Shown: piece by piece, positions 1-50,213 of the stretch
How positions within the stretch are numbered: position 1 is the stretch's first letter
Layout: the number at the start of each line of letters is the position of its first letter
IMG/VR virus record: IMGVR_UViG_3300048672_000863
Coordinates: 1 to 50,213 of that record
Strand: one strand, 5' to 3'
DNA: 50,213 nucleotides
Source of the DNA: a virus
Notes under the pieces: generated by a model
Told to the model about the DNA's origin: nothing
Database searches by the model: none
The model's input: only the letters and a program-made list of their open reading frames with translations
Position numbers and translations under genes: made by a program

Positions 1-246
1 GCTTCTCCTGGGGACGTTACGCAAAACACGACTTGTGGTAGAGTGGCCATAAAATCAGGCGACGCTACGGTGACGGTCACTAGTTCATTTATTACAGATG
101 CGTCTATTATTCACGCGACCCTTCAATCATCCGATACTACGTTAACCCACATTCTTAACGTAATACCAGCATCTGGCAGTTTTACAATAAAGGGCAATGC
201 TGCTGCCACAGCAGACACGAATGTCTGCTGGACCTTGATTGACTAA
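1..246 (+). CDS. C-terminal end of a tail fibre/adhesin (5' truncated)
   Basis: The frame is open from the first base of the window and ends at TAA 244-246, so this is the last 81 residues of a longer protein. A GTG at 43 is in frame but is probably internal. The segment is a beta-rich, Thr/Ser-rich C-terminal domain. It aligns by eye with the last ~70 residues of the next gene: both share the pattern AI.SGD..VT.T.S, then GSFT, then AAATAD and a final W. Domains of this type often end phage fibres and spikes, where they fold or trimerise the shaft. The next gene starts 5 nt downstream in the same direction, so the two are probably co-expressed receptor-binding proteins. The N-terminus lies outside the window. 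Confidence 0.75.
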   Translation, partial: ASPGDVTQNTTCGRVAIKSGDATVTVTSSFITDASIIHATLQSSDTTLTHILNVIPASGSFTIKGNAAATADTNVCWTLID

Positions 247-251
247 AAACT

Positions 252-3200
252 ATGAATTTTCCACTAATAAGTACATTTCAAAATATTGACGGCACCCCGA
301 TCGGCGGCGGTGGAGGCATTAGTGCAGCGGTTAGTGTTAAGGATCATGGTGCCATCGGCGATGGTATCGCCGACGACACTGCGGCCATCAATGCTGCCAT
401 AGCCGCAGCCTCTGCAACCAACGCAAGTCGTCACATATTTTTCCCCGCTGGGCGCTATAAAGTAGCAACTACTACACCGGCGGCCGACTATGACTGGCTA
501 TTTCTAATTCCTAGTAACTTTACGGTTAGCGGGGAAGGACTTGGTTCCGTAATTCTTTGGACTAGCGATTGTCGAGGTGGAAGTCAGATCCATCCTTCTG
601 AACCTAGCCACATGTGCTTTAAGTGCAATGACGGCACCAAAAATGTTGTTTTTCAAGACTTGTGCTTTGTTGGTCAGAACGGCACCGGTGGTGTGGGCTT
701 TACTTATGAACAAAACCCTCAGAGCGCCGCAATTTATTGCTTTGGTTTAGGTACCACAGACATCACCGTTAAGAACTGCGTTTTTGATAACTTTTGGGGC
801 TTTACTGTTCACATGGACATGGGGCCGCGAGGTCGAGTCTTAGACTGCACAACCCGATACTGCTGCAACGGAATTAACTGCAACACGGCATTTGGAGAAA
901 TGCGCGGCAACTTGCTTTTTCATAGTGAGGGTTTTGAGTGCGCTGCCTCGGCAATGATTGTCTCTGATAACACTATTCAGGACGCACTTGGTAGTGCTGT
1001 AGCGATTGGTGGCACATATGGACCTCCCGGTAGCAATCTTTTTATTGAGACTCCTGGATCACAGGTCGTAAACAACACTATTACGGGCTGCACCAACATT
1101 GGCATTGTTGCGACAGACGGATTTGTTAACGGCATTATCAGTGGGAATACCATTCGTGAATGCGAAGGCGGAGGTATTCTAGTCTCACCTGATCCAGGCG
1201 ACAATGTCGTACGGGGATGCATAATTTCCGACAACACAATAACAAATTGCTGTAAGTCCGGCAACCCCAATGTGTGGGGCATTTTTTTAGGCGGCAGCGG
1301 CAAACACTCATGTATCGGCAATCGTATTTTTAACGAAGATGCTATTAATTGGAGTCTACAGATTCCAATTATCGTGCAGAGCGTCGACTGTTACGTGTCA
1401 GGAAACTATTTGAATGGCACTAACATGGACCTATATGTGGGATACGTGGGAACCAACACATATGTAGGAGAGAATTTCTTTGCTAATCAAAAGGCGCAAT
1501 TTGAGGCCGGTAGTACGCGATCCCCAATTCGGCGCTATGGAGCAACTGATTCTGAGGTAATTGAGACATCTAGTTTGAGTTATGGTCCTGGTCAACCTGG
1601 ACTCTTTAAGTTCTATCGTCTTGCCGACGGCACCTTACAGTGGGACGCTGCTCGAGGCGGTGGACCGGATATCACTCTTGGTCGAACTGGTCCACACCGT
1701 TTACGTACACCGGATAGCTTTGAGGCCGCGATTGGTGTAACGACACCACTATTGTTGGGTGGAACGACTGCCTCTGCTCTAAGTACTCCAGCAGCACCAA
1801 CATTTGCAACTTCTCCCACTGGCGGCATTATTACACCTGGAACTTACTACTATAGAGTGGCCGCCGCAAACGCACAAGGGACTTCACTAGCTTCTGCTGA
1901 AGCATCTGTCGTGGTTCCAGGCGGTTCCAGTACCAACACAATCAACGTAATGTTCGGACTTGTTTATGGGGCCACCGAATACAAGGTCTATGGTAGATCG
2001 ACTGGCGCCGAACAACTATTGGCCACGGTAAGTGCTCAAGCTCCTTTAATTTGGGGACCAGTCGACTTAGGACTTGGTTGGACAGATAATGGTTCAGTAA
2101 CACCTAGCGGGGCTTTGCCTACCATCAATACAACTGGCAACCTTACAGTAGATAACACTCTAATTACTAATTTAATTGCAGCGCCAACCTTATTACAAAT
2201 AAGCGCAAGCGGTTCTGAGATAGCACGAGTTGGGCCAGGTGTTGGCATCTGCGGTATGCTTAATTCATATTATTCCTTCTATGTTCCTGCTAATACCCTA
2301 AATGGGTATGCTGCGGGTAGTACGCTGCGTCTTACAACTGAGTTGGGGGATGGTGCTTCTTCAGTTGCTGCACAGATGAACACGACAACAGCATGGACCA
2401 CTACAGGCGCCAAACTATGGAGTTGGAAAAATAACTCGGTTGAGAAGGCTGCTTTGATGCACGATGGTCAATTCTACGGATATACATTTAATGCTAGTAA
2501 CCCGATGCTAGACACAAGTGGCACGTATGTTGCTTCTTTATATCGCAATGGGTTGTACTTTAAGACTGCTGCCGCTTATGGCAACTCACGCGCAGACATT
2601 ATTAGTAGCGGCTCTGGTGTTCCACTTGATTTAATGAGTGATGCTTGTTTAGGTGCAACAGATGCAGGTGTTCGTATTGGTACTCACATTACTTACGCAA
2701 GTACGGCGGCCGGCGCGAAATTAGCGGCCTTCGGCTGTGGTTTATTTGGTTATGGTTGGGACGAAAAGGCACACATTACGCGGAACGGAGGCTCTTACTG
2801 GAGTGACATTTTGGAAGTGGGTGGCGGATCTGGCGCAACTTACATGGACAGCACTGTCGTGCTAACAATGAACACAACTAGTAAGACATGGTTATTTAAC
2901 GCTTACAATAGTGGCTCACACGTGATGTCATTGTCGCGAACTGGTAGATTTAGCATAAATAGTCCTATTCCGCTCTCTGGTGCAACGGTTGCAATGCGAA
3001 CCGCGCCCAGCGCAAACGAAACAACACTGCGCGTGGAAGGTCTTAACGGTCAATCACAAAACCTTCAGTCATGGGTAAAAAACTCAGATACTACACCGGT
3101 AGAAGTGGCATATATTGCACCAGATGGCTCTCTTGGTGTTACACAGTACATATATTGGCCCACCTCATCAGGAAACACTTGGCAAATGGAAGCTGGGCCA

Positions 3201-3623
3201 AATTACCTATCAAACGGTGTGTGGCGTGTTGGCGTAAATACTGTCACGTATCTTGGTGCACGAGCAAGTGATGGATACGCCTTCAGTCAGTACGGTTTTG
3301 AGTTAGCACCAGGAGGTACTCCTGTACTAAAAACAGACAGCAGTGGACGTCTCGATCAATCTGGTACCGACGAAAGCGCATCACCTGGTGCCAGCACCAT
3401 CAATAAGCCAACGGGGAAATCAGCGATTTGGAGTGGTGATTCCAGCGTAACCATTACGAATTCACTTGTGTCGACTAGTTCCCGTGTGTTGGTTACCTTC
3501 CATGCTGATCACGGTGCAGCGAGATGGTGGGTAGATGTTGGCAGTGGTTCTTTCACTGTCACACTATCGGCGGCAGCGACAGCAGATGCAGCCTTCAGTT
3601 GGCAGGTAAGCAACATCATATAA
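252..3623 (+). CDS. Tailspike/tail fibre with pectate-lyase-like beta-helix
   Basis: A 1123-residue receptor-binding protein, probably on the virion tail. Residues ~25-420 look like a right-handed beta-helix of the pectate lyase 3 type: VKDHGAIGDG and DDTAAINAAI near the start, FFPAGRYKV, then many short N-rich rungs such as VSDNTI and ISGNTI. Residues ~515-625 resemble an Ig/FN3-like module (GTYYYRVAAANAQG, later EYKVYG) also seen in the capsid protein at 41033. The C-terminal ~70 residues match the domain at 1-246. The helix may bind or cleave a surface polysaccharide, but no catalytic residues can be assigned by reading. There is no clear Shine-Dalgarno sequence before ATG 252, 5 nt after the preceding stop, so translational coupling is likely. 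Confidence 0.85.
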   Translation: MNFPLISTFQNIDGTPIGGGGGISAAVSVKDHGAIGDGIADDTAAINAAIAAASATNASRHIFFPAGRYKVATTTPAADYDWLFLIPSNFTVSGEGLGSVILWTSDCRGGSQIHPSEPSHMCFKCNDGTKNVVFQDLCFVGQNGTGGVGFTYEQNPQSAAIYCFGLGTTDITVKNCVFDNFWGFTVHMDMGPRGRVLDCTTRYCCNGINCNTAFGEMRGNLLFHSEGFECAASAMIVSDNTIQDALGSAVAIGGTYGPPGSNLFIETPGSQVVNNTITGCTNIGIVATDGFVNGIISGNTIRECEGGGILVSPDPGDNVVRGCIISDNTITNCCKSGNPNVWGIFLGGSGKHSCIGNRIFNEDAINWSLQIPIIVQSVDCYVSGNYLNGTNMDLYVGYVGTNTYVGENFFANQKAQFEAGSTRSPIRRYGATDSEVIETSSLSYGPGQPGLFKFYRLADGTLQWDAARGGGPDITLGRTGPHRLRTPDSFEAAIGVTTPLLLGGTTASALSTPAAPTFATSPTGGIITPGTYYYRVAAANAQGTSLASAEASVVVPGGSSTNTINVMFGLVYGATEYKVYGRSTGAEQLLATVSAQAPLIWGPVDLGLGWTDNGSVTPSGALPTINTTGNLTVDNTLITNLIAAPTLLQISASGSEIARVGPGVGICGMLNSYYSFYVPANTLNGYAAGSTLRLTTELGDGASSVAAQMNTTTAWTTTGAKLWSWKNNSVEKAALMHDGQFYGYTFNASNPMLDTSGTYVASLYRNGLYFKTAAAYGNSRADIISSGSGVPLDLMSDACLGATDAGVRIGTHITYASTAAGAKLAAFGCGLFGYGWDEKAHITRNGGSYWSDILEVGGGSGATYMDSTVVLTMNTTSKTWLFNAYNSGSHVMSLSRTGRFSINSPIPLSGATVAMRTAPSANETTLRVEGLNGQSQNLQSWVKNSDTTPVEVAYIAPDGSLGVTQYIYWPTSSGNTWQMEAGPNYLSNGVWRVGVNTVTYLGARASDGYAFSQYGFELAPGGTPVLKTDSSGRLDQSGTDESASPGASTINKPTGKSAIWSGDSSVTITNSLVSTSSRVLVTFHADHGAARWWVDVGSGSFTVTLSAAATADAAFSWQVSNII

Positions 3624-3632
3624 GTCAATTAG

Positions 3633-3641
3633 TGTTATAAT
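3633..3641 (+). promoter_or_regulatory. Extended -10 promoter of the second tail fibre gene
   Basis: TG at 3633-3634, one base, then TATAAT at 3636-3641. Transcription would begin near 3648, giving a leader of about 85 nt before ATG 3733. No good -35 box is visible, as is usual for extended -10 promoters. Confidence 0.5.
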
Positions 3642-3667
3642 TACAGCATATAGTGTTTTGAGGGAAT

Positions 3668-3720
3668 AGTGAACTCAAGACGCGACCAATGAAGTCTATT
3701 GTCGAGTCTTAGTTCTCACT
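3668..3720 (+). promoter_or_regulatory. 5' leader stem-loop before the tail fibre gene
   Basis: AGTGAACTCAAGAC at 3668-3681 can pair with GTCTTAGTTCTCACT at 3706-3720, with a two-base bulge, enclosing a ~24-nt loop. The 3' arm ends just before the ribosome-binding site (TTGGAGAA, 3721-3728) of ATG 3733. It could regulate translation or stabilise the message. The pairing is visible in the sequence; the role is inferred. Confidence 0.4.
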
Positions 3721-3732
3721 TTGGAGAATAAT

Positions 3733-5940
3733 ATGGCCGACAATGGTTTTAAAATTAACAAGAGTATCAACCTTAATCCTCAGGCTGGGGCACCCGCCAA
3801 TCCAGTAGATGGCGACTTTTACTACGATTCAACTGCTCAGTCTTTTGCCTATTATCACAATGGCTCTTGGGCTAACTTTGACTCAGTAGGCTCAGTTTCG
3901 GCTGCCTTGTGGCTCACAAGTGCTCAATTCACACCAGACATTGTTCGAAACTCAGTTATTAAGGTCACCGGAGGCATAGTGACATCGCACCTTGCTGGTA
4001 TCTCTTCTAGCTTCAGCGCAAAAAGAATCACTGTTTACAATGACGGTGTAGCTACCATCGTTGTTGAGCCTCAGGACACGAACGAACCGACTTCCAATAA
4101 CCGAATTGTTACGCCCACCGGCGGCAGTATGAATCTCGTTGCTGGTGAGGTTGCTGTCTTCACGTACGATATTGCAGCAAATCGTTGGCTGTTGGTCTCT
4201 ATCTCATCTAATGCTGGAGCTCAACTCATCGCCACGACAACCAATCCTGGTCTTGTAACGCTACACCAAGCATCACTATATCCCCTTGATGGCGTTGTTC
4301 TCTCTGATGGTGACTTAAATGCTCCAAACGGTGTTGTGGGATTAAACGCAAATCGCGCAGCTTCAATTGCCGCACCTCTAGCAGCAGTAACGGCACTAAC
4401 AGTAACGGCAAATGGTACGTCTAATGCCGTTGATCTGTATGGTCACCTTGCTATGAAAACGAACACGTCATATATAAAGTTATATGGTGGCGGACTTATA
4501 GCTGGAATTAATGGTTTTATTCAACTGACAACGCCAGGTACTGGTCTAGGCGCTGGCACGCTTTCAAACTTTACCGACGGCTCCGGCGGCGCCGGCTTCA
4601 ACATGAGTGTGCTTCGAATTGAAGAAGGTGCCAGTGGCGGAACACTGGAAATTGCTGTCCACGAGACTCGAAATACAATCAGCGATCCAACAAATGGTGC
4701 TCCTATTGATATTGGACCGAGTGAAGATTGGCGCTTTAACTCAGATGGGAGTTTTTCAAAGCGAAACACGGCAGCGCAGATTCACAATGTTGCAGATCCC
4801 ACAGCAGCTCAAGATGTAGCTACAATGCAATGGGCTGGCGATCGTCTTGGCTATCGCAATCTCTGCATCAACGGAAACATGCGCATTTGGCAGCGCGGAA
4901 CATCTGCCATCACCTTAACAAAAAACACAATCGGCTATTCGGCTCGGCAATATCTCGCAGATCGTTTTTATGGCTTTGTTCGTTTAGACAGCGCCGGTAG
5001 CATCAGTATGACCTATGAAAGAGTAAATACTTTTCTCACAAATACTGATTACGCTTCACGCATAAAATTTACTGCCACAACTGGTGGTGGTGGCTTTATT
5101 TGTCTAGCCCAAGACATTGATCGAGAATTCGTAAAATTGATTCGCGGAAAAAAGGTTACTCTTTCCTTTAAGTGGGCAAAAGGTTCAACGATGGGTGATC
5201 GAGGACTCATTGAATTTATGTACAGTACTGGCGATTGGTTTAAAAACATAACCAATTACAGCGGTGCTGCAATTCTTTCTACAGAATTTGTTAGCAATGC
5301 CAACATTCCGTCCTCATTAGGAGCATCACGCACACACGTGACAAGCGCAGTAGTTCCAACAAATGCCACTACGTTAGCTTTTTATATCGGTATGGAGGTG
5401 TCTGGTACCTATGACCCTGATCCTGATAACTACTTAGATATTACCGACGTAGTTCTTACAGTCGGCGACAACGCAAATCAAGCACCATACTATCAGTACC
5501 CGTACGCGGGCGGTGACTTTGCAGGCGAAGTAGATCTATGTCAGCGCTACTATGAAACAAGTGCTGATATGTTTGGTAATCCGCCTGGAACGACTGGTGC
5601 GGCTTACGGTACAACAACATTAGCATATGATTGGAATACTCTTGCTGGAGCTGAAAAACGTTACGCAATCTTTAATTTTCAAACTAGAAAACATATTAGT
5701 CCAGATGCGCTTGGACTTACCTATCAAACTGGTGGCCATGGACAAGGATATAGTTCCTGGGTTGGAACTACGACCAGTAGCGTGTATGACGAGTATGCCG
5801 GCTCTACGCTTACTGTCGATGCTACTTACTCTACCTGTTCAGAAAAGCAAATGATGTTAAGTGCTACTAGCCCCGGTGCACTTGCCCATCCAACAAATCA
5901 CTTAATTGTTGCAGTTTGGGCCGTCGACGTAGATTTCTAA
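3733..5940 (+). CDS. Tail fibre protein
   Basis: 735 residues from ATG 3733, preceded by TTGGAGAATAAT. A TTG at 3721 is also in frame, but it lies inside the ribosome-binding site. The middle of the protein (from residue ~375) has NLCINGNMRIWQRG followed by ADRFYGF, and near residue 600 VDLCQRYYE. These three elements are typical of phage tail fibre and carbohydrate-binding C-terminal regions. The N-terminus (FKINKSINLNPQAG, then DGDFYYDST) resembles shaft-type repeats. Its stop codon overlaps the stop of the converging minus-strand gene (TAA 5938-5940 against TAG 5937-5939). It is probably a second receptor-binding or side fibre acting with the spike upstream. Confidence 0.8.
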   Translation: MADNGFKINKSINLNPQAGAPANPVDGDFYYDSTAQSFAYYHNGSWANFDSVGSVSAALWLTSAQFTPDIVRNSVIKVTGGIVTSHLAGISSSFSAKRITVYNDGVATIVVEPQDTNEPTSNNRIVTPTGGSMNLVAGEVAVFTYDIAANRWLLVSISSNAGAQLIATTTNPGLVTLHQASLYPLDGVVLSDGDLNAPNGVVGLNANRAASIAAPLAAVTALTVTANGTSNAVDLYGHLAMKTNTSYIKLYGGGLIAGINGFIQLTTPGTGLGAGTLSNFTDGSGGAGFNMSVLRIEEGASGGTLEIAVHETRNTISDPTNGAPIDIGPSEDWRFNSDGSFSKRNTAAQIHNVADPTAAQDVATMQWAGDRLGYRNLCINGNMRIWQRGTSAITLTKNTIGYSARQYLADRFYGFVRLDSAGSISMTYERVNTFLTNTDYASRIKFTATTGGGGFICLAQDIDREFVKLIRGKKVTLSFKWAKGSTMGDRGLIEFMYSTGDWFKNITNYSGAAILSTEFVSNANIPSSLGASRTHVTSAVVPTNATTLAFYIGMEVSGTYDPDPDNYLDITDVVLTVGDNANQAPYYQYPYAGGDFAGEVDLCQRYYETSADMFGNPPGTTGAAYGTTTLAYDWNTLAGAEKRYAIFNFQTRKHISPDALGLTYQTGGHGQGYSSWVGTTTSSVYDEYAGSTLTVDATYSTCSEKQMMLSATSPGALAHPTNHLIVAVWAVDVDF

Positions 5941-6314
5941 ATATCTTCTATAGCGCTCTGAAAGAAAGCAGAAGAGGCATCAAAGACTAACACTTCTTCA
6001 CAGTTGTTAGCCTGTACGAAGTGCTTCGACCATCGAATCTCGATGGTGAGATTACCGTCTTCACTCAATTCAGCAAAATTAACAGAGCAGTTGCGATCTA
6101 AGTTTGACAGTTGGACATTTAATCGACTAAGGGCCAGATGAGCAAAGGCGGGGTACCCCATGCCGTCTAGCTTCTTGGTCTTCTCATACTCAGTAAAGAA
6201 CTCAGCGACCCACTTAGCGATTGTCTTCTGCTGCGAGACTTGCTGAGACAGTTGCTTTTTCTTAGCAATCTTAGCCTCAATCTCCTTCATCATGTCTCGC
6301 TTGACATTAGACAT
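5937..6314 (-). CDS. Hypothetical protein at the end of the primase operon
   Basis: 125 residues with no family that I recognise. The N-terminal ~35 residues are Lys/Gln-rich and probably helical (IEAKIAKKKQ, then LSQQVSQQ); the rest is a mixed fold ending in an acidic segment. The start at 6314 overlaps the 3' end of the primase gene by 8 nt, so it is the last gene of the minus-strand operon helicase-primase. It may serve replication or simply share the transcript. Its stop overlaps the stop of the converging tail fibre gene. Confidence 0.7.
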   Translation of the reverse strand: MSNVKRDMMKEIEAKIAKKKQLSQQVSQQKTIAKWVAEFFTEYEKTKKLDGMGYPAFAHLALSRLNVQLSNLDRNCSVNFAELSEDGNLTIEIRWSKHFVQANNCEEVLVFDASSAFFQSAIEDI

Positions 6315-7185
6315 TTTGGATTCTCTGCATGTTGTCTAAAAACCGCTTAGCAAGTGCTTCATGACCTTCGTTCTTGAGAACATCATTCCAGTCTTGTTCA
6401 TCATCTAATGTCGACGAAAAATGAGTAAGACAGTTAGCCTTTACGGCTTTTGCGAGACCTTCTTGGCCTGGAGCATCCGCATCGTAAGCACCGATAACCT
6501 TTATATTTTGATTGACCAATTCCTGAAGAACTTCTTGATGGTGCCTTGTAACATTGCACCCAGAAGTACAGATGAACTTCCAAGGGTTATTAGCTACACC
6601 ACCATACTTGATGTTGAACGCTTGTTGAAGGCCTAACGCGTTGAAGTACCCTTCACAGACCCCAACAGCCTTGATGTTGGTGACAAACGGTCCTTGATTC
6701 CACAGACCAAACAACATTCCTAGGCGAGTACCAGGAAGCGTATCGATCTTCTGCTCGTCTCCGTCCTTGTTGATTCTCGTTTTTAGGAAACGAATTTGAG
6801 CTCCGCAAAAATGATCTTGAAAATAATATGGGAACACGATACCTTCGCGTTCCATGTCGTAATACATATCTCCGTCAAGATTTAGACCTCTACTCTTGAC
6901 GTAATCAACGCCCTTTTGCGCACGAGGGTCTGAGAGAGGAATGAACTTAACCGGCCACTTCATTACTTGCAACTCGTTTGGAGTAGCTTCCTTGAAGTCA
7001 AAGTCCCCCTTGAGAAATTCTGGTAGAGAGATCTCGCCTAGGTGGCAGTACTGACGAAGTGAATATCCGCGCTGGCAGACACCCTTGCAGTAGACCCAAA
7101 TATCGCCTGTTTCAGCATCCTTGTGCCAATAAAGCGTATCGTTTGGCCGCTTGCAGATTAAGCACTTCTTGGTTGAAAAGCTCAT
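6307..7185 (-). CDS. DNA primase (zinc finger plus TOPRIM)
   Basis: 292 residues that would make RNA primers for lagging-strand synthesis. The N-terminus has a zinc-binding pattern, C8-x2-C11-x21-C33-x3-C37. The second half carries the TOPRIM signature: a conserved acidic residue in VCEGYFNA and the DxD motif in GAYDADAPG. The length is close to that of small phage primases in which the helicase is a separate protein. Its ATG overlaps the TGA of the upstream helicase gene (ATGA, 7182-7185), so the two are translationally coupled, which suits a helicase-primase pair such as T4 gp41/gp61. No fused helicase domain is present. Confidence 0.85.
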   Translation of the reverse strand: MSFSTKKCLICKRPNDTLYWHKDAETGDIWVYCKGVCQRGYSLRQYCHLGEISLPEFLKGDFDFKEATPNELQVMKWPVKFIPLSDPRAQKGVDYVKSRGLNLDGDMYYDMEREGIVFPYYFQDHFCGAQIRFLKTRINKDGDEQKIDTLPGTRLGMLFGLWNQGPFVTNIKAVGVCEGYFNALGLQQAFNIKYGGVANNPWKFICTSGCNVTRHHQEVLQELVNQNIKVIGAYDADAPGQEGLAKAVKANCLTHFSSTLDDEQDWNDVLKNEGHEALAKRFLDNMQRIQNV

Positions 7186-8240
7186 AGCTTTTGTCCCGCC
7201 TTATAGTCTGCGCCAGACAACTGGTCATTTTCTTTTGACTTTTCCATGAATTCTTCAAGGTCTTTTTCGGCCTTTGCTCGAACCATACTGGCCTTTCGTG
7301 TAGCTAGTTCCTGTTCAGACAGCTCTTCTAAGAACTTGCCCTTGTAATAGGGACATGTAATCTTCCATCCTTGGTTGCCAAAGCGGTCCTTGTGAATTAG
7401 GAAGTCTGATGTCTTCTCTTCGACATTAGGAACCACCTCTACAATTACAGTGGCCGGCTCGACCACCGCACTACACTCCTTAATGCGCGCATCGATGTCC
7501 TTGACGCCGCCCTTCTTACCGAGTGAGTACAGCTGAACGAACATGCAGACCGGAATCTCGCACTTCTTGATGTACCGGCCGAGCCAGATACGAAAATCGT
7601 TTAGGACGTCATAGCGACTGCGCGTTTTGTCATTGACAGAATCCTTGATAAGCTGATAATAGTCAATGAGAACAGCAGAGAACCCCTGGCCAATAATCTT
7701 GTCGAGTGCGGCCTGAACCCACTCGATCTTGGTCGTGCCACCCTCTCGCCACGAGACATCCAATACCTTCACGTACTGCGCAATACTGCGGCAGAGATGA
7801 ACGCACTGGCTAATCTGCTCGGGCGGCATCCGCCCCTTCTTGTATTCATTAAAGTCATACTCTAACTCAAGCGCCGCGATTCTAAATAAGACGTCTTGTT
7901 CGGGCTCTTCATTCGAGATGACTAGAATCTTCTTCTTCTGTTTCCACAGTGGCCACGAGATGTTTGCAGCCACTGTAGACTTACCATTACCAGAGAGTGC
8001 ACAAAACAGATAGAGATTCTCTCTCGTGAAAGGAATGGCGGCAGACAGACTCTCGTTGATGAGAGTGATTTGCTCGCTAACCATCTTCTTGTAGCTAGCG
8101 ACACTCTGAACTATCTTTAACATCGACTCTTGATCACCAAAAGAGGTAATCTCGTCGAGGGAAATGTCAACCTTTGGTGCTACTCTTACTCCAGCTTTAG
8201 CTAGATTGTGCTCTTGTTCTTCTTTAGTTAGAATCGCCAC
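7182..8240 (-). CDS. Replicative DNA helicase, DnaB/RecA-fold
   Basis: 352 residues. The ATPase core shows a P-loop (ALSGNGKST, about residues 82-90), a following strand with ILVISNEEPEQD, and a Walker B-like stretch AVLIDYYQLIKD. These are the DnaB/gp41/T7 gp4 family signatures for a hexameric 5'-3' helicase that unwinds the fork and recruits primase. It is shorter than cellular DnaB (~470 residues) and lacks an obvious N-terminal DnaB domain. It lies between an unrecognised gene (17-nt overlap) and the primase (4-nt overlap). The C-terminal tail is Lys/Glu-rich and probably helical. Confidence 0.8.
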   Translation of the reverse strand: MAILTKEEQEHNLAKAGVRVAPKVDISLDEITSFGDQESMLKIVQSVASYKKMVSEQITLINESLSAAIPFTRENLYLFCALSGNGKSTVAANISWPLWKQKKKILVISNEEPEQDVLFRIAALELEYDFNEYKKGRMPPEQISQCVHLCRSIAQYVKVLDVSWREGGTTKIEWVQAALDKIIGQGFSAVLIDYYQLIKDSVNDKTRSRYDVLNDFRIWLGRYIKKCEIPVCMFVQLYSLGKKGGVKDIDARIKECSAVVEPATVIVEVVPNVEEKTSDFLIHKDRFGNQGWKITCPYYKGKFLEELSEQELATRKASMVRAKAEKDLEEFMEKSKENDQLSGADYKAGQKL

Positions 8241-8766
8241 TCGTGCCCTTCCCTAAGATGCTATCGATCTCGTCCATTGGATTGTAATTGGCGGCAGCAA
8301 GAGCTGCGGCTCGACGTCGTTGAATCTCTTCTACGGTGAGACGGGGAAAAGAATCTGCGTGTTCGCGTTGCATCTTGTATTCTTTTGCCGTCATACTTCC
8401 AAATAGGGGAGGCTCATCATCCTCCTCTTTCTTCTTGGTTGGAATAGGAAAAATGTTAAAAAAGGCTATTTTAGCCCGCTCTTCAATATCATTCGTCCAC
8501 TGTTCCTCGAACTCGCGCTCGCTTGAGTACTGGAACTTTGGACTACCCTTCAACTTCTTGAACATAGTCTTTACTAAAGACGGACTCGGGGCATGAGCTC
8601 TTACAGCTTTAGGTAAATACTCATAAGCATTCTCGAGAACCAGCCCTTCGTTCTTGAGAATATCGAAGAGTTCTTCAAAGTTACCTTGAACAGATGGAGT
8701 TCGCCTGTCGCGACCGGCCAGTGTAGCTTTCCACTGTTCGAATAACAGATCGTATCTAGAAGCCAT
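8224..8766 (-). CDS. Hypothetical protein, first gene of the helicase-primase operon
   Basis: 180 residues, unrecognised, mostly helical and charged, with a KKKEEDDEP stretch near residue 110. A ribosome-binding site AAAGGAAG (read on the minus strand) precedes ATG 8766 by about 10 nt. Its 3' end overlaps the helicase gene by 17 nt. Position suggests a helicase loader or accessory factor, as T4 gp59 is for gp41, but no sequence similarity supports that. Confidence 0.65.
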   Translation of the reverse strand: MASRYDLLFEQWKATLAGRDRRTPSVQGNFEELFDILKNEGLVLENAYEYLPKAVRAHAPSPSLVKTMFKKLKGSPKFQYSSEREFEEQWTNDIEERAKIAFFNIFPIPTKKKEEDDEPPLFGSMTAKEYKMQREHADSFPRLTVEEIQRRRAAALAAANYNPMDEIDSILGKGTSGDSN

Positions 8767-8791
8767 TGAATGGTACTTCCTTTAAGGTTTT

Positions 8792-8816
8792 GGATGATGG
8801 AATCATCCATATTTTA
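8792..8816 (-). promoter_or_regulatory. Promoter and palindromic operator of the helicase-primase operon
   Basis: On the minus strand, TAAAAT (8816 down to 8811) can serve as a -10 box with transcription starting near 8804. A perfect inverted repeat lies across that start: GGATGAT (8792-8798), three bases, ATCATCC (8802-8808). A repressor bound there would block initiation; a short RNA hairpin is the alternative. The 8766 start lies ~38 nt downstream. Confidence 0.5.
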
Positions 8817-8903
8817 CAATGGGAATGAAAAGGCCCCTTTCGATCCCCGTAATAGCTTGATTTTTATTAGATTTTTAGGTTAGAAGTCATCGAAGGTTCT
8901 AAG

Positions 8904-8909
8904 TACAAT
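8904..8909 (+). promoter_or_regulatory. -10 box for a leaderless helicase mRNA
   Basis: TACAAT at 8904-8909 is followed by 7 nt and then ATG 8917, so the predicted first transcribed base is the start codon. There is no Shine-Dalgarno sequence at the right spacing. The 150-bp divergent region also contains an imperfect inverted repeat at 8821-8847 (GGGA..GAAA / TTTC..TCCC). Confidence 0.5.
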
Positions 8910-8916
8910 ACGGTAG

Positions 8917-10317
8917 ATGAACATTAATTTAACAAACAGTGGACTAACGATCGTCGATCCGACAGATGATGTGATCGCCTTTGCCAAGACGAATCTATCT
9001 TACACCGACAAGGCCAAACAATACCAATTGAAGCGAATGAGCAAGAACCCTTACTTGCGGACTACTGCAGCCTATGTAGCCTTACAGCAAACTGTCAAGG
9101 GGCAAGCTTATAAGTTAGAAAACAACATCTTGACCATGCCGTCTGGATTCATAACTCTTTTTAAAGAAATTCTTCCAGGGCATTCATTTTTGGACTCTCG
9201 AGTCGAGACAGGCAAGAAGATTTCTCTTCCATGGATTAAGACACCCTATCCTCTTCGCGATTACCAATCAGAGGTGGTAGATCTTCTTCTGGACCCAGCA
9301 CAGTGGAGAGGTATCGTCAACTTTGCTACGGGCTTGGGCAAGACCTTAACAGCACTTCACTTTGTCAAGCGATATAAGCGAAATGCCCTAATCGTGTGTC
9401 CTTCTGATTCTGTTGCGAAGCAATTCTATACTCAATGTGTAGATGCCTTTGGCAAGAACATGGTCGGCTTCTACGGTGCAGGCAAGAAGAACATCAACGA
9501 CATCACTATCGGCATCGCTGCCTCTATTACTCGCAACACAGATGATTTTAAAAATGCCGATTTTGGTGTTGTTATCTTCGACGAGATCCATCACATCGCT
9601 GCCGATACCTTCTATAACATCGCCGAAGCGGTTGCTGGAGTAGGAAAGGTCTTTGGACTTACGGCCACTGATTACCGATCCGATGGAAAGGATATATTGA
9701 TTACGGCTGGATGTGGCCCTGTAATTGCCTGCAAAGATGTAAAGTGGGGAATAGAGAATAAGTATCTAGCAGAACCGTACTTTATAGTTCGTGAAGTGGA
9801 GACGGGCGGTAAAGATTTTGGCGACAACAAGATCAAGAATTATAAAGAGCACGTACTGAACAATTCCATTATAAAGAATACAATTTATAATGACGCACTT
9901 AACATGATGAACGCAGGTCGTACGGTGCTCATCTTAGTCGACGAGGTCGAACATGGAAAAGAACTTAGCCAACAACTTGGCGTTCCTTTCGCAACAGGCG
10001 AAGATTCTCGATCAAACGACTATGTCGATTCTCTTAACAACGGGAAAATCAAGGGGCTCGTCGGAACGGATGGTCGAATTGGAGAGGGGACGGATACTCA
10101 AAATGTTGATGTTCTCATTCTTGCTAACTTTGTTGCATCCAAAGGTCCCGTCATACAGAGCGTGGGTCGTAGCCTGCGGCGCACTTCTACGAAATCCAAG
10201 TGTATTATCCTCGACTACATCCCGCTTGGGTCGAGTCAGCTGACTCGACACGCCTGGGGTAGAGTCGACTACTATCGTGACATAACAGATAAGGTGAAAA
10301 TCATCCATGCTCAATAA
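8917..10317 (+). CDS. Superfamily 2 DNA helicase, UvsW-like
   Basis: 466 residues. Helicase motif I is ATGLGKT (residue ~140), motif II is DEIH within VIFDEIHHIA, motif III is GLTAT, and motif VI is QSVGRSLRR. This order and size match phage SF2 helicases such as T4 UvsW, which migrate branches, rewind R-loops and help move from origin- to recombination-dependent replication. The region upstream of the core (residues 1-110) is a separate N-terminal domain, as in UvsW. It is transcribed divergently from the helicase-primase operon. Family assignment is firm; the UvsW role is inferred from the phage context. Confidence 0.85.
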   Translation: MNINLTNSGLTIVDPTDDVIAFAKTNLSYTDKAKQYQLKRMSKNPYLRTTAAYVALQQTVKGQAYKLENNILTMPSGFITLFKEILPGHSFLDSRVETGKKISLPWIKTPYPLRDYQSEVVDLLLDPAQWRGIVNFATGLGKTLTALHFVKRYKRNALIVCPSDSVAKQFYTQCVDAFGKNMVGFYGAGKKNINDITIGIAASITRNTDDFKNADFGVVIFDEIHHIAADTFYNIAEAVAGVGKVFGLTATDYRSDGKDILITAGCGPVIACKDVKWGIENKYLAEPYFIVREVETGGKDFGDNKIKNYKEHVLNNSIIKNTIYNDALNMMNAGRTVLILVDEVEHGKELSQQLGVPFATGEDSRSNDYVDSLNNGKIKGLVGTDGRIGEGTDTQNVDVLILANFVASKGPVIQSVGRSLRRTSTKSKCIILDYIPLGSSQLTRHAWGRVDYYRDITDKVKIIHAQ

Positions 10318-10528
10318 ATCAAAACTAGAAGTTGCACAAATCGCGAAGATGGCCGCACAAGATGCTATTAGAGATCGTAGCGGGATGGGTTACTCAATGT
10401 CAAACTACTCTCTCATGGGGCAACTATCGGAATTAATTGCGGCTGCAGTGGAAGCTGGTATTCTTGCTACCTTGAACCAGATGTATACGAACGAAGAGTT
10501 CGAGCGGGACCTTGGACTAAAGCCGTGA
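10307..10528 (+). CDS. Small hypothetical protein
   Basis: 73 residues, unrecognised, mainly helical, with an alanine-rich stretch (LIAAAVEAGILA). The start ATG 10307 overlaps the end of the helicase gene by 11 nt, so it is read from the same message. In T4 a small gene, uvsW.1, likewise follows uvsW; that is only a positional parallel. Confidence 0.6.
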   Translation: MLNKSKLEVAQIAKMAAQDAIRDRSGMGYSMSNYSLMGQLSELIAAAVEAGILATLNQMYTNEEFERDLGLKP

Positions 10529-10531
10529 TAA

Positions 10532-10551
10532 GATACTCTCACTATGAGAGT
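10532..10551 (+). promoter_or_regulatory. Weak -10 box and hairpin covering a start codon
   Basis: GATACT (10532-10537) lies 6 nt before ATG 10544; TAAGAT at 10529-10534 is an alternative. A 6-bp inverted repeat, ACTCTC (10535-10540) and GAGAGT (10546-10551) with a 5-nt loop, places the ATG in the loop and at its edge. It could act as an operator or sequester the start codon. Confidence 0.35.
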
Positions 10552-11104
10552 AACTATATTCGACAATAACCCTGGCGAAGGCGGTCTTTGGCAGGGATTC
10601 CTTAAGACATCTTGGATGGTAGGCAGTTGGCTTCAGAAGTTGTTTGGTGCGGTCGATGACTACTACGGTGCGTCATCCTTCGCCGATGCAAAGGCTTGGC
10701 TCGAGAGTAAGAACACCACATTCTCGTCTATTCAATATTGGGGCCACGGCAGTCCTAGCACTATCTGGTTGGCTAATAACCCTATTCCGACTCAGGATTG
10801 GCTATCTCTTAAGCCGCTTCTCACGGAAGATTCCCTTCTCTGGTTCCGCGTCTGTAGTGCGTTCCAAGGAGAAGCAGGTCAGAGATTCTCAGGAGTGCTC
10901 GCTGATGGCCTTAACTGTACTATCGGCGGTCATACGATGATTGTCGGTCTCTGGCAGGGTGGTCTCCATACCAGGAAGCCTCATTCTCTTCCTAGCTGGC
11001 CAGTAGATGAAGGAACTCACCCTTCAAAACTAAGAGATGACTTTAAGTTCTGGAACAAGAACACTATCTCTTGCTTAAGAACGACCATCCCTCAGGGCTG
11101 GTAA
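10544..11104 (+). CDS. Possible clan CD (caspase-fold) cysteine hydrolase-like protein
   Basis: 186 residues, not confidently recognised. Two features recall the caspase/CHAT/DUF4347 fold: a strand ending in a His-Gly pair (QYWGHGSPS, H68-G69), and about 36 residues later a hydrophobic strand ending in cysteine (LLWFRVCSAF, C104). In clan CD peptidases such a His and Cys form the catalytic dyad. The protein is compact, has no signal peptide, and is rich in Trp. It may be a protease or an inactive relative; the substrate is unknown. It has its own putative promoter and is followed by a 219-bp non-coding stretch, so it is probably expressed alone. Confidence 0.6.
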   Translation: MRVTIFDNNPGEGGLWQGFLKTSWMVGSWLQKLFGAVDDYYGASSFADAKAWLESKNTTFSSIQYWGHGSPSTIWLANNPIPTQDWLSLKPLLTEDSLLWFRVCSAFQGEAGQRFSGVLADGLNCTIGGHTMIVGLWQGGLHTRKPHSLPSWPVDEGTHPSKLRDDFKFWNKNTISCLRTTIPQGW

Positions 11105-11209
11105 TCTACTTCTCATCGTTTGTATTTTAATAATATTATAAAACCAACTTAACTATTTCTTCACTCTTTCAGATCTAGAAAAGAAAAGATTAGCAAACTA
11201 CTCAAAGAG

Positions 11210-11266
11210 AAGAAGTAATTTTTACTTCTTATCTTACCCAGTTATCTCAACTAACTTGTTTTGAGA
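11210..11266 (+). terminator. Two inverted repeats in the 11.1-11.3 kb intergenic region
   Basis: The 219-bp gap holds AAGAAGTAA (11210-11218) with TTACTTCTT (11222-11230), a perfect 9-bp stem with a 3-nt loop. It is followed by TCTCAA (11245-11250) with TTGAGA (11261-11266) and a short T-rich run. They may terminate the upstream transcript, although neither has a strong U tract. A leadered promoter TATAAG (11298-11303) for the dUTPase follows. Confidence 0.4.
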
Positions 11267-11323
11267 GAGTTATTTTAGCCATCTTCTCTTCCTGAAGTAT
11301 AAGATCTCAAACAGGGAGATGAT

Positions 11324-11848
11324 ATGAACAAAATGACGCCCAATGAGGCAAAGACGCTTGCACAAGAGATCTATCGCGACACCTTCGAGATCAAAGTAGA
11401 GGTCCTTGAGGGAGGCAAGATGCCGACGAAGGCCCATGCTACTGATGCTGGCTGGGATCTTTACGCCACTGAGGACATTACTATCTATCCTGGTCAGGTG
11501 ATGAAGCACCCTCTCAATATTCGACTACAGCTTCCTACTAACTCATGGGCAGAGATCACCTCTAAGAGCGGACTTGGAGCTAAGGGACTCATGGTATATG
11601 CTGGCGTCATTGACCAATCATATAGAGGCATTCCTCACGTCGTCTTTACAAATCTCTGGATTATCGATCAGATCGATGAGCAAGGTTACCCGCTGATGCG
11701 GACGATGCCTATCGTAATTAAGAAGGGCGAGAAGCTAGCTCAGTTGATTATGAGTCCGTATAGTGAGCAGTTCTTTATGACTCAAGTCGATAAGGTTGAG
11801 ACTGATACTGATCGTGGCGCTGGTGGATTTGGTAGTTCGGGTAAGTAA
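11324..11848 (+). CDS. dut: dUTP pyrophosphatase
   Basis: 174 residues. It hydrolyses dUTP to dUMP, keeping uracil out of phage DNA and feeding dTMP synthesis. All five trimeric dUTPase motifs are visible in order: DAGWDLYA (41-48), SKSGLG (80-85), AGVIDQSYRG with the catalytic Asp (93-102), GEKLAQLI (135-142) and RGAGGFGSSG at the flexible C-terminus (164-173). The ~28-residue N-terminus before the fold, and an insertion of ~10 residues around 112-125, make it slightly longer than bacterial Dut. ATG 11324 has a good Shine-Dalgarno sequence (AGGGAGATGAT). The next gene's -10 box overlaps the spacer after its stop. Confidence 0.93.
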   Translation: MNKMTPNEAKTLAQEIYRDTFEIKVEVLEGGKMPTKAHATDAGWDLYATEDITIYPGQVMKHPLNIRLQLPTNSWAEITSKSGLGAKGLMVYAGVIDQSYRGIPHVVFTNLWIIDQIDEQGYPLMRTMPIVIKKGEKLAQLIMSPYSEQFFMTQVDKVETDTDRGAGGFGSSGK

Positions 11849-11849
11849 G

Positions 11850-11855
11850 TATAAG
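11850..11855 (+). promoter_or_regulatory. -10 box for a leaderless methyltransferase mRNA
   Basis: TATAAG at 11850-11855 is followed by 6 nt and ATG 11862, with no ribosome-binding site. The layout is the same as before 8917, 17438 and other starts in this window. Confidence 0.45.
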
Positions 11856-11861
11856 ATAAAA

Positions 11862-12590
11862 ATGGCGCCACCCAAGAAAGTAAATCTCTTACAAGACGTG
11901 TTTGATCCATCGGTTAGAATCTCGTCACTCGAACCCATGAGTGACGATGCAGTCTGGCCGATGAATACTGAAGTTTGCATTACTCGTGTTCCCATTAGAA
12001 AACGTGATGGTTTTGATATCGAGGTCTTTAAGAAGTTTGCTGCTAAGCTTAAGCAGCACATGATCCCGAATGGGATTGTTTTTCTTATCTGCTACGCCCC
12101 AATTGAGGCAAAGAGTAGGCCCTTTGAGATTGCGAAGGCCATGACCGATGTGGGTTTCAACCATATCGATAATATCGTTATTCAAAAGACTTGGTTCCCG
12201 GGTAAGCGCTCTGAGGTGAATCTAGTTAACTCACATGAGTATGTTCTTCACTTTTGTAATGGGGACGTCTGGAAACTCGATCGTCTTCCTATCCGTCGGT
12301 ATCTTCAGACAGATGAAGAAGTTAGCTGTCCAGGAAACACATGGTCCGTTGAGACAGGTTCATTAGATGAGGCTTATCCAGTCGACTTAGCGGAACTCCT
12401 AATTCGCATGACAGATTGCCTTCCCGGAAGCATAATTTTTGATCCCTTTGGGGGCGGAACAGGATCTCTCAAGGCGGCACTTCAACTTGGCCATACTTTC
12501 TATGGTCTTAATATGGATGCGAAGATGGTTAAGAAGTGTGACCAAGTTCTAAAAGAATATTCTGAGAAGAATCGTATCAAGAGAGGATAA
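11862..12590 (+). CDS. DNA methyltransferase-like protein, divergent catalytic motif
   Basis: 242 residues from ATG 11862; the frame extends upstream, but that start lacks support. The C-terminal part has the AdoMet-binding motif of the N6/N4 (beta class) methyltransferases, FDPFGGGTG (about 193-201), followed by GHTFYGLNMD. In this class a catalytic [D/N/S]PP[Y/F/W] motif should precede it near the N-terminus. At that place I see only ITRVPIRKRDG (about 40-50), so the active site is altered or lost. It may be an inactive DNA-binding relative, or an enzyme with a different substrate. It lies between dut and a small gene. Confidence 0.7.
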   Translation: MAPPKKVNLLQDVFDPSVRISSLEPMSDDAVWPMNTEVCITRVPIRKRDGFDIEVFKKFAAKLKQHMIPNGIVFLICYAPIEAKSRPFEIAKAMTDVGFNHIDNIVIQKTWFPGKRSEVNLVNSHEYVLHFCNGDVWKLDRLPIRRYLQTDEEVSCPGNTWSVETGSLDEAYPVDLAELLIRMTDCLPGSIIFDPFGGGTGSLKAALQLGHTFYGLNMDAKMVKKCDQVLKEYSEKNRIKRG

Positions 12591-12591
12591 T

Positions 12592-12783
12592 ATGGACGTT
12601 TTTGTAGCTACTTTTGAGGATCGTAGTGGTTGTGCATCAGTTGAGATCTTTAAGACTCGTAAAGAAGCTAATACCTTTCTTAGGACAATCTTTAAGCACT
12701 GTTATCCGAATGGAGATGTTTCTTTTAAAGAGTGGCAGACTTATGGTGGTTTCACTTGTAGAGTTTGGAAGAGGAAAATTTAA
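12592..12783 (+). CDS. Small hypothetical protein
   Basis: 63 residues, unrecognised, with a beta-alpha-beta look (VFVATFEDRS, then a helix KEANTFLRTIF). It starts 1 nt after the methyltransferase stop, with GAGAGGATAAT as ribosome-binding site, and its TAA overlaps the ATG of groEL (TAATG, 12781-12785). It is therefore part of the methyltransferase-groEL transcript. Confidence 0.6.
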   Translation: MDVFVATFEDRSGCASVEIFKTRKEANTFLRTIFKHCYPNGDVSFKEWQTYGGFTCRVWKRKI

Positions 12784-14501
12784 TGCTATACGAAAAGCAG
12801 AAGGCTAAAGAGATTACGACTGACAAGGCTGAGATTAAGCACATTGTGCAGTCGGCCTTAAGTGAAATGGCAGCTATTGTAGGTTCAACGCTTGGACCTG
12901 GTGGTCGAACTGTTCTGATGGAGCGAGATAACCTTGCCCCGTTAGCAACAAAGGATGGTGTTACTGTAGCTAAGGCTGTTGGTATGGCAAATGCTCAGGC
13001 CTCTGTTGTTGTAGAGGCTGCGAAAGAGATCTGTCTACGTACTGCTAAGGAAGCTGGCGATGGCACGACGACAGCGATTGTTCTTGCCAATGCACTTGTG
13101 CAGAACGCATCTGACTTTCTGGAAGTCAATCCCAAATACAACCCACAGCGAATGATTAATGATCTTAATCATCTTTACGAGGGGGTTATCGTCCCCTTCT
13201 TAAAGAAACACGCCAAGTCGGTGAAATCCAGGGAGGAATTGATTAATGTCGCAACCATTAGTGCAAATGGAGATGCCACTATCGCTGAGGCAGCGGTTGA
13301 TGCAGTTATGGCAGCGGGAGAAGACGGGCAAGTATTGGTGGAAGAAGCTGATGATTCAACTATTCGAGTTGAATCGTTGGAAGGGTGTATTGTTACATCA
13401 GGACTTAAGGACCTGGGGCCGATCGGCATATCTTTTATCAATGACCGTGCCAATCAGCAAGCAAAGATGGATGAAGGGCTGGTTTTTCTCTTCGATGGGT
13501 CTCTCAACGACCTTAAAGTTCCTGCAGCTATCCAGCAAGCTATCGAAGGAACCAATCTATACGGCAAGCCTATTATCGTATTTGCGCACCACTTTGCCGA
13601 TGTCGTCTTGGATAAATTTGCAAAAACAACGAAGGGCGGATACACTGTAATTCCGGTTAAGACTCCAATGGGTGGAGTCGCTAACTCAAGAGTGATGTTC
13701 TTGCATGATATGGCGGCTTATACTAGTGCTACTGTCTATGACCCCGCTAACTTAGACGCGGCCATCGAGGCGGGCCTGGAATTTGGGGCCTTTAAGACTG
13801 CGAAGATCAATCTCTACGAGACGTTCCTTACTGCCGAGTCTGATCCTGATGCTCTCGAGGCTCGTATCAATGAACTCAAGAGTATTGCTGCTATCGCGCC
13901 TAACGAGCGTGAGAAGATGTTCGTAAAGGCTGCTATTTCTAAGCTTACTGGCGGTGTTTCGACTATCTGGGTGGGTGGTGGATCGGAACTAGAAGCCCGG
14001 GAGAAGAAGGCCCGTGTAGAGGATGCCGTTGAGGCCGTTCGTTCTGCTATTGCTGAAGGGATCATCCCAGGAGGCTGCGGGGTACATCTCGTCCTCGCCG
14101 ATATTCTTCGTAGACACCCGGATCGTCTCCCTTCTTGGATCATCATGGAGCAAGCGCTCATGGAGCCCTTTAAGTTACTGCTTTCCAATTGTGGTGAGGA
14201 CTTCAACGACGTTTGGAACGCCTTAGGTGGTTTCATTACTGGTGCGGACCATCCCCCTAATCAGATCTTTGATGCGAATACTCATCGGTTGGTGCAACCG
14301 GAAGAAAAGGGCATCATTGAGCCTGCTAAGGTGTGCCGCGTGAGCATTGGAAATGCTCTATCGGTTGCCTCAATTCTGAGTACGCTCGGCGGGTTGGTGG
14401 TCTCACCTAGAGATGCTGGCCTTGAGCAGCAATTGGCTCTCTCTAAGAGCACGTTTAGAGAGATGATGTCGGAGTCAACTGGCACAGTGGGGCAAGAGTA
14501 A
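12783..14501 (+). CDS. groEL: Phage GroEL-like chaperonin (Hsp60)
   Basis: 572 residues from ATG 12783, which overlaps the previous stop and has GGAAGAGG upstream; a TTG at 12765 is also in frame. The chaperonin signatures are present: GSTLGPGGRTV and DGVTVAKAV near the N-terminus, GDGTTTAIVLANAL (the ATP-hydrolysis region), VEDAVEAVRSA with the conserved Asp, and late EPAKVCRVSIGNA. Length matches bacterial GroEL (~548), but the Gly-Gly-Met-rich tail is absent. It would form a ring folding phage proteins, perhaps the capsid protein. No GroES-like co-chaperonin is visible in the window, so it may use the host's or act alone, as some phage chaperonins do. The next gene starts at its last base (TAATG). 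Confidence 0.93.
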   Translation: MLYEKQKAKEITTDKAEIKHIVQSALSEMAAIVGSTLGPGGRTVLMERDNLAPLATKDGVTVAKAVGMANAQASVVVEAAKEICLRTAKEAGDGTTTAIVLANALVQNASDFLEVNPKYNPQRMINDLNHLYEGVIVPFLKKHAKSVKSREELINVATISANGDATIAEAAVDAVMAAGEDGQVLVEEADDSTIRVESLEGCIVTSGLKDLGPIGISFINDRANQQAKMDEGLVFLFDGSLNDLKVPAAIQQAIEGTNLYGKPIIVFAHHFADVVLDKFAKTTKGGYTVIPVKTPMGGVANSRVMFLHDMAAYTSATVYDPANLDAAIEAGLEFGAFKTAKINLYETFLTAESDPDALEARINELKSIAAIAPNEREKMFVKAAISKLTGGVSTIWVGGGSELEAREKKARVEDAVEAVRSAIAEGIIPGGCGVHLVLADILRRHPDRLPSWIIMEQALMEPFKLLLSNCGEDFNDVWNALGGFITGADHPPNQIFDANTHRLVQPEEKGIIEPAKVCRVSIGNALSVASILSTLGGLVVSPRDAGLEQQLALSKSTFREMMSESTGTVGQE

Positions 14502-15319
14502 TGGGTAACTTATCGGTTAAGGTGGCAGTAACTATTGCAGTGAGTGCCGTCGTTCTCGCGCTCGCATTTGCTGGCTTTATGACGCTGCGCGATCGTCAGC
14601 GTCTAGCTCAGATTACTGAGTTACGGAATCAAGTTGCTTTACGCGATAAGACCATTGAGCTCCAGCAGGGTGTCTATCAGAAGCTCACACTGCAGACGAA
14701 GGACCTATCTAAACTTCTCGATGAGAAGGATGTCGAGTTGACGGCGCTCAAGGAGCAGCTAAAGAAGCAAGGTGCAGATCTGCTCACAGCTAGCACCATC
14801 ATTGCCAAGTTGAAGAAGGATCTTGAATCAGCTGGCCACGTCAAGCCTCCTGAGGTAAATGAGGGACCGACCGTTCGTAAGGTAGATTTTGACAGTGGTA
14901 CTGATTTTGATCCATTTTTGGTTTCTGGTCACACCACAGTGAACTGCGAGAACCCCACAGAGCGTAGTGCTAAGTTGCTACTACAGCAGCGTTCGCCTCT
15001 GAAGTTCAGTGTTGTTGTTTCTCAGGACAAGGACGGCACGTGGCGTACAACGGCCTCGTCGTCATCTGACAAATTCGACGTCGACATTGCCCTTGCTGCC
15101 GTCAATCCATATCTTCTTGAAGAGAGGTGGTATGAGAAGCTCTCTTTTGTGGCCGAGGCCGGTATCGGGACGAACCCTGGCTTGCTTGCTGGTGGCGGTG
15201 TAGATTTTGAGATCGGTAAGTTTGATGTTGGACCTCGAGTCTGGGCAGTTCTAGACCGCGGAGCATCTCCCTATGTCGGAGTATCTTTTGCTTGGCATCC
15301 CTTTAAAAAGGTGCGTTAA
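14501..15319 (+). CDS. Membrane-anchored coiled-coil protein, possibly spanin-like
   Basis: 272 residues. A single N-terminal membrane segment (VTIAVSAVVLALAFAGFMTL, ~8-27) is followed by a long coiled coil (~35-110: LRNQVALRDK, LLDEKDVELTALKEQL). The C-terminal ~120 residues are beta-rich and end with YVGVSFAWHPF, a pattern seen in membrane-strand proteins. The N-in, coiled-coil ectodomain plan recalls phage i-spanins (Rz) that join the two membranes in lysis, but it is longer and no Rz1 or holin/lysin genes are beside it. The gene overlaps groEL and the following zinc-ribbon gene by single bases. Function remains open. Confidence 0.6.
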   Translation: MGNLSVKVAVTIAVSAVVLALAFAGFMTLRDRQRLAQITELRNQVALRDKTIELQQGVYQKLTLQTKDLSKLLDEKDVELTALKEQLKKQGADLLTASTIIAKLKKDLESAGHVKPPEVNEGPTVRKVDFDSGTDFDPFLVSGHTTVNCENPTERSAKLLLQQRSPLKFSVVVSQDKDGTWRTTASSSSDKFDVDIALAAVNPYLLEERWYEKLSFVAEAGIGTNPGLLAGGGVDFEIGKFDVGPRVWAVLDRGASPYVGVSFAWHPFKKVR

Positions 15320-15669
15320 TGGCGAAGTATCGCTTTCAGTGCGAGAAGTGTTCAACCATCTTTGAACGATATGTCTCTGTAAGAACAGAGATGTTACCGT
15401 GTAAGGAATGTGGTGCACAAGCTAAGTGCCTCTTTCCAAATATCGGGGGCAAAAAAGTTACAGAAACTGTAGATCCGTTCCTCAATGTTCGTCATGAGGA
15501 AGATCATAAGAAGCAATTGGATGATCGTAGAACAGAGTACTTCTGGGAAGTAGAAGTTCCGAGACTGATTCAAACCTATTCAACACAGACCTGTTTAGAG
15601 GAAGGATGGCTTGTGTACAATGAGAAGGGTGAATTAGTAATTGGGAAACCCAAGAAGAAATCTAAATGA
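15319..15669 (+). CDS. Zinc-ribbon protein (FmdB-like N-terminus)
   Basis: 116 residues. The first 40 residues form a zinc ribbon: YRFQCEKCSTIFE with a CxxC pair, then LPCKECGAQAKCLFP with a second pair. It resembles the short FmdB-type regulatory zinc ribbon, MAxYxFxCxxC. The remainder is charged and unrecognised and ends in a Lys-rich tail (KPKKKSK). Its stop region overlaps the gp46 start by 4 nt (ATGA), so it is coupled to a recombination nuclease subunit. Confidence 0.7.
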   Translation: MAKYRFQCEKCSTIFERYVSVRTEMLPCKECGAQAKCLFPNIGGKKVTETVDPFLNVRHEEDHKKQLDDRRTEYFWEVEVPRLIQTYSTQTCLEEGWLVYNEKGELVIGKPKKKSK

Positions 15670-17411
15670 AATTAATTAGTTGCGATATTGAAAACTTTTT
15701 AAGCATCGAGAAGGCTCATGTAGATTTTGATGATGCTGGAATGCTTTTAGTTGAGGGGTGGAACTATGACGTGGACCGAGCCAATGGCGCCGGTAAGACG
15801 GCAATTCTTAATGCACTCTCATTCGCGCTTTATGATAAGCTTCCTCGCAAGATTACTGCTTCCGAGATTGTTAGACGCGGAACGAAAAAGGGCTCAGTTG
15901 GAGTTCAACTCTCTGTTGGCGGGGAGATTTTCGGGGTGCACCGATCAAGACCTAAAGGAGTTACGTTCACGCGCATTGTCGCAGGAACGCCTACTGAGAT
16001 CTCGCTGACTCAAGAGGAGTGGGAAGCTAAACTGCGTCTTACCTATAATCAGTTTATGGTTGCGATGTACTGCTCGCAGGTAAACTCGAGCTCTTCTCCG
16101 CGCTTTCTTCTATTGAATGATTCTGACAAGAAGCAGTTTCTACTACAGTTGCTTAGTCTAGACGAATTCAACCTATGTAAGAAGATTTGTGATGAAAATA
16201 TTGCAAATCTTATTTTTAAGTTTGACGGTCTTCGCCAAAAAATAGCAGAATTGCAAGTAAAAATCGATACTTATAGTGAGTCTACCATAGACGAAAATGA
16301 GGGTAAATTACTAGTATCGAGACAAGAAAATAACAAATTAAGTTTCATAAAGGCCTTAACTGAGGTCCAGAGTATTCTGAAACCCGATCTCGCTAAATAT
16401 AATAAGCTAGAAGAGGACATTCTTGCCAAGAAGTCCAATTTTAGTAGACTGCATGCCCAGCGCGAGATGCTGTTTGCTCAATGGAACCAGCTAGGAAAGA
16501 AACTCAAACCGTTCAACAAGTCATCTTCCTGTTCGCTATGTGGAACTGTGTTAGATAATTCCCATGCGGAAACGATGCACAACACGGAGATGGAACGCGT
16601 GAAGGAAGAGCGTCTCGACTTGAAGCGTAAGATTGATGAGATTGACCAACTATTGACTAGTGAGGGTCAAGTAAATGATTTGCACTCTAAACTTAAAGAG
16701 CGCAAGAAGAAAGAATCTGCCGAATATGAGAAGGCTACTATTACTCAAGTCGAACTATCTACAAAGATTGCATCTATCGATCGAGAGATTGCTGACTTAA
16801 AGAAAAAACTTAGCGACAATGCACAGTTGGTTTTGAAGATCGACAACGCGAGGGCTCAGCAGAAGGATCTTGCATCTCAGTTAGATGCGGTGGCCAAAGA
16901 TATCGAGTTGCAAAAAACCGTATCAGCAATCTATTCCTCAACGGGTGCTCAGGCCTATGTTTTAGATTCGGCCGTTTCGCTCTTCAACGAGCAGATCGCA
17001 AAATACGTTGAGATGCTTTGGCCTAATTTAACTTATGAGTTACAGAGTTATAAAGAGAACGTTAAGGGGGAAGTCACTGCGAAGTTCTCTGAGTCCATCA
17101 TAATGGACGGGAAACCTATCTCTCTAGGTAGTCTATCTGGTGGTGAACTTAAGGCCCTATCCATCTGCGCCGATATGGCTCTTTTGGGGATCCTTGAGCA
17201 ACAGTTCGGCCTACATGTGTCCCCTGTCATCTTTGACGAGGCCTTTGATGGTTTGGATGCCTCTGGCAAAGAATTTGCATTAGAATTGATCCGGGGCCTG
17301 TCTCAGGACCGTCAGGTGGTGGTCATTGACCATGCGTCGGAGATGCGTGCATCCTTCGATCGAATTCTAAGAGTCGAAAAACGCAACGGTATATCAACAA
17401 TAGTCGTCTAG
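15666..17411 (+). CDS. SMC-like recombination nuclease subunit (SbcC/Rad50, T4 gp46)
   Basis: 581 residues. The P-loop RANGAGKTA (~39-47) and the C-terminal LSGGE signature (~490) with VIFDEAFDGLD Walker B (~521) form the split ABC ATPase. Between them is a long coiled coil interrupted at ~290 by a zinc hook, CSLCG. This is the Rad50/SbcC/gp46 plan, short as in T4 gp46 (560 residues). With the Mre11-like gp47 at 27921 it should resect DNA ends for recombination-dependent replication. In T4 genes 46 and 47 are adjacent; here they are ~10 kb apart, with polymerase, ssDNA-binding protein and RecA between. Confidence 0.92.
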   Translation: MKLISCDIENFLSIEKAHVDFDDAGMLLVEGWNYDVDRANGAGKTAILNALSFALYDKLPRKITASEIVRRGTKKGSVGVQLSVGGEIFGVHRSRPKGVTFTRIVAGTPTEISLTQEEWEAKLRLTYNQFMVAMYCSQVNSSSSPRFLLLNDSDKKQFLLQLLSLDEFNLCKKICDENIANLIFKFDGLRQKIAELQVKIDTYSESTIDENEGKLLVSRQENNKLSFIKALTEVQSILKPDLAKYNKLEEDILAKKSNFSRLHAQREMLFAQWNQLGKKLKPFNKSSSCSLCGTVLDNSHAETMHNTEMERVKEERLDLKRKIDEIDQLLTSEGQVNDLHSKLKERKKKESAEYEKATITQVELSTKIASIDREIADLKKKLSDNAQLVLKIDNARAQQKDLASQLDAVAKDIELQKTVSAIYSSTGAQAYVLDSAVSLFNEQIAKYVEMLWPNLTYELQSYKENVKGEVTAKFSESIIMDGKPISLGSLSGGELKALSICADMALLGILEQQFGLHVSPVIFDEAFDGLDASGKEFALELIRGLSQDRQVVVIDHASEMRASFDRILRVEKRNGISTIVV

Positions 17412-17421
17412 TGACAATAGG

Positions 17422-17430
17422 TGTTATAAT
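17422..17430 (+). promoter_or_regulatory. Extended -10 promoter, leaderless GNAT gene
   Basis: TG (17422-17423), one base, TATAAT (17425-17430), then 7 nt to ATG 17438. The predicted start of transcription coincides with the start codon, and there is no Shine-Dalgarno sequence. Confidence 0.6.
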
Positions 17431-17437
17431 TGGACCT

Positions 17438-18067
17438 ATGGACGAACTGTATGAAAAGACCGAGGCACTCCTTAAGTCCTTACTTTCTATAAAGACTGGT
17501 GCCAGCAAAGACCTTATGGTTCCGGCCATAAAGCCGCCTTCCTTTAATCTTAAGCCGCCCAAGGCACCTTCAATTAAGGCGCCCTCGGCCGGTAAAATTC
17601 CTAGTGGCTTACCTCCTCCTTCTAAGAAGGACCCGGTTAAGGTGGCCCAACAACTCAAGAATCCTAATCCCGGTAAGGTAAATGTTGAGGTTTTGAAGGT
17701 AGAGAGCAACGGTCAGTGGTCTCTAGAAAAGGGCGCTCTTGATCCATCTCATGGAATTAGCTTTACTCATGAGCATCATGATTTAGGTGGAGATGGTGAC
17801 TTGACTCACGTTAAGGCCATCCATCCTGTTCATGGAGTGGTTGGTGAGGCCATGTTTCAGCATCAGCCCGATGGAACGTTGCAATTCACCGACGTGACCA
17901 CTCACCCTGAATGGCGTCGCAAGGGAATTGCGACAGGAATTGCCCAACATGCTATGAGTGCAACAGGTAAGGTTATTAGTTCTCACACGGGCACAACTGA
18001 TGCAGGTGAGGCCTTTAAGCAAGGTGCTCTAGCCCAAAATCCAGCAGCTGCTAAGAAATTGACCTAA
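17438..18067 (+). CDS. GNAT-family acetyltransferase-like protein
   Basis: 209 residues from ATG 17438. A GTG at 17411 is in frame, but the TATAAT box lies between the two and favours the ATG. The first ~75 residues hold a Pro/Lys-rich, probably disordered linker (IKPPSFNLKPPKAPSIKAP). The C-terminal part contains the GNAT acetyl-CoA loop: TTHPEWRRKGIATGIAQHA (about 152-170), matching the R/Q-x-x-G-x-G/A signature after a beta strand. The substrate is unknown; phage GNATs can modify host enzymes or virion proteins. It is the first gene after gp46, with its own promoter. Confidence 0.75.
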   Translation: MDELYEKTEALLKSLLSIKTGASKDLMVPAIKPPSFNLKPPKAPSIKAPSAGKIPSGLPPPSKKDPVKVAQQLKNPNPGKVNVEVLKVESNGQWSLEKGALDPSHGISFTHEHHDLGGDGDLTHVKAIHPVHGVVGEAMFQHQPDGTLQFTDVTTHPEWRRKGIATGIAQHAMSATGKVISSHTGTTDAGEAFKQGALAQNPAAAKKLT

Positions 18068-18072
18068 TGAAG

Positions 18073-18078
18073 TAAAAT
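18073..18078 (+). promoter_or_regulatory. -10 box for a leaderless HNH gene
   Basis: TAAAAT (18073-18078), 6 nt, then ATG 18085. It lies just after the stop of the GNAT gene, and no ribosome-binding site is visible. Confidence 0.45.
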
Positions 18079-18084
18079 AGGTTC

Positions 18085-18615
18085 ATGGCTAAAACTTGGA
18101 ATCAGGATGCTGCAATTCGTGGTGCCTTGCGTCGTACCTTCTCTAGGTCACCTATAATCCGAGAAGTTCTATTTAAGGTCCGCCGTGAAGTTCCTAAATA
18201 CAATAAAGACGGAAGTCGTGCGAAGAAGGATGCGGTGCAGTACCGGTGTAGCGTATGTAACACGTATGTCGGCAGTACGAAAGTTTCAGTGGATCATATC
18301 AACCCAGTTGTTTCGGTCAGTGAAGGGTTTGTCGATTTCAATACCTTCATAGCTAGACTCTTTTGTGATGCCGGCAACTTGCAGGTGATCTGTGACGATT
18401 GTCACAACACAAAGACTCAGGCAGAACGAATAAGTCGACTGCTGTTGCAATATGGCAAAGAGCTGGATGAACTAGAAAACGACGTAAAGACCAAAAAGCT
18501 TTCTAAGACAGAGGCCCTTAAGACTTTAAAAAAGTACCTTGCGAAGAAAAAGACTCCGGGTTTGGATCCTGTGGTACAAAGGGCCTTGTCTATTAAAGAA
18601 TTTCTAATAACTTAA
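18085..18615 (+). CDS. HNH endonuclease
   Basis: 176 residues. The HNH fold is visible: a zinc-binding pair (YRCSVCNTYVG), the first catalytic His with Asp in SVDHINPV, an Asn in DAGNLQVICDDCHNTKT, and the second Cys pair inside it. It may be a free-standing homing nuclease or act in DNA packaging, as HNH proteins next to terminases do; here the terminase is 12 kb away, so homing or DNA processing is likelier. The C-terminal 50 residues are a Lys-rich helical tail. Confidence 0.85.
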   Translation: MAKTWNQDAAIRGALRRTFSRSPIIREVLFKVRREVPKYNKDGSRAKKDAVQYRCSVCNTYVGSTKVSVDHINPVVSVSEGFVDFNTFIARLFCDAGNLQVICDDCHNTKTQAERISRLLLQYGKELDELENDVKTKKLSKTEALKTLKKYLAKKKTPGLDPVVQRALSIKEFLIT

Positions 18616-18627
18616 AGGAGTTAGACC

Positions 18628-18915
18628 ATGAGTGAATCAAAGCTAAATCAGTCGTTTGTTGATAATGCGAAGGACCTAAATGAGGATGAGGCTACGGCAC
18701 TTCTAGTCGAGTCTGAGCAGAAGATTCGTCAGATCAAGGACGAGCGGAATGCGGACGAGCGCCTAACCGCAGCAAAAAACATTGTTAAGGACCTCAGTGC
18801 AGGTTATAATAGTGCTCTAAACTACGAGAAGGCGAAGATTTCCTTCTTACTAGATAAGATTCAGGAAATCCAGGATGGTTCAGTAAACCCCAGCTCTGGT
18901 TTAAATGGCGAGTAA
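18628..18915 (+). CDS. Hypothetical helical protein
   Basis: 95 residues, unrecognised, strongly helical and acidic (DLNEDEATALLVESEQKI, later YEKAKISFLLDKI), probably a coiled coil. A strong ribosome-binding site AAAGGAG precedes ATG 18628. It lies between the HNH gene and another small gene, 9 nt before the next start. Confidence 0.65.
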   Translation: MSESKLNQSFVDNAKDLNEDEATALLVESEQKIRQIKDERNADERLTAAKNIVKDLSAGYNSALNYEKAKISFLLDKIQEIQDGSVNPSSGLNGE

Positions 18916-18924
18916 GGAGCTTAA

Positions 18925-19290
18925 ATGTCACTAAGAGATCAATATTTTGCAGGCGCAACAGGTTTAACGCAGAAGCTGAAGGACGCACACGATGCCGGTG
19001 TATCTCTTGTGGGGACTGGAACTGGTCAGGGGCAGTGGGATACTATCACTGCAGGATTACAGTCCAATGCGGCTGCCGGACTCAAGAAGTTCACTGTCAC
19101 TATCCCGACAACGTACCTTCCTACTGCTCTCCGCGGCAATAAGGGCGATAATTTAATTCTGAAGGCATATCTCAGCGGCATTACTGAACAACTGTCAAAT
19201 CAACTTATCTATGATTTTGAGTGCACTCCGACGCTAAATACTGCTGATACAGTAGACACAAAGATTGACCTAAATTTTAATTTCGCATAA
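18925..19290 (+). CDS. Hypothetical protein, last gene before a terminator
   Basis: 121 residues, unrecognised. It has a Gly-rich segment (LVGTGTGQGQW) and beta-rich C-terminus (FECTPTLNTADTVDTKIDLNFNF). The ribosome-binding site TAAGGAG is strong. A strong rho-independent terminator follows 28 nt after its stop, so it closes an operon and may be made in quantity, possibly as a virion protein. That last point is inference. Confidence 0.65.
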   Translation: MSLRDQYFAGATGLTQKLKDAHDAGVSLVGTGTGQGQWDTITAGLQSNAAAGLKKFTVTIPTTYLPTALRGNKGDNLILKAYLSGITEQLSNQLIYDFECTPTLNTADTVDTKIDLNFNFA

Positions 19291-19317
19291 AAACAACAAA
19301 AACTAATTGGAAGGTAG

Positions 19318-19352
19318 AACGAGCTCACCGGTTGGTGAGCTCGTTTTGCTTT
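19318..19352 (+). terminator. Strong rho-independent terminator
   Basis: An 11-bp perfect stem, ACGAGCTCACC (19319-19329) with GGTGAGCTCGT (19334-19344), loop GGTT, followed by TTTGCTTTA. It separates the 11-19 kb block from the DnaE block. Confidence 0.9.
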
Positions 19353-19369
19353 ATATAAAGGCTAACTAT

Positions 19370-19900
19370 ATGACAACTTTCTTTACTAGTGATTCTCATT
19401 TTGGACATGCTCGAATCATCGAGCTGTGCTCGCGTCCATTTGCAAACGTAGACGAGATGAATGAGGCATTGATCCAGAAATGGAATGCTGTAGTCGGTCC
19501 AGATGATGTTGTCTATCATCTAGGGGATTTCTTCATGGGCCCAAAGGAAACGGTCTTCCTACGCAAGCGCCTCAACGGGAGGATCATCCTGATTAAGGGG
19601 AACCACGACAAGAAGGACGCCTTGCTAAAGGAGGCTGGTGTGGATGAGATCCATCGTCAGCTCGAGATCGAGCTTGACGGATATAAGTTGTATCTAGCTC
19701 ATATTCCTATTCACCTAGATCCTGGTGAACGGTTCTATCCTTCGGAACTGATGAAGTCTCCTCCTGAGGGCTACGATTACTTCCTCTGTGGGCACGTTCA
19801 TGGGCAATGGAAACGGCAGGGTAAAACAATCAATGTGGGTGTGGATACATCTGACTTTACGCCGCTCACGCTGACTCAATTACTTGCGAGAGATATATGA
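19370..19900 (+). CDS. Calcineurin-like metallophosphoesterase
   Basis: 176 residues from ATG 19370, after the terminator; the longer open frame upstream runs through the terminator and is not a credible start. Metal-binding motifs are complete: FTSDSHFGH, then YHLGDFF, GNHD, and late CGHVHGQW. It belongs to the small YfcE/MJ0936-like phosphoesterases common in phages; the substrate may be a nucleotide or phosphoprotein. TATAAA (19354-19359) is a possible -10 box 10 nt before the ATG. The next gene starts inside its stop (ATGA). Confidence 0.85.
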   Translation: MTTFFTSDSHFGHARIIELCSRPFANVDEMNEALIQKWNAVVGPDDVVYHLGDFFMGPKETVFLRKRLNGRIILIKGNHDKKDALLKEAGVDEIHRQLEIELDGYKLYLAHIPIHLDPGERFYPSELMKSPPEGYDYFLCGHVHGQWKRQGKTINVGVDTSDFTPLTLTQLLARDI

Positions 19901-20100
19901 GATACGAACGTCGTTCAAGACTCAATAAGTCGCAGATGCAGACTATTCATGACTATGTTTATGAATATAAGACCCGAGGTGTTATCGGCACTTGGTGGTA
20001 TTTTGCTGAGGCGGTTGAAGTAGCTCTAAAAGAACTTAAGTCACTTAGACGATTCAAGAGAGAACATGCCAAAATTTCGTCCCGTCGTTCAACTACATAA
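19897..20100 (+). CDS. Small basic hypothetical protein
   Basis: 67 residues, Arg/Lys-rich (RYERRSRLNKSQ, later LRRFKREHAKISSRRS), unrecognised. It starts in the stop codon of the phosphoesterase (ATGA) and its last 35 nt overlap the start of dnaE, suggesting translational coupling into the polymerase gene. Confidence 0.6.
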   Translation: MRYERRSRLNKSQMQTIHDYVYEYKTRGVIGTWWYFAEAVEVALKELKSLRRFKREHAKISSRRSTT

Positions 20101-23100
20101 TCACTCAAAGTACAGTTTGTTGGATGCCGTGCCCAGTCCGCAGGATTGGGTGCGGTGGTGTCTTGAGACAGAGACGCCGGGATTAGCTATTACCGACCAC
20201 GGTACTGCTATTTCTATGTTCGATGCACTTCGAACCAAAGATCTAATCAAGAGCGTCAATAAGGAAAATAAGGAATGGAACAAGGAAAATCCAAAAGAGA
20301 CCCCTCGTCCAGAATATCCACTTGATGCGGCCCGATTGATTCCAGGCGTTGAGCTCTATGTGAAGCTAAATGCTGAAGATGAGGGGCACTATCACATTAC
20401 GGCGTGGGCTTGTAGCAATCAGGGCTATCACAACCTGATGAAGCTGGCCTCACTTGCTTACAACGATACTGTGAGCTATTACGGGTCTGTTAAGGCTCGA
20501 GTGACGTACGAGCAGATTAAGCAATACAAAGAAGGCATCATGTTTGGCACCGGCTGTATCGTTGGTCCCATCGGACAAGCGATTATGAAGGCGAAGGACA
20601 AGAAGCTGGCCGAAGAGCGGTTCCTTATGTACAAGGAATTGTTCGGCGATAACCTTCTAATTGAGTTTCATGTCGGAGACATTACACATGACTTTAACAA
20701 GAAAACCGGTGGTTTCGATGCATTCCCGGTTGAACCTGCTTCGTCACAACAAAATGAATGCGTCTGTGACAACAATAAACAACGAGGCTACAACCTTTTC
20801 CTTAAAGAGATGGTTGATAAGTACGGCGGTCGCTGTGTCCCCGTCACTGATGCACACTTCGTGTATCCCGAGGACAAAATAATTCAAGACTGTCTGCTGA
20901 AGAATGGTAACTCTAATGGTTGGTACTTCTATGAGAGCTACCACCAGATCATGGCTGAAGAGATGTTTAAGAAACTTCAGGTGCATCTCGGCTCTGAGTG
21001 GATGACCGAAGAGCGGTTCGCAGAGTGGATTGATAACACCTATATCCCGCTCGAGCGCTCGAAAGAGATCGAGTTCAAGTTCGAGTATCACCTTCCAAAG
21101 ATTCAGATTCCTGAGCACATTCAGCAGAAGTACCCAAATGACTATAATCAGCAGACTTACTGGCTCATGATGGAGCGGATTAAGGCTCACGGGCGCTGGA
21201 ACAATGACCCCGTCTATATTAATCGTTTCAAGACTGAACTAGATGTCATCATGAAGAACGAGAAGTTGAACTTCATCCCGTACTTCTTAGTCTATGAAGA
21301 CATAGGTACCTTTGCTCGTTCAAAGGGTATCTTGCAGAACCTAGCTCGTGGTTCTGCGGGCGGTTCGCTTATCTCTTTCTATCTGAAAATCATTCACTTA
21401 GACCCGATTAAGGCTAACCTGCCATTTGAGCGCTTTTTGTCTCATGCTCGTATCCGCGCTGGCTCCTTCCCAGACATTGACGGAGACTTTGGCGACCGCG
21501 ATCGCGGCCTCATCATCAAGTACTTGCAGGATAAGTATGGGTTAGGTTTCGCGCAGATTGCAACCTTCCAGAAGATGAAGACCAAGAATGCAATCAAGGA
21601 CGCGATGTATGCCATCCATGGGAAGAAGGCAAATGATCCAGAGGTGATGGCGATCTGCGAAACGATCCCTGATTCACCCCAGGGCGTCGACGAGCATGAC
21701 TTCCTATATGGATACACTGATCAAGAGGGCAACTATAACCATGGGCTCATCGAGCTCAATAAGACCTTAGCTAGGTTTTTTGAGATTCATCCAGATATCC
21801 AGCAGATGGTGAACAAGCTCATTGGGACCATCCGCGGATGGGGTCGCCATGCGTCAGCATTCGTCGTCTCTACGTTAGATCTATCTGCAGACCGTGTTCC
21901 GACCATGATGCTGGAAGACAAGGAATTGGGCCACCCGATTCAGGTTACCCAATATGATGCAAGCATGGTTGAGAAGAGTGGTCTGGTTAAGGCTGACATT
22001 CTAGGTTTGTCGACTCTAACCGCAGTCTCTGACTGCATTGAGTTGATGAAGGCGAAGGGAGTTGACTATCTTGAGGAACAGAATGGTGTTCCGCTAATCT
22101 ACCGTCTTCCTGAGGACCCTGGTGTATATACGGACTTTTATAATAAAGACACAGATTCATCGTTTCAGTTCAATACAGAGCTGATTAAGGGTATGGTGCA
22201 GGAGTTTTGTCCGCTAAGTCGTCAGGCTCTTGCTGACTTTACAGCTTTAGCTCGACCTGGCGCACTTGATGCTCCACTAGGCGACTCTACAGCAGCTCAG
22301 TTTTACATGGATGTGCGGAATGGAGCGAAAGACCTTACCTTCTTGCATGACGACCTCGAGCCGATCTTGAAGGAGACGAACGGCGTATTCGTCTATCAGG
22401 AGTCCGTAATGAAGTTCCTGGTCGAGATTGCTGGGTATACGTGGGAAGAGTCAGACATCATCCGTTCCGCAATTGCGAAGAAGAAGCAGGACGTTATCAT
22501 GAATTGCTTCGACAAGATTCGCACTTCGTGTAGGGCTCGTGGTTGGGAAGATGATGCCATTGAGCAGGTTTGTCAGCAGATTCTCGCGTTCTCGCGATAC
22601 TCGTTTAACCGGTCTCACTCTTACGCGTATGGCGAGTTGGGATACATTACTATGTATCTAAAGCACCATCATCCACTCGAGTGGTGGGCTTCAATGCTGA
22701 ACCTTGACCTCAAGGAAGACAAGCTTCGTCGGTATGTTTCTAAGTTGGGCAATCTAGTTAAGCCGCCGTCTCTTAAAAACCCTTCAGATAGGTTTGTGGT
22801 TAGAAATGAAGACGATTTGGGGTTGGGGCAGAATTATATTTATGCTCCGCTATCGGTGATTAAGGGGATCGGACCAAAGGTGGTTCAAGAACTTTGCTCA
22901 AAAGGACCGTTTACTTCATTAGAAGACTTTGTGGCTCGTATTGACCACGCTAAGTGTAATACGGGTGGCATTTCTGCCCTTATCAAGGGTCGGGCAGCTG
23001 ATGACATGATGATTCAAGATGAGTCAATGCCATATCCAGAACGCCGCAAGAAGTTCATCGAGGACTTTAAGAAGCTACGCAAGAAGACAATCAAGCTTCA

Positions 23101-23611
23101 AGAAGACGTGTTTAAGTTTGACCCTCTATCGATCTTCCTGCAAGAGAAGGAGACTAATAAGGTCTTCAATAAGACGCTCCTGAGCAACCCCGACATCATG
23201 GATCTCGTGAAGCGGTTCCATACAGATGAATCTTCGTTAGAGTTGAATTCTCTAAGAGCCACAAACAGGGAAGCGGTCCCGTTTGTGATGGGAACTGTTC
23301 CTATTCTTGCTAATATTAAGGTGGCCGAGGGCTTCTGTGGAAAGACAGATAAGGACGTTGGCCTAATCTTACTGTACGAGGGGTCTGCTTTTACAAGCGG
23401 AACGTCAAAGAAGAGCGGCAAACCTTGGTCTAAGGTAGCAATTCATCTCTCTGATGGCTATGCCTCTATTGAGTGTGTTGATTGGAAGATGAAGAGGGCA
23501 CTCGGTTGGAACAAGAACTCTATTGTGTACGTTAGAGGCGAGCTGAAGCCTGGTTGGAAGACTCCAGTTTGCTTGGATGTACATGAAATCCAGCGTCTCT
23601 CTGATGATTAA
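20066..23611 (+). CDS. dnaE: DNA polymerase III alpha subunit (family C, DnaE-like)
   Basis: 1181 residues, the same size as bacterial DnaE, and presumably the phage replicase. The N-terminus is a PHP domain with HNHSKYSLLDA and DHGTA metal-binding motifs. The palm has ARGSAGGSLISFYL, then FPDIDGDFGDRD (~466) with two catalytic Asp, and LVKADILGLSTLT (~641) with the third. Later YQESVMKFL and FNRSHSYAYG are also typical. An OB-like C-terminal region is suggested from ~1090. No proofreading exonuclease gene lies in the window; the PHP domain could supply that activity. The start follows AAGAGAGAAC. Family C polymerases are rare in phages beside an otherwise T4-like set. Confidence 0.95.
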   Translation: MPKFRPVVQLHNHSKYSLLDAVPSPQDWVRWCLETETPGLAITDHGTAISMFDALRTKDLIKSVNKENKEWNKENPKETPRPEYPLDAARLIPGVELYVKLNAEDEGHYHITAWACSNQGYHNLMKLASLAYNDTVSYYGSVKARVTYEQIKQYKEGIMFGTGCIVGPIGQAIMKAKDKKLAEERFLMYKELFGDNLLIEFHVGDITHDFNKKTGGFDAFPVEPASSQQNECVCDNNKQRGYNLFLKEMVDKYGGRCVPVTDAHFVYPEDKIIQDCLLKNGNSNGWYFYESYHQIMAEEMFKKLQVHLGSEWMTEERFAEWIDNTYIPLERSKEIEFKFEYHLPKIQIPEHIQQKYPNDYNQQTYWLMMERIKAHGRWNNDPVYINRFKTELDVIMKNEKLNFIPYFLVYEDIGTFARSKGILQNLARGSAGGSLISFYLKIIHLDPIKANLPFERFLSHARIRAGSFPDIDGDFGDRDRGLIIKYLQDKYGLGFAQIATFQKMKTKNAIKDAMYAIHGKKANDPEVMAICETIPDSPQGVDEHDFLYGYTDQEGNYNHGLIELNKTLARFFEIHPDIQQMVNKLIGTIRGWGRHASAFVVSTLDLSADRVPTMMLEDKELGHPIQVTQYDASMVEKSGLVKADILGLSTLTAVSDCIELMKAKGVDYLEEQNGVPLIYRLPEDPGVYTDFYNKDTDSSFQFNTELIKGMVQEFCPLSRQALADFTALARPGALDAPLGDSTAAQFYMDVRNGAKDLTFLHDDLEPILKETNGVFVYQESVMKFLVEIAGYTWEESDIIRSAIAKKKQDVIMNCFDKIRTSCRARGWEDDAIEQVCQQILAFSRYSFNRSHSYAYGELGYITMYLKHHHPLEWWASMLNLDLKEDKLRRYVSKLGNLVKPPSLKNPSDRFVVRNEDDLGLGQNYIYAPLSVIKGIGPKVVQELCSKGPFTSLEDFVARIDHAKCNTGGISALIKGRAADDMMIQDESMPYPERRKKFIEDFKKLRKKTIKLQEDVFKFDPLSIFLQEKETNKVFNKTLLSNPDIMDLVKRFHTDESSLELNSLRATNREAVPFVMGTVPILANIKVAEGFCGKTDKDVGLILLYEGSAFTSGTSKKSGKPWSKVAIHLSDGYASIECVDWKMKRALGWNKNSIVYVRGELKPGWKTPVCLDVHEIQRLSDD

Positions 23612-23619
23612 ATGGCAAG

Positions 23620-23625
23620 TATAAT
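23620..23625 (+). promoter_or_regulatory. -10 box of the gene at 23648
   Basis: TATAAT at 23620-23625, 8 nt after the dnaE stop. Transcription would start near 23632, leaving a 16-nt leader that contains the ribosome-binding site AATAGGAG. Confidence 0.5.
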
Positions 23626-23647
23626 CTCCACAATAGGAGATTATTCA

Positions 23648-24160
23648 ATGTCAAAGTTCGTAAGCGTAAAGGTTGCTCCGACAACCCTAAGAAAGGGCGA
23701 AGTAGTTGTTCAGTCGCCGGATTTCTTAGAACAAATTAGGGCGTGTGCTCACAAGGCCGCCAAGAAGAATCTCACGGGGATTAACCATCTACGAGACATT
23801 CTTAATGCAATTCAGCAGAAGTATGAGACTGACTTAAAGATCTTTAAGGTGCCGCTCTCTCAGTATGAGGGGTTGGCCTTTAACGATGAGGCTGAGCTAA
23901 GCCGAATTGTAATCCGGATGCTAAAAAAGGAGCGCCCGGAGGTTTTTGAGAAGGTTTTGGAGTATAATATTAAGAACAGACCGTATGGATCGAAGCTGAT
24001 CTATTATGTCGGTGATTGGGGCGATACCGGAGCTTTTACTAGAAACGGCATTGACTCAATTGAAGAAAAAGATGTAGATGAATACCTTGGTCTAAAAGCC
24101 AAGAAAATTGTTGGAAAGCCAGCTGTTACCAAGGAGGAATCTGAGGGATCAGCTAGCTGA
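23648..24160 (+). CDS. Hypothetical protein between polymerase and ssDNA-binding protein
   Basis: 170 residues, unrecognised, helical and charged, with DFLEQIRACAHKAAKKN and VGDWGDTGAFTRNG. I chose ATG 23648 because it has AGGAG 8 nt upstream; the in-frame ATG at 23612 has none and lies before the -10 box. Its place among replication genes suggests an accessory replication role, without direct evidence. Confidence 0.65.
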   Translation: MSKFVSVKVAPTTLRKGEVVVQSPDFLEQIRACAHKAAKKNLTGINHLRDILNAIQQKYETDLKIFKVPLSQYEGLAFNDEAELSRIVIRMLKKERPEVFEKVLEYNIKNRPYGSKLIYYVGDWGDTGAFTRNGIDSIEEKDVDEYLGLKAKKIVGKPAVTKEESEGSAS

Positions 24161-24201
24161 TTTTGAAGATACCCTTTGACCTAAAACAAGGAATATAACC
24201 T

Positions 24202-25263
24202 ATGAATACAAATACTAAGATTAAGTTGAATATGGATTCGCTCAAGACTTCTAAGGAGTGGATTCGGCACAAGGTGAAGAACGGCAGCAACATCTTCCGC
24301 GTTCTCCCTCCGTTTGGCGACAATTCCAACGGCTATCCTTACCGAAAGTGGCAGATTATCTGGGGGCTTACTGATCCCTCAAGCGGCCGCGTTCGTCCCT
24401 ATGCATCATCGCTGATGAGCGAGAAGCGCGATCCGGTCGTTGAGTTCATTGATGGACTCAAGCCGCGCCTAGATCAGATGGAAGGCGACCTTAAGGCTCG
24501 TGGCCTCGACGATAAGGCGGTGCAGAAGCATCCGAAGTACGCTCGGCTTGCGAAGTTCATTCGCGATGTCTCGCCTAAGACCGTGTATCTATACAATGCA
24601 GCTGATAAGGCAGGCACTGTCGGTCTTCTTGAGCTAAAGAGCACGGCTCATAAGGCTATGAAAGAGAAGATGAATAAGTACATCCGAGACTACAACCAGG
24701 ATCCCACTTCACTCAATAGCGCTGATGACGATTCGGGCGTGTGGTTTGATGTAACCCGTACTGGTGAAAAGTTCAGCACAGAGTACGACGTGAACGTTGT
24801 TCAGACTACCGTAAAGATGAACGGCAAGCTCATGAAGGAAGACGACCGGTCCCCTCTTCCTGAGGCGGTTGTTCAGAACTTCGACAATCTTGCTTACGAC
24901 CTAAGCTCGGTCTATAAGACCAACTCATACGACGAGCTCAATGAAGTTCTTCAGGCAAATCTCGACACTTTCTATAAAGTTTGTCCTGAGGCTGATCTAA
25001 CTGTTCAAGTCGATTTAGACGCTAGCGACGAAGACGAGGCAGTTAGTGGTGCAGCACCTGCTGCAGCGACGGTCAAGACGGCCAACAATAAGGCATCAAC
25101 ATCGGCAACGTCAACTGTCAAGCCTGCGGGCAAGCCTATCGCTCTAAAGCTACAAGATGACGACGATGTAGAGGATGCACCCGTTGCAAAGAAGGCAGCA
25201 CCTGCACCTGTGCTAGATGACGACGATTTTATGGCACAAGCAGACGCAATCCTAAAGGGATAA
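24202..25263 (+). CDS. ssDNA-binding protein, gp32-like
   Basis: 353 residues. The N-terminal half looks like the OB-fold of T4 gp32 relatives in large phages: SNIFRVLPPFGDN, PYRKWQIIWG, and later GVWFDVTRTGEKF. The end is a low-complexity Ala/Thr/Lys linker followed by an acidic tail, DDDDFMAQADAILKG, as in gp32 and SSB, where the tail docks replication partners. The Cys/His zinc ligands of T4 gp32 are not evident. A following helical gene and RecA form the same order as a T4-type recombination cluster. The assignment rests on these motifs and context. Confidence 0.8.
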   Translation: MNTNTKIKLNMDSLKTSKEWIRHKVKNGSNIFRVLPPFGDNSNGYPYRKWQIIWGLTDPSSGRVRPYASSLMSEKRDPVVEFIDGLKPRLDQMEGDLKARGLDDKAVQKHPKYARLAKFIRDVSPKTVYLYNAADKAGTVGLLELKSTAHKAMKEKMNKYIRDYNQDPTSLNSADDDSGVWFDVTRTGEKFSTEYDVNVVQTTVKMNGKLMKEDDRSPLPEAVVQNFDNLAYDLSSVYKTNSYDELNEVLQANLDTFYKVCPEADLTVQVDLDASDEDEAVSGAAPAAATVKTANNKASTSATSTVKPAGKPIALKLQDDDDVEDAPVAKKAAPAPVLDDDDFMAQADAILKG

Positions 25264-25266
25264 TAA

Positions 25267-25716
25267 ATGAGTAACCTACCTGAAAAGGTAGTGGATATTA
25301 CTCAGCTCGCTGCTTACGTAAACAAGATTGAAGACATGGCGTCCATCAATAAAGCGATGGCGCCTGTCTATCTCCGGGACTTCATTCAAGGTCAGGATGT
25401 AGCAACAAACTTGTATGCGAAAGCAATAAAGGCTGATGCGAAAGCAAAGGCTAGACTTGAGTATGTAGAATCCATTGCCTATCTTGAGAATGCTAAAGCG
25501 TATCTTGATGCCAAAGGTATCAAGGATACATCAGAAGCAAGAAAGCAGTACGTGAACATCGATCCTGACGTATTAGAGGCAAAGGATCAGAAGGCACAGA
25601 CAGAGGCACTAGTGGTATTGCTTAAGGGAAAAGTCAGCGAACTTAAGCAGGCTCATGATGACTTGAAGAAGGTCACTTATGCTGACTCTAACATGACAGA
25701 CTTTGAGGGCATGTAA
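25267..25716 (+). CDS. Hypothetical helical protein, possible recombination mediator
   Basis: 149 residues, Ala/Lys-rich and mostly helical (AKAIKADAKAKARLEYVE, LKGKVSELKQAHDDLKK). It is 3 nt downstream of the ssDNA-binding gene and two genes before RecA. T4 UvsY, a ~137-residue helical mediator that loads UvsX onto gp32-coated DNA, would fit this size and position. I see no diagnostic UvsY motif, so the idea is contextual. Confidence 0.6.
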   Translation: MSNLPEKVVDITQLAAYVNKIEDMASINKAMAPVYLRDFIQGQDVATNLYAKAIKADAKAKARLEYVESIAYLENAKAYLDAKGIKDTSEARKQYVNIDPDVLEAKDQKAQTEALVVLLKGKVSELKQAHDDLKKVTYADSNMTDFEGM

Positions 25717-25736
25717 TAACCTATGGAGAATAACCT

Positions 25737-26009
25737 ATGAAGACTCAATTTAATAAAGCATCACGAACAGACGGTACGCTAGTTACCCTAAATCTAGCTC
25801 AGTTTGACGGCGAGTTTGATTTTTATCGTCAGGATCTTACGACCAACAGTCAGGTGTTCGTCAACATCGATGGGCAGGAGGTAGTCTTCTATGTCAATCG
25901 AGTTCGTAACGGTAAGGCTATTACAGCTGTGACTCACTGCTTCCCCCGTTTCATGCGGCTTCCTCAGGTCGGTCGCCCTGTGTTTGCCGAAGTGCACGAG
26001 GTCTACTAA
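25737..26009 (+). CDS. Small hypothetical protein
   Basis: 90 residues, beta-rich (FVNIDGQEVVFYVNRV), unrecognised. ATG 25737 follows GGAGAATAACCT. Its stop abuts the recA start (TAATG, 26007-26011), so the two are coupled. Confidence 0.6.
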   Translation: MKTQFNKASRTDGTLVTLNLAQFDGEFDFYRQDLTTNSQVFVNIDGQEVVFYVNRVRNGKAITAVTHCFPRFMRLPQVGRPVFAEVHEVY

Positions 26010-27139
26010 TGTCTAGCAAGTGGCTTTCAAAATTATCAGCTGACTTTGGGATGGCAGCATCGCAGCTGAAGACCTTACTACCGCCTGTTCTGCCATCTCG
26101 TTCTCCGTCTCTTAATTGGGCACTAGACATTGGTGGTTTCCAGCCGGGTAAGGTTTATGTTCCCTACGGACCAGAATCTGCTGGTAAGTCCATGCTAGTC
26201 ATGATGGCAATTGCAGACTTTCAGAAGCGAGACCCAGAGGCTATCTTTGTTTGGTTCGATGCTGAGTTCTCATTCAACCTTCCTCTCTTTGTGAAGGTCG
26301 GTGGTGATCCAGAGCGCCTATATCTACGTCGCTCTAATGACCCAGAGAAGATCTTCGACTATATGAAGACGGAGATGAAGGAATTGCTTCAGGATGGTTG
26401 TCCGATTCGTGGGTTCGTAATTGACTCAATCAAGTCAATTCTCTATCCTAAGGAGATGAACGCCAAGAAGACGACGGACCAGAAGATGGGCGGAACAGGC
26501 GCATCCTATCTTCCTACAGCGCTGAAGTGGGTTGTTCCCATCGTTGCGGAGTTTAATCTACTTGCGTTCCTGATTCAGCAGGTAACGATGGAGATCGACC
26601 CGATGAAGGCACTTCGTAATCCCTACGTGATTACAGAAGGCAAGGCTCTCAAGCACGCTGCTGACGCTATGCTTGAGATTACTAAGCTCGATACAAAGGC
26701 AGGCGTGCTTGAGTCAGGAAAGGCACTATCTGGTTCTGACCATCAAGTTGGTCATGTTATTCGTGTCAAAGTGAAGAAGAATCGTCTAGGTCGTCCAGCT
26801 CGAGTGGCTCAGTTTTCGTATCACTACGATAAGGGTGTTATCAACACTGGTGAAGAGCTGTTTGAACTCGGAAAGACTTTAGGTCTCATCTTCCATCCTG
26901 TTAGTGAGAATACTGGTAAGCCTAATGCGATGTATTGGGCGTTCGGTAAGCATCCTGCGATTAAGGGGGAAGACAACATGAAGCAGTTTGTCGTCAACTC
27001 TAAGGAAGTGCAAGACGAGCTGATGAAGGCTTGCTTCTCCCATCAGGACTCAACTGAGATTAAGGTTGATGCAGATGGCGTTGTGATTGAAGACATTGAA
27101 GACGAGCTAAGCGGTGTCAGTCTTGACAACGAAGACTAA
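26009..27139 (+). CDS. recA: RecA/UvsX-like recombinase
   Basis: 376 residues. Walker A is GPESAGKSM (~53-61), matching the bacterial RecA sequence GPESSGKT closely. After it come FVWFDAEFSF (with the conserved acidic residue), FVIDSIKSIL (Walker B) and FLIQQVTM (sensor region). It forms ssDNA filaments for strand invasion in recombination-dependent replication and repair. The acidic tail (IEDIEDELSGVSLDNED) is also typical. It is preceded by ssDNA-binding and possible mediator genes and followed by endonuclease VII and gp47 genes. Confidence 0.93.
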   Translation: MSSKWLSKLSADFGMAASQLKTLLPPVLPSRSPSLNWALDIGGFQPGKVYVPYGPESAGKSMLVMMAIADFQKRDPEAIFVWFDAEFSFNLPLFVKVGGDPERLYLRRSNDPEKIFDYMKTEMKELLQDGCPIRGFVIDSIKSILYPKEMNAKKTTDQKMGGTGASYLPTALKWVVPIVAEFNLLAFLIQQVTMEIDPMKALRNPYVITEGKALKHAADAMLEITKLDTKAGVLESGKALSGSDHQVGHVIRVKVKKNRLGRPARVAQFSYHYDKGVINTGEELFELGKTLGLIFHPVSENTGKPNAMYWAFGKHPAIKGEDNMKQFVVNSKEVQDELMKACFSHQDSTEIKVDADGVVIEDIEDELSGVSLDNED

Positions 27140-27509
27140 TTACAGATACCATCTGGCGAACGGGGCGTGCATAGAGTACGCTCTGTCGCCAGATAGTAGT
27201 TTGGTTGATGTTTTGGATAGGCTTGTAGCCGATTATTATAAGGCTCGCCATTGGTATTACTGGAACGATCGTATTCTGGTGAGGCCAGATATAGCAGACG
27301 CGATAAATAAGGAACTAGTTTCGCGAAGCTTCTGTTCGTATCCTCCGTCGTCGCTTCTTGGAATTCAGGCAGTGAAGTTTGAGACTCCAGCTGGCCCCGT
27401 AACTATATTAGTTAAGTCAGACCTTGAATGGCCTATTTTTATGGGCACGGATGAAGAATTGGAGGATAATACCTTCGATATCCATCTGGAGAAAGCCCTT
27501 GCAGACTAA
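27114..27509 (+). CDS. Hypothetical protein
   Basis: 131 residues, unrecognised, mixed fold with aromatic-rich middle (YKARHWYYWNDRI). It uses GTG 27114 inside the 3' end of recA (26-nt overlap). A start farther in would have no better ribosome-binding site. Its own end overlaps the endonuclease gene by 11 nt. Confidence 0.6.
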   Translation: MSVLTTKTNYRYHLANGACIEYALSPDSSLVDVLDRLVADYYKARHWYYWNDRILVRPDIADAINKELVSRSFCSYPPSSLLGIQAVKFETPAGPVTILVKSDLEWPIFMGTDEELEDNTFDIHLEKALAD

Positions 27510-27921
27510 AATTTGTTCAAAGTGTGATCAGCGTAAAGATGTTGCCCTTTTTAATAAGGCGAAACAATGTGTTGGCGGAGTTCGACCTGAGTGTAAAGAG
27601 TGTGAAAGCAAACTTTCTTCACTTAATCAAAAAAAGCGTCGAGCTACTAATCCAGATACTTTTAGAAATTCCGCATTGAAGCAGAAATTTGGCATTACTT
27701 TTTCGGTATATGAGTTAATGTTGGAAGACCAAGGGTATGCTTGCGCTATTTGTCAGAACAAGAGTCCTGGTAAAAAAAATAGATATTTTTGCGTCGATCA
27801 TTGTCATAAAACTGGACGCATTAGGGGTTTACTTTGCTATAGTTGCAATGCAGGACTTGGCCTTCTTGGTGACAATGTTGATGGTGTTTTAGCTGCTCTT
27901 AATTATCTTAGGGGGACCTAA
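27499..27921 (+). CDS. Recombination endonuclease VII-like HNH nuclease
   Basis: 140 residues from TTG 27499, which has CTGGAGAAA at the right spacing; the in-frame ATG at 27424 lies deep in the previous gene. It has an N-terminal zinc pair (KICSKCDQRK, later RPECKEC), then the endonuclease VII core: YACAICQNKSPG, FCVDHCHKTGRIRGLLCYSCNAGLGLL. In T4, gp49 cleaves Holliday junctions and branched DNA before packaging. Relatives also occur as mobile HNH genes, so either role is possible. It is followed immediately by gp47 (TAATG), which favours recombination. Confidence 0.85.
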   Translation: MQTKICSKCDQRKDVALFNKAKQCVGGVRPECKECESKLSSLNQKKRRATNPDTFRNSALKQKFGITFSVYELMLEDQGYACAICQNKSPGKKNRYFCVDHCHKTGRIRGLLCYSCNAGLGLLGDNVDGVLAALNYLRGT

Positions 27922-28943
27922 TGTCTCGCGTGCTTTTCATTGGGGACCCTCATCTCCGCATCAATAAATTTTCTTTAGCAACTCAGTTCCTTGCTTGGAT
28001 TAACAAGTTCATCGCTGAGCAGAAGCCAGATTTAGTTGTAAATCTAGGTGACTCACTAGACACGCACGCAGTAGTTCGTTCAGAAGTACTTAATGAGCTA
28101 ATGAAGCACATTTACCACGTGATTGACCTAGGTATTCCCTATGTCTATCTTCGTGGAAACCACGACCAGTATTCGCCGAAGGATTCTAAATATCATGCCC
28201 TTCTTCCGTTCAAGGACCGGATTGCGAATCTACACATCGTAGATGAACCCCAGGATCTGTTTGGGATGACGTTTGTGCCGTATCTGGCAGATGGAAAGGA
28301 CTTCCCGAAGAAGACACAACCTATCTGTATTGCTCATCAGACTTTCTTGGGAGCTGACTATGGTCCAGTTAATGCTCTTGAGGGGGTAGATGCTAACACT
28401 ATCAGCGCGGACATTATCATCTCAGGTCATATTCACAAGAAGCACAATCTAGGAAAGGTTGTGTATGTGGGTTCGCCATATAGCCAGGAGGCATCTGATG
28501 CCAACCAAATTAAGGGTATTAGTACCTTCGACACAGATACACTTGAGTTTTCTTTCACTCAGACACCTATGCCTTCATGGCGAACCATTAAACTTGAGAT
28601 ATCAAGCAGCGCGTCGACTAGCGATATTCATGCACTTCTTGGGCAAGCTACATCTGACAGAACTCAGACTCACCATTACCTCCTCGAAATTACTGGTCCT
28701 AGAGCGGAAGTAGTGGCATATGTTGAGTCGGCAGAATACTTAAAGTTGGTAAAGGGTCTTAGTATAAGACTTAAGACAGTGTTTACAGATAAGGAACGGA
28801 AGAAAGTCTCTATTAATGCAGTCTCGATGGAGCAGATTCTTTCTGAGTTTGTAGATAGGGTCTATGATGGAAGCTTAGATAAAGATAAGGTCTTACAGAA
28901 AGCTAAAGAAGTTCTAGAGCGAGTGAAGTCCCAAGCGACCTGA
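27921..28943 (+). CDS. Mre11/SbcD-like nuclease subunit (T4 gp47)
   Basis: 340 residues, the same length as T4 gp47 (339). Metallophosphoesterase motifs are in order: FIGDPHLR (D9, H11), VNLGDSLDTH (~41), LRGNHDQYS (~74), and SGHIHKKH (~168), then VYVGSPYSQ. With the Rad50-like subunit at 15666 it should form the end-processing nuclease. Its start shares TAATG with the endonuclease VII gene. Confidence 0.92.
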   Translation: MSRVLFIGDPHLRINKFSLATQFLAWINKFIAEQKPDLVVNLGDSLDTHAVVRSEVLNELMKHIYHVIDLGIPYVYLRGNHDQYSPKDSKYHALLPFKDRIANLHIVDEPQDLFGMTFVPYLADGKDFPKKTQPICIAHQTFLGADYGPVNALEGVDANTISADIIISGHIHKKHNLGKVVYVGSPYSQEASDANQIKGISTFDTDTLEFSFTQTPMPSWRTIKLEISSSASTSDIHALLGQATSDRTQTHHYLLEITGPRAEVVAYVESAEYLKLVKGLSIRLKTVFTDKERKKVSINAVSMEQILSEFVDRVYDGSLDKDKVLQKAKEVLERVKSQAT

Positions 28944-28949
28944 TATAAT
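28941..28949 (+). promoter_or_regulatory. Extended -10 promoter before the terminase block
   Basis: TG (28941-28942), one base, TATAAT (28944-28949), overlapping the end of the gp47 gene. The predicted start is near 28956, giving a leader of only ~11 nt before ATG 28967. Confidence 0.55.
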
Positions 28950-28966
28950 AAGTAGGTGGTTAAAAT

Positions 28967-29419
28967 ATGGAAAAGACTGATGTAACAGAGATTATGGATT
29001 CAGATCGTTGGTTGTTAAACAACGGGTTGGTGTCTGATAATGTCAAAAATCAGCTCTTTTTCTGTGGGTCAATTGTTCATAAGGATGTCCAGGCCGTAGA
29101 GGTAAAGGTAACACCAGAGAAGAAGCTGGTAGATTACATTATCTATGTGGCTCCTGATCTTCTGAAGAAGATTGCCCAATACAACAAACTATCTACGTCT
29201 AAGTCAGTGTTTGGCATGTGGAGATTTAAGCGACTATTGAAGCGCGAGGGGTGTCTTGACTTTCAAAGAGTTCTTAACTCATTCGTAACAGAATATTGTG
29301 GTCCTAAGTGGACAGCACAAGCCAGCGTTATCAGCTTCGACTCATACGTGGATAGTTTTGAGGCTGAAAATGAAAACAGCGGAGACAGTGGAAGTAATCA
29401 GTCACCTAACAACGGATAA
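28967..29419 (+). CDS. Hypothetical protein upstream of the terminase genes
   Basis: 150 residues, unrecognised, mixed alpha/beta with an acidic, Ser/Asn-rich tail (EAENENSGDSGSNQSPNNG). It has its own promoter and overlaps the next gene by 50 nt. Confidence 0.6.
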   Translation: MEKTDVTEIMDSDRWLLNNGLVSDNVKNQLFFCGSIVHKDVQAVEVKVTPEKKLVDYIIYVAPDLLKKIAQYNKLSTSKSVFGMWRFKRLLKREGCLDFQRVLNSFVTEYCGPKWTAQASVISFDSYVDSFEAENENSGDSGSNQSPNNG

Positions 29420-29756
29420 AGACGAGCAACAAGAGCTCTGGGTTCACTATTTAGAAAATAGCGACATATCGGCGTTGTCTGACTATCTGTCTCAAATTCG
29501 AAAACAATTCAGTGAAGAAGAGTTGCTCCAGATAACCATTTGGAAGCAACTTGAGAATCCGTCTGACTTTAGTTTGCAGTGGGTATTTGATCACTTTACC
29601 GACTTAGAGCAGTCAGTGATTCAACTTTTGATCTTAGGGGTTTCACTTAAAGATATTTCTAGTATAAAGAGTGTCGGACTGGCGCGTCTGCGCCATGTTA
29701 TTTCTATTATTCGCGAAAATCCGGCTTGGAGAGAACTCGATGGCATTAAAGACTAA
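29370..29756 (+). CDS. Hypothetical protein with sigma region 4-like HTH
   Basis: 128 residues from ATG 29370 within the end of the previous gene. The C-terminal part reads FTDLEQSVIQLLILGVS, then KDISSIKSVGLARLRHVIS. This recalls the helix-turn-helix of sigma-70 region 4 or LuxR-type regulators (acidic-rich first helix, then a turn and recognition helix). It could be a phage transcription factor acting at the -10-only promoters seen here. The similarity is weak and by eye only. Confidence 0.6.
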   Translation: MKTAETVEVISHLTTDKDEQQELWVHYLENSDISALSDYLSQIRKQFSEEELLQITIWKQLENPSDFSLQWVFDHFTDLEQSVIQLLILGVSLKDISSIKSVGLARLRHVISIIRENPAWRELDGIKD

Positions 29757-30354
29757 TCTAACTGATGAAGAGAAATATGGGCTCTCTGAAGAGGAAATTA
29801 AGCTTGCTACTAGATGGCTTAGAGCTCATAAGACTGCCGGTGCTATTCCTGATCTTGAAGCCGCTAAGTTATTCGAGTTGTATCTTCTTGGGGAACCCCT
29901 CGTCAAGTTAGCTCAGAACTTCCCGCAGTACCCGTTGGGACAGATTGCCTTTACGGCAGCCTACAAGCGGTGGCCTGCTGACCGCGACAGGATGATGTCG
30001 ACTCTGAAGGATAGAGTTCAGGCTAAGGTGGTGAAGAGTGTGCTCGATCAAGTTGACTTTTTGACCAGCATGATGGCAGTAGCTAATGCAGAGCATCTTG
30101 ATGTGATGGCGAAGTATGTTCGCGATCCAGCTAATAATCCTAAGCCCGCGTTGCGCATTACTTCTATCAAGGACTATAAAGACATTACCGAGACTCTATT
30201 GAAGATCGTCATGGGGGCTACATCCAGCGGCGACAAGAACAAGTCGTCTCCGATGATTTCAGCGCTGTCTTCACATGAGGATCGTCGGCAGCTTCCGGCG
30301 CCTAAGGAAAACCCGGAAGAAGTAACGATCATGGATATTGAACAGCATGGCTAA
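29740..30354 (+). CDS. terS: Putative terminase small subunit
   Basis: 204 residues from ATG 29740, which overlaps the previous gene by 17 nt. Mostly helical: an N-terminal region with an HTH-like stretch (FELYLLGEPLVKLAQNFPQYPLG) that could bind packaging-site DNA, and a long central helix (VVKSVLDQVDFLTSMM). It overlaps the large terminase gene by 8 nt, the classic terS-terL order. The assignment is from position and helical build, with no single diagnostic motif. Confidence 0.65.
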   Translation: MALKTNLTDEEKYGLSEEEIKLATRWLRAHKTAGAIPDLEAAKLFELYLLGEPLVKLAQNFPQYPLGQIAFTAAYKRWPADRDRMMSTLKDRVQAKVVKSVLDQVDFLTSMMAVANAEHLDVMAKYVRDPANNPKPALRITSIKDYKDITETLLKIVMGATSSGDKNKSSPMISALSSHEDRRQLPAPKENPEEVTIMDIEQHG

Positions 30355-32305
30355 AACTAAGAAGAGTAAGGTTCAACTTACCATGGAGCAGAAGAAAAAG
30401 ATTCTTCTTACTCCATGTAAGTCTAAGCAAGAGGTTAAGCAGTGGATCAAGTACTTTCTGGGACTCGATCTTCCTGACTACACTGTGTCGCGCCACGCAG
30501 ACACTAATCCCCTAGAGGTTATCTGGGAGATATACGACATCTGTGTCAATAAGAATAACCCAGAGAAGATTCAAGAGCTGCTCTATGTGGCTTCTCGAGG
30601 TTCAGGTAAGACTCTCGGTGCTGCTATTGCTGAGTTCATGATTCTGCTACATGACCAGCGCGATATCGCTCATGTCGGTGCAATTATGCAGCAAGCAGAG
30701 CGCGCCTATGAGTACATCCAGCAATTTTGTGTTGCGCCTCATGTGAAGGAGATAATCGACCCGCCTGGAGTCCCAGAGAATCAGAAGATTCTTCAGAAGA
30801 ATACGATGTCTAAGAGTGTCTTCGAGGTTAATAACCAGAAGTGCTCGATGGAAATCCTTCCGACGACTATGAAAGCGCTGAACGGTGTTCACTGCTCACT
30901 TGTCTCTTGTGATGAATTAGATACGCTGCAAGGCGAAGGCATTAAGGCCATTAAAGAAGTAGCGGGTATGTTAGATACCAAGAAGGGCAAGAAACCTCTT
31001 CGCATCGGCATCTCTACACGTAAGTCTCGTGCGGGTCTCATGAACGAGATGATGGAAAACGCGATCAATAAGAGAGGTGAGCGCGTACGCCATATTCGGT
31101 GCTGGACAGCGCTCGAATTCACAGAGAAGTGCCAAGACGAGCGTTCAGGAACCATTCCTACAGACTATTGGCTAAATGTAGAGAAGGGCGAGGTTATCAA
31201 CAACGAACAATACGAGAAGCTAGAAACCTCTAAGAAGAAAGACTACTTTCTCGAGAAGGGGATGTTCGATAAGTGTAAGACTTGTCCGGTAGCTGTGTTT
31301 TGTCGGGGTGATGCTAAGAAGCAAGTATCGACCTCCAATATGTTAAAGAGCATTGACGAGCTCAACCAAAAGATTCTTGGTGAAGGGTACGACTGGGCTG
31401 CATCTCAGTTGTTCAACCTTAAGCCGTCGTCAGAGGGGATTATCTTCCGAGAGTTTGAGGAGAAGGTCCACGTTAAGTCTTGGAATCAGATGTGGTTAAT
31501 CTTGACCGGTAAGGAGTTCCCCGGTGAATGTACCCATGATCTGTTTGTAAAGAAGTGTTTAGAGATGGGGCTGCCTTGTTACGGTGGGATCGACTGGGGT
31601 TGGAGTAACCCGCATACAGTTGTCTATATTTTTGTCGATAAGAATGAGAATGTCTTTGTTGTTAAGTGCGACGGCATGACATATATCTCACAGCCGATGT
31701 GGATTCACCAGCTAAAGGTGAAGTACCACAATAAGTATCGTTGTCAACTGTACGCGCCCGATCTTGCAGACAAGGGCTCTGTTTTGGAAATGCAGAAGGC
31801 AGGTCTACCTTGCAGCAACGATGCAATCAAGCCCGAGATCAATGCTAGTATTCAGACCGTTAAAAAGTGGCTCAGAGCCCCAGGACTAACTCAACCCAAG
31901 ATATTTCTTGCTGAAGAGACATGCAAGCCGCTGATCGATGAGTTCACTAAGTATCACTATAAGACCAATGCGGCGGGTGAACTTACTGAGGACCCAGATG
32001 ATCGCGATAACCACTGGATTGACGCCCTTCGCTACATCATGTTTATTCTTTTTGGTAAGTCCACGGTTGTCCTCGGCGGTGGCTTGGCCTTTAATGACCT
32101 AGAGGGGTTGCAGACCCCGACGGGCGACTATAATCGTATGCCTACTCCAACAGAGTATGCCCTAACGCAGGGACTCCCTATCAATCAGGAGGCTCCTGAT
32201 CTAACTAAGTTGGGCAAGATCGGTACGTCGCGAGAATTGGATAAAGAGGCCGATAGTCAGGGCGATGAAAGTGGTGGAAATGGCTCATTTCTTTGGAATT
32301 TTTAG
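30347..32305 (+). CDS. terL: Terminase large subunit
   Basis: 652 residues from ATG 30347 (a TTG at 30338 is also in frame). ATPase: Walker A SRGSGKT (83-89), Walker B LVSCDELD (185-192). Nuclease: a first Asp in GGIDWGWSNPH (~414) and a late DNHWIDALRY (~555), the RNase H-like metal ligands. It drives ATP-powered packaging through the portal and cuts the concatemer. A Cys-rich insert, CKTCPVAVFC (~310-320), sits between the domains; similar cysteines could bind zinc or an Fe-S cluster (Cas4-like), though only part of such a pattern is seen. Portal follows 63 nt downstream. Confidence 0.93.
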   Translation: MAKTKKSKVQLTMEQKKKILLTPCKSKQEVKQWIKYFLGLDLPDYTVSRHADTNPLEVIWEIYDICVNKNNPEKIQELLYVASRGSGKTLGAAIAEFMILLHDQRDIAHVGAIMQQAERAYEYIQQFCVAPHVKEIIDPPGVPENQKILQKNTMSKSVFEVNNQKCSMEILPTTMKALNGVHCSLVSCDELDTLQGEGIKAIKEVAGMLDTKKGKKPLRIGISTRKSRAGLMNEMMENAINKRGERVRHIRCWTALEFTEKCQDERSGTIPTDYWLNVEKGEVINNEQYEKLETSKKKDYFLEKGMFDKCKTCPVAVFCRGDAKKQVSTSNMLKSIDELNQKILGEGYDWAASQLFNLKPSSEGIIFREFEEKVHVKSWNQMWLILTGKEFPGECTHDLFVKKCLEMGLPCYGGIDWGWSNPHTVVYIFVDKNENVFVVKCDGMTYISQPMWIHQLKVKYHNKYRCQLYAPDLADKGSVLEMQKAGLPCSNDAIKPEINASIQTVKKWLRAPGLTQPKIFLAEETCKPLIDEFTKYHYKTNAAGELTEDPDDRDNHWIDALRYIMFILFGKSTVVLGGGLAFNDLEGLQTPTGDYNRMPTPTEYALTQGLPINQEAPDLTKLGKIGTSRELDKEADSQGDESGGNGSFLWNF

Positions 32306-32344
32306 TTAACCCAACGTTTAAGCCGAGTAAGACTCAGAGTAGGG

Positions 32345-32350
32345 TAGAAT
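32345..32350 (+). promoter_or_regulatory. Possible -10 box before portal, in a small inverted repeat
   Basis: TAGAAT at 32345-32350 lies in the loop of AGGGT / ACCCT (32341-32356). The ribosome-binding site AAGGTG follows before ATG 32369. Weak evidence. Confidence 0.3.
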
Positions 32351-32368
32351 AACCCTTAAGGTGACCTA

Positions 32369-34327
32369 ATGGCCTGGTATAACGATTGGTTGAAGAAGAG
32401 TATTCAGGGAGAGATTCAGGAGCTTTTAAAGGCCGATGGTGTTACTACACCTGAGCCGGATATTTCTGATGCCAACACGGCAGATAAGCTGCCGCAGATA
32501 CCGGATAAGCCCGACGAAGAGAAGAAGATCGCTCGCCAGTTTGTTGAAGACCCATACTTCGATATGGTCAGCAACAACTACAACTATAAGACCAAGCTAA
32601 GCCGCATTACGAATAGAACTCTTAAAGAGGTCTCGCTGCGAGATTGGCTCATTTCATCTATTATTCAGAGTCGTGTAGATACTGCAGCTCGCTTCTCTCG
32701 TCCTGAGCACCGCCGCCATGAGATGGGATTTCGCTTCTTAAAGCGCGATCGGGATTCCGACTATACTGCCGAAGAGCGGGCACAGATTGCCCAACTCGAG
32801 GACTTTATTTATCATTGTGGCCGCGTGGAGAATGTTCCCACTGAGGATAAGATTTTGTTTGGGGAATTCTTAAAGCTCATGGTTCGGGATGCTCTTACGT
32901 TCGGCCACGTTGCTGTTGAGAAGGTTAAGACTCGGGCTGGCGCCTTACATCGTTTTAGACCTCGCCCGGCAGAGTCTATTTATCTAATTAACAAGCACTT
33001 GCCTAAAGCAACTGTTCAGGCAGATGCCAAGGCTTCGAAGAAGCTATTAGCTCCAAAGAGCGATAACGATCCCGCGATCGAGCAGGAGGTTAATGCTCCA
33101 GATCACAAGTTTGAGAAGTACGTTCAGGTGTCTTATGACAACCGACCTTTGGCTACGTTCGGCGACGAGGATCTTGTCTTTAAGCTCTTTAACCCGCAAA
33201 ACTTTATTGACTCACGTGGGTATTGCTATAGTCCTCTTGAGTTAGCAATTATCACGGTGCGGTCTCACCTCGACGTAGAGAACTACAATGTTAACTTTTT
33301 TACACACGGGTATGCTTCTAAGGGCATTCTTCACCTTAAGGGCACAGTAACCCAGCAGCAACTCGCCAACTTCCGACGTTCGTTTTACAACAGCATTACT
33401 GGTCAGCAGAATGCCTGGAGAACGCCTATCGTTGCCGGTCTTGACGAGGTGCAGTGGGTTCCGATCTCGGCTTCTGCTCGCGAGATGGAGTACATCAACT
33501 TCAATAACCACCTGATGCGCATCCTCTGTACTCAGTTCCAGATCGACCCGATGGAGCTAGGACTCGATTATCTCGTTTCAAGCAATGGTCGCTCGAGCAT
33601 GCAGCAGGCCAGCAGTGAATACAAGATTAACTACTCTCGTGAGCGCGGCCTTCTACCCCTGCTGACGTTTATTGAGGACATGATCAACTCTGACATCGTT
33701 CCTGCGATCGATAAGGAGCTTGCTGCGAAATATAAGTTCTGCTTTACGGGGTACACAGATGAGACCCCTCAGACTGAGATTGCTCAGCTTCAGGCTGAAG
33801 TCTCAGTCTACAAGAGCATGAACGATGTTCTGCGTCAGACGCAGAAGGACCCGATTCCGCACAAGATCGCAGATCTTCCTCTTAGCGCTGCATTCTGGGC
33901 TCTTGTAGAGAAGAACTACACCCGCGGCGAGATCCGCGAGATGTTCCTTGGGGATAAGGGCGCCGCCGAGCGGAAGGAACTACAATATATTCCTGGTGAT
34001 CCGAGCTTTGCGGCTTGGCAGCAGTTCTTGGCATCTCTTGTGAACGTTAAAGATCAGAAGAAGCAGATGGCTGCGCAGCAGGATGCTCAGGCCCAGCAGG
34101 CTCAAGTAGAGCAGCAGAGCGCAGAGCAAGAGCACCGTCACGCTGAAGCTGCTCATGATCGCGATAAAGAGAAGCACGAGATGGAGATGGAGCAGCTCAA
34201 GGCTAATGCGGCTCACAACGTGGTTCAGGCTTCTCTACAGGACTCTGCGAAGCAATTCGGGGCAACGAAGGCCAACCACATTGGTGGCCACGTCGTAGCT
34301 AACCCGATCAATAAGATCGGTGAATAA
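32369..34327 (+). CDS. Portal protein
   Basis: 652 residues, right after the terminase. The central region has portal-type features: DEDLVFKLFNPQNFIDSRG, then SPLELAIITVRSHLDVENYN and a long helix region toward the crown/stem. The C-terminus (from ~555) is Gln/Glu/His-rich coiled coil (AAQQDAQAQQAQVEQQ, EHRHAEAAHDRDKEKHEM). It forms the dodecameric ring at the capsid vertex through which DNA is packaged and ejected. Its TAA overlaps the ATG of a small gene. Confidence 0.88.
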   Translation: MAWYNDWLKKSIQGEIQELLKADGVTTPEPDISDANTADKLPQIPDKPDEEKKIARQFVEDPYFDMVSNNYNYKTKLSRITNRTLKEVSLRDWLISSIIQSRVDTAARFSRPEHRRHEMGFRFLKRDRDSDYTAEERAQIAQLEDFIYHCGRVENVPTEDKILFGEFLKLMVRDALTFGHVAVEKVKTRAGALHRFRPRPAESIYLINKHLPKATVQADAKASKKLLAPKSDNDPAIEQEVNAPDHKFEKYVQVSYDNRPLATFGDEDLVFKLFNPQNFIDSRGYCYSPLELAIITVRSHLDVENYNVNFFTHGYASKGILHLKGTVTQQQLANFRRSFYNSITGQQNAWRTPIVAGLDEVQWVPISASAREMEYINFNNHLMRILCTQFQIDPMELGLDYLVSSNGRSSMQQASSEYKINYSRERGLLPLLTFIEDMINSDIVPAIDKELAAKYKFCFTGYTDETPQTEIAQLQAEVSVYKSMNDVLRQTQKDPIPHKIADLPLSAAFWALVEKNYTRGEIREMFLGDKGAAERKELQYIPGDPSFAAWQQFLASLVNVKDQKKQMAAQQDAQAQQAQVEQQSAEQEHRHAEAAHDRDKEKHEMEMEQLKANAAHNVVQASLQDSAKQFGATKANHIGGHVVANPINKIGE

Positions 34328-34488
34328 TGATCTCTTGCGAGCTGTGGAGTATCAACCGTATCTTGCGCTTCACGGGCTTTCGTCTCTATATACAAGTAGA
34401 CGGAAAGCGCGGAGAAGCGTGGAATCCAGAGAAGCCGACGCGAATCGGTCTTGCTTGGTACGGCTGGAAGTTCTTAACGGGTAAGTAG
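34327..34488 (+). CDS. Small basic hypothetical protein
   Basis: 53 residues from ATG 34327 (overlapping the portal TAA) to TAG 34486-34488. It is Trp/Arg-rich (CELWSINRILRFTGFRLYI, then AWNPEKPTRIG) and may bind nucleic acid or membrane. Its 3' end overlaps the converging GMP reductase-like gene by 15 nt. Coding status rests on the coupled start and uninterrupted frame. Confidence 0.5.
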   Translation: MISCELWSINRILRFTGFRLYIQVDGKRGEAWNPEKPTRIGLAWYGWKFLTGK

Positions 34489-35544
34489 GTGTGGCTTGCT
34501 TTCGGCCATGCCGTTACCGGTGATGGTGACATATTCGGCCCGAACGCGCAATTCTCTTAAAGAATGCACACCAGAGTAACTCAATCCAGAGCGGATACCG
34601 CCAACTAGTTGGTCAACGGTATCTTTAACGGGACCCTTCAGCCTGACGAAGGTAGATTCGCCTTCGGGTGTGTAAGATGAGTCAGTCTCAGCAACAGAGT
34701 TACGGGCTGCTCGACTGGCCATTCCTCGGTACTCTTTTGCCCAATAGTATTTACCTTGCTCATTTGTGAGTTGAACGGGCTTCCCGGGTGACTCCTTGGT
34801 TCCCGCAAAAAGAGAACCAATCATTACCATGTCAGCACCGAACGCTAGAGCCTTTACGCAGTCACCGGCATTACGAATGCCACCGTCGGCGATAATAGAG
34901 ATATCGTAAGTAAGTGTTAGGTCTGCAACATCTTCAATAGCTGAAAGTTGAGGAACTCCATGTCCAGTCACAATGCGTGTCGTGCAGAGAGAACCAGGTC
35001 CAATACCAACCTTAATGACCTTAGCACCAGCGTCTGCTAGTCGCTTTGCTCCGTGGCGTGTAGCAACATTGCCCGCGATAACATCTAGACCTTCTTTGGT
35101 GAGTCGCTTAACCATGTCGACCATGTGTTGACTATCACCGTGCGCAATATCGACATTGATTGCTAACACGCCCTCTTCGGCATACTTCATTGCGTTGTCA
35201 AAGTCTTCGGGCTTGATTCCAATAGAAGGAATAGCAAGGCTTTTTGCGTCATGTACTTCCTTGATCCACTGTAGGACAGTTTCATGTGTAGCGTATCGAT
35301 GTAGGATGCCAAGTCCGCCGAGCTCGAACATTTTGTTTGCCATGGCGGCTTCAGTCACTGTGTCCATGTTGGCGGAACAAATAGGAACTGGGAATGGGAC
35401 CCCAAAAAGGGAAGTCGAAATATCAACTTGCTTGCGCGATGCAATATCTGAAAACCGTGGTACAAGAAGAACATCATCAAACGTCAAAGCATTAGATTTG
35501 ATTAGATTGGGCATGAGGGGATTGTACCCATCGGAATTCTTCAT
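34474..35544 (-). CDS. IMP dehydrogenase/GMP reductase family, CBS-less, GMP reductase-like
   Basis: 356 residues. The (beta/alpha)8 family signatures are clear: [10 protein letters not shown] (21-30), the catalytic loop [11 protein letters not shown] with C187, and [12 protein letters not shown] (218-229). The ~120-residue CBS pair of typical IMP dehydrogenase is absent, and the Arg-Tyr flap dyad is not seen. The end ([29 protein letters not shown]) resembles GMP reductase, and 356 residues is its size. GMP reductase turns GMP into IMP; either way it shifts purine pools for phage DNA. It lies on the opposite strand to the head genes and is flanked by converging and diverging neighbours, suggesting separate regulation or later acquisition. 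Confidence 0.85.
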
Positions 35545-35547
35545 TAG

Positions 35548-35553
35548 TATAAT
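35548..35553 (+). promoter_or_regulatory. -10 box of the kinase gene at 35585
   Basis: TATAAT at 35548-35553, just upstream of the minus-strand GMP reductase-like start (35544). The start of transcription would be near 35560, with ATCGGAGTT as ribosome-binding site before TTG 35585. Confidence 0.5.
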
Positions 35554-35584
35554 CTTCTCAGAAGAAATTTCTATCGGAGTTATC

Positions 35585-36361
35585 TTGTCACTAATTATTC
35601 TTGAAGGCCTCGATCGTACTGGTAAGTCGAGTGTTGCTGCTCATTTTGAAGCTAAGGGGTTTGAGCTTATTCATCAGAGTGCGCCGCCCAAAGGCCAAAC
35701 AGCGGATATGTACTTAGAGGAACAGGTGCAGCTTATTTCATCTGCGGCACACAAGGACATCGTCCTAGATCGTTCTTACTACGGTGAGTTGGTGTGGCCA
35801 CAAGTATACGGGAGAGAGTCGCTTCTGTCCGAAGAAGGACTAGAAACGCTGCGCGAGCTCGAGAATTCGGTTGGTACAGTCCGAATCCTAATGTATGACC
35901 CGAATGTGGAAGCCCATTGGAAGCGGTGCGTTGATAATAAGGAGCCGATTACGAAGCCGCAGTTCGTGCGCGCTCGTACTCTGTTTTCGGGCATTGCGGA
36001 TAAGTACGATTTTGAGCGAAAGACTCTAGCGGATTTCCCCGAGATTCCTATCATGCCTCAAGAGCCAAAGGCGAAGCCAGCTGAGGTTGAGAAGCAGGTT
36101 GCTCCGCCTCCGCAGAAGTTGACTAATGAACAGATCAAATTAGAGACCGCTAATGCTATTAACGAGGTACTTGGTAAGCGCATCATTAAGCAAAAGGGTC
36201 CTATCTTCGATAAGCTCGAGATTAACCTGCGCACGTTCCTCAATACGGAGTTAGGGAAAATTCTCGGTACAAAGACGGAGAATCCCCCCGGACAATTTTC
36301 GACGGAAGAAGTAGAACTACTACGTTTCTTTTGCAAGAAACTTAAGGAGAATCAAAAATGA
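35585..36361 (+). CDS. Thymidylate/deoxynucleotide kinase-like protein
   Basis: 258 residues from TTG 35585, with GGAG upstream; the longer frame reads antisense into the GMP reductase-like gene and is not credible. P-loop EGLDRTGKSS (7-16) is canonical, and LDRSYYGELVW resembles the DR(Y/F) substrate motif of thymidylate kinases. After ~165 residues there is an extra C-terminal part with a Pro/Lys linker and a helical domain (LTNEQIKLETANAINEVLG), not usual for the family. It would phosphorylate a deoxynucleoside monophosphate; a second, atypical kinase is at 45361. It overlaps the next gene by 4 nt. Confidence 0.75.
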   Translation: MSLIILEGLDRTGKSSVAAHFEAKGFELIHQSAPPKGQTADMYLEEQVQLISSAAHKDIVLDRSYYGELVWPQVYGRESLLSEEGLETLRELENSVGTVRILMYDPNVEAHWKRCVDNKEPITKPQFVRARTLFSGIADKYDFERKTLADFPEIPIMPQEPKAKPAEVEKQVAPPPQKLTNEQIKLETANAINEVLGKRIIKQKGPIFDKLEINLRTFLNTELGKILGTKTENPPGQFSTEEVELLRFFCKKLKENQK

Positions 36362-36999
36362 AGGCAATTCGTGGAATGATGCGTGGCGTACGGCAGGACC
36401 CTAAGCCTACTAAGACAGAGCAGCTTATTGCTCTAGACAAGGAGCTGAAGAATCTTCAGATGGCTGGTCGCGTGTCGCAGATGATGATTCAGCAGCTAAT
36501 GCAGAGTGTTCAGAATCTCAGCAAGGACGTAGCGAAGTCATTTGGCGTCATCAGTGAGATGCAGTACAAGATTCTCGCTATGCAGAGTGTTGGCAACTTT
36601 GATATGGCAGCCATGGCAGCTAAGGCCGAAGAGCTTCGTCTCAATGACTTCATTGAGGCCTCAGATGCTGAGGACAAGGCCGGTAATTTCACCATTGGTG
36701 ACGTCGTCCAGGAGGACAGTACGGTCATCATCACATCAACGACTAACGAGAATACCGGTATCTTCCGCTCGCGTATTAAGCTTGCTGACTGTGGCGTCCC
36801 TGCTCTTATTCGCGATCTAGCTGGCAAGCCCATTGGTACTAAGGTGACCTGTCAGTTGAACGGCGAAGACCACGTTGTTGAGCTTCTAGGGGTTCGTAAT
36901 CCCCCTCCGGCCGTTACAGTAGTGGAGGTGCCTGCCAATGATGTTGTGGTTAACGGGGATAGTTCTGCGTCTCAGGTTGTTAATGTTGAGGTTCAATAA
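36358..36999 (+). CDS. Hypothetical coiled-coil/beta protein
   Basis: 213 residues, unrecognised. N-terminal half is helical (LIALDKELKNLQMAGRVSQ, MQSVQNLSKDVAKSF); the second half is beta-rich (STVIITSTTNENTGIF, TKVTCQLNGEDHVVELLGV). It shares ATGA with the kinase gene and TAATG with the next gene, so it belongs to a tightly coupled set in the head region. A virion role is possible. Confidence 0.6.
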   Translation: MKAIRGMMRGVRQDPKPTKTEQLIALDKELKNLQMAGRVSQMMIQQLMQSVQNLSKDVAKSFGVISEMQYKILAMQSVGNFDMAAMAAKAEELRLNDFIEASDAEDKAGNFTIGDVVQEDSTVIITSTTNENTGIFRSRIKLADCGVPALIRDLAGKPIGTKVTCQLNGEDHVVELLGVRNPPPAVTVVEVPANDVVVNGDSSASQVVNVEVQ

Positions 37000-37214
37000 T
37001 GTCCGAGGTAAAGATCGTTCTAAAGCGGTCCCCACGAGATCCAGAGAACGGCGTGTGGATTGATGGGGTCAAGGTGCCGGATGTAAGAGATGTTACTGTC
37101 TACGGTGCCTCCACTGACGTTCCTCAGGTAATTATCACCTTAATTCCTAAGCAGATCACCATGGGTCTAGAAGACCCCGATATCGATCAGGTGCCTGATG
37201 ACCAAAAAAACTGA
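36999..37214 (+). CDS. Small hypothetical protein
   Basis: 71 residues, unrecognised, beta-rich (VKIVLKRSPRD, VWIDGVKVPDV, VIITLIPK). Starts in the previous stop (TAATG) and overlaps the next gene by 17 nt. Confidence 0.6.
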   Translation: MSEVKIVLKRSPRDPENGVWIDGVKVPDVRDVTVYGASTDVPQVIITLIPKQITMGLEDPDIDQVPDDQKN

Positions 37215-37611
37215 AATGGACCCTCGCTGTCCGCGTAGCCTTGAGACGACGCCGGACAGCTTTTGTCCGTTGGCTGTGATGCGCTTACGCGCTATTCGGA
37301 CAGCGGGTAAGGAATTGTCTGAGGAAGAAGAGAACAACCTACCTGGTTGTCCTTGGGCCGTCAATAGCCAGACGGCGAATTACTGCTTCTTCAAGTACAT
37401 TGACGAGCTGGCTTCTGAACAGACTCTATCTGATGTTGAAGTGGCTGCTCTTAATTGTCTCTCTGTCGAGACCGTAAAGAAGATCGAAAAAGAGGCTATG
37501 GCTAAGATTAAAAATCGAGATGAGTTTGCCAATCTGAGGAATGACCTCGATGGCGAGTCTATCTTTGAAGATGGTGGCAGCGCGGACGGCGAGTTTGAGA
37601 TTGGGAACTAA
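37198..37611 (+). CDS. Cys-rich protein with sigma region 4-like end
   Basis: 137 residues. Four cysteines in evenly spaced pairs, C11-x11-C23 and C51-x11-C63 (the first three followed by Pro), suggest a metal or Fe-S site. The region after them, TLSDVEVAALNCLSVETVKKIEKEAMAKIK (read as two pieces: the LSDVEVAAL helix and SVETVKKIEKEAMAKI), resembles the region 4 helix-turn-helix of sigma factors. It may be a phage transcription regulator. The last 4 nt overlap the minus-strand protease stop. Confidence 0.65.
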   Translation: MTKKTEMDPRCPRSLETTPDSFCPLAVMRLRAIRTAGKELSEEEENNLPGCPWAVNSQTANYCFFKYIDELASEQTLSDVEVAALNCLSVETVKKIEKEAMAKIKNRDEFANLRNDLDGESIFEDGGSADGEFEIGN

Positions 37612-38903
37612 CCTCTATTAGGACTACCGTATGTAGTCCTAAGGTGGTTCCACTTCTTGTTATGGTGATCCCAGGACCAGTGATGTAGTTCTTGCTGATC
37701 CACTTGGCGTCGACCATACTCGCTTGTGTTTTTCTTCTTGTATCCGTAGCTGTTTGTCACAATCTTTCCGGTTGTGGTTGCTCCCTGCCCGTGGAAATTC
37801 CCAGGTAGTGCCGGCGGAAGGTGGCCCTTAGTTCCTGTGCCCATCGTGGGACGAGGGTCTTTGCCTGCTGCCTTCAGTCTAACAAACTCATCGACCTTGG
37901 CCTGTTCCTCAGGGGTATTCTTCTTTGACTTCTGAAGACTAAAGAACTTCTCAAGCTTTGCCATAGAGAATGCCTTTCCGCATCCAGGTTCACGACACTT
38001 CACTTGATACTTCCCGTACACTTGTTCTTTACCGCAGTGGTCGCAGGTGATGAATGAGAGATTTTTGGGGCCGAGTTCTTGTGATTCGCTCTGAAGGACT
38101 GATCCACCAGTCATTGCACCAGGTGCTCCCGCGCCGCCGTAACCGGCAGTGAGTGCTTTTTCTACCAATTGATGGATCTGATGGACATTCTCAGCAATCT
38201 TACTTTCTAGCGATGCTTCGATTAGAGCCTTCTTGAGATCTACGAGTTGCTCGTCGTTGCCAACGATACTGAAGATTTTATTGAGGTTGTTTTCAATCTT
38301 TTCGGCAGAAGCGTCTCGCGCGATATGTCGGAAAGAGGGAACATTCGTCTCAGCGAGATGAAGCACAGACTTAATTAGGATCATGTCGGCCTCTGCGTCT
38401 GTTTCGCTCTTGTCTAAGTTCAGCGGCTCGACCAGCGTTGCTTGATTGGCTGGCACGAAGGTAAGAGCCACAGAGTGAATTTTTGTGCGGGCTAGTAACG
38501 CTGGATCACTAATTCCTCGAGAAACGACGCCGCCTTCAACTGATGCCTTTACTTTTAAGGGGCAGTCCGTCTTGTGGATGTTGCGTAAGATGGCTGCTGC
38601 TGCCTTAGCGTTGGGGTGATCTTCGTCATTAAAAAGTACGGCTTTAACGTAGACATATGGACTTTTAACTTTTTCCCAGTAATAGCGCTGACGGTCATCT
38701 TCACAATCTTCTGCTTTGAAGATTCTTTTAGCGGTTGTTACTTTTCCTAAACAGTTAAAAAAGCCTTTGCCATGGTTGTCGTTAATGCGACCTTTGCCAT
38801 TTTCTAGTTCAGAGATGTCGGCTCCTTCTACGTTTAGCATTTCGCCTTGCGTGTCCCTAAGCTGAGATCCTGCACACATGTCTATTTCAAGAGGTTTTGC
38901 CAT
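37608..38903 (-). CDS. Prohead protease (T4 gp21-like) with extra C-terminal domains
   Basis: 431 residues on the minus strand. The N-terminal ~165 residues match prohead proteases of the gp21/S78 type: a His in NDNHGKG (H44), the Ser in VKASVEGG (S121), and HSVALTFVPANQAT after it. It would cleave scaffold and capsid N-termini. Unusually it continues for another ~265 residues: a helical part, then AGYGGAG (253-259) and VLQSES (269-274) that copy the capsid protein N-terminus, a four-Cys zinc finger (C287, C290, C303, C308), and a basic Gly/Asn/His-rich tail. T4 gp21 is only ~212 residues. The start has TATAAT 7 nt upstream, so the mRNA is probably leaderless. Confidence 0.85.
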   Translation of the reverse strand: MAKPLEIDMCAGSQLRDTQGEMLNVEGADISELENGKGRINDNHGKGFFNCLGKVTTAKRIFKAEDCEDDRQRYYWEKVKSPYVYVKAVLFNDEDHPNAKAAAAILRNIHKTDCPLKVKASVEGGVVSRGISDPALLARTKIHSVALTFVPANQATLVEPLNLDKSETDAEADMILIKSVLHLAETNVPSFRHIARDASAEKIENNLNKIFSIVGNDEQLVDLKKALIEASLESKIAENVHQIHQLVEKALTAGYGGAGAPGAMTGGSVLQSESQELGPKNLSFITCDHCGKEQVYGKYQVKCREPGCGKAFSMAKLEKFFSLQKSKKNTPEEQAKVDEFVRLKAAGKDPRPTMGTGTKGHLPPALPGNFHGQGATTTGKIVTNSYGYKKKNTSEYGRRQVDQQELHHWSWDHHNKKWNHLRTTYGSPNRG

Positions 38904-38910
38904 AGTTTAG

Positions 38911-38919
38911 ATTATAGCA
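38911..38919 (-). promoter_or_regulatory. Extended -10 promoter, leaderless protease gene (minus strand)
   Basis: Read on the minus strand: TG, one base, TATAAT (38916 down to 38911), 7 nt, ATG 38903. It is the minus-strand copy of the layout found at many plus-strand genes. Confidence 0.55.
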
Positions 38920-38948
38920 TGAGAGTGGCTTCGATGTAGTTGGCTGCT

Positions 38949-39728
38949 TTACGTAAAAGTTCCGTGGTTGCTCTTTCGTTGATTCTCTTCTCGGGTGAGT
39001 ATTTGAAGATTCCAAGGAACGTGTAGGCCAGTGCTTGCTTCACCGTGAAGCGGTTCAATGTGATCGACTTCATGCTTGATTCCGGTTTCTTTTGTAAGTT
39101 GTCTCGCTCGCTTATAGAATTGGTTTATTTGAGATTTAAACTCTTTACTGTTTCTGATCCATTTGGGGGAATGTTTTGTGTACAGAGCCTGGTGTCTTTC
39201 AAGTACTTTGACAGCATGAACGGCGTTTTGCGAAAAAGAGTTCCATTCTAAGTTTTCTAGTTGATTGTTGGTTTTGTTCCCATCTATGTGATTAACTACT
39301 TCTAAATTAAGTGGATTGGGGATAAAGGCTTGTGCGATCAACCTATGACAATAAAGGTGTTTTTCTTTACCTTGCTTATCTGTTAACTGGATCACAAAGT
39401 ATCCTAGTCGAGCATTTAGATAAGGAGTTTTAAGGCGCCAACCGTTAAATATGGCCCTAAAGCGTCCTTGTGTCGAAACTTGATATCTATTCTCGTAACC
39501 AACTATATCTTGCCATTTTTCATCTTTTAGATCAACCCAAGTATCTTGACTAAGTTGCTGTTTTAACTTTAATTGTTCAATTTTACGCAACCTAGTTTTT
39601 TCCTTTTTTCTTTGTAACGCTGGATACATACATAATTTACACCACCCGTTCACTCCGTCGGGTCTACTTTTATTAGAGTGGAATTCTTTAAGGTGTTTTT
39701 GGGTTTCGCATTTAGGGCAGTATTTCAT
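38949..39728 (-). CDS. Composite HNH homing endonuclease with NUMOD4
   Basis: 259 residues on the minus strand. An N-terminal zinc module (YCPKCETQKHLKEFHSN, then NGWCKLC) looks like the front of endonuclease VII-type genes. Next is a NUMOD4 DNA-binding motif (EKWQDIVGYENRYQVS), then an HNH core (HRLIAQAFIPNP, VVNHIDGNKTNN, LENLEW). Near the end a second HNH-like segment (HEVDHIEPLHGEA, VPWNLQILTREENQRKSN) appears, as in the HNH of other phage nucleases. Such genes are mobile: they cut an allele lacking them and copy themselves in. It has its own promoter and lies antisense between protease and head genes, so it is probably an insertion. Confidence 0.88.
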   Translation of the reverse strand: MKYCPKCETQKHLKEFHSNKSRPDGVNGWCKLCMYPALQRKKEKTRLRKIEQLKLKQQLSQDTWVDLKDEKWQDIVGYENRYQVSTQGRFRAIFNGWRLKTPYLNARLGYFVIQLTDKQGKEKHLYCHRLIAQAFIPNPLNLEVVNHIDGNKTNNQLENLEWNSFSQNAVHAVKVLERHQALYTKHSPKWIRNSKEFKSQINQFYKRARQLTKETGIKHEVDHIEPLHGEASTGLHVPWNLQILTREENQRKSNHGTFT

Positions 39729-39747
39729 AAAACCTCTTTATTAGAGA

Positions 39748-39753
39748 ATTATA
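39748..39753 (-). promoter_or_regulatory. -10 box of the homing endonuclease gene (minus strand)
   Basis: TATAAT on the minus strand (39753 down to 39748). The leader of ~13 nt holds AAAGAGG before ATG 39728. The endonuclease thus has a private promoter, as homing genes often do. Confidence 0.5.
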
Positions 39754-39833
39754 TAGGCTGCTCAGGTTAAACAGTGTGATAGGGTAACTGTTAGTAAAGG
39801 CTTTTACGCAATTTTTTTAAGGAGAATAATCAC

Positions 39834-40241
39834 ATGGCATCTACTTCTGCTGTAGCCCAGCTAATGGCTAAGATTGAGCGCAATGCGCGTCAACTAGGCC
39901 TAACTGTGCTCTCAAATTCCGGTTCAGCTGTTGTTATTGATAACGGCTCAAACGATCTCACTGTTTCATATGTAGCACCCACGATCACTGCGCCTATGGG
40001 CGGGGTTGATCCTGCTAACTCACCGTACCTAGGTGTGGGCGTTGTGCAGCCTGGCTCGCTTAAGCTAAAGTCATCTTCGACTGCGGCTGACGCTATCTCG
40101 GACGTTCTTGACAGCCTTGTTGCTGCTAAGGTACTTCACATGCTAGGTGGTTTCGCGAACGACGTTCTCCTAGAGAACAGCGATGCGACGTACACTGCGA
40201 CTCTGCGTGGCACTGTCGACCTACTTGGTATGGGCCAGTAA
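39834..40241 (+). CDS. Hypothetical head-region protein
   Basis: 135 residues, Ser/Ala/Gly-rich and beta-rich (LTVLSNSGSAVVIDNGSNDL, VGVVQPGSLKL), unrecognised. Strong ribosome-binding site TAAGGAG. It comes immediately before the scaffold and major capsid genes, so a capsid decoration or head-completion role is likely, by position only. Confidence 0.65.
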   Translation: MASTSAVAQLMAKIERNARQLGLTVLSNSGSAVVIDNGSNDLTVSYVAPTITAPMGGVDPANSPYLGVGVVQPGSLKLKSSSTAADAISDVLDSLVAAKVLHMLGGFANDVLLENSDATYTATLRGTVDLLGMGQ

Positions 40242-40269
40242 TTAGTGAGTTAACTAAGGAGCACAAACT

Positions 40270-41016
40270 ATGAAAGAGGAACTCAAAAAGAGCCTCACTG
40301 ACCTGATTGATGAGACACTACTCGAGCTCGAGGAGCTTAAGAAGTCTCGTTTTTCAGCCGCCGAAGTGGACCTAAAGGGTCCGGGTGCAGATCACCTAGC
40401 TGGCAAGCCCGTTAACGGCAAGCTTGGCGCTGAGAAGGCTGAGGACAAGAAGGACGAGGAAGAGGACGAGAAGGACGAGGATAAGGCGGAAAAGGGCGAA
40501 GGCGTCAATTCCGCGGCCGACATGGGCAAGGGCGAAGGCGTTAACTCCGCTGCTGACGTGGGTAAGGCTGAAGATAAGAAGGACGACGATAAGGATGAGG
40601 ACGAGAAGGAGCCTCACAAGGATGACTCTAAGCATGAAGAGAAGGAGAAGGACATCGCAAAGAAGCTTCTCGATATGCACAAGGGTGAGATGAAGAAGTC
40701 TCTAGAAGAGGCTGACTCACTCATGAAGAGCTATGTTGACCAGAAGGTCAATGCGCTCGAGAGCAAACTAGCAACTATCCTAGAGACGGTAACCAAGTTG
40801 GCCGATGCACCGGTTCCTGCGAAGGGTATTGACTACAAGGGTGCGACTCCGCTGCTGAAGTCGGCAGATGATAGCGAACCTCTATCGAAGTCTGAAGTAG
40901 CTTCAAAGCTGTTTGATTTGAAGAAGTCTGGCTCGCGCGTTGACAGCAATGACATCGCAATGGCTGAGATGGGACACGATCTGGATAAGATTGTTTCGAA
41001 ATATGGCATCAAGTAA
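40270..41016 (+). CDS. Scaffold/prohead core-like protein
   Basis: 248 residues, very rich in Lys, Asp and Glu, with no hydrophobic core in the middle (~55-125). Terminal parts are helical (ELKKSLTDLIDETLLELEELKK; LMKSYVDQKVNALESKLATIL). It lies between the protease block and the capsid gene, the usual place for a scaffold. The acidic low-complexity centre has a 12-residue tandem repeat (40492-40563). Strong ribosome-binding site AAGGAG. The end (DKIVSKYGIK) may contact the capsid protein. Confidence 0.8.
   Translation: MKEELKKSLTDLIDETLLELEELKKSRFSAAEVDLKGPGADHLAGKPVNGKLGAEKAEDKKDEEEDEKDEDKAEKGEGVNSAADMGKGEGVNSAADVGKAEDKKDDDKDEDEKEPHKDDSKHEEKEKDIAKKLLDMHKGEMKKSLEEADSLMKSYVDQKVNALESKLATILETVTKLADAPVPAKGIDYKGATPLLKSADDSEPLSKSEVASKLFDLKKSGSRVDSNDIAMAEMGHDLDKIVSKYGIK
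40492..40563 (+). repeat. Tandem repeat, 2 x 36 bp, in the scaffold gene
   Basis: Two in-frame copies (40492-40527 and 40528-40563) encode KGEGVNSAAD-M/V-G. The DNA copies differ mostly at third codon positions, so the protein sequence has been kept. Confidence 0.85.
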
Positions 41017-41032
41017 TTTTTAAGGAGATAAT

Positions 41033-42481
41033 ATGAACGACACAGTTAATCAAGTATTACAGGGTCTCGAGTCCGGTCTCGTGTCAGCGGCTGAAATCGA
41101 GGCACTAAACAAGGCAATTAGCGCAGGCTACGGCGGCGCTGGTAAGCCTACAGACCTCACCTACGGTGGTGTTCTGCAGGCTGAGTCACTCGAGACGACT
41201 CTAAAGAGCGTCACGTTTGACATGAAGAACCTCAAGATGTGGCCGGCAGTCAGCGTTGACAAGGCATACAACTTGTTCGAGCAGTACAATCGTCTAATCG
41301 CGTACGGTAGCGATTCGGCGCCTTACATCGGCGAAGGTGGCGCTCCTCAAGAGGAAGATTCCACTTACGTACGTGACGGGCAGAAGATCGTGTTCTTCGG
41401 CACGCGGCGTCGGGTTAGCCACCAGATGACTCTAGTTCGGGTCACTGTTGGTGATATCGTTGCGCAGCAGGCCAAGGAAGGTACTATGCACCTTCTGAAG
41501 AACGTCGAGCGCGAGCTATACTGGGGTCATGCACACTTCCAGAATCAGACCACTGGCGCTATGAATGGTTCTGACGCGGATCTGCCCTCAAGCTCGATCG
41601 CGATGAGCGGTCTTCTGAAGCAGCTCCTAAAGGGCGACACTGATGCACAGATGATCTCTGGCGACTTCAACGGCTATGGTACGACCAGCTCAATCGGTCA
41701 GGACCTTGCTGGTGCGGTTATGGCACAGGACGACGTCGAGGCCCTAGCGGTTATCGCTCTCGAGAACTTCGGTTCACCTAGCGAGCTACATGCCGAGCCT
41801 GCCGTTATCTCAGCGTTCGTCAAGCAGTTCTATCCTCAGTTCCGTTCAGCTCCCGGTCTTGCTTCACAGACTGTTGGCTACGACGTTTCTAAGATTCAGA
41901 CCACTGCTGGTGCGATCGATCTGAAGCCTAACCTGTTCCTCCGTCCTCGCACTGGCGTTCGCGCTATCGCGAGCGGCGCGTCAGCTCCTGCAAGCACCTT
42001 CACGGTGACTGCAACGGCGACTGGCTCAGGTTCAACTTTTGCGGCTGGTAACTACAACGTGAAGGTCACTGCGGTTAACGACTCAGGCGAGTCCGCTCCC
42101 GTTGCCTCTGCTCTTGTGTCTGGTCTAACTCTTGGCCAGAACATCCAGTGCGCGATCGGCAGCGTTCCTGCTGGCGTCAAGTCCTGGAAGGTTTACATCT
42201 CCGCTCCGGGTGGGGCTGCTGGCACCGAGAAGTTCGCAGGTAACTGGGCGAACACGGGCGCTGGTAACTACATCTGCGCAGGTGCGAAGCTCCCTGGCCT
42301 AGGCGAGGCGTTCCTACTCGACATGAGCGCTGAGAACATGCGCTTCAAGCAGCTAGCTCCTCTCTCGAAGATCAACTTCGCGATTGTGACGACTGCGCTC
42401 GAGTTCGCGATTGTGCTCTACGGTGCACTCTTCGTGTACACTCCCCGCTTCAACTGCTTCTTCAAGAACGCAGGCAAGTAA
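41033..42481 (+). CDS. Major capsid protein with an Ig/FN3-like domain
   Basis: 482 residues, following the scaffold gene and ending at a strong terminator. The N-terminal ~50 residues include AGYGGAG (31-37) and VLQAES (47-52), probably a delta region removed by the protease. The core (~55-310) has features of HK97-fold capsid proteins: VSHQMTLVRVTVGD, MHLLKNVERELYWGHA, then LHAEPAVISAFVKQFYPQFRS. At ~315-410 is an inserted beta-sandwich (AGNYNVKVTAVNDSGESAP, then WKVYISAPGG), after which the capsid fold resumes (LSKINFAIVTTALEF, VLYGALFVYTPRF). The assignment rests on position, size and motif pattern; codon use is strongly biased, as in a highly expressed gene. Confidence 0.88.
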   Translation: MNDTVNQVLQGLESGLVSAAEIEALNKAISAGYGGAGKPTDLTYGGVLQAESLETTLKSVTFDMKNLKMWPAVSVDKAYNLFEQYNRLIAYGSDSAPYIGEGGAPQEEDSTYVRDGQKIVFFGTRRRVSHQMTLVRVTVGDIVAQQAKEGTMHLLKNVERELYWGHAHFQNQTTGAMNGSDADLPSSSIAMSGLLKQLLKGDTDAQMISGDFNGYGTTSSIGQDLAGAVMAQDDVEALAVIALENFGSPSELHAEPAVISAFVKQFYPQFRSAPGLASQTVGYDVSKIQTTAGAIDLKPNLFLRPRTGVRAIASGASAPASTFTVTATATGSGSTFAAGNYNVKVTAVNDSGESAPVASALVSGLTLGQNIQCAIGSVPAGVKSWKVYISAPGGAAGTEKFAGNWANTGAGNYICAGAKLPGLGEAFLLDMSAENMRFKQLAPLSKINFAIVTTALEFAIVLYGALFVYTPRFNCFFKNAGK

Positions 42482-42503
42482 TCTTTAAGTAGATTGTTTG
42501 GGT

Positions 42504-42540
42504 GAAAGGCCTCGGTGAAAACCGGGGCCTTTCTATTTTT
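42504..42540 (+). terminator. Strong terminator after the capsid gene
   Basis: A 13-bp stem with one G-T pair, GAAAGGCCTCGGT (42504-42516) and ACCGGGGCCTTTC (42521-42533), loop GAAA, then TATTTTT. It ends the head transcript. Confidence 0.92.
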
Positions 42541-42541
42541 G

Positions 42542-42547
42542 TATAAT
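42542..42547 (+). promoter_or_regulatory. -10 box for a leaderless transcript (deformylase/tRNA unit)
   Basis: TATAAT at 42542-42547 directly after the terminator, 6 nt, then ATG 42554. The stem of the terminator occupies the place where a -35 box would be. Confidence 0.6.
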
Positions 42548-42553
42548 GAATCC

Positions 42554-42697
42554 ATGGCATTGGAACACCTGCCGGAAGGTAGCGTTTATCAGATTCTTAG
42601 GTTTTTTCGCATACTGATTATGCTCAGGCTTTTTAGAAGGGAATATGTTGGTCCTTTTTCCAGACGAACGGCTCAGACAAGTATCCGCATCAGTTGA
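42554..42697 (+). CDS. Possible leaderless small protein overlapping deformylase
   Basis: 47 residues (MALEHLPEGSVYQILRFFRI at its start), basic and hydrophobic. Its start fits the TATAAT box exactly, but it overlaps the deformylase gene by 53 nt in another frame. It may be a leader peptide coupling translation into deformylase, or be non-functional. Confidence 0.35.
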   Translation: MALEHLPEGSVYQILRFFRILIMLRLFRREYVGPFSRRTAQTSIRIS

Positions 42698-43070
42698 TCC
42701 CTCTGTTGTTGTGGCTCCAATTCTTGAAGATATGTTCAAGGTGATGTACGAGCATAAGGGAGTAGGTCTTTCGGCCATCCAGATCGGCATTCCACTCCGA
42801 ATAGTAGTTGCTGATGTCGGGGCTGGACGTGAAGTCTACATCAACCCAAAGATAGAGCGCCTCGGCGGCACTAAAGAACTCATGAAGGAAGGCTGTCTCT
42901 CATTTCCTGGCGTCTGGGAGGATGTCTCGCGATCTAGGAAAATAACAATTTCATATCGATCCTCCGATGGAATCGACTTAACATTAAATACGAGTGGACT
43001 TCGGGCTCAAGTGTTGCAGCACGAGATTGAGCACCTTGATGGAATTCTTTTAAGTGATAAGGCCCCTTAG
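42645..43070 (+). CDS. def: Peptide deformylase
   Basis: 141 residues. All three metal/catalytic motifs are intact: GVGLSAIQIG (39-48), EGCLS with the metal Cys84 (82-86), and QHEIEH with H126, E127, H130 (125-130). It removes the formyl group from new proteins. It lacks the longer C-terminal helix of cellular enzymes, as other phage deformylases do. AGAAGGGAAT precedes ATG 42645. The gene ends inside the tRNA acceptor stem (TAG 43068-43070). With tRNA, PTH2 and GroEL in the same genome, it suggests help for rapid protein synthesis late in infection. Confidence 0.93.
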   Translation: MLVLFPDERLRQVSASVDPSVVVAPILEDMFKVMYEHKGVGLSAIQIGIPLRIVVADVGAGREVYINPKIERLGGTKELMKEGCLSFPGVWEDVSRSRKITISYRSSDGIDLTLNTSGLRAQVLQHEIEHLDGILLSDKAP

Positions 43071-43134
43071 CTCAGTGGCAGAGCGTTTCGGTTGCTCACC
43101 GAAGAGGTCAAGGGTTCAATCCCCTTAGGGGTCG
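43061..43134 (+). tRNA. tRNA with GCU (Ser) anticodon, atypical class I form
   Basis: Cloverleaf visible: acceptor stem GGCCCCT (43061-43067) with AGGGGTC (43127-43133), D arm GCTC/GAGC, T arm AAGGG-TTCAATC-CCCTT, discriminator G 43134 and no encoded CCA. The anticodon arm is TTCGG-TTGCTCA-CCGAA (43087-43103), anticodon GCT at 43094-43096, for Ser codons AGC/AGU. A T-G pair (43086/43104) adds a sixth pair to the stem. The variable loop is short, whereas bacterial tRNA-Ser has a long arm, and position 37 is C rather than a purine. It overlaps the end of the deformylase gene by 10 nt. Confidence 0.85.
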
Positions 43135-43136
43135 TT

Positions 43137-43289
43137 ATGAAAGTAGCTTGGTGGAAGTGGGACGATCGTCGTGTTATTCAAGATTTCTTTTGGCTGCTTT
43201 GGAAGTTGGGGCTAAATAAGAATGCAGTTAATATGAACGATAATTGGCTTAAGATTGTCTATTGGCAAGAATATAGTGGCGGACTTTAA
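43137..43289 (+). CDS. Small Trp-rich hypothetical protein
   Basis: 50 residues from ATG 43137, two bases after the tRNA. It is Trp-rich (KVAWWKWDDRRV, FFWLLWKLG). It has no clear ribosome-binding site, so tRNA processing would expose its start. Coding status is uncertain. Confidence 0.45.
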   Translation: MKVAWWKWDDRRVIQDFFWLLWKLGLNKNAVNMNDNWLKIVYWQEYSGGL

Positions 43290-43294
43290 GCAAG

Positions 43295-43429
43295 ATGACA
43301 GATAGACACAGAATGATGAGGTTCCGGTATGTGCTCTATAAGTTGAAGTTGTTCACTACTGTTCGAGGTGATCTTGTTGTATTCTGGCGCTTATCACGAA
43401 ACAAGGCGCTTTTTGAAGATGGGGTGTAA
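43295..43429 (+). CDS. Small basic hypothetical protein
   Basis: 44 residues from ATG 43295 to TAA 43427-43429, rich in Arg and hydrophobics (RHRMMRFRYVLYKLKLF). It starts 5 nt after the previous stop. The gap to 43526 has no gene, but it holds a weak inverted repeat (TAGACT/AGTCTA, from about 43433). Confidence 0.4.
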   Translation: MTDRHRMMRFRYVLYKLKLFTTVRGDLVVFWRLSRNKALFEDGV

Positions 43430-43511
43430 GCTTAGACTATATTCAGAATTGAGCTTAAATAAGAGTCTATATCTATTGAGCAATCGTGTGGTATTTGAAA
43501 GCGCCCCCAAG

Positions 43512-43520
43512 TGATATAAT
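43512..43520 (+). promoter_or_regulatory. Extended -10 promoter for a leaderless transcript
   Basis: TG (43512-43513), one base, TATAAT (43515-43520), 6 nt, ATG 43527. One of the clearest cases of this layout. Confidence 0.65.
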
Positions 43521-43526
43521 AGTCAC

Positions 43527-44129
43527 ATGGCACTCTCTAGCGATGCTAGATATCGACTCATTATTGCGACTACGTCTAATGACATAGGTACGGAAGTCGC
43601 TGACGCAATCGACCATACAATGCCTCAGGGTGCCACTATAACCGTTCATGCGGTGGCTGTTTCTGCCTCTCATCGCGGGACTAATCCAGCCAAACAACCA
43701 GTTCCAGTGGTCTATGGCGCGGTTTTAGGGGACATCTATACTGTTAACAACGATGAGGGGTATCAGGTACATAAGATACCTAGTCGCTATGTTGGCAATT
43801 TAAAGTTTCATGTCCATTGGACTAAATCTAGCGATGTGAATGAGGTCAATAAAAATGTTCGCTGGGAAGTGTCTTATAATTCAGTCAATGATGGCGAAGA
43901 TCTGAATGCTGCCCCTACGGTGCTCACAGTAGAAGATACCTATCTAGATAGTGGTACTACTACCAAGATTCAGTACTCTACTACGAGCATGGACATTCCT
44001 GGTGCAGTTGCTGGAGACTATCTCTTCCTTAAGATTCGAGCTGTAACTCCATCATCTAATGCGCTATCACAGCCGCCTGTTTTGCTTAGTTTGGATATAA
44101 CGTACACGTTGTATGTTGGTGAGGTATAA
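43527..44129 (+). CDS. Hypothetical beta-rich protein, possibly structural
   Basis: 200 residues, beta-rich throughout (KFHVHWTKSSDVN, VRWEVSYNSVNDG, LLSLDITYTLYVGEV), unrecognised. The HVHW...VRWEVSY pattern is typical of phage beta-sandwich proteins that decorate heads or tails. Leaderless start at ATG 43527. Its stop codon (TAA 44127-44129) lies inside the -10 box of the next gene. Confidence 0.6.
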   Translation: MALSSDARYRLIIATTSNDIGTEVADAIDHTMPQGATITVHAVAVSASHRGTNPAKQPVPVVYGAVLGDIYTVNNDEGYQVHKIPSRYVGNLKFHVHWTKSSDVNEVNKNVRWEVSYNSVNDGEDLNAAPTVLTVEDTYLDSGTTTKIQYSTTSMDIPGAVAGDYLFLKIRAVTPSSNALSQPPVLLSLDITYTLYVGEV

Positions 44130-44130
44130 T
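44125..44130 (+). promoter_or_regulatory. -10 box overlapping a stop codon
   Basis: TATAAT (44125-44130), 6 nt, ATG 44137. The box contains the TAA of the preceding gene. Confidence 0.55.
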
Positions 44131-44136
44131 CATCTT

Positions 44137-44518
44137 ATGGAAATGTTAGAGCACACGCGGCGGTAACCAGGGCCCGCTACAAGCTGTAGAAGTACAGAAG
44201 GTTGAGACCCTCTACCATTATGTAATTGTTAGAAAGGATCTCCCTTTTGGAGTAGCTCTCGCGCAGACGGTACACGCCGCAGGCGAGAGTGCTCAAAACA
44301 CCGAAGTTCCCCCACATACACATGCTGTTGTGTTGGCCGCCGCCGACGAAGCAAGTCTTCTTGCTATCGAAGACAAGTTATTGCGTCATGGCGTGGAGTT
44401 TGTGTCAATTCGTGAGCCTGATGCTCCGTGGAATGGCCAACTTATGACCATTGGAATTAAGCCTCAACCTAGAGAGAAGATTCGAAAGCTTCTTTCTAAT
44501 TTACCGCTGTACCGATAG
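44137..44518 (+). CDS. Peptidyl-tRNA hydrolase 2 (PTH2)-like gene with a frameshift
   Basis: The PTH2 fold is clear in the frame ending at TAG 44516-44518: YHYVIVRKDLPFGVALAQ, VHAAGESA, THAVVLA, and later SIREPDAPWNGQLMTIGI and KLLSNLPLYR. This enzyme frees tRNA from stalled peptidyl-tRNA. No ATG, GTG, TTG or CTG precedes the conserved strand in that frame: it is closed upstream by TAG 44146-44148. The promoter-linked ATG 44137 is one frame off and reads nine codons to a stop. A +1 shift, a lost base or a sequencing error would join them. If the start is GTG 44330, only a fragment is made. Confidence 0.7.
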
Positions 44519-44527
44519 GAGAAACAT

Positions 44528-44914
44528 GTGAAACTAGACAAGCAGAAGTGGATTAAGGAAGTGCGCAGAATTGAAGCTGAAATTAAGGGGCTCAAGAAGG
44601 CGATGCATGAGCCGCACTATCAAGCAACCTTTTCTTTCCAAAAGTTATTTCAGCTGAAGGCAGAAGCTACTCGCCTTTATGTCCTGCGTAGAGTGATGAA
44701 GAAAAAGGATATAAAGTTGAAGTCTTTCTGGTATTTGGTAGAGAGCCAGGATAAGAGATATGTGTGGACTTATTGGAAGAAAGCGATTCCCTGTACGTGC
44801 TCGAATGATGAAGTACTGTGTGAACTACTGATAGACCTAATCCTGAACAAGGTTCCTTCTTGGAAAGCGACCTTGATGGAGGATGAGATCTTAGAAACCC
44901 CATCTTTTTTATAA
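44528..44914 (+). CDS. Hypothetical protein
   Basis: 128 residues from GTG 44528 with TAGGAGAAAC upstream. Lys-rich and helical (WIKEVRRIEAEIKGLKKA), unrecognised. It starts 9 nt after the PTH2 stop. Confidence 0.55.
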   Translation: MKLDKQKWIKEVRRIEAEIKGLKKAMHEPHYQATFSFQKLFQLKAEATRLYVLRRVMKKKDIKLKSFWYLVESQDKRYVWTYWKKAIPCTCSNDEVLCELLIDLILNKVPSWKATLMEDEILETPSFL

Positions 44915-44918
44915 AAGG

Positions 44919-44924
44919 TATAAT
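44919..44924 (+). promoter_or_regulatory. -10 box for a leaderless transcript
   Basis: TATAAT (44919-44924), 6 nt, ATG 44931; the box sits just after the preceding stop. Confidence 0.6.
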
Positions 44925-44930
44925 TGGGGT

Positions 44931-45359
44931 ATGGCAAAATCCCCTATTAGAAAGACTCTTGAGCACCTAATTAAGAAAATCGAAGCTCTAGAGGATCAGA
45001 GCTTCGCACAAAAGTTGTTGATTGATGAACTCGAGAACAAGCTTTCTCGAGCGGAACAGACCATTAAGCAGGTTCAAGAGAACCCGTTCGGTGTTCCTTA
45101 TCAGCCGTACCCGTACAATCCGCAGCCGGCACCAGCGCAGTCGGTACCAACGCCGTACCCGTATTACCATAATTGTGTTGGCGGAATGCCAGACTCAATG
45201 GGTAATACCCACTGTGTCCAGTGTGGCGCTCTCTTGTATGGTGTATCGTGGACGATCTCATCAACAGCCGACATAGCCTCTGCGTCTACTGATACAGAGC
45301 CTGTTTTAGATCTTGACATCTCGTGGGTCATTCCGGATGACCCGAACACAAAGGAATAA
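44931..45359 (+). CDS. Hypothetical coiled-coil protein with a Pro/Tyr-rich linker
   Basis: 142 residues: an N-terminal coiled coil (LEHLIKKIEALEDQ to LENKLSRAEQTIKQ), a Pro/Tyr/Gln linker (PYQPYPYNPQPAPAQ), then a cysteine segment (HNCVGG, THCVQCGALLYG) that may bind zinc. The acidic end has DLDISWVIPDD. Unrecognised; the plan resembles adaptor or scaffold proteins. Leaderless start. Confidence 0.6.
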   Translation: MAKSPIRKTLEHLIKKIEALEDQSFAQKLLIDELENKLSRAEQTIKQVQENPFGVPYQPYPYNPQPAPAQSVPTPYPYYHNCVGGMPDSMGNTHCVQCGALLYGVSWTISSTADIASASTDTEPVLDLDISWVIPDDPNTKE

Positions 45360-45360
45360 T

Positions 45361-46014
45361 ATGCGCAAGGCTAAGTATATCTGTTTTGAAGGAACAGAAG
45401 GTTCCTTTAAGACCACAAATGCAAAGATGTTGGCTAAGTACCTTGAGGATAAGGGTTATAAGGTTCTCTTGACGAAGGAACCGGGGACACCTCATTCACC
45501 GCTGACCATGGAGCTTCGTGGCATCATGCTTGATGCCAAGCACGAGTCGCAGATGACTGCGGTTGCTCGAGAATTCATTAGTCAAGCGATTCGATCGATC
45601 CATATTGAAAAGGTCATTATTCCTGCACTTCAGGAGTATGACTTTATCATTCAGGATAGAGGTATTCTCTCCGGTCTTAGCTATGGCCATGCATGTGGCA
45701 ATCAGCACTTCTTCCTTGCTCAGCTAGCTTCCGAGTGCTGCCGTGGCTTAAAGGGCGACTGGTATGACCTTTATGACAAAGTCGTGTTGTTGAAAAACAA
45801 CCCTCTAGTTGGTCTAGCTCGAGCTCAGGCTGCTAAGCAAGAGTTTACGACTGGTGATGCTATTGAAGGTAAGGGTGCAGAATTCATGCTTAGGGTTGCT
45901 AAGGACATGAATGAGATGGTTCATGCGTTCCCACATTGTACAATTGATGTAGAAGGCAAAACCGTCGAAGAGAATTTCGCAGAAATTCTCCGGCAACTTG
46001 ACCTAGGAGTTTAA
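45361..46014 (+). CDS. Thymidylate kinase-like protein with altered P-loop
   Basis: 217 residues from ATG 45361, after AAAGGAATA. Family features: FEGTEGSFKTTN at the N-terminus, LTKEPGTPHS (the EPGGT-type motif), IQDRGILSGLSYG (the DR substrate motif), and ARAQAAK later. Thymidylate kinases convert dTMP to dTDP. The P-loop is unusual: GTEGSFKT (11-18) has Phe16 where GxxxxGK[ST] needs the last Gly. It may use nucleotide differently or be inactive. Another kinase of this type with a normal loop is at 35585. Two bases separate it from the next gene. Confidence 0.8.
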   Translation: MRKAKYICFEGTEGSFKTTNAKMLAKYLEDKGYKVLLTKEPGTPHSPLTMELRGIMLDAKHESQMTAVAREFISQAIRSIHIEKVIIPALQEYDFIIQDRGILSGLSYGHACGNQHFFLAQLASECCRGLKGDWYDLYDKVVLLKNNPLVGLARAQAAKQEFTTGDAIEGKGAEFMLRVAKDMNEMVHAFPHCTIDVEGKTVEENFAEILRQLDLGV

Positions 46015-46016
46015 CT

Positions 46017-47657
46017 TTGAGTAAGAAGACACAAGAGTCCGCCGCAAAGGACGAGACAGATAGCCAAGAGAAGAAGCAGGGAATCATATTAGACTATGCA
46101 GAGCTGCACGAGAAGCTAAACCGTCCCCCTAAGATGGAGGAGCTTGTAGAACTAGGTCACACAAAGGACTCTATTAAGCACCACTTTTCTTCACTCGGAA
46201 AATTAGAAGAGGTTGCTCGCGAGGAACACCCCGATAAGTTCTTCGATGTTGAAATTGCTGATCTTCTGCAAGAGGGCGATCTATCAGATAAGCTCCATAA
46301 GGTCGTGAAGCAATACAAGAAGTTTGTCATTACTACAGCAGTGACTGGCTGCGTAGTGCATGAAGGGTTTCACTCGAGTTTAAAGAGTTTTTGTAAGCAG
46401 AATAAGGCAGCGCTGCTTGTTCTGGTTGCTTCCGATCCTGCCCACAATAGATCTCCAGGTGGTTATGGGACTATTGATACGCGATTGGCCAAAGAGTGTG
46501 TTGTGGTTGAAGATACACACCTCAACTCTAACTTCTTTATCAGTACGATTAAGTTATCAGCCAAGCACATCAATCCGACAGTGGGCTTGAGCGATATTGG
46601 CCAGCGAGAGGGTAGTTTTGTATTTGCTTCTCCTAAGCAGAGTATGACTCTCGAGTCAACCTCTAACGAGAAGCTGCCGCACGTCATGATGACGACTGGC
46701 GCAATTACTGTTCCTGACTATGTTTCCACTATGTACATGTCGGAGCGAACCGCCTACATTGCAGATAAGCATCACGTGATGGGTGCTATCTATGTCAACA
46801 TCTTCGATAAAGATACGTATGGTTACACTCAGATCCAGATGCTAAACGAAGAGGGTAGCTTTGTCCATTTTGGTAAGCGCTATCATCCAAACGGTAAGGT
46901 CACAAATGAGGCGCCAGAGGTGTTGGTGTGCGGTGACTGGCACTCCGGAGAGACTGATCCAAAGGTGCGTCAGTGTACAGAAGAGATGCTTCATTTCTTT
47001 AAGCCAAAGAAGGTTGCCTTGCACGATACGTTTAACGGCAAGTCTATCAACCACCACGAAGAGAATAACATCATCGTTAAGGCTCAGCACTTCATGAACG
47101 GCACGCCGTCTCTGGAGCAGGAATTTGTCGGGCTGCGCGATGACCTAGATTGGTTCTCTAAGATGGCAGAAGAGATCGTCATTGTTAAGTCAAATCACGA
47201 TGAGTTTCTCTCAAAGGACTATCTACGCTATGCTAAGTACGCCAAGGACCCTCAGAATCACTACTTCTCGCTAGATCTAGCGAAGGCGATGTTGGAGGGA
47301 AGGGATCCAGTGAGGTTTGGCGTAGAGAAGGTTGGACTTAAGGCGACGAACATTCGCTGGCTGCAGCGCGATGATGACTTTAAGGTGGCTGGGATCCAGC
47401 TAGGAGCTCATGGTGACGTTGGCCCTTCTGGCACTAGAGGCAATATCAAGAACATGCGGAAGTCATATGGCATGTCCGTGACTGGTCATAGCCACTGCCC
47501 AAGCATATGGCACGGCGCTTTTGCCGTCGGCACATCTTCTCTCCTGAAGCTTGGATATAACCAGGGTCCCAGTAACTGGATGCAGACGCACTGTCTGGTC
47601 TATAAGGACGGTTCGCGTCAGCTAGTGAACATGATCCAGGGCGTGTGGAGAATCTAA
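46017..47657 (+). CDS. Metallophosphoesterase with N-terminal extension, perhaps T5 A1-like
   Basis: 546 residues from TTG 46017, after CTAGGAGTTTAACT. The C-terminal half is a calcineurin-type phosphoesterase: VCGDWHSGE (~303), ALHDTFNGKS, VKSNHDEFL (~392), LGAHGDVGP, and VTGHSHCPSIWHG (~488). The first ~300 residues contain an HTH-like piece (RPPKMEELVELGHTKDSIKHHFS). Size and arrangement recall phage T5 A1, a ~556-residue protein needed for host DNA breakdown and second-step DNA transfer; I cannot check the match. A nuclease or phosphatase role is likely. Confidence 0.75.
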   Translation: MSKKTQESAAKDETDSQEKKQGIILDYAELHEKLNRPPKMEELVELGHTKDSIKHHFSSLGKLEEVAREEHPDKFFDVEIADLLQEGDLSDKLHKVVKQYKKFVITTAVTGCVVHEGFHSSLKSFCKQNKAALLVLVASDPAHNRSPGGYGTIDTRLAKECVVVEDTHLNSNFFISTIKLSAKHINPTVGLSDIGQREGSFVFASPKQSMTLESTSNEKLPHVMMTTGAITVPDYVSTMYMSERTAYIADKHHVMGAIYVNIFDKDTYGYTQIQMLNEEGSFVHFGKRYHPNGKVTNEAPEVLVCGDWHSGETDPKVRQCTEEMLHFFKPKKVALHDTFNGKSINHHEENNIIVKAQHFMNGTPSLEQEFVGLRDDLDWFSKMAEEIVIVKSNHDEFLSKDYLRYAKYAKDPQNHYFSLDLAKAMLEGRDPVRFGVEKVGLKATNIRWLQRDDDFKVAGIQLGAHGDVGPSGTRGNIKNMRKSYGMSVTGHSHCPSIWHGAFAVGTSSLLKLGYNQGPSNWMQTHCLVYKDGSRQLVNMIQGVWRI

Positions 47658-47662
47658 AGTTT

Positions 47663-47706
47663 TCCGAAGGTGTTTCGGATTTAGCTTAGTTTGGTGATAG
47701 TATAGT
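47663..47706 (+). promoter_or_regulatory. Weak hairpin terminator and promoter
   Basis: TCCGAA (47663-47668) and TTCGGA (47674-47679) form a small stem followed by a T-rich stretch, which may end the metallophosphoesterase transcript. TATAGT (47701-47706) could be the -10 box for the gene at 47732, with CAGGAG as ribosome-binding site. Confidence 0.4.
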
Positions 47707-47731
47707 TCTTGTAGTTTTTCAGGAGCTATAC

Positions 47732-48049
47732 ATGAAGACAGCTAACTTAATTTCAGAAACACTTCGTCAGTCTGAGTCGGGTCTCACTTGGGAAGAGAAA
47801 ATCACCAGTGGTACCGGTACCTTAGAACTCCCCAAGGCCGCGACTTTTAGAGTTCGTGCCACTGGCGCTACGACCGTTACAATTGATGGTGTTCTTGCCG
47901 CGACAATGTCAGCAGGCGAGGTCATCATCTTTAATGCTGGCGACGGCAATCCCGACGACACAAAGACCACTGTAACTGTGGTAATTGGTGCGGTTGCTGC
48001 CTTTGTCCAGGTTGCCCGCGAAGTCAAGCGTCCTACTCTACAGTCTTAA
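47732..48049 (+). CDS. Small beta-rich hypothetical protein
   Basis: 105 residues, beta-rich with Thr/Val repeats (TFRVRATGATTVTIDGV, TTVTVVIGAVAAFVQV), unrecognised. It has CAGGAG before ATG 47732 and follows a weak terminator. It may be a virion decoration or tail protein. Confidence 0.6.
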   Translation: MKTANLISETLRQSESGLTWEEKITSGTGTLELPKAATFRVRATGATTVTIDGVLAATMSAGEVIIFNAGDGNPDDTKTTVTVVIGAVAAFVQVAREVKRPTLQS

Positions 48050-48059
48050 TAGGTGGCTT

Positions 48060-49295
48060 ATGGAACTAAACTCCTTTAAAGCCATCCTTTTACGTAAGGC
48101 TGGTGGAAACGACAACCTTCTCTCGCTGATCAGCGGAGTCGATGAGGATTTTCTTGTCAACTCTGTTGTCGAAGCGCTTGAGAAGATGGCTAAGCCAACT
48201 AATCTCACTGGCACGAACGCAAACGGTCCGCTGACTAGTTTTGGCACGAATATCGACAAGACAGATGTGAATCAACTCCGTGATGCTCTAGGGCACCACT
48301 TGTCGCACTATAAGGCTGCTTTAAAGGCCCACCATGCTGCTCCTGAGGGTCCCGATAAGGCAAAAATGCGTCAAGTTGCTGATCAGCATCTCAATCATGT
48401 TATTCCCCTAATGCACCTTGCGGCGCGAGCTGGTGCACACTCGCAGGGTAAGTTGGGCATTGATTATCCGCCTCTTGCTCCGTGGGAGACTAACTACACA
48501 ACGCTAGAGAGAACTGACAAGGGTCGCTTCCTGCGCGACCCAAAGCTCCTGCGCGTTCGTCCCTCTCAGAATGCGAGACGAGATGACAGTGGCGACAAAA
48601 TCACGACTGGAATTCCTGACTATCGCTACCTAGAGATGCCACCGCATCCGGGTCATGAAGCTAATGCTACCATGCCGCACACCGGAGGCTATCCGTGGGA
48701 AGAGGTGCAAGTCGGCGCGCCTGCGGACATTGATGCGAAGAAGGCGTATCTACATGTTGAGGATATTGCCGACAAGAAGGATTATGTTCCGCATGAGTTT
48801 GATAAGCACCCGATTCGCAATGTAGCGGATATTCAGGCAGATTACCTAACTCCTGAGACGCTGCAGAACCACGCAAATGAGATGCAGGGTTGGCGTGGCG
48901 GCGAGCACCATAAGAAGTGGATCGAGGGGCAGAGGGAGAAGTATACAGCCGACCGAGAAGGCTATACAAAGCGCGGGCAGACTAAGGGTCCTCACTTCTA
49001 CGAGGGCATTCCTCTCCAAGAGCAGCCTCGCCACGTACATCGTCACCCCGTGGTACAGAAGGTAGCGCCGAAGGCTGAAACAGCTCAGGCACCTGCGGCC
49101 CAACCTGCGGCAGCGGGACAGCCCGTGAAGCCTCAGCCGGTTCGAGTAAGACCCGGTGCAACTAAGAAAGAACAAGCGGAGAATGAGATGGAGGCTGCGT
49201 ACAATGCAGTACAGCTCGTTCCAAAAGAGCATCGAGAAGCTCTATTGGCAATACCAGCCCTTCGAGACTACGCAATAAAGAGGGGTTTAAAGTAA
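48060..49295 (+). CDS. Hypothetical protein, helical with Pro/Ala linker
   Basis: 411 residues from ATG 48060 (the longer frame upstream overlaps the previous gene without a supported start). The N-terminal third is helical with a His-rich helix (HHLSHYKAALKAHHAAPEG); the middle is rich in Tyr/Asp/Pro/His (GYPWEEVQVGAPADI); a Pro/Ala/Gln/Val linker (~335-370) precedes a final helical part. Unrecognised. It neighbours another long acidic gene and may be a capsid-internal or virion protein. Confidence 0.6.
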   Translation: MELNSFKAILLRKAGGNDNLLSLISGVDEDFLVNSVVEALEKMAKPTNLTGTNANGPLTSFGTNIDKTDVNQLRDALGHHLSHYKAALKAHHAAPEGPDKAKMRQVADQHLNHVIPLMHLAARAGAHSQGKLGIDYPPLAPWETNYTTLERTDKGRFLRDPKLLRVRPSQNARRDDSGDKITTGIPDYRYLEMPPHPGHEANATMPHTGGYPWEEVQVGAPADIDAKKAYLHVEDIADKKDYVPHEFDKHPIRNVADIQADYLTPETLQNHANEMQGWRGGEHHKKWIEGQREKYTADREGYTKRGQTKGPHFYEGIPLQEQPRHVHRHPVVQKVAPKAETAQAPAAQPAAAGQPVKPQPVRVRPGATKKEQAENEMEAAYNAVQLVPKEHREALLAIPALRDYAIKRGLK

Positions 49296-49296
49296 A

Positions 49297-50213
49297 ATGA
49301 TTAAGTCAAACACTCTAGAGATTGTTGAGGAATTCTTGGAGAAGGCTCGTCGCCGTCTGTCTGATGAAGAGCCTGATTATGCTGATCTCGACGACCAAGA
49401 TCAGGATCTGGATGAATCAGATTCATATGGCGATGAAGGTGAGGGCGATGATGCCGATAAGTGGTTGGCGGCCCATGATTCAGATGTTGGTGGCGGGGAA
49501 GATCCGCAAGAGGCCGACCCCGAAGCAGTGTCGGAGCCAGAACCAGAGTCTCAGCCAAAGCAAGTAGCTAAGCAACCAATGGTTCGCCGCGCAGGTGCTC
49601 CTGTTTCGGCGCCCGCTGCAGCTCCCGCTCAGCAAGAGGTTTCTGAAGACGCATTGCAGCCAACTCGAGAAGAGCTGATGCAGATGCGTGAGTACACGCG
49701 TCCGTGGGAGCAGCGCGCCCGCGACAAGGCAAAGCTAGAAGCAGCTCCACACGTCAACCCTATCAAGCATCATCAGGGGCGACTTGTAGAAGCTCGCAAT
49801 ACGTCTCACGCGGATCGTCAGAAGGCGTATGAGGCATTCACTCAGTCTCCTGAGTTTCAGAATGCTGACCCCATCGCTCAGATGGAGATGGAGTCGAAGT
49901 TCCACGATGACTGGCACAAGCAGAATCCTGAACATTTAACAAACGCTCTTAATGCTCATCACGAGGCTCACAAGAAAGGTGGCCAAGCAAAGCAAGCGTA
50001 TGAGCAAGCAAAGGATGAGAAGATTCGTCACATCGCAAGCGGTGGGGTTAACCCCGAAGCGGTGTCGGTTGAAGAAGGGCTGCAGCACGTCGGTGGATCT
50101 CGTGAAGACGAAGATACTGCACCGGGTGGAATTTCACAGGACAAGAGTGCGGCATTTGCTTCTGGTAACCAAGAGTTCGTCAATCAGTACATGCAGAACT
50201 ATGATAAGAAGGC
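49297..50213 (+). CDS. Hypothetical protein (3' truncated by the window)
   Basis: ATG 49297 starts one base after the previous stop, and the frame stays open to the end of the window (305 codons). Residues ~25-95 are acidic (DEEPDYADLDDQDQDL, GEGDDADKW), followed by a Pro/Ala/Gln linker and helical, His/Gln/Lys-rich parts (HHEAHKKGGQAKQAYEQ). It resembles the previous protein in overall composition, so the two may be related or work together. Unrecognised. Confidence 0.6.
   Translation, partial: MIKSNTLEIVEEFLEKARRRLSDEEPDYADLDDQDQDLDESDSYGDEGEGDDADKWLAAHDSDVGGGEDPQEADPEAVSEPEPESQPKQVAKQPMVRRAGAPVSAPAAAPAQQEVSEDALQPTREELMQMREYTRPWEQRARDKAKLEAAPHVNPIKHHQGRLVEARNTSHADRQKAYEAFTQSPEFQNADPIAQMEMESKFHDDWHKQNPEHLTNALNAHHEAHKKGGQAKQAYEQAKDEKIRHIASGGVNPEAVSVEEGLQHVGGSREDEDTAPGGISQDKSAAFASGNQEFVNQYMQNYDKK

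Follow-up and report, generated by a model that had tools for sequence, protein, structure and literature searches.

A co-evolving copy of the capsid N-terminal arm in the prohead protease of SPO1-like phages: a candidate signal for entry into the prohead

A few dozen molecules of the maturation protease have to find their way into each prohead. In a stretch of viral DNA of 50,213 nucleotides (IMG/VR record IMGVR_UViG_3300048672_000863, hereafter the window), the sequence itself offers a candidate for the signal that targets them: past its catalytic domain, the prohead protease carries a copy of the N-terminal arm of the major capsid protein. The features concerned are the following, an arrow marking a bond predicted to be cut.

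37608..38903, minus strand: prohead (head maturation) protease, 431 aa, assigned by phrog_1028, AlphaFold fold and H44/S121
38424..38903, minus strand: catalytic domain, about residues 1-160, a conserved block in two alignments
38367..38411, minus strand: K165↓S166 and K178↓S179, a pair of putative sites of self-cleavage just past the catalytic domain, from a hydrophobic-x-K-S signature conserved in the alignment
38052..38159, minus strand: protease residues K249-F284, the copy of the capsid N-arm, whose first bond, K249↓A250, is a putative site of self-cleavage, from sequence comparison
37929..38054, minus strand: Zn-ribbon-like tail after the arm copy (C287, C290, C303, C308), from Cys conservation and weak Pfam matches
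40270..41016, plus strand: probable scaffold, 248 aa, acidic and Lys-rich with 7 K-S sites, assigned by its K-S enrichment and its place directly before the capsid gene, as in SPO1
41033..42481, plus strand: major capsid protein, 482 aa, assigned by phrog_752 and PDB 9vel
41033..41113, plus strand: capsid residues 1-27, predicted to be a propeptide that is removed by a cut after K27, by homology to the mature N-termini of A511 and 812
41111..41218, plus strand: N-terminal arm of the capsid (K27-F62), from which the shared block derives, from sequence comparison

The phage of the window is a distant relative of SPO1. Its capsid protein matches phrog_752 along its length (E=4e-51), as an SPO1-like major capsid protein does, and also matches SPO1 gp6.1 (PDB 9vel; E=9e-56), its named relatives being SPO1-like Herelleviridae, Bacteroides phage DAC16 and Myxococcus phage Mx1; the AlphaFold model of this capsid is too poor for use (pLDDT 44). 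The probable scaffold found no family match in the profile search. In SPO1 the gene order is portal, protease, scaffold and capsid. In the window the protease and an adjoining HNH/NUMOD4 endonuclease gene (37608-39728, minus strand) lie on the strand opposite to the capsid, an inversion common to the close relatives L004-L008, and in farther relatives protease and capsid are co-stranded. An IMP dehydrogenase/GMP reductase-type gene (34474-35544, minus strand; E=1.6e-102) lies between portal and protease, a peptide deformylase gene (42645-43070; E=3e-39) directly 3′ of the capsid is followed by tRNA-Ser(GCT) (43061-43134), and the phage also encodes a GroEL-like chaperonin (12765-14501; Cpn60_TCP1, E=2.4e-40).

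Residues 16-158 of the protease match the phrog_1028 head maturation protease profile (E=7e-12). By its conserved H44 and S121, both invariant in the protease alignments, the protein appears to be a herpes-like serine protease, and the best PDB match for its AlphaFold model is the KSHV herpesvirus protease, although the match is weak (E=3.8e-3, prob 0.97). The model as a whole is modest (pLDDT 57); the catalytic domain is beta-rich, with pLDDT mostly 65-85 and loops near 45, and the arm copy is predicted to be disordered (pLDDT about 30). Beyond the arm copy, the four tail cysteines are invariant in 14 relatives, and weak matches to Zn-ribbon or DUF5817 Pfam families occur among relatives. The window protease and that of L005 have in addition about 100 C-terminal residues past the Zn-ribbon (37608-37929), which the other aligned relatives lack.

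The likeness between the two proteins is confirmed as both real and general. The original prediction had placed AGYGGAG followed by VLQ[S/A]ES in protease residues 253-274 and capsid residues 31-52, with the same gap and a K-A-[L/I] stretch ahead of both copies, and each of these elements was verified: AGYGGAG occupies protease residues 253-259 and capsid residues 31-37, VLQSES protease residues 269-274 and VLQAES capsid residues 47-52, the spacer is nine residues in both, and the Lys of the preceding K-A-[L/I] is invariant in both proteins among 59 relatives. The similarity extends over 40 ungapped residues with a local score of 99 (1000 shuffles: mean 37, SD 5, maximum 64), and the whole capsid, used as query against the 50 kb record, matched only itself and the C-terminal region of the protease (38052-38171, E=6.8e-7). 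Alignment of 59 window-group pairs showed the motif to be kept in protease and capsid alike. The similarity has a sharp edge there, with nothing shared upstream of P3, an invariant K at P1 and A at P1′ in at least 98%, and the likeness fades after about P26′.

The spread of the copy was followed in 90 IMG/VR loci and in named phages, with whole-record scans of 8 IMG/VR records and 9 named phages. Past the catalytic domain, nearly all group proteases recovered from the 90 loci have the sequence K-A-[LMI]-x-A-G-Y-G-G ... V-[LI]-Q-x-E; it usually lies some 70-80 residues before the C-terminus, and a four-Cys Zn-ribbon-like tail comes after it. About 60 window-group proteases, from at least 50 distinct relatives, and those of 13 or more named phages have the copy. 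It resembles the phage's own capsid in SPO1, A511, 812, LysYB2, Exig132, Bobb, Semele, Goe26, EF24C, a Twort-like phage, Eldridge, Mx1 and Thermus phage Cumys, where the protease reads TAGDPHALDPKSGLTGVPAIRRESLE and its own capsid TAGDPHALDFKAGLSGVPAIRLESLE; weak copies occur in AVP, Mecenats66 and Lb338. An own-capsid arm copy after the catalytic domain was found in SPO1-type (phrog_1028) proteases, among them those of SPO1, A511, 812, LysYB2, Goe26 and the window. PHROG profiles gave independent evidence: the protease profile picks up the SPO1 capsid arm (E=5e-8), and the capsid profile picks up the proteases of A511 (E=1.2e-7) and 812 (E=4.4e-6). Exactly two copies were counted per genome in 17/17 whole records, and at the sensitivity used no extra copy was found in other structural genes by whole-record scans that included DAC16 and MA9V-3. 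These two Bacteroidota phages have the copy in the capsid only, their proteases being without it. Local alignment detected no copy between T4 gp21 and gp23 or gp24, and for HK97 gp4 against gp5 the local score was at chance level (z=1.9). No earlier mention of the arm copy was found among the papers covered by a full-text literature search.

The two copies have evolved together. In cross-lineage comparisons, the protease and capsid of the same phage were more alike than swapped pairs in 75/75 cases and more alike than the orthologues in 73/75. With whole protease tails, where the limits of the motif were not chosen, the observed own-capsid sum was reached by 0/50,000 permutations; several proteases score slightly higher with the capsid of a close relative than with their own. 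An old duplication left untouched would bring the own capsid no closer than others, and a preference for the own pair was seen instead. At the identical residues with a synonymous choice, the same codon was used in 104 of 237, and 103.8 are expected from codon usage. This agreement at chance level rules out gene conversion and indicates that protein-level selection keeps the protease and capsid copies alike.

The position of the cut can be predicted from homologues. According to its record annotation, the mature A511 capsid begins at residue 24 (cut after residue 23), and the mature capsid chain of 812 (PDB 9row) begins at S25, directly past K24; both N-termini align with the K↓A bond that opens the shared block. 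When the 812 protease was searched against the PDB, the capsid was the only significant match, and the alignment with the mature chain opens at protease S165, directly past K164. Scaffolds provide a second signature: K-S is enriched 2.65-fold in them (115 vs 43.6 expected), an enrichment absent from capsid bodies and portals, and a hydrophobic P3 accompanies 96/114 scaffold K-S sites (34.8 expected) against 116/380 other lysines (116.5 expected). K-A is not enriched in scaffolds (1.10-fold), so that Ala at P1′ is supported by the capsid and protease sites alone. Together, the mature N-termini of homologues and the scaffold signature predict cleavage at hydrophobic-x-K↓S/A, which in the window would fall at K27↓A28 of the capsid and at K249↓A250 of the protease, where a putative consensus self-cleavage site is thus present C-terminal to the catalytic domain.

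This prediction departs from the original one, in which LQ[A/S]E might be the shared cleavage site, with a cut after Glu in the T4 manner. T4 and giant-phage proteases do cut after Glu (PMC9026906), but the counterpart of VLQxE, GALRxE, is retained inside the mature A511 and 812 capsids, which start at a Lys-Ser/Ala bond; the cut therefore does not fall at LQ[A/S]E. Moreover, the L/I-x-E spacing is absent from LQxE, and scaffolds are enriched in K↓S, not in x-E. By homology, then, mature N-termini follow Lys and neither L/I-x-E nor A-x-E describes these sites; cleavage after Glu is refuted on these grounds and retains next to no plausibility. What stands of the earlier interpretation is shared processing and capsid-like docking, which taken together are the best reading of the block.

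The question that follows is why the likeness runs so far beyond the cut. It is possible, although unlikely, that the 26-residue block is simply a long recognition sequence on the P′ side, shared since both proteins are cut there; the block does open exactly at the scissile bond, and an enzyme and its substrate are expected to co-evolve. However, about three residues suffice for the proteases of T4 and of giant phages (PMC9026906, PMC10052503), and no arm block was found in scaffolds (the highest scores being AVP, z=2.7, and Exig132, z=2.3). As scaffolds are full of hydrophobic-x-K↓S and yet lack the block, marking a cut is not all that the block does, and because it is equal within each lineage beyond the 3-4 residues of the cut site, a function beyond cleavage must hold the 25 downstream residues. 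A built-in pseudo-substrate, occupying the active site until assembly and so delaying proteolysis, has a smaller chance still of being that function. Such self-inhibition would agree with a copy at the position of a cut site and, in SPO1, A511 and 812, directly past the catalytic domain, but hundreds of residues separate the two in many relatives, the copy is disordered in the AlphaFold model of the protease, and the truncated SPN3US protease is simply active (PMC7411985).

Strongly disfavoured, and barely credible as an account of the present state, is a functionless relic of a protease-capsid fusion or of a partial duplication. A trace of such an origin may exist, as phrog_617 (annotated 'major head protein', 626 columns) matches the protease catalytic domain of SPO1 (L002) and 812 (L095) as far as roughly the cut site. 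This hints that protease and capsid are fused in some other phages and that the arm copy might have come from such a fusion. A relic is expected to diverge, whereas the paralogues within a phage are closer than the orthologues between phages and their codons are randomised.

A shared binding partner, either the capsid lattice or the scaffold, is the simplest candidate for what keeps the block alike. The docking reading, which is favoured here as the probable one, is that the protease is docked in the prohead through its arm copy, much as the capsid docks through its own arm, and is freed by a self-cut at K249↓A250. During prohead assembly the imitated arm would bind the partner of the capsid arm, whether this is scaffold or the inside of the capsid lattice, and protease molecules would enter the shell by this binding, in limited number. 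The active protease would then cut hydrophobic-x-Lys↓Ser/Ala bonds: many of them in the scaffold, K27↓A28 in the capsid and, within its own chain, K249↓A250. This last cut would release the catalytic domain from the docked tail, leaving the Zn-ribbon tail with an N-terminus of the mature-capsid kind. We infer docking and self-cleavage, what becomes of the tail, and scaffold cleavage by this protease from sequence comparison: the arm copy and its co-evolution are what suggest that the tail is needed for entry into the prohead, and homologues are what place the cut. DAC16 and MA9V-3, which must load proteases that have no arm copy, count against the docking model, as do the weak copies of AVP and Mecenats66 and the proteases that score slightly higher with a close relative's capsid.

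The closest precedents are the C-terminal targeting propeptide of SPN3US gp245 and the protease-scaffold of herpesviruses. The SPN3US protease cleaves itself and so loses a C-terminal propeptide of 64 residues; a truncated form, although active, was not found in proheads (PMC10052503, PMC7411985). The parallel with this Salmonella giant phage, and with phiKZ gp175, is functional: gp245 cuts after A-x-E, whereas the window type is predicted to cut after K, and the cited sources do not describe the propeptide as a capsid-arm copy. In herpesviruses the protease enters the capsid as part of a scaffold fusion and is freed by two self-cleavages (PMC12474303). Thus HSV-1 UL26/UL26.5 resembles the window type in that the protease is carried in by a C-terminal part common to another assembly protein, and its fold appears related (the weak KSHV match); the shared part in herpesviruses, however, is scaffold from an overlapping gene, whereas in the window type it is the arm of the capsid, encoded a second time and co-evolving with the original. 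The C-terminal fifth of the HK97 protease gp4 reportedly holds a capsid-targeting signal (Duda, Oh and Hendrix 2013). A capsid copy is undetectable in gp4, unlike in SPO1-like proteases. In T4, a short capsid targeting sequence directs internal proteins into the prohead and is cut by the protease, the autocleavage of gp21 is described as a major gap, and the gp21 propeptides have been suggested to target it (PMC9026906). T4 also differs in cutting at L/I-x-E and in having no gp23 or gp24 copy in gp21, whereas SPO1-like proteases carry the capsid copy.

The stretch between catalytic domain and arm varies among relatives from nothing to more than 600 residues. A GNAT-like insert lies in the L004 protease (2354-4462), a lytic-transglycosylase-like (SLT-like) one in the L015 protease (757-2409), and HEAT repeats precede the arm in the proteases of L065 (5744-8554) and L083 (5195-8065). 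LRV repeats follow it in the L040 protease (5760-8744), and in the Mx1 protease about 950 residues with a weak kinase-like match do so; the proteases at L080:4997-8026 and L001:2300-6019 also have large, unrelated inserted domains beside the arm copy. Putative K↓S/A sites flank the insert on both sides. The inserts look like exchangeable cargo, which suggests that the protease may also carry cargo into the head. More speculatively, and with rather less chance of being right than docking itself, the protease could be a cargo carrier that impersonates the capsid, its tail staying in the mature shell via the N-arm and its variable domains being delivered to the head and perhaps to the host. Peptides of the prohead protease have been detected in virions of fRuSau02 (PMC5618024) and CKA15 (PMC12282133).

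The candidate signal occurs in phages that infect Bacillus, Listeria, Staphylococcus, Enterococcus, Thermus and Myxococcus. It comes with a predicted hydrophobic-x-K↓S/A cleavage consensus. SPO1 and its host B. subtilis offer a system in which the question of protease entry is directly testable. If the role of the arm were confirmed, it would be a natural tag with which to load proteins into SPO1-like heads.
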